From the NCBI GenBank assembly GCA_012523015.1, contig JAAYJI010000246.1, forward strand, positions 1 through 38,735: a DNA stretch of 38,735 nucleotides. The letters run 5' to 3'. Numbering within the stretch: position 1 is the first letter of the stretch; each line of letters begins with the position of its first letter. Positions 1 through 38,735 of the stretch are shown here, in pieces. The notes under the pieces are model-generated. The model did not search any database, was not told the origin of the DNA, and saw only the letters and a program-made list of their open reading frames with translations. A program made the translations under genes and the position numbers. Origin of the DNA: Candidatus Hydrogenedentota bacterium (lineage in GTDB: Bacteria > Hydrogenedentota > Hydrogenedentia > Hydrogenedentales > CAITNO01).

Positions 1-381
1 GAACCCCTGTCTGTCTGTCAGCTCTTGCCCGACGCCGACGGCGCCGTTATTGTGACCACACCGCAGGATGTGGCTGTCAGCGACGTACGCAGATCCATCA
101 ACTTTTGTCATCAACTGAAGATGCCTGTCCTCGGCGTAGTGGAAAACATGAGCGGCTTCATCTGCCCCCATTGCAACGAACGGACCGATATATTCAAGAC
201 AGGCGGCGGCGAAACAATGGCAAAAGAAATGGGTGTCCCCTTCCTGGGCCATATCCCCATTGATCCTGAAGTAGCAAAAACCGGTGATGAGGGCATGCCC
301 TATACGCACCATTTCCCGAACACGGAAGCCGGAAAAGCTTTTAATATAATTATACAACCCTTACTCGAACTAGACTCATAA
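1..381 (+). CDS. Mrp/NBP35-family Fe-S carrier ATPase (C-terminal part, 5' truncated)
   Basis: The reading frame is open from the first base, so the gene begins outside the window; 126 C-terminal residues remain. The text shows the family's [10 protein letters not shown] block, the conserved VVENMSGF segment, and directly after it a CPHC pair, the CxxC motif that holds a bridging Fe-S cluster in Mrp/ApbC/NBP35 proteins. The Walker A region is expected upstream and is not seen. The family binds and transfers [4Fe-4S] clusters in the cytoplasm with ATP hydrolysis. A NifX-like protein gene starts 23 bases downstream on the same strand, a frequent pairing in anaerobes, which suggests a metal-cofactor role. 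The family is clear; the target protein is unknown. Confidence 0.93.
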
Positions 382-404
382 CCTATAACCAAAGGAGTAA
401 TCAC

Positions 405-743
405 ATGCGTTTTGCAATCCCCGTAGCCGAAGGTAAACTTGCCCTCCATTTTGGTCATTGTGCCCAATTCGCCATGGTCGATGTCGACGATGGATCGAAG
501 CACATTGTCAGCACCTTTTTGGTAGATGCACCGCCCCACGAACCGGGACTCTTACCCACGTGGCTCGCCAATCAAGACGTCAATATTATTATCGCCGGCG
601 GCATGGGCGTGCGTGCGCAAGAACTCTTGGTGCAACAGGGCATCGAAGTCGTTGTAGGCGCGCCATCCGATGCGCCCGAAACCCTGGTGCGCGCCTATCT
701 TGATGACACCTTACAAACGGGCGGGAATCTCTGTGACCATTAA
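405..743 (+). CDS. Dinitrogenase iron-molybdenum cofactor biosynthesis (NifX/NifB-like) domain protein
   Basis: A 112-residue single-domain cytoplasmic protein. The N-terminal strand MRFAIPVAEGK, the FGHC motif near residue 19 and the IIAGGMGVRAQ block match the small MTH1175-like family related to NifX and the NifB C-terminus. These bind Fe-S or Fe-Mo cofactor precursors; in organisms without nitrogenase their role is uncertain, and no nif structural gene is seen here. An AAAGGAG ribosome site lies 8 bases before the ATG. It follows the Mrp gene by 23 bases and overlaps the next gene by 11 bases, so the three probably form one transcript. Role in Fe-S or metal cofactor handling is inferred from family and neighbours. 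Confidence 0.88.
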   Translation: MRFAIPVAEGKLALHFGHCAQFAMVDVDDGSKHIVSTFLVDAPPHEPGLLPTWLANQDVNIIIAGGMGVRAQELLVQQGIEVVVGAPSDAPETLVRAYLDDTLQTGGNLCDH

Positions 744-1611
744 TCCCGACGACAAGAGTGCCGATCAAAACCTGACAATCACGGTCGTCGTCGACAACGA
801 AACGCTCTTGCCGGAACTGCACACAGAACACGGACTCGCACTCTGCGTGAAGACGCCGCAAGGCTCCTTACTTATGGATACGGGACAAGGGGCAGTGTTG
901 CCCCATAATGCCGCTGCCCTTGTCCTTGATCCGAAGGAACTGACGACCGTGGTAATCAGCCATGGTCACTACGATCATACAGGCGGACTGGTGCATATCG
1001 TTGATGCAGCGTTGCAGCCCATCGACCTCTACGCGCACCCTGCCGCCTTCCAATCCCATTGGAAACAAAATGCGGAACCGCCTCATAAAGACATCGGCAT
1101 GCCCACTGCGGTGCGCGACGCGCTCCAAAGCGCAAACGTGAATATTATCGAAACCACAGAGCCCCGAGAAATCTTTAACAACCTGTGGGTAACCGGTGCT
1201 ATTCCGCGCGTCCATCCTTTAGAAGATACAGGCGGCGCGTTTTTCCTCGATAAGGACTGCAGCCAAACAGACCGCATCGAAGATGATCAGGCGATCTGGA
1301 TCCACAGCAGCAAAGGAATCGTCGTGCTCTTCGGCTGTGCACATGCAGGTGTCATCAACACCCTCGACTATATCGCCGACCTCACCCAAGAACGCTCCTT
1401 TCATGCCGTCATCGGCGGCATGCACCTGCATCAGGCACGAGAAGAACGAATTGACCAAACATCGGCAGCATTAAAAGCCTATGGTGTTGAGGTGGCGGCG
1501 CCCTGTCACTGTACCGGTGCGGAAGCCATCGCACGCTTGCGCGACAAACTGGGGGACGTCATCCAACCTTGTGCCGCCGGCTCCGTCTTTACCTTCCCCG
1601 CCTTGATCTAA
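733..1611 (+). CDS. Metallo-beta-lactamase-fold hydrolase
   Basis: A 292-residue cytoplasmic MBL-fold protein. The metal motif HGHYDHTGG sits at residues 77-85 (H77, H79, D81, H82), with later ligand-like blocks GCAHAG, GGMHLH and PCHCTG. The set resembles proteins annotated as 7,8-dihydropterin-6-yl-methyl-4-(beta-D-ribofuranosyl)aminobenzene 5'-phosphate synthase-like hydrolases, for which activity is rarely proven. A GTG at 733 is chosen because it gives the usual N-terminus just before the first beta strand and overlaps the previous stop by 11 bases. An upstream ATG at 670 would add 21 residues translated from inside the preceding gene and is less likely. Substrate unknown. Confidence 0.87.
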   Translation: MTINPDDKSADQNLTITVVVDNETLLPELHTEHGLALCVKTPQGSLLMDTGQGAVLPHNAAALVLDPKELTTVVISHGHYDHTGGLVHIVDAALQPIDLYAHPAAFQSHWKQNAEPPHKDIGMPTAVRDALQSANVNIIETTEPREIFNNLWVTGAIPRVHPLEDTGGAFFLDKDCSQTDRIEDDQAIWIHSSKGIVVLFGCAHAGVINTLDYIADLTQERSFHAVIGGMHLHQAREERIDQTSAALKAYGVEVAAPCHCTGAEAIARLRDKLGDVIQPCAAGSVFTFPALI

Positions 1612-1643
1612 GTCGGGCTGCGAATACCTCACCCTGTCCATAC

Positions 1644-3071
1644 TCACAACAGGGGCGACAAAAGACGACAAAAGTTTTCCACCCACGCCCGACTCCGGCT
1701 CACCATATCAGGCCGGATATAATGGGCGGAACGCTGCAAGGAACGTATGTATCCCTCGATTTTTTGAATGTCTGTATCCGTGTAATGGAATAAAGCAATT
1801 TCAAAATTCAGATAGATACTGCGCATGTCCAGATTCGCCGAACCCGTAATGGCAAGGGTGTCGTCAAAGAGCATCACTTTGGCATGAACCATAGTCCGTG
1901 GCGCGGAATACAGGGTCGCCCCCGCAGCGGCGAGCTTCCGCAGCGCAGGACCCCGCGCCCAATCCACGATGCGATGATCGGAACGCATCGGCACGAGTAC
2001 CGACACATTACAGCCAGACCGCGCCTTCAGCGCCAAGGCCTTCAACAAAGAATCATCCGGCACGAAATAGGGAGTCACCAGCCAAATCCGCTTACGCGCA
2101 TCCATGATAGCCGTCAACAACGCATCATGAAAGGTATCGCCCGGGATATCGGGGCCGCTTGGAATGGTTTGGATCTCGCAGTCTGTCATGATCGAGCCTG
2201 AAGGTTCCGGAATAAGCATTTCAGGCGCATAACCGCAATAGGGACCGTGGGCGCGCACCGACTCACTATCCATCACCTCATCGGTGGCATAGTTCCAGTC
2301 GTCAAAAAATACCGTTTCAATATCTTCCACCGCCGGACCACATAAAAATACGCTCGCATCAATATACCGTTTGGGATGAGGGGACGGACCCATAAATAAC
2401 GTGCCCAGATTCATACCCCCAACCATGGCAACGGCATGATCCACCACCACGATTTTACGATGATTGCGCAGGTTCGCCGACCATTTATGCTGCAGCGGCA
2501 ACACGGGCAGAAAACGTCCCACTTGACCGCCAGCCTTACGCAGAGGGCGGACAAAGCGGCCGCTCGTGGTAAGACAGCCCAAGCCGTCGAGCAGCAAGCG
2601 TACTTCTACGCCCTCGCGCGCCTTACGACTCAACACTTCAACAACAGCACGCCCCACTTCATCACGACCCAAAATAAAGGTGGAAACGTGAATACACTTT
2701 TGTGCAGACTCAAACATGCGCATCATCGTGTCATAGGCAGTCTCGCCGCTGGTATGAAAAGACACGTAATTGCAGGGGCGCGGCGCAGGCAGTCCCGCCG
2801 TCGTGGCGATACGCACGACAGAACGGTCATCTTCGGGCTCTTCCTTCGCGTCCTCGCCGCCGGCGTAGAGCTGTCCTTTCATCTGTATAAAGCGATCTAA
2901 TTTCCGATCGCCCAAGAGCAGATATAAAGGGACGCCCAGATAAGGAACCACTACAATCGCCAAAAGCCAAGCTACGGTGCTCCCAGTCGGCCGCTTCGCT
3001 TGAAGCACACGCACGGCAAGGACCAATGCAAGCATAAATCCGGTAACAGCAAACAAATGATCCTGAATCAA
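1644..3071 (-). CDS. cls: Cardiolipin synthase (phospholipase D family)
   Basis: A 475-residue inner-membrane enzyme that condenses phosphatidylglycerol (or PG plus another phospholipid) to cardiolipin. Two N-terminal membrane segments (about residues 5-22 and 32-53) are followed by two PLD catalytic repeats. The first HKD motif is HRKIVVVD with H204, K206 and D211; the second is HAKVMLFDD near residue 395, followed by the usual GSANLDMRS. Length fits ClsA-type enzymes. The start is a TTG at 3071, 25 bases after the dsbD stop; no better ATG lies upstream and a GGGTAAGG stretch at the dsbD end may act as a distant ribosome site. It is probably co-transcribed with dsbD. The family is very clear; the exact start is less sure. 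Confidence 0.93.
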   Translation of the reverse strand: MIQDHLFAVTGFMLALVLAVRVLQAKRPTGSTVAWLLAIVVVPYLGVPLYLLLGDRKLDRFIQMKGQLYAGGEDAKEEPEDDRSVVRIATTAGLPAPRPCNYVSFHTSGETAYDTMMRMFESAQKCIHVSTFILGRDEVGRAVVEVLSRKAREGVEVRLLLDGLGCLTTSGRFVRPLRKAGGQVGRFLPVLPLQHKWSANLRNHRKIVVVDHAVAMVGGMNLGTLFMGPSPHPKRYIDASVFLCGPAVEDIETVFFDDWNYATDEVMDSESVRAHGPYCGYAPEMLIPEPSGSIMTDCEIQTIPSGPDIPGDTFHDALLTAIMDARKRIWLVTPYFVPDDSLLKALALKARSGCNVSVLVPMRSDHRIVDWARGPALRKLAAAGATLYSAPRTMVHAKVMLFDDTLAITGSANLDMRSIYLNFEIALFHYTDTDIQKIEGYIRSLQRSAHYIRPDMVSRSRAWVENFCRLLSPLL

Positions 3072-3096
3072 TTGAACTGCTGTGATTGCGATAACC

Positions 3097-4974
3097 TTAC
3101 CCTTTCGGCTCTAACACAACAAAAGTGGGCAGTCCAAGAACACCAAAGTATTCGACCACTTCCTGAACAGACCCACCGGACAAATCTTCCGCCTGAAATT
3201 TAATTTTTACATGATCTTCCAGTTGCTGCAGCACCGCTTCGTCTTTCAACACGGTCTTATCCTTGGCAAGACAGTTTTTGCACCACGTCGCCCAGAAATC
3301 GATGATGACGGGGCGCTGTTCTTCTAAGGCACGGCTCAGCCCTTCCTCAAGGGAAGCCGTCCATACACTGTCTTCGGAGGTCTCTGCCGGCACGTACACC
3401 GCACGGGTATACGCTAGATATCCATAGTATACGGCGAAGATCAAAATAAACACACCAAAAGCTTGCTTGACCCGAACCATCCACATGCCCGGTTTCGGCA
3501 AAAAGGAAAGGCCGGCGCCCAAAAACGGCCAGGGCAGCGCCATGCCGACCCCCAAGCCAAAGGGCAGCGCTAACGCAAAGACATAACCGTTGCTATACAA
3601 ATCCTGCGCTTGAAGAACCGTGTAGATGACCACAGGCGCGACACAAGCACCTGCCAATAAAGCGGAGACTGCGCCCATACCCAGCGCTGCAAAAAAATGG
3701 CCGCCGCTCTTCACGCCTAAGCGCCCCTGGAATTTTGAAAAGTCAATCTGAATCACGTCGAACATGGCAAGCGCCAAGACCACAAACAAAAGGGCTATGG
3801 CAACATTGAACCAGACCGTGGCATTCAATACGCCGAAGGCTGTGGAAAGACCAAGGACCACCACCAAACCCAAGGAACCGTAGACCAATGCCATGCCGAG
3901 CCCGTAGGCAGTGCCCAAGGCAAAGCCCCGTTTCCGTGAGCCCGCCTGTGCACCTGCGCCGATAATGGCGATATTGATCGGGATCAGCGGCAATACACAG
4001 GGCGTGAAATTAAGCAGCAGCCCGCCGCCCACTACCACCAGAATCATCCACCACCACCCGCTCGACGCGCCGCTCTTATCGGTGGAACTGCTCTCGGATT
4101 GTTGTTCCAAAAAAGTCAAAAATCCCCGCGTTTGCGTGTATCCCGCAAGGCTGCCTGTCACCTTGAATTGATCCGCCAAGGCACGCCACCCCACTTCCAC
4201 TTCGGTCGAGGGCTCCGCCGAAGGTGCTGCCTCGACAAGGGCTTCAACCGTCGCAGGCCTTGCTTCCGCCGTCACCAACTCCCTTTGTTCCGCAGCGGTT
4301 TCACTCTCGTCTGCGGGCAATTCTTCCGCCCCTTCCACAACGGCTTCTTCCGTCCTTTCTACAACGGCTTCTTCGGCCTCAGACGCAGCAGCCAACAGTA
4401 GTTGATCCACCGGCGGCAGCTGATCCCAAGCCGCAGCAGCAAACCATTCCGGTGCTGTCCGCTCCGGCGTCGTCTCCGCAGCGGTGACCGTGATCGGAAT
4501 CGCTATAGCCAAGACTTGCGGCTGCGCGCAGATCGTATCGTTGCACGCTTGATAGCGCAAACTTCCATTGAGCACATAGTCACCGGCAGCAAGGTCCGCA
4601 TCGGCCTGGGCGCGAAAACCAATAACAAAACTGCCGTCATACACGGCTACGGGATCTTCTGAAAATCCTAGACGCACCACTTCATGTTCGGGATAAACGA
4701 TTTCAATTTGGTCAAAGCCTTCGGTATCTTCCAGCGTCAATTCGGTGGGAATCAAAAAATCGTCTAGGGGGGTGTGCCCGTTCATGTGCCAGCCGTCGCT
4801 GATGCTGACCTGCACAGCGCCTAAGAAAGGAATACCGGCTTGGACGGTATCGTTTTCCAATGCCGCATCATAGGTAACGGTCGCCCCTTTTCCAAAGCCT
4901 AATTGACCAAAAGCTGCGGGACCGCCTGCAACGACCAAAACCAACAATCCAATACTGATAAATAATCTGCGCAT
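3097..4974 (-). CDS. dsbD: Thiol:disulfide interchange protein DsbD
   Basis: A 625-residue protein that carries electrons from cytoplasmic thioredoxin across the inner membrane to periplasmic thiol proteins. The start at 4974 gives a signal peptide (MRRLFISIG to AFG) and has an AGGAG site 7 bases upstream; the longer open frame to 5058 would put 28 residues before it. An N-terminal alpha domain carries ACNDTIC. Next comes a linker of about 90 residues very rich in Glu and Ala, then a CcdA-like membrane domain with PCVLPLIPI and AGACVAPV cysteines, then a C-terminal thioredoxin domain with WCKNC. All three cysteine pairs of DsbD are present. It could supply reductant to the secreted TlpA-like proteins encoded at 25553-29763. 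Confidence 0.95.
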   Translation of the reverse strand: MRRLFISIGLLVLVVAGGPAAFGQLGFGKGATVTYDAALENDTVQAGIPFLGAVQVSISDGWHMNGHTPLDDFLIPTELTLEDTEGFDQIEIVYPEHEVVRLGFSEDPVAVYDGSFVIGFRAQADADLAAGDYVLNGSLRYQACNDTICAQPQVLAIAIPITVTAAETTPERTAPEWFAAAAWDQLPPVDQLLLAAASEAEEAVVERTEEAVVEGAEELPADESETAAEQRELVTAEARPATVEALVEAAPSAEPSTEVEVGWRALADQFKVTGSLAGYTQTRGFLTFLEQQSESSSTDKSGASSGWWWMILVVVGGGLLLNFTPCVLPLIPINIAIIGAGAQAGSRKRGFALGTAYGLGMALVYGSLGLVVVLGLSTAFGVLNATVWFNVAIALLFVVLALAMFDVIQIDFSKFQGRLGVKSGGHFFAALGMGAVSALLAGACVAPVVIYTVLQAQDLYSNGYVFALALPFGLGVGMALPWPFLGAGLSFLPKPGMWMVRVKQAFGVFILIFAVYYGYLAYTRAVYVPAETSEDSVWTASLEEGLSRALEEQRPVIIDFWATWCKNCLAKDKTVLKDEAVLQQLEDHVKIKFQAEDLSGGSVQEVVEYFGVLGLPTFVVLEPKG

Positions 4975-5058
4975 ATACAATTCTCCTGAAACTTGGAGGT
5001 CAGTCCACTTTGCAAACCTCCCAAAAGTAGAACGCTTATTAAAAGCAATTGATTCCAA

Positions 5059-5274
5059 GCCTCAGCTTTCCTTGAACTATCCTGTTATTCTTGCGCCGGG
5101 GTAAAAAGACTTATGTCCTCAAAAAGCGCACTATTAGCGGACCCGCATTTCTGTTTGGTACCGATGTATCCGCTTTTCCAAAGCTCCTTTTTCGATGCCT
5201 TTAAATGACCATAAAACTACTAGATCATTATGACACAGCCTTTTCCTAAACGTCAATATGCGGACAGCGCAGGT
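5059..5274. other. Spacer between dsbD and the IS30 remnant
   Basis: No gene is seen here. The stretch holds the putative dsbD promoter at 5227-5256 and otherwise AT-richer sequence forming a long dsbD leader. A degenerate IS30 terminal repeat may lie around 5250-5271: it matches 12 of 22 bases of the inward-reading sequence near 5867-5889. That is weak by itself. Confidence 0.4.
5227..5256 (-). promoter_or_regulatory. Sigma-70-like promoter facing dsbD
   Basis: On the minus strand a TTGACG hexamer (5251-5256) is followed after 18 bases by CATAAT (5227-5232). It lies about 250 bases upstream of dsbD, just beyond the stop of the decayed IS30 transposase, and points away from it towards dsbD. 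It is seen by eye only, without experimental support. Confidence 0.45.
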
Positions 5275-5803
5275 TCAAACTCGAATTACAACCCTTTCCT
5301 GAAAAAAGACTTCGGCCGGAGTTCTGTAATGAAGTATTTCCCTTGGTCTATTATTTAAATCTTGAGCAGCTCTCTTTTCTTGCGTTTCTTTCGTCTTTAA
5401 CGCCAATGGGTGACAAAAAGATTGGTAAAGCGCTTGTCGTTATAAGCCGCTAGATAAATGATTTCATGAGACACTTGCATTGTGGGGTCGCCTGCATATT
5501 CCAGACGAAGGCGCCGCTAATTTGTTCGGGAGACCAATACTCATAACGTTTGCTTATGACATAACGCAAAAGAGGAGGATGATCAAGTTTCTTCTTAGGT
5601 TCTATCTCTTGACGCCGATTGAGAGCAAGCCGATCCGCAGCAGTGGAACACTAGCGACGGCGTACACTATTACGGCGCAATTCACGGCCCATACTACTTT
5701 TATGAAAACCGAGTATCTGAGCTATTTGTCGATTGCTCAATCCTTGGCTTTTAAGTGATTCTAGTTTTATACGGTCATCTCGTGTAAAATGGTGGTGGGA
5801 CAT
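5275..5803 (-). pseudogene. Decayed IS30-family transposase with frameshifts and an internal deletion
   Basis: An intact start (ATG at 5803, AAGGAG 9 bases upstream) opens into MSHHHFTRDDRIKLESLKSQ, an IS30 helix-turn-helix with the SNRQIAQILG and RELRRN blocks. The frame then stops at about 5651. In other frames further on, pieces YWSPEQISG and LRLEYAGDPTMQVSHEIIYL continue the IS30 order, followed by an in-frame stop. At 5275-5358 LNNRPREILHYRTPAEVFF restores the family's C-terminus, ending at TGA 5275. Intact IS30 transposases are 300-400 residues; here about 529 bases hold both termini, so most of the DDE catalytic core is deleted. It cannot make an active enzyme. Confidence 0.85.
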
Positions 5804-5994
5804 TATGGACTCCTTCGGGTGTTTGAACAGAACTATTGTACCGAAGATCTCTGTGATGTCCTCTTTTTTGCACCCGTTGCATTTCAACCTTGAATCCGCC
5901 AAATTATTTGTGGTGAAGCGCCGTATCAATCAAGTACAATAATGCAGTACGCTTGCGAAGAATATCCTCGAATTGACCTGTCTTTGGAGAATTT

Positions 5995-7521
5995 ATGAAA
6001 ACACTGGTGGTGAATGTTAATCCCCTTGAAAACCGTATCGGCCTCCTTGAAAACAAGCGTCTTGCCGAATTGGTCATCGAACGGGAAGAAGATCGAAGTA
6101 TAGTAGGCAATATTTACCGGGGCCGCATTGATGCAATCATTCCCGGTATCCAAGCCGCATTTATTGATATTGGTCTGGAAAAGAACGGCTTTTTATATGT
6201 GTCCGATATTGCGGGCGCTGAAGGTACGGGCGATATCGTCTTAGAAAACGGCGTGCCCCGTGCGAAATCACGCAAGAAACGGGCGCACCAACAACCTATT
6301 GAAACCATGTTCAAAAAAAATCAATATGTCATGGTTCAGGTCGTCAAAGACCGCATGGGCTCTAAAGGTCCCCGCCTCACCAATTTCATCACTTTCCCCG
6401 GCCGTTACCTCGTGCTCCTGCCCACCGTCAGCACCTTAGGCGTTTCACGAAAAATCGAATCGGACAAAGAGCGCGACCGCCTACGCAAAACACTGCGCGG
6501 CATGCGCCCCAGAGGCATGGGCATTATTTCCCGTACCGCTTGTAACGGGCGAAGCCAGGAAGACCTCAAAGGAGACCTCGATTTCCTAATGCGCTCTTGG
6601 AATAAGGTGAAGGACGCCTATGAACGCGCCAAAGGGGTTGCCCTGCTCCGTGAAGATTTCGGGCCCATCCTGCGTACAGTACGTGATCTTTTCAGCGCCG
6701 ACTTTGACCGACTCATTATCGACGACGAAGACGAATTCGAAAAAGTGCGCGATTTCCTGGAACATTTTTCGCCCCATCTCGTGAAGCGGGTGCGACTCTA
6801 TCGCGAAAAGCGGCCCCTCTTCGAAAAAATGGGCATTGAAACAGAAATCGAAAAAGCGCTGCGCCGCAAGATTTATCTCAAGAGCGGCGGCTATATCGCC
6901 ATCGATCATACGGAGGCGCTCATTGCCATCGACGTGAACACCGGAAAATTCACCGGCAAAAAACAACTTGAAGATACCGTATTACAAACCAATCTCGAAG
7001 CCGCCGATGAAATCGCGAGGCAGCTGCGACTCCGCGATATGGGCGGCATCATTGTCCTCGATTTCATTGATATGGACTTCCCCCAAAATCGGCGCACCCT
7101 CATGAAACATTTTCGCGAAGCATTGCGCCACGACCGCGCACGAATCACCCTCTCCGATGTGAGCGAGTTGGGTATGATCGAGATGACACGAAAACGGGTC
7201 CGCCATAATCTGGTCAAAGCCCTGTCGCAGCCCTGTCCCTATTGTGAAGGAAGCGGTATGGTAAGATCGGTCACCACCGTCACCTTTGATTGTCTCCGCC
7301 AGCTCCAATCCCTCTTTTGTGTGACCAAGGAAAAGCATATTATTTTGCAGGTTCATCCGGACACGGCACGGCGGCTGCGCGGTGAAAACCGAGAGCAGCT
7401 GGATCTCATCTGTGAACGTTTCGGCCGCGAAGTGTCCATCGAATCAGTATCTGATTTCCATATCCATCAAATTCACATGCTCCGCGCACGGAACCGCGAG
7501 GAAATTTCAGAGCTCGTCTAA
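5995..7521 (+). CDS. rng: Ribonuclease G/E family endoribonuclease
   Basis: A 508-residue cytoplasmic endoribonuclease that cleaves single-stranded AU-rich RNA in rRNA 5' processing and mRNA decay. The S1 domain is at residues 36-75 (GNIYRGRIDAIIPGIQAAFI) and carries an insert rich in Arg and Lys around residue 90. The catalytic metal aspartates sit in AIDVNTGKFTG and IIVLDFIDMD. The zinc-link motif CPYCEGSG is near residue 412. The length and the absence of a long C-terminal scaffold fit RNase G (CafA) rather than full RNase E. A GGAG site lies 7 bases before the ATG. A TACAAT at 5935-5940 could be a -10 box. It converges with hemH, 7 bases away, with no clear terminator. Confidence 0.94.
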   Translation: MKTLVVNVNPLENRIGLLENKRLAELVIEREEDRSIVGNIYRGRIDAIIPGIQAAFIDIGLEKNGFLYVSDIAGAEGTGDIVLENGVPRAKSRKKRAHQQPIETMFKKNQYVMVQVVKDRMGSKGPRLTNFITFPGRYLVLLPTVSTLGVSRKIESDKERDRLRKTLRGMRPRGMGIISRTACNGRSQEDLKGDLDFLMRSWNKVKDAYERAKGVALLREDFGPILRTVRDLFSADFDRLIIDDEDEFEKVRDFLEHFSPHLVKRVRLYREKRPLFEKMGIETEIEKALRRKIYLKSGGYIAIDHTEALIAIDVNTGKFTGKKQLEDTVLQTNLEAADEIARQLRLRDMGGIIVLDFIDMDFPQNRRTLMKHFREALRHDRARITLSDVSELGMIEMTRKRVRHNLVKALSQPCPYCEGSGMVRSVTTVTFDCLRQLQSLFCVTKEKHIILQVHPDTARRLRGENREQLDLICERFGREVSIESVSDFHIHQIHMLRARNREEISELV

Positions 7522-7528
7522 AGACAGC

Positions 7529-8533
7529 TCAGCACAGCGCAGACAAAGGTACCGCTTCATCCACCAGCGTCGCTGCGCAGTCGATCCACGCCTGATGATC
7601 GTTGAGTGCCGGCAGCCGCAAGAAAGAACTGCCCCCGGCCGCCTTAAACAGCGCGGCACTCTCAAGATCCAGCTCTTCCAATGTTTCCAAGCAATCGGCA
7701 ACGAAGGAAGGCGCAATCACCGCCACGCGTTTACACCCGGACTGTGCCAATTCGCCCAAGACCCTATCCGTGAAGGGCATCAGCCAGTCACTGCCGAAAT
7801 TGGATTGATAGGCGTGGGTGTACGCCGTTGGCGCAAGACCCAGGGCGGGAGCCAAAAGCGCCGTGGTAGCTTGGCATTGTCCTTCATAATGGGGTAATCC
7901 CGGCAGCGTCGGTTTATGCGCCTGGCGCAGCGGCAGCCCGTGATAGCTGAACACCACATGGTCGGGCGCAAAGTCTTTTAAAGGCTCTTCAAGCTGTTGA
8001 CGGAGCGCCTCTATATACGCGGGATGATCATAAAAAGGCCTTACCACGCGCAGCTTGTCCTTCAACGGCGCTGCGCCTTTCAATAGTGCAGCGAGCCGAT
8101 CTTTGAAGGTACCGTGGGTAGCATCACAATACTGGGGAAAGAGGGGAAACAAGACCAAACGCTCCAAAGGCATCGCCGCCAATACAGAAAAGGCTTCTTC
8201 CATCCGGCGCGTCCCATAGGCGGTACCCTTGTCCAAGACCGATCCGGGAAGACGCTGACGCAGCCCATCCATAAAGCGCTGCGTATACCCGTCCAAGGGC
8301 GACGGCCCTGAAGTCCAGATCTGCCGATAGCGCGCCGCTGATTTACCGGCGCGAAAGGGAACAATCACACCTTTCACAAGGGCGCTCCGCAGCAAATAAG
8401 GCAAGGCCATCACATAGGGATCCATAAGAAAGGCCTTCAGATAGCGCGCCACTTCGTTGCGCTGAGGCGCTGCAGGAGAACCCGTATATAACAAGAGTAC
8501 GCCCGCTGCGGCAGGATCAATAACCCTGTCCAT
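7529..8533 (-). CDS. hemH: Ferrochelatase
   Basis: A 334-residue enzyme of the classical length that inserts Fe2+ into protoporphyrin IX (or coproporphyrin III) as the last metal step of heme synthesis. The catalytic histidine lies in FSYHGLPLRQ and the conserved glutamate in APSFVADCLETLEEL. The segment LFPLFPQYCDATHGTF corresponds to the family's PLYPQYS-T block, and the N-terminus has the usual LLLYTGSP variant of LLxNLG. AAGGAG precedes the ATG by 10 bases. The gene begins 14 bases after the uxaC stop, so both should share a transcript. Whether the substrate is protoporphyrin or coproporphyrin cannot be told. hemE is present at 35188 on the same strand. Confidence 0.93.
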   Translation of the reverse strand: MDRVIDPAAAGVLLLYTGSPAAPQRNEVARYLKAFLMDPYVMALPYLLRSALVKGVIVPFRAGKSAARYRQIWTSGPSPLDGYTQRFMDGLRQRLPGSVLDKGTAYGTRRMEEAFSVLAAMPLERLVLFPLFPQYCDATHGTFKDRLAALLKGAAPLKDKLRVVRPFYDHPAYIEALRQQLEEPLKDFAPDHVVFSYHGLPLRQAHKPTLPGLPHYEGQCQATTALLAPALGLAPTAYTHAYQSNFGSDWLMPFTDRVLGELAQSGCKRVAVIAPSFVADCLETLEELDLESAALFKAAGGSSFLRLPALNDHQAWIDCAATLVDEAVPLSALC

Positions 8534-8547
8534 GAACGCGGTCTCCT

Positions 8548-9984
8548 TTAGGCGCCCGGCACTTCAGGCAAATCGAATTCAAAATAGCGAAGAGCATTGC
8601 CATAACAAATATTTTGGATGATCTTGCCGAGGTATGCGGGTTTCGGCGGCAGCAAGCCGCGCTGCATGTCTTCCCCCACAATATTGCAAAGGAGACGTCT
8701 GAAATAATCGTGTCGGGAATAGCTCAAGAAACTGCGGCTGTCCGTGAGCATGCCAATGAAACGGCTGAGCAATCCCGTCTGCGACAGAATCTCCAAATGT
8801 TCTTCCATGCCGTGCAACTGATCGTTAAACCACCAACCGCTGCCGAATTGTATTTTGCCGGGCACCGATCCGCTCTGGAAATTACCGGTCATGGTCGCCA
8901 TCATCATATTCGCGGCGGGATTGATTGTGTACAGCACGGTGCGCGTCAACCGCTCTTCCCGATCCAAGCGATCGAGAAAACGTGCTAAAGAACGGGCAAA
9001 AGGTTGGTCGCCCACCGAATCATAGCCGCTGTCCGGACCCAGTGTCTCGAACATGCGCGTGTTCGTGTTGCGGATGGGGCCTATATGCAATTGCTGCGCC
9101 CAGCCCAGTTCATGATTGAGCATGCACAGCTCGTGAAGGAGCGCCGATTTATAGCGCAGACTTTCCTCTTCAGTGGGAACTGTACCGGCACGGACTTTTT
9201 TGAAGGTGGCGCGCACTTCTTCCAAGCTATAGTCTTCCGAATAGGGCAGCTCAACGCCATGATCTGCAATTTTACAGCCCTGTTCCTTGAAAAAAGCGGC
9301 ACGGTTGAACAGCGCTTCCAAAAGATTATCGTAACTCGCACAGGCGATTCCCGAACAGGATTCCAAATCATCCACCCAGTTATTAAAGAATACGGGCGTG
9401 TCCACGCTCAGCGCTTTATCGGGCCGCCACGTGGGCAGCATTTGAATGGAAAAAGATGGATCTTCAGCAACCAAGCGGTGGTTGGCGAGGTCGTCTGTCG
9501 GATCGTCGGTCGTACAAACCAAGACCACGTTCATCTGTTCCATGATGCCTCGGGCGCTGAATTCCGGCGTTTGCAGCAGGGCATTGCCTCGTTCCCAGAT
9601 TTCTTCGGCCGTATCCGGGCCAAGCAGGAGATCGGTAATACCGAAAGGTTTGCGCAATTCCATATGTGTCCAGTGGTAGGCGGGGTTGCGCATGAGATAG
9701 GGCACCGTTTCCGCCCATTTTTTGAATTTCTCCCAATCTGTTCCCGAGCCGGTGCAGTACTTTTCTGAAATGCCGTTGGCGCGCATCAACCGCCATTTAT
9801 AATGATCGCCGTGCAGCCAAATTTCCGTCATATTGGCAAATTGCCGATTCTGCGCCACATCATCAGGCGAGAGGTGACAATGAAAATCAACCAAGGGCAT
9901 TTGCTTCCCATAGTTGTGATACAACTCACGGGCGTATTCATTGAATAATAAAAAGTCATCTGTAATAAAACCGTTATCAGCCAT
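8548..9984 (-). CDS. uxaC: Uronate (glucuronate/galacturonate) isomerase
   Basis: A 478-residue amidohydrolase-superfamily enzyme that interconverts D-glucuronate with D-fructuronate and D-galacturonate with D-tagaturonate, the first step of hexuronate breakdown. The N-terminal metal motif VDFHCHLSP, the ADHGVELPY block and the DSRSFLSYSRHDYFRRLLC signature near the C-terminus are diagnostic, and length is typical. A strong AAGGAGG ribosome site precedes the ATG. No other hexuronate gene lies nearby, so it is separated from its pathway. A promoter-like site (10135-10164) and a short palindrome (10104-10119) upstream could control it. Confidence 0.96.
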   Translation of the reverse strand: MADNGFITDDFLLFNEYARELYHNYGKQMPLVDFHCHLSPDDVAQNRQFANMTEIWLHGDHYKWRLMRANGISEKYCTGSGTDWEKFKKWAETVPYLMRNPAYHWTHMELRKPFGITDLLLGPDTAEEIWERGNALLQTPEFSARGIMEQMNVVLVCTTDDPTDDLANHRLVAEDPSFSIQMLPTWRPDKALSVDTPVFFNNWVDDLESCSGIACASYDNLLEALFNRAAFFKEQGCKIADHGVELPYSEDYSLEEVRATFKKVRAGTVPTEEESLRYKSALLHELCMLNHELGWAQQLHIGPIRNTNTRMFETLGPDSGYDSVGDQPFARSLARFLDRLDREERLTRTVLYTINPAANMMMATMTGNFQSGSVPGKIQFGSGWWFNDQLHGMEEHLEILSQTGLLSRFIGMLTDSRSFLSYSRHDYFRRLLCNIVGEDMQRGLLPPKPAYLGKIIQNICYGNALRYFEFDLPEVPGA

Positions 9985-10103
9985 CGTTTTTTTCCTCCTT
10001 CAAAACAGACCCGGCGCAGGCGCAAAACCAATATTGCGCAACCGAACGATGCGACACAAAGACCGCTGTAAGGTGAAAGCGCCGCCTGTTTCAACTAATA
10101 AAT

Positions 10104-10119
10104 ATCTCGTATTTGAGAT
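10104..10119. promoter_or_regulatory. Short palindrome upstream of uxaC
   Basis: ATCTC and GAGAT form a perfect 5-base inverted repeat around a 6-base centre. It lies 120-135 bases before the uxaC start and just downstream of the putative uxaC promoter, a suitable place for a repressor operator. The regulator is not identified, and a repeat this short can arise by chance. Confidence 0.25.
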
Positions 10120-10134
10120 GAACAAGAATTTTCT

Positions 10135-10164
10135 AGTGTACTTTATTTAGGGGTAATGAGTAAA
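10135..10164 (-). promoter_or_regulatory. Possible uxaC-hemH promoter
   Basis: On the minus strand TTTACT (10159-10164) and TACACT (10135-10140) are separated by 18 bases, a fair sigma-70 match. It lies about 150 bases upstream of the uxaC ATG and would serve the uxaC-hemH pair. Confidence 0.35.
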
Positions 10165-10440
10165 GCACTACACGAATTCCCGAATTATCACCTTATGCAG
10201 AGTGATGAAAAAATGATGGGGCGGGAGTCCTATTTCTGCCTGTACAGCGCGGCGGACGCGACGCACAGGATGGACGGGAGGTGCACAAAGCTTTCCTCTG
10301 TAGGGGCACGTCCGAGGCCTTTTTACCGTTAATACAGTACCTTATACCCCTTGCTTTAGATTCCGACGCCACTTCCTTTGGCGCGCCGAAACTGTTTATT
10401 TTTTTGTCTATTTTGTCTTATTTTCTCCTATTTGTGAAAC

Positions 10441-10470
10441 TTGTATCGATACTTTTAATTCGTGTATAAT
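10441..10470 (+). promoter_or_regulatory. Sigma-70-like promoter
   Basis: TTGTAT (10441-10446) and a perfect TATAAT (10465-10470) are separated by 18 bases. It could start a leader of about 400 bases for the hydrogenase operon, or transcribe the possible gene remnant just downstream. Confidence 0.45.
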
Positions 10471-10541
10471 AGTGCAAATTGGACGCGCGAAGGACGCTGA
10501 AACGAGCCGACAACGGGCAAGCCAATAACATAAAGCGATAA

Positions 10542-10679
10542 GGATCCAAACGCAAGGATAGGGTATATCTTATTGATCTTTCAGGAGATATTGTTTTTTT
10601 CGATAACGATGACACGCCTTTAACACCGAATTTCACAGCCCAAAGTACCGGCTCCGGAACTTACTGCGAATATCACTAG
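10542..10679 (+). pseudogene. Possible remnant of a small coding sequence
   Basis: The frame beginning GGA TCC at 10542 is open for 45 codons to TAG and reads like a protein (for example VYLIDLSGDIVFFDNDDTP). The same frame is open upstream from about 10488 except for one TAA at 10539. No ATG or GTG with a ribosome site introduces it. It may be a decayed gene or chance; no family was recognised. Confidence 0.22.
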
Positions 10680-10881
10680 AAAAAGACTTTATTCCTCCAA
10701 ACAGTTCTTATCAAGCTCAAAGATACACGAAATAGACCGGAATCCTTGCTCTTCCTATTTTGGATGCGTAAACCCTGCTTATTGCTGTTCTACACGTTCT
10801 TAGTCAATTGATCCAACAACCGGATTATCCCGGCTTCATTGTCAGTATTACAAAGTCAGAATCGTATTAAGGAGATGAATC

Positions 10882-11382
10882 ATGGCAACTGCGATCTCAA
10901 CGAGCTCATTCCCGGAAGTGGAAGCGCTGCTCGCACGCTATCCCGACGCGGGTCGAGATGCACTCATTCCCATTTTACAGGAATTGCAAGATACACTGGG
11001 GTATCTGCCGCGCCCGGTGATTGCGCGGGTGGGCGAACATTTAAAGCTGCCTGTCAGCAAAATTTATGGGGTGGCAACCTTTTACAATCAGTTTCGATTT
11101 ACCGCCCTGGGCAAATACCACATCCAAGTGTGCCGAGGAACGGCGTGCCACGTGAAAGGTTCCGCCCAAGTGCTCGACGATATCCGCTGCCTGCTGGATT
11201 TGGAGCCGGGCGAAACTTCTAAAGACGGTTTATTTTCGCTGGAAGTGGTTGCCTGCATCGGCGCATGCGGACTGGCTCCCGTGATCAAAATCAATGATGA
11301 TTTTCACGCTGACATGACCACATCAAAAACAGAACGGGTTATAAAAGCCCTGAAAAAAGAGGCAAAATCCCATGAAAAATAA
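10882..11382 (+). CDS. NuoE-like [2Fe-2S] subunit of NAD-linked [FeFe] hydrogenase (HydC/HndA type)
   Basis: A 166-residue thioredoxin-fold ferredoxin like the 24-kDa subunit of complex I. The four cluster cysteines are C84 and C89 (CRGTAC) and C125 and C129 (CIGAC), with the N-terminal helical block PILQELQDTLGYLP typical of the family. An AAGGAG site lies 7 bases before the ATG. It is the first of seven genes and overlaps the next by 11 bases. In HydABC and Hnd complexes this subunit sits beside the flavin subunit and passes electrons to or from NAD(H). The complete trio encoded here supports the assignment to a hydrogenase rather than respiratory complex I. Confidence 0.94.
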   Translation: MATAISTSSFPEVEALLARYPDAGRDALIPILQELQDTLGYLPRPVIARVGEHLKLPVSKIYGVATFYNQFRFTALGKYHIQVCRGTACHVKGSAQVLDDIRCLLDLEPGETSKDGLFSLEVVACIGACGLAPVIKINDDFHADMTTSKTERVIKALKKEAKSHEK

Positions 11383-13387
11383 TGTATCCCCAAACCCTGT
11401 AAATGAAACAGTCTCCCTATCCGGCTCGTTGAGTGCGGCAGACTTAAAACAGTGCTTATGCGCCGACCACGAAAAAGACTTGGATCAGGCGCTCCGCGAC
11501 AAGTTGGCGCTGCTGCGTCACGAAGACGTTCAGCGGCCCACCATCTATATAGGCATGGGCACCTGCGGCCTCGGCGCAGGGGCAGGCAAGACGTTGACTG
11601 CGCTCCGTGCTTGGCTCGAAACGAATAAACAAGAAGCCGACATTGTGGAAGTGGGCTGTATCGGCCTTTGCAGTGTCGAGCCGATTGTAGACGTGCAGCT
11701 TCCCGGCCGCCGCCGTGTATCCTTTGAAAAGGTGACGGAAAAGATGGCGGGCAAGTTGCTTGAATCCGTGTTCAACGGCAAGACCGATGCGGCACCGGTA
11801 CTCGGACAATATGCAGGCGAAGGACTGGAGGCGTGGGACAATACCCCCGCTCTTGAGGAACATCCCTTCTTCGCGCCGCAAACGCGGCTTGTCCTCGCGC
11901 TCTGCGGTGAAATCGATCCTTGCAGTCTTGATGAATATGCTGCCCATGGCGGGTACCGCAGTCTAAACCGCGTGTTGACCGACCAAGATCCGGCCGGTGT
12001 CTGCGATGCCGTGGAGCAAAGCGGATTGCGCGGACGCGGCGGCGGCGGTTTCCCCACGGGCCGTAAATGGAAATTTGCCCGTGGTGCAGAAGGCGATCAA
12101 AAATATCTCATCTGTAATGCGGACGAAGGGGATCCCGGCGCGTTCATGGATCGTGCCATTATTGAAGGTGCGCCCCACCGCTTGATCGAAGGCATGATTA
12201 TCGCCGGTTACGCCATTGGCGCAAGCAAAGGTTATGTCTACATTCGCGCTGAATATCCTTTGGCGATCAGCCGCTTGAAAACCGCTTTGAAACAAGCCCA
12301 TGATGCGGGCTTGCTCGGCGATAACATTCTCGGTTCAGACTTTAATTTTGATATCGTGTTGAAAATGGGCGCAGGCGCTTTTGTCTGCGGTGAGGAAACG
12401 GCGCTGATCCATAGTGTCGAAGGTAAACGGGGCATGCCCCGGCCTCGCCCGCCCTTCCCCGCCGTTCGCGGCGCTTTTGGCAAACCGACCATTATCAACA
12501 ACGTGGAAACCCTTGCCAATATCCCGCCCCTCTTAGCGATGGGCGCGGAAGCCTTCGCCGCCATGGGCACAGACGACAGCAAAGGCACGAAAGTCTTCGC
12601 GCTGTCGGGGAAAGTCACCCATACGGGTCTTGTGGAAGTGGCGATGGGTACCTCCATCCGCGACATCATTTTCACCATTGGCGGCGGCGTGCCCAACGAA
12701 CGCCGTTTCAAGGCGGTTCAAATGGGCGGTCCTTCCGGCGGCTGTATCCCGGAAGCCCATCTGGATATTGAAGTGGATTACAATTCACTGAAATCGGTGG
12801 GCGCGATTATGGGATCAGGCGGCATGGTCGTCATGGATGAAGACACATGCATGGTGGATGTGGCAAAGTTCTTCATGGACTTTGTGCAGCGGGAAAGCTG
12901 CGGCAAGTGCATTCCCTGCCGTGAAGGGACACGCCGGATTTTGGAAATCCTGCAGCGTATCACCCGCGGCGAACGTAACGAAAGTACGGAAGACGCCCTG
13001 CAACGTTTCCAAGGTATCGTCTACATGGAACGGTTGGCAAAAGTGATCCAAGACACCAGTCTATGTGGTCTGGGTCAAACAGCGCCGAACCCTGTACTCA
13101 GTACGCTGCGCTGGTTCCGCGACGAGTATGAAGCCCATATCTATGAGCGGCATTGTCCCGCCGGAGTCTGCCAGGAATTGCGTTATTTTGTCATTGACCA
13201 AGACAAATGCACGGGCTGCACCTTGTGTGCGAAACGCTGCCCCACGGACGCCATCGTCGGTGAATTGAAACAAGCCCACTACATTCTTGCTGATAAATGT
13301 ATCGGCTGCGGCGCTTGTGTGAATGTATGTCGTTTTGATGCAGTTGAGCTGCGCCAATTTGAAGATGCGCTTACTGCCGCCCCATGA
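11372..13387 (+). CDS. NuoF-like NAD(H)/FMN flavoprotein subunit of [FeFe] hydrogenase (HydB/HndC type)
   Basis: A 671-residue cytoplasmic subunit with four parts. First is a thioredoxin-like [2Fe-2S] domain (GMGTCG near residue 63 and GCIGLC near residue 95). The NuoF core carries the FMN/NADH loop GRGGGGFPTGRKW near residue 222 and NADEGDPGAFMDR, followed by an SLBB segment. The four-cysteine cluster motif SCGKCIPCREGTRR starts at C510. A two-cluster ferredoxin tail occupies about residues 610-660 (CTGCTLCAKRCP and CIGCGACVNVC). The fused N-terminal and C-terminal Fe-S domains are the mark of HydB/HndC over respiratory NuoF. In bifurcating enzymes this FMN subunit splits electrons between NAD and ferredoxin. 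No other flavin subunit is encoded nearby. Confidence 0.95.
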   Translation: MKNNVSPNPVNETVSLSGSLSAADLKQCLCADHEKDLDQALRDKLALLRHEDVQRPTIYIGMGTCGLGAGAGKTLTALRAWLETNKQEADIVEVGCIGLCSVEPIVDVQLPGRRRVSFEKVTEKMAGKLLESVFNGKTDAAPVLGQYAGEGLEAWDNTPALEEHPFFAPQTRLVLALCGEIDPCSLDEYAAHGGYRSLNRVLTDQDPAGVCDAVEQSGLRGRGGGGFPTGRKWKFARGAEGDQKYLICNADEGDPGAFMDRAIIEGAPHRLIEGMIIAGYAIGASKGYVYIRAEYPLAISRLKTALKQAHDAGLLGDNILGSDFNFDIVLKMGAGAFVCGEETALIHSVEGKRGMPRPRPPFPAVRGAFGKPTIINNVETLANIPPLLAMGAEAFAAMGTDDSKGTKVFALSGKVTHTGLVEVAMGTSIRDIIFTIGGGVPNERRFKAVQMGGPSGGCIPEAHLDIEVDYNSLKSVGAIMGSGGMVVMDEDTCMVDVAKFFMDFVQRESCGKCIPCREGTRRILEILQRITRGERNESTEDALQRFQGIVYMERLAKVIQDTSLCGLGQTAPNPVLSTLRWFRDEYEAHIYERHCPAGVCQELRYFVIDQDKCTGCTLCAKRCPTDAIVGELKQAHYILADKCIGCGACVNVCRFDAVELRQFEDALTAAP

Positions 13388-13427
13388 CCTTAATCCATCG
13401 TCACATTGAAATCAAGGAGCAACCAAC

Positions 13428-15149
13428 ATGCTAAATATAACCATTGATAACAAGCCTTGCGCCGTAGCGGAAGGAAGCACTATTTACGAGGCGGCGAAAA
13501 CCTTGGGCGTTACCATTCCGACGCTCTGCCATCTCGAAGGACTGACCCCCACCGGCGCATGCCGTATTTGTGTCGTTGAAGTGGAAGGCTTTCCGGGACT
13601 GGTGCCCTCCTGCTCTTTTCCTGTTTCTGAAGGAATGAAGATAACCACCCATTCGCCGCGAGTGCTGCTGGCACGCAAAACCATTGTGGAATTGCTGCTC
13701 GCCAACCATCCCGACGACTGCCTGTACTGCATCCGCAACACCGATTGTCAGCTGCAAGATTTGTCGGGAGATTTGGGGGTGCGCCGGCGGCGCTATCAGG
13801 GAGAACGGAACCGCTATAAGGTGGACGTGTCCAGCCCCTCCGTCATACGGGATCCCGAAAAGTGCATCCTCTGCGGCAAGTGCGTGCGGGTTTGTGAAGA
13901 AGTGCAACAAGTGGCCGCCATCGACTTTATCGGCCGCGGCAGCAGCTCCCATGTGGGCACGGCATTCGATGAAGGTCTGAACCTTTCCAGCTGCATCAAT
14001 TGCGGTCAGTGCATCCTCGTCTGCCCCACAGGCGCGCTCCACGAACATGACAATATTAAAGAAGTGACGGCAGCGCTCAATGATCCTGAGCTGATGGTGG
14101 TCGTGCAGCACGCGCCGAGTGTGTCCGTCACCCTTGGCGAAGAATTCGGACTGGCTCCTGGCACCGATTGCGACGGCATCATGGTGGCGGCATTGCGCCG
14201 CCTCGGTTTCGACCGGGTCTTTGACACCTCTTTCTCCGCTGACCTGACCATTATGGAAGAAGGCTCGGAGTTGGTTCACCGCATTAAAACGGGCGGGAAA
14301 CTGCCCATGCTGACCAGCTGCTCGCCGGGCTGGATTAAGTTTGCAGAACAGTATTATCCCGATTTCTTAGACAATGTTTCCACGTGTAAGAGCCCGCAAC
14401 AAATGATGGGCGCAATCATAAAAAGTTACTTTGCCGAAAAAGCGCAAAAGGATCCCTCCAAAATTTTCAGTGAATCCATTATGCCCTGTACAGCCAAAAA
14501 GTTTGAGGCTGGCCGTAAAGAAATGGTTCACGATCACTACGCAGACGTAGACGCTGTGTTGACGACCCGTGAGCTGGCTCGCTTGCTCCGTATGCGGGGC
14601 CTCGACATTACCGCACTTGAACCGGAAGGCGCAGACACGCCCTTTGGCGAACGGACCACGGCGGGCAAGATCTTCGGTGCGTCAGGCGGCGTCATGGAAG
14701 CAGCATTGCGTACTGCCTACCACCTCCTTACGGGAGAAAATCTGGAGAAGCTCGAAGTGAACGACGTGCGAGGCTTGGAAGGCTGCAAAGAAGCCCATGT
14801 GAAAATCGGTGATTTGGAAATTGGCGTCGCCGTCGCGAGCGGACTCAAAAATGCGGCGCAGCTCCTCGACCAGATACGGGCGGGACGGAGTGATCTGCAC
14901 TTTATCGAAATCTTGACCTGTCCCGGCGGTTGTATTGCCGGCGGCGGACAGCCCCTGTCCACCGATCGCAGCGCCGTGGTGGAGCGCATGAAATCCCTCT
15001 ACGCCATTGATGCCGGCGAAAAGTCCCGTGCCTCCCATGAAAATGAATCGATCAAACGGCTTTACGATGAATTCCTCGGCGAGCCGCTCAGCGAAAATAG
15101 TCATAACCTTTTGCATACCCATTATGCCAAGCGGGAAGTAACCCTATAA
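13428..15149 (+). CDS. hydA: Catalytic [FeFe] hydrogenase subunit (HydA/HndD type)
   Basis: A 573-residue subunit that makes or oxidises H2 at the H-cluster. In order: a [2Fe-2S] domain (C34, C45, C48, C62), a His-ligated cluster motif (H94, C98, C101, C107), two [4Fe-4S] clusters (C146/149/152/156 and C189/192/195/199), then the H-cluster domain. L2 is MPCTAKKFE with C354 and L3 is EILTCPGGCIAGGGQP, both canonical. L1 reads TSCSPGW (C298, S299) where the textbook motif is TSCCPxW. The C-terminal small-subunit-like tail is present, so the protein is full length. AAGGAG precedes the ATG by 8 bases. The HydE/F/G maturases are not in the window. Confidence 0.96.
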   Translation: MLNITIDNKPCAVAEGSTIYEAAKTLGVTIPTLCHLEGLTPTGACRICVVEVEGFPGLVPSCSFPVSEGMKITTHSPRVLLARKTIVELLLANHPDDCLYCIRNTDCQLQDLSGDLGVRRRRYQGERNRYKVDVSSPSVIRDPEKCILCGKCVRVCEEVQQVAAIDFIGRGSSSHVGTAFDEGLNLSSCINCGQCILVCPTGALHEHDNIKEVTAALNDPELMVVVQHAPSVSVTLGEEFGLAPGTDCDGIMVAALRRLGFDRVFDTSFSADLTIMEEGSELVHRIKTGGKLPMLTSCSPGWIKFAEQYYPDFLDNVSTCKSPQQMMGAIIKSYFAEKAQKDPSKIFSESIMPCTAKKFEAGRKEMVHDHYADVDAVLTTRELARLLRMRGLDITALEPEGADTPFGERTTAGKIFGASGGVMEAALRTAYHLLTGENLEKLEVNDVRGLEGCKEAHVKIGDLEIGVAVASGLKNAAQLLDQIRAGRSDLHFIEILTCPGGCIAGGGQPLSTDRSAVVERMKSLYAIDAGEKSRASHENESIKRLYDEFLGEPLSENSHNLLHTHYAKREVTL

Positions 15150-15159
15150 GCCAGTTATC

Positions 15160-17163
15160 ATGAGCCAAAGCGACTGTAACATAGCCGTAGTCAACACGGT
15201 CAAAGAACGGTGCCGCGTTTGTTTCACCTGCGTGCGCGAGTGTCCCGTCAAAGCCATACGCATCATTGACGGACAGGCCGAGGTGATGCCGGAACGGTGC
15301 ATCGGCTGCGGCAACTGTGTGCGCGTGTGCAGCCAGAACGCAAAGCAAGTGCGCGACTGCACCGCCAATGCCATGTCCTTGTTGAAAGGGCCTGCGCCTG
15401 TGGCGGCGCTGGTTGCTCCCAGCTTCCCCGCAGAGTTCTCGGAATGTGAACCCGGTGAGTTGGTGGGTATGCTCCGTGCTCTGGGCTTCGAATACGTGCA
15501 TGAAGTCGCCTTTGGCGCGGATCTCGTTGCGCGCGCTTATCGGCATCTGCTCGAAAACACGCCGGATAGCCGCTATATCGCCACGACCTGCCCCGCCATC
15601 ATCGCCTATGTGGAACAGTATTATCCGGAGCTGGTCCCGCAGCTGGCGCCCATTGTATCGCCCATGATCGCTACGGCGCGTGTGGTGAACCGACTTTACG
15701 GCCCGGAAGTGCGCAGCATTTTCATCGGCCCCTGTATTGCGAAAAAGGGCGAAATGCTCAGTACCCGATTGCCGCGGGAAGTGTTCGCGACCCTCGCCTT
15801 TTCAGAGCTGCGCAAACTTTTTGATGCCGTCTCCTTGACGCCTGAAGACGTGGAGCCCTCCAACTTTGATCCGCCCCACAGCGGCAACGGTATGCTCTTT
15901 CCTATCAGCGGCGGTATGTTGCAGGCGGCTGATCTACGAGAGGATCTGCTGGAAGGCGACATTGTGACCGCTGAAGGCAGAGAATCTTTCGTCGATGCCA
16001 TTCATGAATTCCCGGATATGGATGTGGCGCTGTTGGAAGTGCTCGCCTGTCAAGGCTGCATTTCAGGTCCGGGTATCACGAATCCGGCTCCCTTGTTCCG
16101 GCGACGGAGCCGCGTGAGCCGCTACGCCCGGAGCTGCGCCGCCAAAGCCGATAAAGCGCAATGGGAAAAGGAAATGGATCGCTACAAAGATATTCCGCTG
16201 ATCCGCTCCTTCCAAGTGAAAGATCAGCGCTATGCGCCGCCCTCTGAGGAAGATATCCAAAGAGCCCTCGAGAATATGAACAAGATGAGTTCTGAAGATC
16301 ATCTCAATTGCGGCGCTTGCGGCTATGACACCTGCCGGGAACATGCCATTGCCATCTGCAAGAATCTGGCAGAAACAGAAATGTGCCTGCCCTATACGAT
16401 TGAAGAGCTGAAGCGTGCTGTGGGCGACCTTGCCCTGTCCAACACGCAGCTGAAGAAAACACAACAGGCATTGCTCCATTCCGAGAAACTCGCGAATATG
16501 GGACAGCTGGCGGCAGGTATCGCTCACGAACTTAACAACCCCCTTGGCGTGGTGCTCATGTATTCCCACTTGCTTAAGCGTGAATTTAGTGAAGCGGATA
16601 AAGTGGGTCAGGACTTGAGCACCATTGTGGAGCAGGCGGACCGCTGCAAAAAAATCGTGTCCGGGCTGCTGCAATTTGCGCGCCAGAATAAGGTGGAACG
16701 GCAGCAGGTCAATATGGATACGCTGGTCCGTTCCTGCCTCAAAGGCTTTTCCAATCACATCCATATCCATGTTAGATTACTCAACAAGCTGAGCGATCCT
16801 TTCGTGGAAGTTGATCGCGATCAGATTAGCCAAGTCTTGGTGAATCTTGTGGGCAACGCTTTTGACGCCATGGGTAAAAAGTCCGGCACCCTGACATTGA
16901 CCCTATCCGATACGACGAAACAGCTGCAGCTTGATGTGGAGGATACGGGGCCGGGAATGTCTAAAGAGACGGAGAAGAATATATTTGAACCCTTCTTTAC
17001 GACGAAAAGTATAGGCAAAGGTACGGGCCTCGGCCTGTCCATTGCCTACGGTATAGTAAAAATGCACCGCGGCGATATTCGCGTGTCGTCAAACTGCGAT
17101 CCTCATAAAGGACCTGTAGGCACCCGATTCACTGTGACGCTGCCGAGAGTTGATCTGGAATAA
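15160..17163 (+). CDS. Sensory [FeFe]-hydrogenase domain fused to a histidine kinase
   Basis: A 667-residue soluble protein. Residues 18-57 hold two [4Fe-4S] motifs ([23 protein letters not shown]). Residues 80-325 are an H-cluster domain with C144 (TTCPAI), C192 (PCIAKKGE) and C297/C300 ([10 protein letters not shown]). A further Fe-S motif (C384, C387, C392, C409) is followed by a likely coiled coil (413-445), a HisKA domain with H456 in [11 protein letters not shown], and a HATPase domain with DTGPGM and GTGLGLS. The position of the catalytic proton-relay cysteine is Thr (T143), as expected for a sensor rather than an enzyme. It matches the histidine-kinase-linked sensory hydrogenases (group C type). 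There is no transmembrane or PAS domain. It starts 10 bases after hydA. The signal, probably H2 or redox state, is inferred. Confidence 0.92.
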
Positions 17164-17210
17164 GAGCGTTTTTAAGCCGCATGACCGCGGTATTAGGGAG
17201 AAGACAATTC

Positions 17211-17612
17211 ATGAACCAGTCAGAAACAAAAGGAACAATCTTGCTTGTGGATGATGATGCTGATTTCCTGTTCCAACTGCAGGCTCAATTTGCAGCGGAA
17301 GGATATGAAGTATTGACAGCCGGCTCCGGGAAAGAGGCTATCGGTGTGCTTGCTCAGACCCGCCCCGACCTGTGCATCGTCGATTTGATGATGGAAAAAG
17401 CGGATATGGGCTTTACCCTGTGCTACAAAATTAAAAAGAAAGACCCCACCATTCCTGTGATTATGGTTACTTCTGTTACCCATGAAACGGGAATCGATTT
17501 TGACGCAGCCACCCTCGAAGAACGTTGTTGGATTAAAGCTGATGCCTTGCTGGACAAGCCCGTCCGCTTCGAACAACTCCAACGAGAAATAGCGCGTCTC
17601 CTAAAAGGATAA
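17211..17612 (+). CDS. Stand-alone receiver-domain response regulator
   Basis: A 133-residue CheY-like receiver with nothing after it. The acidic pocket is D14-D16 in LLVDDDADF, the phosphate acceptor is D58 in CIVDLMMEK, and K116 lies in LLDKPVRF. The ATG at 17211 is preferred because AGGGAG lies 12 bases upstream; the frame also opens at 17181 without a ribosome site. It stands 47 bases after the sensor kinase gene and is its most likely partner. Its closest relative in the window is the receiver at 18811, with which it shares a D-x-MME-x(3)-G loop pattern. No DNA-binding output domain is present. Confidence 0.9.
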   Translation: MNQSETKGTILLVDDDADFLFQLQAQFAAEGYEVLTAGSGKEAIGVLAQTRPDLCIVDLMMEKADMGFTLCYKIKKKDPTIPVIMVTSVTHETGIDFDAATLEERCWIKADALLDKPVRFEQLQREIARLLKG

Positions 17613-17615
17613 CCC

Positions 17616-18767
17616 ATGAACTGCCTGCGTGTATTGGTCGTGGATGACGAAAGCTATATTCGCTCCGCCATTGAACGTACCTTGGCACCCTTACAATTTG
17701 TTATGCCCGACATTGAGGAAACGGTGTGTTTCGAGTTTGAAGGCGCCGACTCGGCGGAAGAGGCCGCGCTGCGCATCCAAAGTGCAGACAAGCCCGATAT
17801 CCTCTTGCTCGACTTGAAATTGCCGGGCATGAGCGGGATTGACTTGTTGGAGATCATGAAAGATAATCTGACGGAAACGCTGACCATTATGATCACCGCC
17901 TACGCCTCCATCGAAACAGCGGTACGCGCCACGAAAAGCGGCGCCTATGATTTTCTCGCGAAACCTTTCAGTCCCGACGAACTGGAACAAGTCTTACATA
18001 AAGCCGCACGCCATCTGGTGGTGGCGAAACGGGCGCGCCGGCTCGCACAAGAACAAAAAGAAATTCGCTTTGAATTTCTCTCCGTACTCGCCCACGAATT
18101 AAAAGCGCCGCTCAACGCCATGGAAGGCTTTCTCAACACGATCATTGACCATACGGCAGGCAACGATCCCGCCGTCTATGAAGAGATGATGAAACGCTGC
18201 CTCACGCGCGCCCAATATATGCGCAAGTTAATCATCGATCTCCTCGACTTGACGCGTATCGAATCAGGACGCAAAAAACGCGTCTTGGAAAAGGTCAAGC
18301 TCGAAGAAGTGGCAAAACGCGCTGTGGAAACGATGCGCCCCGATGCGAGCGCACGGGCAATCACCATCAGCCTAGCGTGTACCCCTGAGCTCACTTTGCA
18401 AGGGGATGCGGGCGAAATCGAAATCGTGTTGAACAATCTGATTTCGAATGCCGTTAAATATAATCTGGACAAGGGGAAGGTGCATGTGCGCTGCGCAGAC
18501 AGGGGCGAAAATATTATCATTGAAGTCAGCGATACGGGCATCGGCATGAGCGAAGCCGAAGCGGCACAGCTGTTTAACTCTTTTGTGCGCATCAAAAATG
18601 AAAAGACTTTTGGTATTCATGGCAGCGGTTTGGGGCTTGCCATCGTTAAAAAAGTGGCCTTGCTCTATGACGGTACTGTTTCTTTGAAGAGCACACCCGA
18701 CCAAGGCAGCACCTTCACTGTTACCCTTCCCCGTATAAAAATGGATTCTGCCTCCGAAAAAAGGTAG
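17616..18767 (+). CDS. Receiver-histidine kinase hybrid (N-terminal receiver, C-terminal kinase)
   Basis: A 383-residue cytoplasmic protein. The N-terminal receiver (residues 1-125) has DD at 10-11, phospho-acceptor D66 in LLLDLKLPG and K116 in FLAKPF. A HisKA domain follows with H160 in VLAHELKAPLNAMEGF, then a HATPase with NNLISNAVKYN, DTGIGMS and GSGLGLAIVKK. No membrane segment or PAS domain is seen, so its input is probably phosphorylation of its own receiver, as in phosphorelay intermediates. It starts 3 bases after the previous stop with AAAGGA upstream, implying coupled translation. Confidence 0.92.
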   Translation: MNCLRVLVVDDESYIRSAIERTLAPLQFVMPDIEETVCFEFEGADSAEEAALRIQSADKPDILLLDLKLPGMSGIDLLEIMKDNLTETLTIMITAYASIETAVRATKSGAYDFLAKPFSPDELEQVLHKAARHLVVAKRARRLAQEQKEIRFEFLSVLAHELKAPLNAMEGFLNTIIDHTAGNDPAVYEEMMKRCLTRAQYMRKLIIDLLDLTRIESGRKKRVLEKVKLEEVAKRAVETMRPDASARAITISLACTPELTLQGDAGEIEIVLNNLISNAVKYNLDKGKVHVRCADRGENIIIEVSDTGIGMSEAEAAQLFNSFVRIKNEKTFGIHGSGLGLAIVKKVALLYDGTVSLKSTPDQGSTFTVTLPRIKMDSASEKR

Positions 18768-18810
18768 TATATCTTCTGTAGATCATTTCCGAAATGTGGG
18801 AGATTGTGTC

Positions 18811-19173
18811 ATGCAGATTAAAACCATCCTCGTAATAGATGATGATCCCGATATTCATTTTTTCTGTAAGAGCCTGTTGGAAGCGGAAGGCTATACGGTG
18901 AGAACAGCGATCAATGCAGCGGCCGGCTTAAAAGCCGCACGGGAAATCAGTCCCGATCTGGTCATTCTCGATATTATGATGGAAGAAATTAATTCGGGCT
19001 ATAAGGTGGCGGAGGCATTGGGCAAAGAAGTACCTATCCTCATGTTTTCGTCCATGCTCAACCCCTCGGATACGATTTTCAATCCCGACGAAGTTCCCTA
19101 TCGCGACGTAATCAGCAAACCCATTGCCGGCGAATTGCTGTTGCGCAAAGTCCGCGAGATTATCGGAGACTAA
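18811..19173 (+). CDS. Stand-alone receiver-domain response regulator, last gene of the hydrogenase operon
   Basis: A 120-residue single receiver with DDDPD at 10-14, acceptor D54 in VILDIMMEEI and K103 in ISKPIAGE. TGGGAG lies 8 bases before the ATG at 18811; the frame also opens at GTG 18796, which would place the ribosome site inside the gene. It lies 43 bases after the hybrid kinase and closes the cluster. Like the receiver at 17211 it has no output domain, so it must act by protein contact or pass phosphate onward. Confidence 0.9.
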   Translation: MQIKTILVIDDDPDIHFFCKSLLEAEGYTVRTAINAAAGLKAAREISPDLVILDIMMEEINSGYKVAEALGKEVPILMFSSMLNPSDTIFNPDEVPYRDVISKPIAGELLLRKVREIIGD

Positions 19174-19260
19174 AGCGGGCGCCCCACAATCCCCACCCCT
19201 TGTCATTACCCGGCGTATACTGCTGCTGCGCCCCGGCGCACTATGGCTCATAACAACGCG

Positions 19261-19731
19261 TCATGATGCGCGGTCGTGAACCAGCGAGGTTTCGTCACAG
19301 TCGGGGAAGAGCGGACACTGGAGACAGTCCTTGAAGACCTTATAGGGTAATTCGGAACGGTCGACAGCAACAAAGCCCATATGTAAAAAGAAATCCGGAA
19401 TCCGTGTTAGCGCATAGACGCGCTCAATTTCAAGGGCTTCCGCTTCTTGAAGTACTGCTTCCACCAATCTGCGCCCGATACCTTTGCCGCGCAAATCTTC
19501 CCGTACCACGAGTGAGCGCACTTCCGCCAAATCGATCAAGTCGATATGAAGGGCTACCATGCCGCCTACACCGCGCTCATCTTCATAGACATAAAAATCT
19601 CGGGCATTTTCAAAAAGCTCCTCCAGTCGCCGTGAAAGTACCTGCCCTTTATCAGCGGCTTCATCCAGTAATTTCTTCATCGCGAAGATTTCGGTGAGTT
19701 TGGGTTTGCGAATTGTACCTGTTACTTCCAT
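19261..19731 (-). CDS. GNAT-family N-acetyltransferase
   Basis: A 156-residue cytoplasmic GNAT protein. The acetyl-CoA motif is VREDLRGKGIGRRLVEAVL (R/Q-x-x-G-x-G/A), preceded by strands LAEVRSL and followed by a C-terminal CLQCPLFPDCDE cysteine cluster. This tail and the LTRIPDFFLHMGF block resemble the small ArgA-type acetyltransferases proposed to make N-acetylglutamate in bacteria without classical ArgA. No arginine gene is near, so that role is only a possibility. The ATG at 19731 has only a weak AGG upstream. Confidence 0.85.
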   Translation of the reverse strand: MEVTGTIRKPKLTEIFAMKKLLDEAADKGQVLSRRLEELFENARDFYVYEDERGVGGMVALHIDLIDLAEVRSLVVREDLRGKGIGRRLVEAVLQEAEALEIERVYALTRIPDFFLHMGFVAVDRSELPYKVFKDCLQCPLFPDCDETSLVHDRAS

Positions 19732-19877
19732 AAATAACCTGAACTTTACTATATCGTGTTTGCAGCAAATGCCAATACACCCCTTCTATGGGGCACAAAA
19801 CAAAATTGTTTCATATGGGTTGGAACAGCGGAGTCTCCTATTGTACACCGCCCTTGTCATGGACCGAAGTGTTTGGT

Positions 19878-19898
19878 AAAAAAGGCGCACGCTTTTTT
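19878..19898 (-). terminator. Possible terminator after the papain-like protease
   Basis: On the minus strand, 12 bases after the protease stop, six A, a GC-rich core (GCGTGCGCC) and six T form an imperfect hairpin with a T tail. It is short, with a bulge in the stem, so it is a moderate call. Confidence 0.4.
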
Positions 19899-19909
19899 GC
19901 TACGGGCTT

Positions 19910-21682
19910 TTATGCCTTTCTTCGTCGTCGGGACAGCATGAAAGCGCCTGTGCCGAGGGCTAGGATTCCCACTATAATCCCGCTGCCCAGCGGCATCGCG
20001 TCTTCCGGGAGCACCTCAAGTATAAAGGGCGTGCTCGAATAGACCTGATCATTATCGTTCATGACCTGCAGTTGATACACGCCGGCATCGCTCAGGTCTA
20101 CCGATAAGATAACATAAGAAGTGCCGTGTTCGCCGGGGATGGGGACGCCATCCTTGACCCACACATAGCCCGTGATTGTACCGGGTATATTTTGCACAAG
20201 ACTTTTCAATTCGATCCGTGTCCCCGTCGTGGTACGGGGCGAACCAAGGATGGATACAACAGGGCTTGGCGGCGTTACATGACCGGTCATTGCTTTGATG
20301 CAGATATTCCCATCGGGCATATACGCACTGTAGTCTTCATAGGTGACGCCGTCAGGACTAAAATAGCTTTGTGCCGGTCCACCCGTCGTTTGCGAAAAAC
20401 CGGGAATCGAAATTTCCACCGGAATCGGGTAGCCCATCCCCGGCGTCTCATAGCGGATACGGACGGTGAAATAGGCGTCTTCCTCAATCGTTAAAGGCTC
20501 GGGCAGAGCGATCACGTGATACCCGGCATGTTCCAAAGAAACAGAAAAGCTTAACAACGGATTGGAGAACTGATAATTGACCGCGCCGCCGTCGTAGATA
20601 ATAATTTCAAGATTGGCATTGTTCGACAAGACATAGGTACCCACGGATACCAAGCTTTCCGTCGCCTCTGCCTGAAATACGTTGGCAGCATAGACAACCG
20701 TAGAGGGAGGAAATCCCTGCGATGAGACATGACCTAAAGGGTCGTATTGATAGATACGCTCCCAAGGATATACTTCCGTCAACTCATAGAATCCGGTAGC
20801 TATTTTACAGGCTTGGTGATCGTAATAGGAGATGAAAAAATAGCCGTGGTCTCCGAAGAGGGTACCCCAACTATTCTTGCAAATCCAAGCCCCTTTGCCC
20901 GGCGCGCCGACAACGGTCTTATTATTATCCCAGCCCACAATCGTAACCATATGATTCAAGACCTCAGATCCGTTGTAATAGTAGCTTGCGGAACTTACGT
21001 CGAAAGCATTGTTCATCCATGTCATAGGCGTAATAACAGGGCCCCGGTTCATGACGGCAGCCTTGATCGGATCTTGCCCGTTAGGAGCGCCATTTTGTAG
21101 ATCGGCGTAGAGTGTCGCTTCACCCAAGCGTTTCTGAGGTGCTGCGCCCGGAACAGGCCCCGTGATCGCATGCTGATTATAGGGATCGTCGCTCTCTTTG
21201 AGAGGGCCGCTCCAGCGTGAGAGATAGGCCATGGCAAGGGAATCATTACCGCCGGCGCAGGCGTCCCACAAAAACCCATGGGTATTTTTCATGTGGTTTT
21301 CTGAAAAGTCCCACGATTCGCCCAGATGGATTTGACACCACGCTTCTAAAGCGGCACAGGTCGAAAAGGCCCAACAAGCGCCGCAAATTCCCTGATCCTT
21401 GATTGGAGTCAAGGTTATCGTGTCGCGCCAATCAAAGCGCTCCGGATAGACGGAATCGGCTTTTTCTGCGCCGAGCTCACAGAGGTGAGACCAGTCCACC
21501 GGACCGGGCACATAGCCATAGTTTCTCGCCCCGTCACCCTTGCTCTGTTGTTGGGCAGTAAAGGCAGGGTTGAAGGGGGCGGTCTCCAGTGTTTGCGCCA
21601 AAAGACTCGCGCCGCTCAGCAATCCAATCAGGATTGCCGTGCAGAAAATCGAATAGTACCGATCGTGTTGCTTGCTTACCAT
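19910..21682 (-). CDS. Secreted papain-like (C1A) cysteine protease with Ig-like domain and C-terminal membrane tail
   Basis: A 590-residue exported protease. A signal peptide ends near residue 30 (SLLAQ). The catalytic domain starts at about residue 80 with Q97 (oxyanion) and C103 in QGICGACWAFS; the catalytic His is H244 in LNHMVTIVGW and the Asn is N270 in CKNSWG, so the triad is complete. The short pro-region (about 50 residues) lacks a recognisable papain inhibitor domain. Residues 300-460 form a beta-rich region, then an Ig-like segment near 475-560 and a tail of PLGSG, a hydrophobic helix and RRRRK. That tail resembles PEP-CTERM-like sorting signals. AGGAGG precedes the ATG by 10 bases. 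Confidence 0.92.
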   Translation of the reverse strand: MVSKQHDRYYSIFCTAILIGLLSGASLLAQTLETAPFNPAFTAQQQSKGDGARNYGYVPGPVDWSHLCELGAEKADSVYPERFDWRDTITLTPIKDQGICGACWAFSTCAALEAWCQIHLGESWDFSENHMKNTHGFLWDACAGGNDSLAMAYLSRWSGPLKESDDPYNQHAITGPVPGAAPQKRLGEATLYADLQNGAPNGQDPIKAAVMNRGPVITPMTWMNNAFDVSSASYYYNGSEVLNHMVTIVGWDNNKTVVGAPGKGAWICKNSWGTLFGDHGYFFISYYDHQACKIATGFYELTEVYPWERIYQYDPLGHVSSQGFPPSTVVYAANVFQAEATESLVSVGTYVLSNNANLEIIIYDGGAVNYQFSNPLLSFSVSLEHAGYHVIALPEPLTIEEDAYFTVRIRYETPGMGYPIPVEISIPGFSQTTGGPAQSYFSPDGVTYEDYSAYMPDGNICIKAMTGHVTPPSPVVSILGSPRTTTGTRIELKSLVQNIPGTITGYVWVKDGVPIPGEHGTSYVILSVDLSDAGVYQLQVMNDNDQVYSSTPFILEVLPEDAMPLGSGIIVGILALGTGAFMLSRRRRKA

Positions 21683-21898
21683 GACAATAGAGCCTCCTAT
21701 GCTTTACACGTTAAACACTGCCTTCTTGGGAAATAATCCGAGCTGGATCGTTGCTTCGGGCTTCCTCGTTATGCAAGCCTATGCCTACTTCATGAGACGC
21801 GTTAATTTTTTCTTAAAAGACTAATACTGCCATACCATAAGTTTACCACATTCGCAGATCTGCAATACTTGTAAAAAGAGGCGCAACAAAGGCGTTTT

Positions 21899-22921
21899 TT
21901 ATTTACGGGCATGGGCCAATTTAATAATCAAGAGTTCTAGTAAAAGGCTCATATCCGCATTGGTATTTCTCAGTGCGAAGTGGGTTTTCGTGCATAAGGC
22001 CATGGCGGCTGCCAAGCGCTTCGGCGAAAATTTCTGGGTGAGGGGCTGCACTTTTCGCGCCACAAAGGGGCTGTCCAGCTTGAGGTGGGTATGGGGATGG
22101 GCGCGGTAGGCGGATTCCAGCAGCCAATTCACGATGCCTAAGATTTCATCGGCGCTTTTGTCCATGGCAATGAGATCGTGCAGCTCTTTGAGCGCAGCGG
22201 CGGCGTTGGATTCGGCAATGGCGTCGGTAAGCGCCCATACCGTTGCTTCTGCCACATCCGCACTTGCTGCCAAGACGTCTTCTTCGGTGATCTTATCGCG
22301 GGGCTGCACAAAGTTAACGATCAAATTGAGGGCATTGCTCATGTCGCTCATTTGCGCGCCCACGCGGTCTATGAGCAAGGCGACCGCCTTGGAATGAATG
22401 GTTTTGCCCCGCCCGTCGATCTGTTCTTTGATCCAGCCCTGGTATTCCGCTGTGCTGAGCTGGCTTGCTTCGATGACAACGCCCTGCGCCTCGGCTAATT
22501 TATAGAGCGCTTTGCTGCGATTCACCGACTGGGACACCAAGATCAAAAGGGTCGTGTCTGCAGGCGCTTCCAGATACTGGAGCAAGGGTTGGAGGGGCGA
22601 GCGCTTATCGGATGCCATATCCATATAGACATGGGCGTTTCGCACCAAAATGACGCGGCGTTCCGCAAGAAAGGGAAGGGTCCGCGCTTCTTCGATCACA
22701 CTGCCCGGCGCTGTTTCTTCTGCGTAAAAGGAAGAAAAGATCAGGTCTTTCATGCCGGGATCCACATAGGTGGACATAACTTTATCTAAGGCCATTTCAA
22801 CCAAAAAAGGCTCGTAAGTGTCTTTCTTGGCACGCCCGCTTTTCCCCGGCACAAAAAGCAATACCTTGGGCGCATCGTTTTTCCCAATCGATTTCATAAA
22901 CTCAACAACGTTGAGTATCAT
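21899..22921 (-). CDS. holA: DNA polymerase III delta subunit
   Basis: A 340-residue clamp-loader subunit that opens the beta sliding clamp. Recognised by overall HolA layout: an N-terminal AAA-like domain without an intact ATP site, the FLAERRVILVRNA segment, LLILVSQSVNRSKALYKLAE, a WIKEQIDGRGKTIHSKAVALL middle domain, and a C-terminal helical collar ending KLAHARK. Length is typical. Its ATG directly follows the lptE stop (TAAATG), so translation is coupled. The lptE-holA order is also found in enterobacteria, supporting both calls. Confidence 0.88.
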   Translation of the reverse strand: MILNVVEFMKSIGKNDAPKVLLFVPGKSGRAKKDTYEPFLVEMALDKVMSTYVDPGMKDLIFSSFYAEETAPGSVIEEARTLPFLAERRVILVRNAHVYMDMASDKRSPLQPLLQYLEAPADTTLLILVSQSVNRSKALYKLAEAQGVVIEASQLSTAEYQGWIKEQIDGRGKTIHSKAVALLIDRVGAQMSDMSNALNLIVNFVQPRDKITEEDVLAASADVAEATVWALTDAIAESNAAAALKELHDLIAMDKSADEILGIVNWLLESAYRAHPHTHLKLDSPFVARKVQPLTQKFSPKRLAAAMALCTKTHFALRNTNADMSLLLELLIIKLAHARK

Positions 22922-23509
22922 TTACCAAGGCTCCACGACAAGATAGAAGAGGTCTGTGGCGAGTTGTTCCAATGCCTCTGAAACAGCCTGATTCTCTTCT
23001 TCCGTTGCAAAAGACCGTACTTTAGCGAGGTAAACCTCGGCATTGCCGCGCAGCCGATCCGAGGAGATTCCGGCAGCTTCTGTATTGAAACTGGTCTCGC
23101 CCGCCACCAAAGGATTTTCCCACAGCACTTCCCCGGTCTTCACATCAGTGAGCCGTGCGGCGGCCGTCACAACGAGCAAGGATTGGGTTACTTTATCGTC
23201 GCGATCGTGGGTGACCCCTTTTCGATGCAGACCGAGGATCACCCCTTCAAGGAGCAGATCCGCTTCCTCGGCAGGCGCCACTTTCAGACGCGTATCGGTG
23301 ATGAATTTTCGGACCAAAGCATTGGTGAGCGGCGCTTGGAGATCGTACTCACCGGTTTCATCATAGAAAGGAGAAACGGCAATAGATTGATACATGGGAT
23401 CCAAGGAACTGGTCGTTGTATACCCGCATCCACTAAGTATAACCGCTGCGAGCAGAGCCAATCCCGCTGCCAAAGCGATGGGCTTGGCATCTAATAGGGC
23501 AGTGGTCAT
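22922..23509 (-). CDS. lptE: LPS-assembly lipoprotein LptE
   Basis: A 195-residue outer-membrane lipoprotein that plugs the LptD barrel in lipopolysaccharide export. The signal peptide ends in a clean lipobox VILSGC with C28 as the lipidated residue, directly followed by GYTTTSS, typical of LptE (GCGY). Next come the IAVSPFYDETGEYDLQAPL block and a C-terminal helical part. The ATG overlaps the bamD stop by four bases (ATGA) and the stop abuts the holA start, so the three genes form a tight operon. lptD is not in the window. Confidence 0.87.
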   Translation of the reverse strand: MTTALLDAKPIALAAGLALLAAVILSGCGYTTTSSLDPMYQSIAVSPFYDETGEYDLQAPLTNALVRKFITDTRLKVAPAEEADLLLEGVILGLHRKGVTHDRDDKVTQSLLVVTAAARLTDVKTGEVLWENPLVAGETSFNTEAAGISSDRLRGNAEVYLAKVRSFATEEENQAVSEALEQLATDLFYLVVEPW

Positions 23510-24501
23510 AGTTCAGCCTGAAGCCCCGATTGGTATTTATCGCCAATATGCACGACTCCTTCATTCGTTTCCAGCCAAGCGCTCGCCACTTCCGCACTCT
23601 CCGTATCGGAGAAATCACGAACCAAGATTTCATAATAAAGTTTCGCGGCGGAATATTCGCGGCGCTGTTCGTAGAAACGAGCAGTCTGGAGCCGTTGAAG
23701 GGCAATGGATTCTCTCATGTCCACTTTGATGGCGTCCAGCTCTTCGCCGCGATCATCGTTAGGGAATCGCATTTTAAAATCGTCAATCGCGTCAATGGCC
23801 ATTTCGCTGGGAGCCTGATCATATTCCGGCGGTAAGGATGCTTTGTAATAGCAGTTGGCAAGCCCAAAGGAAGCATCGGGAACCCAGTCAGAAGCGGCAT
23901 AATCTTCCATTACACGGCGGTACTCAAAGGCAGCATCAATATACTGCGACCGTGCATAGTGGCAGAGACCGATCTTATACTGCGCTTCCGCAGCGGCAGG
24001 CGCGAAAGGCTGATTGTCCACAACCATGGTATAGACTTCCGCCGCCCGTTTATAAGGGCGGTTACGGAAGAGACGGAATTTTTTACCCGATTTCGCAAGG
24101 CCACGATCATAATAATAGTCGCCAATATCGTATTGTTTGCGCACTGCTTCCTCATAGTGGTCGGAGTTCGGATAAGCGGCAATGAGCTGTTGAAAGGCTT
24201 TTGCCGCGTCCATGCGCCGCCCGCGCGCCAACAGTATCTCGCCTCGGAGAAATTGATTTTCGTCGGCAAGAACGTCATCACCATAAAACTCCACGAACTT
24301 GTTGGTCTCGCGAAAAGCTTTTTGGTAATTCCCGTCCATCAGCAAGCTGCGGGCATACTCGATCTGCAATTCGGGCGTTTCTTTAGGCATCTTTTTCAGG
24401 TTGATAAAGCGCCCCGTCTGAGGCGTCCAAACCCATTGCGCCTGAGCCAGACCACAGACCAATAGAAGCATTATTGTTAAGAAACAGGAAAGCTTTCGCA
24501 T
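23506..24501 (-). CDS. bamD: Outer-membrane protein assembly factor BamD-like
   Basis: A 331-residue periplasmic TPR protein. A Sec signal peptide (to AQAQ, residue 22) carries a Cys at 16 but no standard lipobox, unlike enterobacterial BamD. TPR-like repeats start at about residue 45 (ELQIEYARSLLMDGNYQKAF), then FQQLIAAYPNSDHYEEAVRKQ and AAEAQYKIGLCHYARSQY, which match the BamD/YfiO layout. It probably joins the BAM complex that folds barrels into the outer membrane. At 331 residues it is longer than the usual 245. Without the lipid anchor it could be another TPR assembly factor. It heads the operon with lptE and holA. GGAG lies 10 bases before the ATG. Confidence 0.8.
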   Translation of the reverse strand: MRKLSCFLTIMLLLVCGLAQAQWVWTPQTGRFINLKKMPKETPELQIEYARSLLMDGNYQKAFRETNKFVEFYGDDVLADENQFLRGEILLARGRRMDAAKAFQQLIAAYPNSDHYEEAVRKQYDIGDYYYDRGLAKSGKKFRLFRNRPYKRAAEVYTMVVDNQPFAPAAAEAQYKIGLCHYARSQYIDAAFEYRRVMEDYAASDWVPDASFGLANCYYKASLPPEYDQAPSEMAIDAIDDFKMRFPNDDRGEELDAIKVDMRESIALQRLQTARFYEQRREYSAAKLYYEILVRDFSDTESAEVASAWLETNEGVVHIGDKYQSGLQAEL

Positions 24502-24575
24502 ATAGGGTATTCTCCAAAAGTAGCCACCATATTCGGCTTTAAAAGATGCCGTAACCGATACTCCATTGTCGAAAA

Positions 24576-24604
24576 TATTAACAGATTAGGCTAAGATGAA
24601 ACAA
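24576..24604 (-). promoter_or_regulatory. Putative bamD-lptE-holA promoter
   Basis: TTGTTT (24599-24604) and TTAATA (24576-24581) on the minus strand are separated by 17 bases. The site lies 75 bases before the bamD start. Visual call only. Confidence 0.42.
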
Positions 24605-24856
24605 ATACCCTATCGTCGAATCGGGTCGGTCCTACGCAAATTTTGGCTTGGGAGCGGAGATTTCTGCTTGACTACTGGTTTGAAGGCAAATTTGAAGAAT
24701 AAAAGTAATTTCTGCGCCTCAGCGCACAGCCTTCTGCTTTATGTTGCGCCGCCGCCGCAGCCTAAACTTTGGGGGATCCGATCAAAAGTGATATCATAAT
24801 TTCCTCTATCCGTTTTGTGTGAATCATCTGCCCCACCACGTCAAGGGAGAAAATGC
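24605..24856. other. Divergent intergenic region between bamD and apt
   Basis: The bamD start and the apt start are about 355 bases apart. The region holds the bamD promoter-like site at one side and an apt promoter-like site at 24769-24797. No gene or stable repeat is seen between them. Confidence 0.5.
24769..24797 (+). promoter_or_regulatory. Putative apt promoter
   Basis: TTGGGG (24769-24774) and TATCAT (24792-24797) are separated by 17 bases, about 60 bases before the apt ATG. CATAAT at 24795-24800 is an alternative -10. Confidence 0.38.
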
Positions 24857-25378
24857 ATGGATCTGGCTTCTGTAATTCGCAATATTCCTGATCATCCGAA
24901 GGCGGGCGTTCAGTTTAAAGATATTACGACCTTGCTCATTCAACCCAAAGCGCTGCAAGAGGTCATCAGTCGTTTTAAAAAGCGCTACTGCGATCAACAG
25001 CTCGATGCCATTGTTGGCGTTGAAGCGCGGGGCTTCATTTTCGGCACTGCCCTCGCCTACGCCATGGAACTGCCTTTCATACCGGCTAGAAAACCGGGCA
25101 AACTGCCGGCAGCGACTATCCAAGAGTCTTTCCAACTGGAATATGGAACAGACAGCATCGAAATACATACGGACAGTATTCAAAAAGGACAACGTATCCT
25201 CATTGTTGATGATCTGCTCGCCACAGGCGGTACCGTCGCCGCCACACAACGGCTGGTACAGCGCTTAGGAGGCGACGTGATAGAAGCCGCCTTTGTAATT
25301 GAACTGCCCCAGTTAAAGGGCAGGGCAGCCTTAGCGCCCTTGTCGGTCTTTTCACTGCTTCAGTTTGATGATCCTTGA
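24857..25378 (+). CDS. apt: Adenine phosphoribosyltransferase
   Basis: A 173-residue cytoplasmic purine-salvage enzyme that makes AMP from adenine and PRPP. The N-terminus MDLASVIRNIPDHPKAGVQF and the FKDITTLL block are typical, VGVEARGFIFG follows, and the PRPP-binding motif is RILIVDDLLATGGTVAA near residue 115. The ATG at 24857 has AAGGGAG 9 bases upstream; the frame extends to 24815, but the extra 14 residues do not fit the family. Length is the standard 170-180. It is transcribed away from bamD and toward the sialidase fusion, separated from it by 174 bases. Confidence 0.95.
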   Translation: MDLASVIRNIPDHPKAGVQFKDITTLLIQPKALQEVISRFKKRYCDQQLDAIVGVEARGFIFGTALAYAMELPFIPARKPGKLPAATIQESFQLEYGTDSIEIHTDSIQKGQRILIVDDLLATGGTVAATQRLVQRLGGDVIEAAFVIELPQLKGRAALAPLSVFSLLQFDDP

Positions 25379-25552
25379 CGAAGACGGTGCGCACACTCTA
25401 GGAAGAACAGGATTTTATTTTGATCGTGTTACTCCCTCAATGATGAACATTACAAACCCCCATCTATATCCACAGAACTAAAACAGCGATAAAGAAGGTT
25501 TGTTACTTATATACAAAAAGAAATGCATGCTGATCGTTATAAGGAGAATTAC

Positions 25553-28381
25553 ATGAAGAAATTACATACGTTTACGCTGGCAGTTTTGATGCTTGCTGCG
25601 TCTGCCACAGCGCTGGAAGAACATTATATTTTCCCGCTGCAAGATAAACATGTGCACGCATCAAGCTTGGTGGAAACGTCGGAAGGGGATATTCTGGCAG
25701 CGTGGTTTCACGGATCAGGCGAGCGCTGGGCCGACGATGTGGCAGTCTTGGGGTCTCGGCTCCGTAAAGGTGCCGATGCGTGGGAACCCGTATTTACCAT
25801 GGCCGATACACCCGATTTCCCGGACTGCAATCCCGTTTTATTCATCGACTCCCAAGAACGCCTTTGGCTCTTCTGGGTCGTGGTACTCGCCAACCGCTGG
25901 GAAAACTGTCTGCTCAAATATCGCCGTGCAGACGTATATAATGAAGACGGCGCGCCCCACTGGAACTGGCAAGACATCATCACTTTTCGGCCCGATGACG
26001 AGTTCCCCGATAAAGTGAAGGAAGCCTTCAAAGCATTGGATTCTCCGGAAGATCTGTGGGCGGAATATGCCCCGCCCTATTCCGAATTGATTGTGGAAGC
26101 GACGCGAGACAGCTTGAAACGGCAGATCGGATGGATGACCCGTAATCATCCTTTGGAATTGCCGACGGGCCGCATTTTGCTTCCCCTGTACCACGACGGC
26201 CTCAATATATGCCTCATGGGTATTTCTGATGATGTGGGCGAGAACTGGACGATCAGCGAGCCTATTATGGGGCTCGGTCATGAGCAGCCCACAGTGGCGC
26301 GGCGCAGCGACGGCAGCCTCCTCGCCTATTTTCGAGACAGCGGCCCGAAACCCTATCGAACGCAATACGCAACCTCCGCCGATGATGGAGAGACTTGGTC
26401 GCTCACCGAGGACACGGACATTCCCAATCCCAGTTCCAGCATGGAAATTCTGGCGCTGCAAGATGGCCGCTGGATCATGATTGCGAACGACTTGGAAGAC
26501 GGACGCCATCGGCTGGGCATGTTCCTATCCACCGATGAAGGACGCAGCTGGCCCGTGGTACGCTATTTAGACGACAACACCGAGGACTGCAGCTTTTCAT
26601 ATCCTTCCCTATTACAAGGGTCGGACGGAAGGATACACGCCTCCTATTCCTATAAGGTGCCTGAAGGCAAAACGATCAAACACGTTTCTTTTATGCCCGA
26701 TTGGATCGAGTCGGAAGATGTGGAACGCGCCGACCGGCCGGAAGAGACGACGCCCGTTGCGGATGATGCACCCGTTGCGGATGATGCGCCTGAGCCGGTC
26801 GAAACAACGAGTTTCACGCCCACAGACGGGGCGTCCCTCGTCGAGCATTGCGCGGCGACCTTGGCGTCTTGGAAAAGCTTCGCCGTGAATTACAACACCA
26901 CCTTTGTCTATACACGCGGTTCGATCAACCAAGAAGCCTTTATGGAAGGCGATATGGTCTTGGGTGAGGGTAATTTAGGACGAATCCACATTAAGCGCCA
27001 AGACAGCGACACCATCACCTATAACAGTCCGGCAGGACAGTTTGTTGTTGCGCCCGCCTTGAACAAATACACGCCCATGCCGCTGGCTGCAAGCCGCAAA
27101 AACTTGGTAGCCACCATGACCACAGGCACGGTGGAACCGCTCCTCGCCTTGTTCGGTGAATTGCTCGAAGGTCAAGTGCCTCCCTTAGATACCCTGTCTT
27201 TCACAGAAACTGAAGTGGGTGAAAAGGCAGTTTGGAATCTTAAAGGGGAAAGCAGCGATTATTTTTTAAATATGATCCTGCCCGTCACGGAACCTGTCGT
27301 TCCCCTGTCACTCACAATGAATTTTAAAGAGCCTTTGATCAACAAATATAACTTTCCCGCCGATGCCGCGCTGTCTATTGTCATGAATTTTTCGGAATGG
27401 TCGCCGGAAATTACCGTGGTAAAAGAAGACTTTGATTTCGTGGCAGCCGACGATGCACAATCCGCCACCTTAGCCGAGCTCTCTACCAAACCCAAAATTG
27501 AAGTGGGACAGCCGGCACCGGACTTTTCGCTTGACGATATGGACGGCAATTCCTTCCGCCTCCAAGAACATATTGGCAAAGAAGTTATTTTGCTGGAATT
27601 TTGGTCGACAAACTGCACGGTCTGTCAGCGGCTTGCCCCGGAACTCAATACTTTCGCTCAAGCAATGGCAGGAGAAGACGTGGGCATTTACGGCATCAAT
27701 CTGCGCGCCACGCCCGAAGCCATCGAATACTTCTTTAAAGAAGACATTCCCGTCTACCCCATTTTGATGGATAGAAACGGTTCGGCAGGTAAATTATATG
27801 ATGCTACAAGCGTGCCCAGAATGGTATTGATTGGTAAAGATGGACTGATCAAAGGCGTCTACAGGGGCATGCCCGAAGGGATTATCAACACGCTGACAGA
27901 GAAGATTCGTCAGCTGCAAACGGAACCCGCCGATTCTCCGGCTGAGGAAGCCAAGATTGTAGTGGGCGCGCAAGCGCCGGATTTCACACTGGGACAAATG
28001 GACGGCGATGAAATACGTCTTTCCGCTTTGACCAAAGAGCATCCTGTAGTCTTGGCATTTTGGGCGAGTTACTGCGGGTATTGTAAACGCGCGCTGCCCA
28101 TAGTTTTAGACGTCATGAATTCTTTTCAAGATAAAGGCGTTGTTTTTTATGGTGTGAACCAGCGGGAAAACCCGGAAAAAATCAAGGCTTATTTTGATGA
28201 TGCCGACTTATCCTTTCCTGTATTGCTGGATACGGATGCGCAAGTGGGAGGCTCCTATGAAATCCGGGGGATTCCAAGAATCGTAATCGTAGGCAAGGAC
28301 GGAATCATTAAAGGTGTACATCAAGGCTTGCAGCCGAATCTGGCTGAATTGCTAAACGACCAACTCTCTAAACTGATTTAA
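25553..28381 (+). CDS. Secreted fusion: BNR sialidase-like, lipoprotein-carrier-like and two TlpA-type thioredoxin domains
   Basis: A 942-residue exported protein. A signal peptide (to ATALEE, residue 18) precedes a six-bladed propeller-like domain, about 20-385, with Asp-box-like turns (SDDVGENW, SADDGETWS, STDEGRSW) as in exo-alpha-sialidase-like proteins. A linker with two VADDAP repeats (401-412) leads to an all-beta domain (about 430-640) resembling LolA/DUF2092-type outer-membrane lipoprotein carriers. Two TlpA/ResA-like domains follow: APDFSLDDMDGNSF with C688-TVC and APDFTLGQMDGDE with C841-GYC. AAGGAG lies 7 bases before the ATG. The second half is related to the next gene. I know of no characterised protein with this order. 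Sialidase activity is not shown, and the propeller may only bind glycans. Confidence 0.85.
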   Translation: MKKLHTFTLAVLMLAASATALEEHYIFPLQDKHVHASSLVETSEGDILAAWFHGSGERWADDVAVLGSRLRKGADAWEPVFTMADTPDFPDCNPVLFIDSQERLWLFWVVVLANRWENCLLKYRRADVYNEDGAPHWNWQDIITFRPDDEFPDKVKEAFKALDSPEDLWAEYAPPYSELIVEATRDSLKRQIGWMTRNHPLELPTGRILLPLYHDGLNICLMGISDDVGENWTISEPIMGLGHEQPTVARRSDGSLLAYFRDSGPKPYRTQYATSADDGETWSLTEDTDIPNPSSSMEILALQDGRWIMIANDLEDGRHRLGMFLSTDEGRSWPVVRYLDDNTEDCSFSYPSLLQGSDGRIHASYSYKVPEGKTIKHVSFMPDWIESEDVERADRPEETTPVADDAPVADDAPEPVETTSFTPTDGASLVEHCAATLASWKSFAVNYNTTFVYTRGSINQEAFMEGDMVLGEGNLGRIHIKRQDSDTITYNSPAGQFVVAPALNKYTPMPLAASRKNLVATMTTGTVEPLLALFGELLEGQVPPLDTLSFTETEVGEKAVWNLKGESSDYFLNMILPVTEPVVPLSLTMNFKEPLINKYNFPADAALSIVMNFSEWSPEITVVKEDFDFVAADDAQSATLAELSTKPKIEVGQPAPDFSLDDMDGNSFRLQEHIGKEVILLEFWSTNCTVCQRLAPELNTFAQAMAGEDVGIYGINLRATPEAIEYFFKEDIPVYPILMDRNGSAGKLYDATSVPRMVLIGKDGLIKGVYRGMPEGIINTLTEKIRQLQTEPADSPAEEAKIVVGAQAPDFTLGQMDGDEIRLSALTKEHPVVLAFWASYCGYCKRALPIVLDVMNSFQDKGVVFYGVNQRENPEKIKAYFDDADLSFPVLLDTDAQVGGSYEIRGIPRIVIVGKDGIIKGVHQGLQPNLAELLNDQLSKLI
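26753..26788 (+). repeat. Two 18-base tandem repeats in the linker
   Basis: The unit CCCGTTGCGGATGATGC plus one base occurs twice, encoding the VADDAP linker between the propeller and carrier-like domains. The copies differ only in the last base, pointing to a recent duplication. Confidence 0.85.
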
Positions 28382-28461
28382 AAAGAGTCGCTCCCAACGA
28401 AGCCGCAGTTGCGTAATCAAGGGTAAACAACACCACCTGAAAAAAAGCAAGGAATCGGTAT

Positions 28462-29763
28462 ATGGATAAAAAAAGGTGGATCAGCCTGATACTACTTTTA
28501 GCGGTGACAGCCGCCTTCGGCTGCTCTATGGTATTTTTGAAGGTTTTTCAGAAACCTGTCGAACCGGACACGGATGCGCCACAGGCAACAGAGACAGCCA
28601 CGGATGCGCCACGGGCGACAGAGACAGCTACGGATGCGCCCGCTCCCCAATCCCCTTTGGATGGGGCTGCGCTCCTGCAAGCGACTGCGGCAGCACTGGG
28701 CACAGGTCATGCGCTCCGCGTAGACCTTGAAGCACAGATAACCGCGAACCAAGGGGCAATCACCCAAAATTCATCGATTGCGGGATCTATCGAATTGGGC
28801 GAAAACAACCTGGGAACACTCCACCTTAAAGACGAACACCTTAGCTTCAGCATTCATAATGATGCCCAAAACTGTGTGACCTTCTTATCCGAAAAGAATC
28901 AATATATAAAGACGCCGGCTATGAAGACACGGAGCGAGCTGCTCTCCCGAGGATTTCCCGGGATCATGGAAGTGCCCTTGCACTGGCTCACCTCGCTCTT
29001 GGCAGGCGCCGTACCTGACCACGATGCGTTGACCGTGTCGGAAGCCAGCTGCGACGGCGTGCCGTGCCGGGCACTGCAGGCGGATTCGCCTGAATACGAA
29101 TTGACCCTGTCCTTATCGCAAGCAACGCCGCCTACGCCTCTTTCCATGGAGGTCGTTTTGAAGCCGGAGGCCATGAAAAAACATCGCGCCCCCGCCAATC
29201 TCAGCGTCAAAATGACGCTGACCTTCCATGATTGGCAACTTGCTTTTGAGCCGCCACAGGACTATTTTACTTTCGTGCCGCCGGCAGGTGCCGTTGAAGC
29301 CACCCAGGACACTGCCGCAGCGGGAAATGCTCCCCGTGAAGGCGATACTGCGCCACTCTTTACGCTCCCGTCTCTTAACGGTGAAAGCGTGGATCTACAG
29401 AACTATGTGGGCGGCCATGTGCTAATCCTCGATTTTTGGGCGACGTGGTGCGGCCCCTGTCGCAGGGTCCTGCCTGTGCTTGCCAAGCTGTCCCAAGAAT
29501 TCGCCGAACGCAATGTCCTTCTTTTCACGATCAACCAACGGGAAACGCCGGAAAAGATTCAAGGCTTTTTAGAACAACAAGGGCTTGATGTTAAGGTCTT
29601 GTTGGATTCCGCCGGAGTGGCAAGCCGTTTGTATCACGTAACCGGTATTCCGCGCATTGTGATCATTGGTAAAGACGGCACGATCAAAAAGATTTACGCA
29701 GGCTTCTCCGAAACCCTCGAAGCATCCATTGCCGCTGTTTTAGAAGAGATGACCGCTTCTTAA
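28462..29763 (+). CDS. Membrane-anchored lipoprotein-carrier-like and TlpA-type thioredoxin protein
   Basis: A 433-residue protein with one N-terminal hydrophobic helix (about residues 5-26). A Cys at 21 (AAFGC) is a poor lipobox, so it is probably membrane-anchored or loosely lipoprotein-like. A TDAP/TETA repeat linker (residues 37-60) precedes a beta-rich domain (65-275) like that of the preceding protein, then a TlpA/ResA-like domain with APLFTLPSLNGES and WCGPC at C330/C333. It lies 80 bases after the sialidase fusion, on the same strand. Its carrier-like plus thioredoxin half matches that protein, so one gene probably arose from the other. Electrons could come from DsbD (3097). Substrate unknown. 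Confidence 0.85.
   Translation: MDKKRWISLILLLAVTAAFGCSMVFLKVFQKPVEPDTDAPQATETATDAPRATETATDAPAPQSPLDGAALLQATAAALGTGHALRVDLEAQITANQGAITQNSSIAGSIELGENNLGTLHLKDEHLSFSIHNDAQNCVTFLSEKNQYIKTPAMKTRSELLSRGFPGIMEVPLHWLTSLLAGAVPDHDALTVSEASCDGVPCRALQADSPEYELTLSLSQATPPTPLSMEVVLKPEAMKKHRAPANLSVKMTLTFHDWQLAFEPPQDYFTFVPPAGAVEATQDTAAAGNAPREGDTAPLFTLPSLNGESVDLQNYVGGHVLILDFWATWCGPCRRVLPVLAKLSQEFAERNVLLFTINQRETPEKIQGFLEQQGLDVKVLLDSAGVASRLYHVTGIPRIVIIGKDGTIKKIYAGFSETLEASIAAVLEEMTAS
28570..28640 (+). repeat. 30-base tandem repeats encoding a TDAP-ATETA linker
   Basis: Two complete 30-base units (28570-28599, 28600-28629) and an 11-base partial third are almost identical, differing at four positions. They encode the repeated TDAP(Q/R)ATETA linker after the membrane segment. 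Few differences suggest recent slippage; copy number may vary between strains. Confidence 0.88.
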
Positions 29764-29776
29764 TCCAGCAACACCC

Positions 29777-30901
29777 TCAGCCGGCAATGCCCGTATTGTA
29801 AGGATCGTAGGCGTCTACAATAATTTGAGCCAGCTGTTCACCCACAATTTCGGGATGATGCCGTTCGTGGATAACTTGGCGGGCACGCTTGCCCAGCTCG
29901 GCGCGCAAATTCGTATCCTCAATAAGACGCAGCAGCGCCGCCCCGTAGGCTTCCACGTCATTATCAGGAACGATCAAGCCCGTTTTTTCATGCTCGATGG
30001 GATATGCCGCACTCTCACAGGCAACGATTGCTTTACCGGCCGCCATGGCATTCAACATCTTGATGGGATAGCCCGACCAAGATACACGGGGTGCAGCGAA
30101 AACCGCATCTTGGGCGAGAAAATATTGAAGCGCGTCAAAGTCCGGAATGAAGGTCATTTCTGTGCCGGGTAGCTCCTCTTTTTCCGCTGTCCCGATTAAT
30201 AACTTTGTTTCGGGCTTTTTGCGACGAACCAGATGCATGGCATTCAACAGCAAATCAAGATTTTGGTAGGCGTCCAAATTGCCCGTATACATGACCGGTG
30301 GCTTCGCCTCACTTTGGGCGGGCACAATCTTTAGAATCCGTTCATCCACCGGCGGCGCTATGATCGTGATTTGTTCTTGAAGACAGCCGCGCACCACCAG
30401 ATGACCTGCCAATCGATTATGGGGCGCAATGACCTTATCGGCGCGCACGGGGAAAAAACGGTCTAAGGCTCTGCCAAAAGAACAGGCGCCCGGCAAGTCC
30501 TTAAAAAAATGGGGTAATTCATCGGCCATGGCGTTGTGGGCGAAATAGAGAATGGGCCGTTTACGTACCGTGAGCGCAGCGAGAAGAGCCTCATAATTAT
30601 GGGCGCAGATAACTTGAATGTGATGATCCAAAATCACACGGCGCAGCTTAAACGCAAGGGTAAGATCTTGGAAGGGTTTGGCGAAAGACGGACCGGCCGC
30701 TGTTTTGCCGGCAAAGGGAACGCGTCGTGCGCGATGAACACGCAAGGTATCGCCCGCTTCGCCCAAGCCATAGCCGTAGACGACCAGATGCACTTCATGA
30801 CCCCGCGCCTGAAGGCATTCTGCTGTATTTTGCAAGAAAACTTGACTCCCCTGTGGCGCAGGGAAGGGGCATGCCCCAACCATAGCAATTCTAAGCGTCA
30901 T
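29777..30901 (-). CDS. GT4-family glycosyltransferase
   Basis: A 374-residue GT-B-fold enzyme. The N-terminal MVGACPFPAPQGSQVF and RGHEVHLVVYGYG are typical acceptor-domain starts; the C-terminal half has VMYTGNLDAYQNLDLLL and an E-x7-E-like region (WSGYPIKMLNAMAAGKAIVA), followed by EHEKTGLIV. The first glutamate of E-x7-E is replaced, with GYP at that place, seen in some GT4 members. It overlaps the phosphatase-family gene at 30898 by four bases (ATGA), so the two form one unit. It is probably cytoplasmic and sugar-nucleotide dependent. Acceptor and product cannot be predicted. Confidence 0.85.
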   Translation of the reverse strand: MTLRIAMVGACPFPAPQGSQVFLQNTAECLQARGHEVHLVVYGYGLGEAGDTLRVHRARRVPFAGKTAAGPSFAKPFQDLTLAFKLRRVILDHHIQVICAHNYEALLAALTVRKRPILYFAHNAMADELPHFFKDLPGACSFGRALDRFFPVRADKVIAPHNRLAGHLVVRGCLQEQITIIAPPVDERILKIVPAQSEAKPPVMYTGNLDAYQNLDLLLNAMHLVRRKKPETKLLIGTAEKEELPGTEMTFIPDFDALQYFLAQDAVFAAPRVSWSGYPIKMLNAMAAGKAIVACESAAYPIEHEKTGLIVPDNDVEAYGAALLRLIEDTNLRAELGKRARQVIHERHHPEIVGEQLAQIIVDAYDPYNTGIAG

Positions 30902-32493
30902 TCGTAATATCCCAACAAGCGCATTCGTTCCTCTAAAAGACGTTCTTCGTCCTCAGTGTACAATTTTACGGGATGAGGTGTCCATTTATTATGGAAAGAA
31001 GTGTTTTCAGGGTGACGGCCCGACAACAGCGAGCGCCCTTCCATCGCCTCCCAATCGACGCCCAGATATTCCAACACCGTTGGTGCTATATCCAGAATCC
31101 CCGGCGCGTCAACTGCTGTGGGGCGGTTCATGGCAAGATACGCCGGATTTTTATGGACACCGCTGCAGCCGGCCTCTTTCCCGCCCGCCCAACGCTCGGG
31201 AGACAGTTCTTCCACCACCGCTCCGCCTCGGGCGCGGGCACATGAAAAGCGGTATCCCCCGCTCCAATCCAAATCTAAAAGAATATCAGGGGCGCGGTGG
31301 GTGTACGGTCCTGTGTAGAGTGCCGCTCGGGGATGAGCCTTCACAACACCGGGCAGCGTCTCCAAGAGCCTGCACAAATCTTCGACAACAGCATCATAGG
31401 ATTCGGGAGCAACAACACCCTGCCCTTCGCGACCTGCCACGTTCAACCGCACCGAGGGCAAATAATCCAATTCATCGGACCAAGCCCGCGTATGACGCCA
31501 GTCAATACCACCGAAACGGGATCGGCTTTCTGCCTGCTCGGCATAGGCCTGAAAACGGCGAAACAAGGAGCCGCGCAATTTAACGGGTACCCAACGGAGC
31601 GCGATTTTTTTGAGCAGGTTCATCTTCGGCGGCGCAAAACGGAGCCAGCCCTGTTCAGCAAGAAAATTATTGAGATGCAAAACCTTTGTGTCGGCACCGC
31701 CGAAACCGTGATCGGAAACAACCAATAAAAGCGTGTCCTCGTCGGCATATTCGGCGATTCGCGCAACAACCCGGTCGAGGCGCTCATAAATGCGGCGCAG
31801 CGGGTGTGTCGGTTCTTTGATTGCGGCGTTGTGCCGCGGACTCTGCTCATCTTCAAGCGCCCAAAAATGATGGGAAGCCGTATCGGCCTCGCCCAAGACG
31901 ACCATGAAAAAATCCCACGCTTCGCATTGAAGCAAGTCAAGGATAATGGATTCTTTTGCGGCTATACGCTGTTCCAAGGCATGGAGTGCGCGCCCGTACC
32001 AAGCTGGTGAAATGCGGTGTTCCTGAAAATCGGCGAAGTGCCACCCCTTCACTTTTGCGAAAGCTTCGGGCGGATAAACAAAACTTCGGTCCATGGCATT
32101 CGCCACAGGCGAATCAAAACCGGCAGCCAAGATCCCGTTGACCGGCTCCGGCGGATAGCTTCCCGGAACGCCTAACACACAGACGCGCCTGTCCGCCTCC
32201 GATAAGATATTCCATAAAGCCGGAGCCTTGCGATCGCGGCTGTTCATGAATCGCAGCGCGTAGGCACCTTCTTGCATTTCAGTGAAATCGACGAGCCCAT
32301 GAACGCCGGGATTCACACCGCAGACACAGGAGCTCCACACAGGAAAAGTCACCGGTGGATTGAGCCCGGCCAATGGCCCCGAGAGCCCCTGTTCTTTGAG
32401 TGCAGCGAGGGCAGGCAAGCGCCCTGCTCCCATCCATTTTTCCACCAGTTCCGGGGAAAAGCCGTCAAGGCCTATAAGGATTACCCGTTTCAT
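30898..32493 (-). CDS. Alkaline-phosphatase-superfamily phosphodiesterase/pyrophosphatase-like enzyme
   Basis: A 531-residue protein of the type I phosphodiesterase/nucleotide pyrophosphatase branch. ILIGLDGFSPELV holds the first metal Asp, PPVTFPVWSS the catalytic Thr, GEADTASHHFW a metal Asp and His, and VVSDHGFGG the later Asp-His pair. SGVHKNP near residue 460 may give another His. No signal peptide or membrane segment is seen, so it may act in the cytoplasm. The family cleaves phosphodiester or phospho-sugar/lipid bonds and includes many sugar-linked members. The gene precedes and overlaps the glycosyltransferase, suggesting joint work on a glycoconjugate. Substrate unknown. Confidence 0.85.
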   Translation of the reverse strand: MKRVILIGLDGFSPELVEKWMGAGRLPALAALKEQGLSGPLAGLNPPVTFPVWSSCVCGVNPGVHGLVDFTEMQEGAYALRFMNSRDRKAPALWNILSEADRRVCVLGVPGSYPPEPVNGILAAGFDSPVANAMDRSFVYPPEAFAKVKGWHFADFQEHRISPAWYGRALHALEQRIAAKESIILDLLQCEAWDFFMVVLGEADTASHHFWALEDEQSPRHNAAIKEPTHPLRRIYERLDRVVARIAEYADEDTLLLVVSDHGFGGADTKVLHLNNFLAEQGWLRFAPPKMNLLKKIALRWVPVKLRGSLFRRFQAYAEQAESRSRFGGIDWRHTRAWSDELDYLPSVRLNVAGREGQGVVAPESYDAVVEDLCRLLETLPGVVKAHPRAALYTGPYTHRAPDILLDLDWSGGYRFSCARARGGAVVEELSPERWAGGKEAGCSGVHKNPAYLAMNRPTAVDAPGILDIAPTVLEYLGVDWEAMEGRSLLSGRHPENTSFHNKWTPHPVKLYTEDEERLLEERMRLLGYYE

Positions 32494-32561
32494 GGGACCA
32501 TGTGTTTCAGCCCATGGCAGGCAACAATCTTGGACGAGCGGGGCACCGCGAAACTTTCCTG

Positions 32562-33827
32562 TTATTTCGTGCCGCTTTGACGCGCTTCAAGGCTGGTTTC
32601 ATCAAAGATGGCTCCATGAATGTCCATGGCAGAAAAATTCATTTGATCCGCCGTCACATCTACGATCCAAAAATGCGATTGGTTGCCGGTCTTTTCCAGA
32701 TACCAGCGCTCTTTACGGGGTGATCTGGGGACGACACCGCCGCTGCCGTCGCCAAGATACAAGGTTCCTTGAGGATCCAGCTCATTGCCGCGCAGTCGTT
32801 TGCTCCGTTTAAAATCATGGTCGTGGTGCTCAAATCCCACAGAAAGCGTGTAGGTATCGAAAAGAGGCAGCCAGTGGGTGCGCCCTGCCTCCGATGCGGA
32901 TCCTTCAAAATCGCGGTGAGAGGGGTAGAGCGGAACGTGGTACACAGCCGCTGTAAAGGGAAGCGAATCAAAGTTCTGCAGCTGCGCTTCTAACCAATCT
33001 TTTTGATCTTCATGAGGCACAATGTGGTTGCTGTCCAAAACAATCATGCCGAAGTTCGCGCCAAAGCGTCGAGAAAAAAACGTCTCTCCTCCTTGCGGGA
33101 AAAAATGATAGTAGAAGGGAGCGCGCTCTTCCAAAGTACCTGTAGATTTGCTGTATTCATGGTTGCCAATCGCCAAGACCAAGGGAATCAACATCCCGTC
33201 AGGCGTCGTGCCGTACTGATGCCACAACTTAAGCCAGCGATTCCATCGGCCCACTTGATTCACATCCCCGTTGGCGTAGGCAAGATCGCCGCCAACAACA
33301 ATAAAACGGGGCGACTGTGCTGATACATGTTTCAGCAGCAGCTCGAAAATACCGGATGCCAGCGTATCGCCTGTAATGGCAAAACGCAAGGGCTCATCGC
33401 CATCGGACAAGGTCTGAAAATGGTAGACGGCCGTCCCGTCGCCTACTGATGCCAGCGTGAATGAATAGGCCTGTCCCGGCTTCAGATCTGTCAATTGGAC
33501 ACTATTGATAAAGCGTTGGTCGGCCAAGTCGGGTATCTGAACCCCTTGTCCTTCCGCGCGCAAGGCTTCGCTTTGCTCCGCTCCCTGCTCATAATACAGC
33601 ACCGCTATTTCTTCGGGTTTTTCGGCTGTATGATAATTGACGGTGACCGATGTCGAAGGATCACCCTGCCACGTCAAGTAAGGCAGATCATAATAGGGCT
33701 GGATACGTATTGGATCGCCAAAGTCAGCGGTACCGAAACCATAGGGTACCAGAATCAAGGTGATACACGATACAATAGCGCCCATAAGGGACCATAGTTT
33801 TTTGTTTCGAAGTTCTTGGGAAAACAT
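32562..33827 (-). CDS. Secreted purple-acid-phosphatase-like metallophosphoesterase
   Basis: A 421-residue protein with an N-terminal membrane/signal segment (residues 13-32), a fibronectin-like beta domain (about 40-130, LTWQGDPSTSVTVNYHT) and a calcineurin-like metallophosphoesterase domain. Metal-binding motifs seen are GDT, GGDLAYANG, GNHEYS, HVPLYPSHR and GFEHHDHDF. This layout matches purple acid phosphatase-like exported phosphatases. Length is usual. A strong AGGAGG ribosome site precedes the ATG, inside a leader that can fold (33841-33933). It lies 68 bases upstream of the phosphatase-superfamily gene on the same strand, so co-transcription is plausible. Phosphate scavenging or glycan phosphate removal are possible roles. 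Confidence 0.87.
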   Translation of the reverse strand: MFSQELRNKKLWSLMGAIVSCITLILVPYGFGTADFGDPIRIQPYYDLPYLTWQGDPSTSVTVNYHTAEKPEEIAVLYYEQGAEQSEALRAEGQGVQIPDLADQRFINSVQLTDLKPGQAYSFTLASVGDGTAVYHFQTLSDGDEPLRFAITGDTLASGIFELLLKHVSAQSPRFIVVGGDLAYANGDVNQVGRWNRWLKLWHQYGTTPDGMLIPLVLAIGNHEYSKSTGTLEERAPFYYHFFPQGGETFFSRRFGANFGMIVLDSNHIVPHEDQKDWLEAQLQNFDSLPFTAAVYHVPLYPSHRDFEGSASEAGRTHWLPLFDTYTLSVGFEHHDHDFKRSKRLRGNELDPQGTLYLGDGSGGVVPRSPRKERWYLEKTGNQSHFWIVDVTADQMNFSAMDIHGAIFDETSLEARQSGTK

Positions 33828-33840
33828 TTTTTCACCCTCC

Positions 33841-33933
33841 TATTTCGGTGAGACGGCTTCCGAGCAGGTTGAAAGATGGTTCACAGCAAAGGAATTACGA
33901 TATTTCATCACCATCTATAAGGAAGCCGAAATA
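33841..33933 (-). other. Long interrupted inverted repeat in the metallophosphoesterase leader
   Basis: Nested pairs TATTTC/GAAATA, GGCTTCC/GGAAGCC (33855-33861 with 33921-33927) and AGATGGT/ACCATCT (33874-33880 with 33910-33916) give 20 base pairs around a 29-base loop. The structure ends just before the AGGAGG site. It could be a processing signal, an attenuator or a translation switch. No known riboswitch was recognised. Confidence 0.4.
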
Positions 33934-34008
33934 TGGATATTTAACAACCCGTTCTTTATCTCGTTGAGGATAAATATACGGTGTCTGCTCTTTTATTTCA
34001 ATCGCTTA

Positions 34009-35085
34009 TTATTCTGTGCCTAAGGAGGCAAGAGTCCGCTCCAGTTGAATAAAGACTTTCGTATATTCTTCATCGCGGATCATGGGATCGCAAAATTTTT
34101 GTATCGCCTCTTCAATTCCGGCACGGGACAAAACCATTTTGATTCTGTCTTCTGCCTCGTTAAAGGAAACGTTTGATGCCGCTTCTACCTCAACGAGCCG
34201 GATCAGGTGAACACCATACTCACTTCTGAATACAGTGCTCAATTCACCGGGTTTCAATTGGCTCGCATGATTGACAAAGAAGGGGGGCAGTGCAGAAACA
34301 GGGTTCATATTCATGTCTCCGCCCTTGGCAGCATCGGGCGCCTCAGACATATCCCGCGCTACGGCGGCGAATTGTTCGCCGGCGAGGATGCGCGCCCGTG
34401 CTTTTCCCACTTTCTCTTCTGCGGCTGCCCACGCCTTTTCATTAGCCGATGCCGCATTCGGTTTGGGTACGGCTAAGATCTGGTTGAGATGCATTTGCCC
34501 GGGCACTTGGAAAAGCTGCGGATTCTCGTCGTAATAGGTCTTCGCTTCCTTGCTCGTTACTTGGACGCCGTCTTCTTTGGCAACGACTTCCGCCATTTTT
34601 GCAGCCAAGAGCTGCCGGCGAATACTGTCCATGGCCTCTTCTCGGCTTTGTCCTGCTCGTTCCAAGACCTGCGCTTCGGTGGGCGAGGAAGTCCCGTCTT
34701 TACTCAATTGTTTGGAAAAGTATTCCATCTTTTTTTGAAATTCAGCTTCCACTTCAGCATTGGGCACCGTGAGATTGCGGCGCTCCGCCTCTTTCAGCAA
34801 AATTTCGGTGCGGGTCATATCACCAAGAATGGTAAGCCCTGCCCGCACGCGGAACTCATCGTTCAACTCCGAATCGCCCACCATCGCCATCACATTCGTC
34901 AGATGCCGGCGATAATCGGCAAGAAACTCTTTGCCTTCAATGGCCGTGCCGCCAATGATGGCAACAGGTCCTGCGGGAACCGAGCGTTCCACCACGTCCA
35001 TATGGTCAATATCGGGAACCTGTGCGAAGGCACCAAGTGCATACCCAAGGCCTGCGATCATCGCGGCGCTAACAATAGCTCTCAT
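34009..35085 (-). CDS. Periplasmic parvulin-type peptidyl-prolyl isomerase
   Basis: A 358-residue exported chaperone/isomerase. A signal peptide ends near residue 22 (GAFAQ). A SurA-N-like helical chaperone part (about 40-190) is followed by a PpiC/parvulin domain (about 190-310), with LNQILAVPKP, the AGEQFAAVARDMSEAPDAAKGGDM block and STVFRSEYGVHLIRL, matching the parvulin signature. The protein probably helps outer-membrane or secreted proteins fold, in line with bamD in the window. AAAGGAG lies 8 bases before the ATG. A TATACT at 35126-35131 on the minus strand may be its -10 box. A single parvulin domain makes it closer to PrsA/PpiD-like proteins than to SurA. Confidence 0.9.
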   Translation of the reverse strand: MRAIVSAAMIAGLGYALGAFAQVPDIDHMDVVERSVPAGPVAIIGGTAIEGKEFLADYRRHLTNVMAMVGDSELNDEFRVRAGLTILGDMTRTEILLKEAERRNLTVPNAEVEAEFQKKMEYFSKQLSKDGTSSPTEAQVLERAGQSREEAMDSIRRQLLAAKMAEVVAKEDGVQVTSKEAKTYYDENPQLFQVPGQMHLNQILAVPKPNAASANEKAWAAAEEKVGKARARILAGEQFAAVARDMSEAPDAAKGGDMNMNPVSALPPFFVNHASQLKPGELSTVFRSEYGVHLIRLVEVEAASNVSFNEAEDRIKMVLSRAGIEEAIQKFCDPMIRDEEYTKVFIQLERTLASLGTE

Positions 35086-35187
35086 GATAAATCTCCTTTA
35101 TGTAATTCGGGATAAGGATATCCATAGTATACTAAATTCGAGGGGAATCAGGATGTTGCAGAGAAAAAGCTGCCTGGACGATGACGA

Positions 35188-36240
35188 TTAAGGCTGACTG
35201 CTTTTCGTATAAGCCCGTATGTAGTCTACAAGATACTTCACATGTTCAAAAGGCGTATCCGGTAACACGCCGTGATTCAGGTTGAAGATATGCCCGGTAC
35301 ATTGCCCCCCTTCTATACATTCTTTCGCCGCTGCTGCGATAGCATCAAGGGGACCTGAGACAAGCAAGCGATTATCAAGATTTCCCTGAATGGGTGCATG
35401 AGCGCCTACAATAGCGCGTGCCTCTGCAATGGTCTTGTCGCCGGGGATGGACAAAATATCAGCGCCCGACGCTGCCATGTCCTCAATCTGCCCGGGACGA
35501 TCCGCCAGACGTGCAAAGGCAATGGTCGGTACCTTTCCTTTCAGCGCATTGAAGACATACTGCTGCGCAGGCAGGGCAAAATCACCATATTCCTGCCTCG
35601 TTAATTCATAAGCGCATGATTCAAAGAGCTGGACCAGATGAGCGCCGCAGTCAATTTGATACTGCAAATAATCAACGGTCATCTTCGCCAGCGTATCCAA
35701 TATGTCGCGGGATTCTTGGGGATGTTCGCTCAACAAGCGGCGCAGCCGAGGCATGCCAACAGCAGGACTGCCTTCCTCTGTCAAGAAAGCGAGCAGCGTT
35801 AAGGGCGCACCGGCAAAACCAATCAGCGGCATAGACGCGCCCGCTTGGGATGCAATACCCCGATAGATAGCCGCAATATGGGACATATGGGCTGCCATGT
35901 CGAAAGGACGGAGGGCGCGGAGTCGGTCTAGGGTGATTGACGGCCTTTCCAATTGGGGGCCCGGCCGAAAAATAAAAGGAGCGCCCATGGGCGCCAAAGG
36001 CGAAAGAATATCTTGAAAGATAATCAGCCCATCCACGCCCCACCGTGCAGGCAGCAAGGATATACGCGCCGCCAATTCGGGATGACGAAACAGTTCCTCC
36101 AGATGCAGCTTGGACGAGGCACGGAGCTCACGATAGGCAGGATCGCAGCGCCCTGCCTGCCGCATCAACCAGAGAGGCGGCCGTTCTGTTGACTCGCCGC
36201 GGGCGGCTCTTAAAAGGAGGCTATCATTTACTGTTAACAT
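35188..36240 (-). CDS. hemE: Uroporphyrinogen decarboxylase
   Basis: A 350-residue cytoplasmic enzyme that removes four carboxyl groups from uroporphyrinogen III to give coproporphyrinogen III. RPPLWLMRQAGR near residue 24 supplies the substrate-binding arginines, IIFQDIL the catalytic Asp, QGNLDNRLL and GHIFNLNHGVLPDTP the C-terminal signature with its conserved His. The usual active-site Tyr position after GFAGAPLTL is Phe here (AFLTEEG). The ATG at 36240 is chosen because GGGGA lies 8 bases upstream and the likely promoter (36284-36313) would start transcripts after the longer frame's ATG at 36285. With hemH at 7529 it points to heme synthesis. Confidence 0.92.
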   Translation of the reverse strand: MLTVNDSLLLRAARGESTERPPLWLMRQAGRCDPAYRELRASSKLHLEELFRHPELAARISLLPARWGVDGLIIFQDILSPLAPMGAPFIFRPGPQLERPSITLDRLRALRPFDMAAHMSHIAAIYRGIASQAGASMPLIGFAGAPLTLLAFLTEEGSPAVGMPRLRRLLSEHPQESRDILDTLAKMTVDYLQYQIDCGAHLVQLFESCAYELTRQEYGDFALPAQQYVFNALKGKVPTIAFARLADRPGQIEDMAASGADILSIPGDKTIAEARAIVGAHAPIQGNLDNRLLVSGPLDAIAAAAKECIEGGQCTGHIFNLNHGVLPDTPFEHVKYLVDYIRAYTKSSQP

Positions 36241-36283
36241 CGTACTGTTCCCCGAATCGCTCCAACACTTGGCAACATGATCC

Positions 36284-36313
36284 ATCGTATTATTCTATTC
36301 GGGTGTATAGCAA
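36284..36313 (-). promoter_or_regulatory. Putative hemE promoter
   Basis: TTGCTA (36308-36313) and TACGAT (36284-36289) on the minus strand are 18 bases apart. Transcription would begin near 36277, which favours the hemE start at 36240 over the ATG at 36285. Confidence 0.35.
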
Positions 36314-36350
36314 GCCCCGAAGAAAATGCGTCCAAGGCAAGGGCGTCATT

Positions 36351-36803
36351 TTAAAGTTCGTCTTCCTCTTCCGCCTCGTTATCAAGATCTAAAGAGTCGG
36401 AAAATTCATCATCAATTTCATCTTCGTCGACGTCATCGACGCTGATCTCGTCCGTGTCGTCGGTATCATCATCCGTAGCGGCTATAAGAGGCGCTTCTTC
36501 CTCTTCCTCCTCCTCTTCTTCCTCTTCCTCCAGATCTTCATCCATATCTAAATCCATTTCATCGGAATAGCTTTCGTCCATTTCCGACACATCAATATCA
36601 GAGGAGCCGATAGGAAGCGCCGCTTTTTTCTTTTTGCTGCGATTGGCTTTTGTCTGTGCCGAAGCAGATTCACTGCCCTCTGATCCGATCTGAATCAGGG
36701 GAGATCCTTCACACCCCTCCGATGGACATTTATAATCCATCTTTGCAGCGCCCCAATCTACAAAACGGCGCCCGCATATTTCACAATAAAATTTCGTTGC
36801 CAA
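36351..36803 (-). CDS. Zinc-ribbon protein with very acidic C-terminal tail
   Basis: A protein of about 150 residues. The N-terminus MATKFYCEICGRRF holds C7 and C10, and CPSEGC gives C26 and C31, a compact zinc ribbon. It is followed by a Ser/Lys-rich segment (KKKK) and about 75 residues dominated by Glu and Asp, including a run of 13 Glu. The TTG at 36803 is preferred because AAAGGG lies 7 bases upstream and the product starts cleanly at the ribbon. ATG at 36818 would add MKGFL. A TATAAT (36874-36879) is upstream. The acidic tail could mimic nucleic acid or bind basic proteins. I do not recognise a named family; the nearest analogy is FmdB-like ribbons. Confidence 0.72.
   Translation of the reverse strand: MATKFYCEICGRRFVDWGAAKMDYKCPSEGCEGSPLIQIGSEGSESASAQTKANRSKKKKAALPIGSSDIDVSEMDESYSDEMDLDMDEDLEEEEEEEEEEEEAPLIAATDDDTDDTDEISVDDVDEDEIDDEFSDSLDLDNEAEEEDEL
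36492..36533. repeat. Low-complexity CTT/CCT repeat encoding poly-Glu
   Basis: A pure triplet-type run (GAG/GAA codons on the minus strand) encodes the 13-Glu stretch of the acidic protein. Such runs are prone to slippage, so its length may vary. Confidence 0.8.
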
Positions 36804-36949
36804 CAGAAACCCTTTCATATCAAAATGAATGACCAAAACAGGTATAGTGGATAAAGACAATTCTACGGCGCGAATTATAGCAAAAAAAAAGACGCTACTC
36901 ACTTTTTTTTTATGAAGGAAGGAAGCCACGGAAAAGGACAGGGCTTAAA

Positions 36950-37681
36950 TTAGGATTGCAGACGCTCCAACGTGATTTTACGCGCATGGGCATAACGCGT
37001 ACGCAAGACCTCCGCCAAAACAGAAAAATCACGGGCAGATCGGCTGTGCACCTGAAAATCAACTTGGATGCTATTGCTTTCTTCCACCTCTTTGATAGCG
37101 GTAGTAAAGACTTCAAAGGGACCCGCCGCTTCGATATGCGCGACGATCTGCCCCACATCAGTCTCTGAGGTCGGCAATTGTATAGAAAGGAAAAAATAAC
37201 CGTGCTGCGGCAAGATAGCATTTAAGGCGGAGAGACCGGTGACGGCGGCAAGCACAAAACCTGTTGCGATCAAAGCGGTGACCAGGTATCCCGCGCCAAT
37301 CGCCACGCCTTGCGCGGCAGCAAACCAGATCGTGGCGGCAGTGGTCAATCCCACCATCTCCTGTCCCGATTTCATAATGGTGCCGGCACCGAGAAATCCG
37401 ATGCCCGTGACGATACCTGCAGCGAGACGGGCGCGATCCAAACTCGCCGCGTCACCGCCGCCCTCCCTGTAAAAATATTCGCTGATCATCATCAACAGCG
37501 TTGAGCCCAAACAGACGAGAATATGGGTTCGCAGTCCGGCACTGCGCCCTTTACGCTGTCGCTCGATACCGATAATGCCGGACAAAAAAAGGGCTAATAA
37601 CAATTTGATGAAAATTTCTAAAAAATTTTCTTCGCTATGGTAATTTCCCAAGATTTGATAAATCGTATCAAGCGTGTCCAT
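36950..37681 (-). CDS. MgtC/SapB-family membrane protein
   Basis: A 243-residue inner-membrane protein. The N-terminal half has about five hydrophobic helices with the family blocks IGIERQRKGRSAGLRTHILVCLGS, GIVTGIGFLGAGTIMKS and GLTTAATIWFAAAQGVAIG. The C-terminal 85 residues form a soluble ACT-like domain. Members are linked to low-Mg2+ survival and F-type ATPase inhibition in pathogens; in free-living bacteria the role is less clear. There is no ribosome site before the ATG; an extended -10 box (TGATATACT, 37688-37696) would start the transcript at or very near the A of the ATG, so it may be leaderless. It is unlikely to be part of the hldE transcript. Confidence 0.9.
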   Translation of the reverse strand: MDTLDTIYQILGNYHSEENFLEIFIKLLLALFLSGIIGIERQRKGRSAGLRTHILVCLGSTLLMMISEYFYREGGGDAASLDRARLAAGIVTGIGFLGAGTIMKSGQEMVGLTTAATIWFAAAQGVAIGAGYLVTALIATGFVLAAVTGLSALNAILPQHGYFFLSIQLPTSETDVGQIVAHIEAAGPFEVFTTAIKEVEESNSIQVDFQVHSRSARDFSVLAEVLRTRYAHARKITLERLQS

Positions 37682-37687
37682 GCAAAA

Positions 37688-37696
37688 AGTATATCA
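37688..37696 (-). promoter_or_regulatory. Extended -10 promoter of the mgtC-like gene
   Basis: TGATATACT on the minus strand is an extended -10 element (TGn-TATACT). Its 3' end is 7 bases from the ATG, so a transcript would begin at the start codon. No good -35 is seen, as is common with extended -10 promoters. Confidence 0.4.
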
Positions 37697-37751
37697 TGAA
37701 CGGGACTTACAATGGAGAACGCAACTCCCGCCTCGCACGCTCGGCCGAATA

Positions 37752-38735
37752 TTATTCACGCGTAATTTTATCGATAATGCAAGAAGTCGATTGCCCTTCG
37801 CGGCCGGGGATTATCACAATAGCGCCGCCATAACCTTCCACCAAGCGGCGCTCCTCCTGCACGATCGTGTCCAAGGTATAATCGCCGCCTTTGGCATAGA
37901 CATGGGGCTGCAATTTCTCAAGAAGCGGCAAAGGCGTTTTGTCATCAAAAATAACGATATAATCCACACATTCTAAAGCAGACAATACCTGAGCACGATC
38001 CTGTTCATTGAAAACGGGCCGTTGATCCCCCTTGATCTTCTTCACCGAAGCGTCGCTGTTCAATCCGACAATCATGACATCGCCGCAGTTGCCCGCTTCC
38101 TGTAAATACATGATATGGCCCACGTGAAGAATGTCAAAGCAGCCATTGGTCCACACAATCTTTTTGTTTTCCCGTTGAAGGCGATGAACAATAGCCGTTA
38201 TCTGATCCAGACTTTTCACCTTGTCTGTCGCAGAAGATTCTCCTTCGGTCAACAAGTCGCGCACTTCCTCATTAGACACGGTGACCACGCCCGTTTGCGC
38301 CACCGCGATGCCGGCGGCAAGGTTACCCAAAACTGCAGCGTCAGTGAGCGACGCGCCCGATGTAAGGGACAGCGTTGCCGCAGCGGTGACCGTATCCCCT
38401 GCGCCCGTAACATCCCGCACTGGAACGGGCCGAACAGGAACCTTTTCATAGCTCCCGCCTTCGGAGAAACAGGCGATCCCATCAGGGCCCAGTGTGATCA
38501 TAACGTTGCGGGCGCGCCCCAATAAAAAAGTCCCTGCCTCTTGCAAACGGGCCTCATCCGTCACCGCCACACCGGCGGCTGCACCGGCTTCCGCATCATT
38601 GGGCGTGATCAGCGTCGCATCCTTGAAAAAGCCGGCACGGGCACGCGAATCCGCCACAGTGACCAGATTATATTCTTTCGCAACGGCAACAATAGCGGCG
38701 TAGACCTTATCGGATAAAGTGGCAGACACCTGATC
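37752..38735 (-). CDS. hldE: Bifunctional heptose kinase/adenylyltransferase HldE (5' truncated)
   Basis: The frame runs off the right edge, so the start is missing; 327 codons remain. The N-terminal visible part is the end of a PfkB-type sugar kinase, with VRDVTGAGDTVTAAATLSL holding the catalytic GAGD. The C-terminal part is a nucleotidyltransferase, with TNGCFDILHVGHIMYLQEAG (HxGH) and LNSDASVKKIKG, ending VPGREGQST-like IIPGREGQST. Together they convert D-glycero-D-manno-heptose 7-phosphate to ADP-heptose, feeding lipopolysaccharide inner-core synthesis. This agrees with lptE and bamD in showing an outer membrane. Confidence 0.95.
   Translation of the reverse strand, partial: DQVSATLSDKVYAAIVAVAKEYNLVTVADSRARAGFFKDATLITPNDAEAGAAAGVAVTDEARLQEAGTFLLGRARNVMITLGPDGIACFSEGGSYEKVPVRPVPVRDVTGAGDTVTAAATLSLTSGASLTDAAVLGNLAAGIAVAQTGVVTVSNEEVRDLLTEGESSATDKVKSLDQITAIVHRLQRENKKIVWTNGCFDILHVGHIMYLQEAGNCGDVMIVGLNSDASVKKIKGDQRPVFNEQDRAQVLSALECVDYIVIFDDKTPLPLLEKLQPHVYAKGGDYTLDTIVQEERRLVEGYGGAIVIIPGREGQSTSCIIDKITRE

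Follow-up and report, generated by a model that had tools for sequence, protein, structure and literature searches.

Why would the operon of an [FeFe]-hydrogenase carry a second, hydrogenase-like protein fused to a histidine kinase, along with three further signalling proteins, and where would their signal go? The locus lies in a window of 38,735 nucleotides, the whole stretch of DNA that was analysed, from a Hydrogenedentota MAG. Seven co-directional reading frames, E, F, A, S, R1, RK and R2, occupy positions 10882-19173 (Table 1), with intergenic gaps of -11, 40, 10, 17, 3 and 28 bases, forming one operon-like run that is presumably co-transcribed. The original prediction had named this order, from a NuoE-like gene to the second receiver, and all seven frames and their domains are found at the predicted limits; of its gap range the lower end, -11, is correct, whereas the upper end of 47 fits only if R1 starts at its downstream ATG, the largest gap being otherwise 40. 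The start codon of R2 is GTG, an ATG being available at 18811. Scans for tRNA and Rfam families returned no matches.

Table 1. Features of the operon and its leader in the window
Feature	Description	Position	Strand	Basis
Leader	long stretch from the divergent uxaC to the operon, no annotated gene	9985..10881	+	read directly
E	HydC/NuoE-like thioredoxin [2Fe-2S] subunit, 166 aa	10882..11382	+	PF01257 E 2e-49
F	HydB/NuoF-like FMN/NADH subunit, C-terminal 2x[4Fe-4S], 671 aa	11372..13387	+	Pfam, PDB matches
A	HydA, predicted group A3 [FeFe]-hydrogenase catalytic subunit, 573 aa	13428..15149	+	NF040763, PDB matches
S	putative sensory [FeFe]-hydrogenase fused to histidine kinase, 667 aa	15160..17163	+	Pfam, 48-member alignment, AF2 model
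S, H-cluster motifs	putative H-cluster cysteine codons C144 (TTCPA), C192 (GPCIAKK), C297 and C300 (ACQGC)	15589..16059	+	alignment
S, C-terminal motif	Cx2Cx4Cx16C (C384, C387, C392, C409)	16309..16386	+	alignment
S, His456	predicted phospho-acceptor	16525..16527	+	H-box
R1	single-domain receiver	17181..17612, possible start 17211	+	PF00072
RK	receiver-HisKA-HATPase kinase, 383 aa	17616..18767	+	Pfam
R2	second single-domain receiver	18796..19173	+	PF00072

Judged by domains and motifs, E, F and A make up a complete HydABC, as originally predicted, of group A3 and bifurcating-type by family. F carries the Pfam domains Complex1_51K, NADH_4Fe-4S and a C-terminal 4Fe-4S pair, its PDB matches are the HydB/HoxF-type subunits 9n5u, 7t2r, 7q4v, 8a6t and 7p5h, and its residues 57-661 align to a HydB-type subunit, the C-terminal cysteine pair included. 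It thereby has the FMN/NADH site, the [4Fe-4S] cluster and the C-terminal 2x[4Fe-4S] of group A3, the last of which is reported to be necessary for ferredoxin coupling (PMC11406978). A combines Fer2_4, NADH-G_4Fe-4S_3, Fer4, Fe_hyd_lg_C and Fe_hyd_SSU (Pfam), scores 850.9 bits, above the cut-off of 765, against NCBIfam NF040763 ('NADH-dependent [FeFe] hydrogenase, group A6') and best matches the HydA1 subunits of 8a6t (628.8 bits) and 7q4v (585.7 bits). The Fer2 domain, NADH-G-type cluster, 2x[4Fe-4S] and H-domain of group A3 are all found in it, together with the three H-cluster motifs (P1 TSCSPGW, P2 MPCTAKK and P3 CPGGCIAGGGQ), P1 being also present in 7q4v HydA1. As HydG and HydF genes are found in the same genome, the H-cluster can probably be made.

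The protein S consists of a Fer4 pair, Fe_hyd_lg_C, FeS, HisKA and HATPase_c, with no Pfam match to a PAS domain. Its eight N-terminal cluster cysteines are invariant among the aligned S sequences, the H-cluster cysteines are conserved at 99-100% (111 sequences), those of the Cx2Cx4Cx16C motif at 100% (111-112 sequences) and the H-box with His456 at 100% (111 sequences), and the kinase boxes are complete in the alignment. No second cysteine precedes C144, the proton-relay cysteine being thus absent. The AF2 model (pLDDT 85.5) contains an H-domain fold and a kinase fold, each matched in the PDB, and a helix (410-475) that comes directly after C409; the model is weak in the part of this helix before His456 (residues 437-448, pLDDT < 50). 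Two N-terminal [4Fe-4S] motifs, an H-domain, loss of the proton-relay cysteine, the Cx2Cx4Cx16C motif and a fused signalling domain, here HisKA and HATPase_c, are the marks of the group C sensory enzymes, and the sensory hydrogenase-kinase of the original prediction stands on these grounds. The third H-cluster motif of S is shortened to CxGC, not CPGGC, a CxxC spacing kept in 109 of 111 filled alignment rows (one locus, L124, has an extra residue and another row a shifted cysteine). Since this motif is shortened, the H-cluster of S is inferred and not read directly; by the marks listed above, S is a group-C-like sensory [FeFe]-hydrogenase. As for the subgroup, C1 is described as histidine kinase-linked (PMC5037454), and the corresponding subunit of a related cluster type discussed below (T of sub-type V) was assigned to C3 (PMC11406978).

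Like TmHydS and TamHydS, S has an N-terminal 2x[4Fe-4S] and an H-domain that lacks the proton-relay cysteine (PMC8163306, PMC8924675), its Cx2Cx4Cx16C spacing is that reported for sensory [FeFe] enzymes (PMC8163306), and its genes, like those of the TmHydS/TamHydS group, often lie with group A hydrogenases. TmHydS carries a PAS domain and TamHydS does not (PMC8163306, PMC8924675), whereas S ends in a histidine kinase of its own. The CxGC motif is a further difference that we list, the motif of TmHydS itself being outside the comparison.

The arrangement is not peculiar to the window. Genes at related loci were located by tblastn, and the best-scoring 80 of 560 loci, 37 of them from Bacteroidota, were named. 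The exact seven-gene order recurs in six other related genomes, the set E-F-A-S-R1-RK in 52 of these best 80 of 560, and A, S, R1 and RK occur together in 61 of the 80, spread over 15 phyla. Such recurrence indicates that the gene order is not due to chance and dispels the concern, raised with the original prediction, that it would be found only here. Co-occurrence was counted at 90 deduplicated loci with enough flank: of five duplicate pairs, whose overlap was confirmed along 3 kb, a single member was kept, the short contigs L018, L022 and L072 and loci with too little flank were left out, and so were L068, L070, L071, L073 and L074, which were not orientable (PAS-type or other operons). Both A and R1 are found at 71 of the 90, A without R1 at two, R1 without an upstream A at three and neither at 14. 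RK is kept beside S in 16 of the 17 loci that have no A upstream, and is missing from three of the 73 A-bearing loci (L051, L069 and L079), two of which have R1. By gene content, then, R1 tracks the hydrogenase and RK tracks S. Protein distances correlate at 0.85 for S-RK and at 0.48 for S-A overall, which suggested separate inheritance of the signalling and hydrogenase modules; the suggestion weakened after a split by phylum, where the S-A correlation was 0.71 within Bacteroidota and 0.75 within the rest.

These loci bear on what S is and what it serves. Its H-cluster motifs and its place in the operon would also suit an additional subunit of the hydrogenase complex with a catalytic or structural role, but an S that lacks the proton-relay cysteine, has complete kinase boxes and is found without adjoining A3 subunits makes this very improbable. 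It is also improbable, though less so, that the signalling genes serve another process such as motility or fermentation choice, the shared transcript only matching their level to that of the hydrogenase. S-RK pairs without upstream [FeFe] structural genes in related genomes would agree with it (17 of the 90 loci have no A upstream), as would the nine of the 14 loci lacking both A and R1 that show no hydrogenase gene in the stretch examined. Yet R1 goes with A, and in two others of the 14 (L044 and L054) S-RK lies divergent to [NiFe] hydrogenase operons, each encoding a fusion of a receiver and a hydrogenase maturation protease; elsewhere S-RK adjoins a Rex-E-F-A operon (L063), or stands in a Rex-S-RK-HydG-HydF-HydE run without adjoining hydrogenase structural genes (L127). 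The nature of the signal leaves more room. S might be a general redox sensor that takes electrons from reduced ferredoxin or NADH through its two N-terminal [4Fe-4S] clusters, with H2 as one of several reductants and the H-cluster as a redox buffer. The invariant N-terminal cysteines are in keeping with this, as is the presence of Rex, an NADH/NAD+ sensor (PMC5317091), at many of the same operons in relatives. We regard it as possible but somewhat unlikely, as the H-cluster cysteines of S are conserved and S is linked to H-cluster maturase genes (in 27 of the best 80 of 560 loci HydE/F/G are found close to it), both of which argue that H2 chemistry matters.

The receivers R1 and R2 have Response_reg as their sole Pfam domain, and RK has Response_reg, HisKA and HATPase_c. 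Residues D24, D25, D68 and K126 of R1 are conserved at 99-100% (86 sequences), and D10, D11, D66, K116, H160, N274, N278 and the G boxes of RK at 100% (100-105 sequences). The phosphorelay originally predicted stays conjectural: the kinases and receivers have intact residues, but no HPt domain was matched in the operon proteins (Pfam), as a multi-step relay would require, and covariation of kinase and receiver specificity positions at 83 paired loci (Neff 73), with the positions set by assumed offsets, gave no signal (z against the null of -1.30, 0.76, 0.69 and -0.63 for the four pairings). The HisKA of RK might substitute for an HPt carrier. Homologues of R2 (145-213 bits) are confined to seven other Hydrogenedentota genomes among the loci examined, making R2 clade-specific at the cut-off used; receivers scoring 50-78 bits to R2 come after RK in 10 of the best 80 of 560 loci and may or may not be distantly related to it.

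No DNA-binding or enzymatic output domain is found by Pfam in S, R1, RK or R2. This would fit a conventional two-component route, in which S and RK phosphorylate an unlinked DNA-binding regulator of this and other operons while R1 and R2 are phosphate sinks, and the genome does encode other kinases and receivers (with the operon's own copies included, RK has 26 matches in it and R1 has 11). Such a route is unlikely, since R1 is bound to hydrogenase genes across phyla, which a mere sink would not need, and no candidate regulator is linked at the window operon.

Parts of this arrangement have been described. The joining of a hydrogenase with a sensory kinase, on which the original prediction dwelt, is no new link but already published: sensory [FeFe] genes often share one operon with group A enzymes (Land et al. 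2020, PMC8163306), and the Hydrogenedentota sub-type V A3 cluster (BfuTABC) has the order C-B-A-T with a histidine-kinase T subunit (Zheng & Huang 2024, PMC11406978). The window operon has the same order, a kinase-bearing T and a P1 with serine (TSCSPxW). An example genome of that report, CSSed162cmA_463, belongs to the window's family and is, by its identical contig, one of the genomes analysed here (G005); its seven-gene run (L037) includes an S 71% identical to that of the window. The term 'response regulator' has no occurrences in the main text of the report, to which R1, RK, R2, the co-occurrence rule and the loss of Rex would be additions. In Caldithrix abyssi, Rex is encoded upstream of an A3 HydABC that has a Rex site (Cabys_3675-3678; PMC5317091), and neither 'response regulator' nor 'sensor' appears in the main text of that paper. 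A Calditrichota MAG locus (L103) resembles this cluster with the order Rex-E-F-A-S-R1-RK-HydE-HydG-HydF, and the window differs from it in having neither the Rex gene nor the box. The system of S would work like the regulatory [NiFe] hydrogenases of group 2b, in which H2 sensing by a hydrogenase steers a two-component system that in turn governs hydrogenase expression (HydDB table, PMC5037454); S differs in its metal site, in uniting sensor and kinase in one polypeptide and in an operon without a DNA-binding regulator. The core of the arrangement is widespread, and part of it has been described before. We found no published account of the conserved R1/RK pair, of the rule by which R1 goes with the hydrogenase and RK with S, of S-RK beside [NiFe] operons encoding the maturation protease-receiver fusion, or of the loss of the Rex gene and box in the window's clade.

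Based on these data we think it probable that this A3 HydABC operon carries its own sensor, S, which would read H2 or redox state and, via RK and R1, pass a signal either to the hydrogenase or to regulators encoded elsewhere. S would be cytoplasmic, its H-cluster reading H2 and/or the reductant pool, and its C-terminal [4Fe-4S] domain would run, with no PAS domain between, straight into the long helix bearing His456; given this direct joining, kinase activity would change with the redox state of the cluster. The core pair would consist of S and RK, the RK receiver accepting phosphate or modulating RK's own kinase; R1 would connect the A3 hydrogenase with this pair, whereas R2 would be a later addition in the window's clade. 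The output would most likely be adjusted hydrogenase synthesis, maturation or activity. As the final target is not encoded in the operon as a DNA-binding protein, R1 (or R2) would have to act by protein contact, be it on the enzyme, on its maturation or on a regulator encoded elsewhere. The signal, phosphotransfer route and target named here are all putative. The self-contained circuit originally envisaged is supported in part, by hydrogenase, sensor and three partners in one conserved run, but its being self-contained is doubtful, as an output domain is lacking and Rex is missing.

The physiological role of sensory [FeFe]-hydrogenases has been called putative (PMC8924675), and direct physiological evidence on it is scarce. 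With the kinase of S on the same polypeptide, the receivers adjoining and the residues intact, an in vitro test, H2 in and phosphate out, is feasible. The R1/RK rule, the receiver-protease fusions and the Rex-loss clade yield predictions that would tell H2 sensing apart from that of NADH, and an output at the enzyme apart from one at transcription.

Of the 51 A-bearing loci with sufficient flank on either side, 34 have the Rex gene, which is absent at the window operon. Nor does the leader hold a significant Rex box, the scans being at or near chance level: the generic Rex consensus has four mismatches over 9986-10882 and five in the last 400 bases, and with a matrix derived from seven boxes that adjoin rex genes (the window's family, G018 and G025) the score of the window leader was equalled by 17 of 200 shuffles of that leader, and the best of five related leaders by 27 of 200. 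Rex control of the window operon was rejected on these scans, and the Rex gene and box appear to have been lost in the window's clade. As a tentative reading, more likely wrong than right, R1 would be a protein-level phospho-switch acting via S-RK on the hydrogenase or its maturation, and in the window's clade this would have replaced an ancestral Rex (NADH) control, R2 having been added before Rex was lost. The R1/R2-like receivers fused to maturation proteases in the [NiFe] operons beside S-RK hint at an output of this kind. If R1 is such a protein-level switch, a hydrogen-to-hydrogenase control loop would extend across at least 15 phyla, one H-cluster sensor setting the amount or speed of a second H-cluster enzyme.

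Inspected by eye, an alignment of the window leader with five related leaders shows no shared promoter element other than an AGGAG that precedes the start codon in most of them. There are 13 promoter-like sites, compared with 7.6 (sd 2.9) after shuffling, and nine terminator-like sites compared with 11.4, and we claim no function for either. A weak Rex-like candidate at 10432-10449, just upstream of a TATAAT at 10465-10470, leaves some room for Rex control.

The operon encodes HydC/NuoE-like (E), HydB/NuoF-like (F) and HydA (A) subunits, a sensory [FeFe]-hydrogenase fused to a histidine kinase (S), a single-domain receiver (R1), a receiver-HisKA-HATPase kinase (RK) and a further single-domain receiver (R2). 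This order and the domains agree with the original prediction, and of the gaps it gave, -11 to 47 bases, the lower end holds and the upper end becomes 40 by longest ORFs. Its reading of the run as a self-contained circuit was partly right: the operon is a Rex-less, R2-bearing member of a widespread, partly described type, and its signalling mechanism, wiring and target are what we infer.

Coordinates of the operon and of the receiver fusions in related loci
Feature	Coordinates	Strand	Evidence or context
Seven-gene run E-F-A-S-R1-RK-R2	10882 to 19173	+	ORFs and domain/family matches
Hydrogenase maturation protease (TIGR00072) fused to C-terminal receiver	L044:13835-14737		[NiFe] operon divergent to S-RK
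Hydrogenase maturation protease (TIGR00072) fused to C-terminal receiver	L054:14259-15098		[NiFe] operon divergent to S-RK

A matches NF040763 (850.9 bits, cut-off 765), lies closest among solved structures to 8a6t (628.8 bits) and 7q4v (585.7 bits), and is a catalytic subunit of group A3 type; the alignment of F with HydB/HoxF-type subunits spans residues 57-661 and takes in the C-terminal [4Fe-4S] motif pair. The operon has a leader of ~900 bases and uxaC as divergent neighbour, and lies on C246, one of 357 contigs in a MAG of 3.70 Mb (completeness 95.8%, contamination 4.0%) that has one HydG and one HydF above cut-off. G005, a genome of the same family, contains a contig identical to SKQZ01000353.1 from Candidatus Hydrogenedentota CSSed162cmA_463, which places the window in the Hydrogenedentota. 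The same genome holds two more A3-like operons, Rex-E-F-F-A on C164 (L073), with a 1019-aa B subunit, and F-A-E on C223 (L074), in the order B-A-C; in order and B-subunit length they are alike to sub-types I and III of PMC11406978.

That paper describes five A3 cluster types across 179 Hydrogenedentota genomes; in sub-type V, A adjoins a T subunit that contains a histidine kinase domain. The term 'response regulator' has zero occurrences in its main text. According to the accessible parts of PMC5317091 and PMC5037454, the Caldithrix A3 cluster has Rex plus a Rex site, and C1 groups are kinase-linked and C3 phosphatase-linked. We found no description of the R1/RK pair in the open-licence literature accessible to us; subscription papers could contain one.

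S is present near full length (E below 1e-150) in 27 of the 60 genomes searched, its own included and the contig-end-truncated copies of G039 and G058 counted, and as a fragment in G002, where S(part)-R1-RK-R2 lies at a contig edge. The exact seven-gene order, sought in related genomes, recurs in G001, G003, G005, G010, G018 and G025 and is not unique to the window. Among the best 80 of at least 560 relatives in a scan of GTDB genome contigs, where some absences are contig ends, A lies upstream in 65/80, RK is present in 76/80, R1 in 71/80 (60 after S, 11 before), Rex in 44/80 and any of HydE/F/G in 27/80; A+S+R1+RK occurs in 61/80 and E+F+A+S+R1+RK in 52/80. The former set spans 15 named phyla, an uneven sample since Bacteroidota contribute 35/61. 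R2 at 120 bits or more was found in 0/80 of these loci, and in 10/80 the gene for RK is followed by a receiver scoring 50-78 bits. R1 precedes S yet remains in the cluster at L078, L083, L089, L090, L096, L101, L102, L105, L109, L124 and L151. At some Bacteroidota loci (L095, L106-L108, L111, L114, L119, L120, L125, L126, L128-L130, L135, L137, L139) a second gene resembling a sensory hydrogenase, which scores 289-359 bits against S, lies upstream of E on the opposite strand, its PAS domain confirmed on L125 only.

S comprises two N-terminal [4Fe-4S] motifs, the H-domain, a C-terminal Cx2Cx4Cx16C motif and HisKA plus HATPase_c; the domain search gave no PAS match. In an alignment of 113 S sequences (109 to 112 rows filled per position), C18, C21, C24, C28, C47, C50, C53, C57, C144, C192, C297, C300, C384, C387, C392, C409 and H456 are 99-100% conserved. 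S, whose first H-cluster motif has a single Cys ahead of Pro, therefore lacks the proton-relay Cys found in group A enzymes, a loss reported for sensory [FeFe] classes in PMC8163306; in 109/111 filled rows the third motif falls one residue short of CPGGC, its cysteines being spaced CxxC. An AF2 model built on 48 sequences (mean pLDDT 85.5, pTM 0.64) matches [FeFe]-hydrogenases in the PDB, and ZraS in its kinase part. As the modelled long helix 410-475, which bears His456 (residues 437-448 at low confidence), begins directly past C409, the C-terminal cluster may act directly on the kinase helix.

The phosphorylation residues of the partners are 99-100% kept: D24, D25, D68 and K126 in R1 (86 sequences), and D10, D11, D66, K116, H160 and the N and G boxes in RK (100-105 sequences). 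No DNA-binding or HPt domain matched R1, RK or R2 in the domain search. The genome's one close match to each of RK and R1 is the window copy, the next best scoring 113.8 and 48.4 bits.

Of the 90 deduplicated loci whose flanks were long enough, 71 have both A and R1, two have A but no R1 (L066, and L069, whose S is of the PAS type), three have R1 but no upstream A (L075, L109, L150) and 14 have neither (Fisher p 8e-12, ignoring relatedness). RK stands beside S in 16 of the 17 loci without A and is absent from 3 of the 73 with A (L051, L069, L079). By these counts, RK is the usual partner of S, and R1 accompanies the hydrogenase. Among the 14, no hydrogenase gene was seen within the fetched stretch in nine, a Rex-E-F-A operon runs divergently at L063, and at L091 an A-like gene lies ~6.5 kb before S. 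At L127:8312-15886, also one of the 14, a tight run Rex-S-RK-HydG-HydF-HydE adjoins no hydrogenase structural gene.

At L044 and L054 (two genomes, one family; neither A nor R1) the S-RK pair is divergent to a [NiFe] hydrogenase operon, with NiFeSe_Hases in both and 51K, Fer2 and Oxidored_q6 tested in L044. Next after the large subunit, a single open frame encodes the protease-receiver fusion, its protease part scoring 75.6 and 71.6 bits (L044, L054; cut-off 47.45); Pfam matched the receiver only. This receiver has a DLMMExxDxG stretch, as in R1, and scores 81 and 75 bits against R2. The fusion shows that such a receiver can be linked to hydrogenase maturation, the same role for R1 not being implied.

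Rex is the first operon gene in many relatives (two examples confirmed by Pfam and NCBIfam); in the 51 A-bearing loci with both flanks it is upstream, downstream or absent in 17 each. The best operator site upstream of Rex-first loci (n=23) averages 2.52 mismatches to the operator consensus against 5.0 in shuffled sequence (two or fewer in 12), compared with 3.4 against 4.57 where Rex is downstream (n=20) and 4.82 against 4.99 without Rex in line (n=22), the last including L099, where Rex is divergent and the best site has 2 mismatches. Neither a Rex gene nor a significant Rex box is present at the operon in the window, its family members G001, G003, G005 and G010, or G018, and these genomes have Rex genes elsewhere. 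As the G025 operon has both Rex and R2, these few genomes suggest that R2 arrived first and Rex was lost later.

Elsewhere in the window, 36351-36929 (-) encodes a 192-aa protein that combines a cysteine-containing region with a very acidic tail and gave no Pfam match at 1e-6, and 19910-21682 (-) a protease of the papain family that has lectin-like and Ig-like domains and, by eye, a C-terminal membrane-anchor-like tail. Tandem proteins ending in AhpC/TSA-thioredoxin domains are encoded at 25523-28381 and 28462-29763, the first also having BNR (sialidase-like) repeats and two redoxin domains.

Follow-up and report, generated by a model that had tools for sequence, protein, structure and literature searches.

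The closest described systems to the gene reported here are the GH33 sialidases, the DUF2092-TlpA proteins, the LolA lipoprotein carriers and two groups of thioredoxin-fold proteins, the periplasmic ResA/CcmG/TlpA oxidoreductases and the DsbC-type isomerases. A threonine before the cis-proline is typical of disulfide isomerases. A tyrosine as the second residue of the CXXC dipeptide is described as a hallmark of isomerase-type enzymes, and ResA features a glutamate three residues after its CXXC (PMC5909903). The CXXC motif is, however, an unreliable predictor of function (PMC7949104). The DUF2092 family was earlier tied to LolA (PMC4520260) and is hardly mentioned in the literature searched, and proteins that combine a LolA-like domain with a thioredoxin are widespread in the class Hydrogenedentia and unexplained.

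The window analysed here is a 38,735-nucleotide stretch of contig JAAYJI010000246.1 from a Candidatus Hydrogenedentota bacterium. It carries a gene in which a GH33-fold propeller is joined to a LolA-like domain and two thioredoxins. As originally predicted, the frame contains no stop or frameshift, and it encodes 942 amino acids. Its features are as follows.

25541..25546, forward strand: Shine-Dalgarno sequence AAGGAG, serving the ATG at 25553
25553..28381, forward strand: fusion gene, 942 amino acids, stop codon included, open frame uninterrupted
25553..25615, forward strand: Sec-type signal peptide, residues 1 to about 21 (from the sequence; cleavage site by eye)
25616..26716, forward strand: BNR_2/GH33-fold propeller, residues 22–388 (Pfam, AlphaFold2, Foldseek, alignment)
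26717..26842, forward strand: linker at the join, rich in Pro, Ala, Asp and Glu, residues 389–430 (from the sequence)
26843..27487, forward strand: LolA-fold, DUF2092-like domain, residues 431–645 (profile, model, Foldseek)
27494..27907, forward strand: thioredoxin 1 (TRX1), TlpA/ResA-like, motif CTVC, residues 648–785 (Pfam, alignment, tree)
27941..28378, forward strand: thioredoxin 2 (TRX2), TlpA/ResA-like, motif CGYC, residues 797–942 (Pfam, alignment, tree)

A longer version of the frame, starting at 25523, has no Shine-Dalgarno sequence, and the start at 25553 is preferred because AAGGAG precedes it. The fusion protein of a second genome of the same genus (G003) also has MKK at the position of the 25553 start. 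The N-terminal part matches BNR_2 in two stretches (Pfam, 3e-44), and the C-terminal part is matched twice by the AhpC-TSA/Redoxin/Thioredoxin families of the TlpA type (Pfam, NCBIfam). All four domains and both redox motifs (C688–C691, CTVC; C841–C844, CGYC) that had been read from the sequence are real, being borne out by Pfam and structural models. The remark that these four domains are not normally found together was an overstatement. A LolA-like domain and a thioredoxin share one gene commonly in the class and form a normal pair there, so that the fusion in effect consists of two units.

The same domain order was sought in 68 genomes of the phylum (the class set consists of the same 68). 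The propeller–LolA–thioredoxin join lies within one frame in all four of these genomes that belong to the window's genus, g1 (G000, G001, G002 and G003), and in none of the others among the 68. G003 (60% identity over residues 1–941) and G001 have the whole fusion protein in a single frame. In G002, whose contig starts inside the propeller, a single frame runs from the last part of the propeller through the linker and all that follows. Among the four species, identity of the fusion proteins falls to 46–60%. Separate genes, which the original prediction would have expected in all close relatives if the join were spurious, are seen in other genera only. The first ~38 codons of the G002 contig (L017:2-115, contig C505) are in frame yet unrelated to the propeller, and this start is probably a chimeric contig end.

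It had been claimed that the base composition shows no break across the frame. GC does fall near 27000, from ~0.56 in the propeller end and linker to ~0.47–0.51 in the LolA-like domain and thioredoxins, yet all parts stay inside the 0.43–0.58 span of the flanking genes. This mild step is what could be said for an assembly or frame error as the source of the long frame, and the identical join in G001, G002 and G003 leaves that explanation with a negligible probability. We conclude that the two parts were truly fused into one gene and that the fusion is fixed in a single genus.

Other long or unusual propeller frames, on contigs C174 of G004, C242 of G049, C400 of G057, C1 of G030, C103 of G026, C41 of G015, C37 of G056 and C77 of G054, contain no LolA-like or thioredoxin domain. 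Locus L061:3178-5646 of G049 carries a tandem pair of this family's propellers in one 822-residue frame. Among plasmids, the best 10 matches listed are propellers without a fusion partner whose identity does not exceed 30%, and no plasmid match covers 80% of the query. The viral contigs searched contain no relative, and a scan of genome contigs gave one unfused propeller (L009). A literature search for the fusion architecture found no relevant description.

The propeller is predicted by AlphaFold2 (pLDDT 93.6) as a six-bladed β-propeller, and the best PDB matches of the model are GH33 sialidases (Foldseek, 1.9e-18), in agreement with the fold originally proposed. In the window genome, the fused copy is the sole close copy of the propeller (the next match is 47% identical). 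There are three Asp boxes, at residues 225, 275 and 326. In a sequence alignment, R261 and R318 align with two arginines of the catalytic triad and Y350 with the tyrosine nucleophile of the Micromonospora viridifaciens enzyme, whose active-site numbering was used to place them. All three residues are invariant in 33 of 33 propellers. The column of the catalytic Glu reads Gln (Q245) in 31 of the 33, where the pairing of Tyr with a Glu partner was not seen, and the position of the RIP arginine, aligned by eye and not by structure, appears to be His (H35) in all 33. The propeller is without the canonical Glu and probably without one triad arginine. The family is probably catalytic; "sialidase" here names the fold, and the activity is only putative. 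NanE was not found in the window genome, which weakens the case for sialic acid as a nutrient. Sulfatase matches number 15 in the same genome and BNR_2 matches about a dozen, a profile that a degrader of sulfated polysaccharides would be expected to show.

Cys119 and Cys220 are both present in all three readable fused propellers, whereas the pair is absent from each of the other 30 propellers aligned. A disulfide between these two cysteines, a pair found only in the fused form, could in principle let the attached thioredoxins switch glycan binding or hydrolysis by the propeller, making the single polypeptide a redox-gated glycan enzyme. Cys119 alone is also present in several unfused propellers, and one genus represents one evolutionary event. 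With a single event behind the pair, redox gating is very unlikely.

The LolA-like domain, taken alone, has no Pfam match in the window protein; DUF2092 (PF09865) matches 26 of 27 homologous domains, the window's own domain alone not being among them. All PDB matches of a profile of the domain are LolA (E ~0.002). The AlphaFold2 model (pLDDT 95.0), an open β-barrel with a helical lid, bears out the predicted lipid-carrier-like fold: it matches LolA, LolB, LprG and RseB in Foldseek (best 3e-9), with LolA structures heading the list at TM-scores of ~0.45–0.6.

The genes on either side of the fusion give clues to its origin.

24815..25378, forward strand: apt-like phosphoribosyltransferase, whose place beside the propeller gene is conserved
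28462..29763, forward strand: downstream paralog with a hydrophobic N-terminal anchor, a DUF2092 domain above the Pfam cut-off and one thioredoxin (CGPC)

An apt homologue adjoins the propeller gene in g1 (the window and G001) and in genera g3 and g6. Genus g1 has the order apt, fusion, LolA-thioredoxin gene. In the three genomes of the sister genus g3, the genes follow one another on one strand as apt, propeller, quinone oxidoreductase and LolA-thioredoxin gene; the last two share 4 bases in each genome, and G005 has one extra gene between propeller and oxidoreductase. The stand-alone g3 propellers stop (DWIAAE or similar) exactly where the fusion enters its linker. The suggestion that a sialidase gene had fused with a redox lipoprotein gene therefore holds as far as the fusion goes, and both partners are identifiable. 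On the redox side it is a DUF2092-TlpA gene, whose product is apparently membrane-anchored in g1 and has an ordinary-looking signal peptide in g3; the term lipoprotein finds no support.

In a tree of thioredoxins, TRX1 and TRX2 are sisters (support 96/87) and the thioredoxin of the downstream gene comes next (95/81). In a tree of LolA-like domains, the fused and downstream copies are sisters (100/99) with g3 outside (99/97). These trees put the origin of the fusion inside genus g1. In the simplest history suggested by them, the LolA-thioredoxin gene was duplicated in tandem and the intervening reductase gene was lost from this spot; the upstream copy fused to the propeller via the linker and had its thioredoxin doubled, the downstream copy being the gene at 28462–29763. 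All of these steps, in whatever order, would then predate the parting of the four species. Genus g13 (L083, L090, L093, L094) has a LolA-thioredoxin gene adjoining a separate thioredoxin gene, a pairing that parallels the doubled thioredoxin of the fusion; the tree puts g13 in another lineage.

Between G003 and G001, dN/dS is ~0.12 for the propeller, ~0.20 for the LolA-like domain, ~0.11 for TRX1 and ~0.17 for TRX2, although dS approaches saturation. G001 and G002 are a close pair, and here dN is well below dS for the LolA-like domain, TRX1 and TRX2; the propeller value of this pair is spoilt by the unrelated contig end. In both trees, the end branches of the window copies (25553–29763) exceed those of G003 severalfold in length, and the window assembly is smaller than that of G003; the window lineage is perhaps faster-evolving and reduced.

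Both thioredoxins have the thioredoxin fold, the CXXC motif and the cis-proline. TRX1 reads CTVC in all four species, and TRX2 reads CGYC in two and CGFC in the other two. Where a LolA-thioredoxin protein of the class stands alone, its motif is nearly always CGPC (in a few, CPPC or CRPC), and both thioredoxins of the fusion have lost the proline of this motif. This loss, together with the Tyr in one of them, points away from a plain reductase. The residue before the cis-proline is Val in TRX1 and Ile in TRX2 of the window, not the Thr of isomerases.

The best NCBIfam and PDB sequence matches of the thioredoxins are ResA-like proteins, and the window genome has a weak ResB match, as would suit a protein of the ResA type, working in cytochrome c maturation and joined to a propeller by chance. 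In the alignment, the ResA glutamate after CXXC (PMC5909903) is missing from both TRX1 and TRX2. The dipeptide proline is lost as well, and so is the membrane anchor: at the N-terminus of the fusion stands the signal peptide of the propeller, with no ResA/CcmG-type inner-membrane anchor. A role in cytochrome c maturation is highly improbable.

A more serious alternative, though still an unlikely one, is a neutral fusion of convenience, in which two exported proteins came to share one gene and one signal, each still working as before the join and neither half depending on the other in function; the linker may even be cut once the protein is exported. It agrees with ancestral genes that already stood close together on the same strand and with a long, proline-rich linker that varies in length and sequence between species and is poorly conserved (35% identity between the window and G003). 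It accounts less well for the retention of the join in four species despite their divergence, and for the alteration of the active sites of both TRX1 and TRX2 after the event.

A possible source of electrons is encoded in the same window.

3097..5058, reverse strand: DsbD-type protein, ~20 kb from the fusion; the 3.7-Mb assembly has no other DsbD_TM match

This protein is the likely electron donor of the fusion. DsbB and VKOR were not found in the window genome (a draft assembly, 95.8% complete). The genes at 10882–17163 resemble those of an NADH-linked [FeFe]-hydrogenase; the last of these (15160–17163) joins a hydrogenase-like domain to a histidine kinase, and its product is a possible H2 sensor. 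The sole DsbD, the lack of DsbB and VKOR and the hydrogenase genes suggest an anaerobe with at least a reductive periplasmic arm. A papain-family protease with a lectin-like domain is encoded at 19910–21682.

We consider it moderately likely that the gene, which arose by fusion as outlined above, encodes a glycan enzyme that is soluble in the periplasm and tethered to a disulfide reductase/isomerase fed by DsbD. The tethering of the propeller to the redox half is a fact of the gene; electron flow, substrate and why the halves were joined are all inferred. The original prediction entertained a surface protein with glycan binding and a redox chain of its own, and a periplasmic or secreted location seems likelier than a surface-held one because the signal is an ordinary Sec-type sequence and no anchor is visible. 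The propeller's signal peptide would carry the entire fusion across the inner membrane, where it would be soluble and unanchored. DsbD would keep the redox half reduced, and this half would serve as a disulfide reductase/isomerase; the hydrophobic pocket of the LolA-like domain may hold or dock a substrate or partner, while TRX1 and TRX2, both without the CGPC-type proline, would exchange disulfides. The propeller would be an independent module acting on a glycan, probably on an acidic terminal sugar, and the main effect of the fusion would be to tie the redox module to where the glycan enzyme acts or to what it acts on.

What is new here is the fusion of the propeller to the LolA-thioredoxin unit, a modest novelty. 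As a natural event, it points to a shared place or shared substrates for a GH33-fold enzyme and a LolA-thioredoxin oxidoreductase. The fusion, its split relatives and the single-thioredoxin paralog form a ready set for work on the role of the LolA-like domain and on the change of CGPC.

Compared with GH33 sialidases such as that of M. viridifaciens (PDB id: 1eus), the propeller shares the six blades, the Asp boxes, two of the three triad arginines and the tyrosine nucleophile, but has only ~17% identity, Gln for the catalytic Glu and apparently His at the RIP arginine position, and the fusion carries a C-terminal redox half. With the LolA carriers the fusion has a fold in common, but its domain is only marginally similar to them in sequence and is part of a larger protein. 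The thioredoxins share their subfamily fold, CXXC and cis-proline with the ResA/CcmG/TlpA proteins, from which the fusion differs in having no membrane anchor, no ResA glutamate, two tandem domains and dipeptides without proline. The fusion resembles DsbC-type isomerases in that each molecule has two active sites, TRX2 reads CGYC in two of the species and a DsbD is available; unlike in DsbC, the partner domains are others, TRX2 has Ile for Thr before the cis-proline and no DsbC dimerisation domain is seen. The DUF2092-TlpA proteins, such as the product of the downstream gene, have the same order of LolA-like domain and TlpA-type thioredoxin and are sisters of the fusion in the trees; in the fusion, this redox half has no anchor or signal of its own, stands behind a propeller, and has a doubled thioredoxin with CXXC motifs that lack proline.
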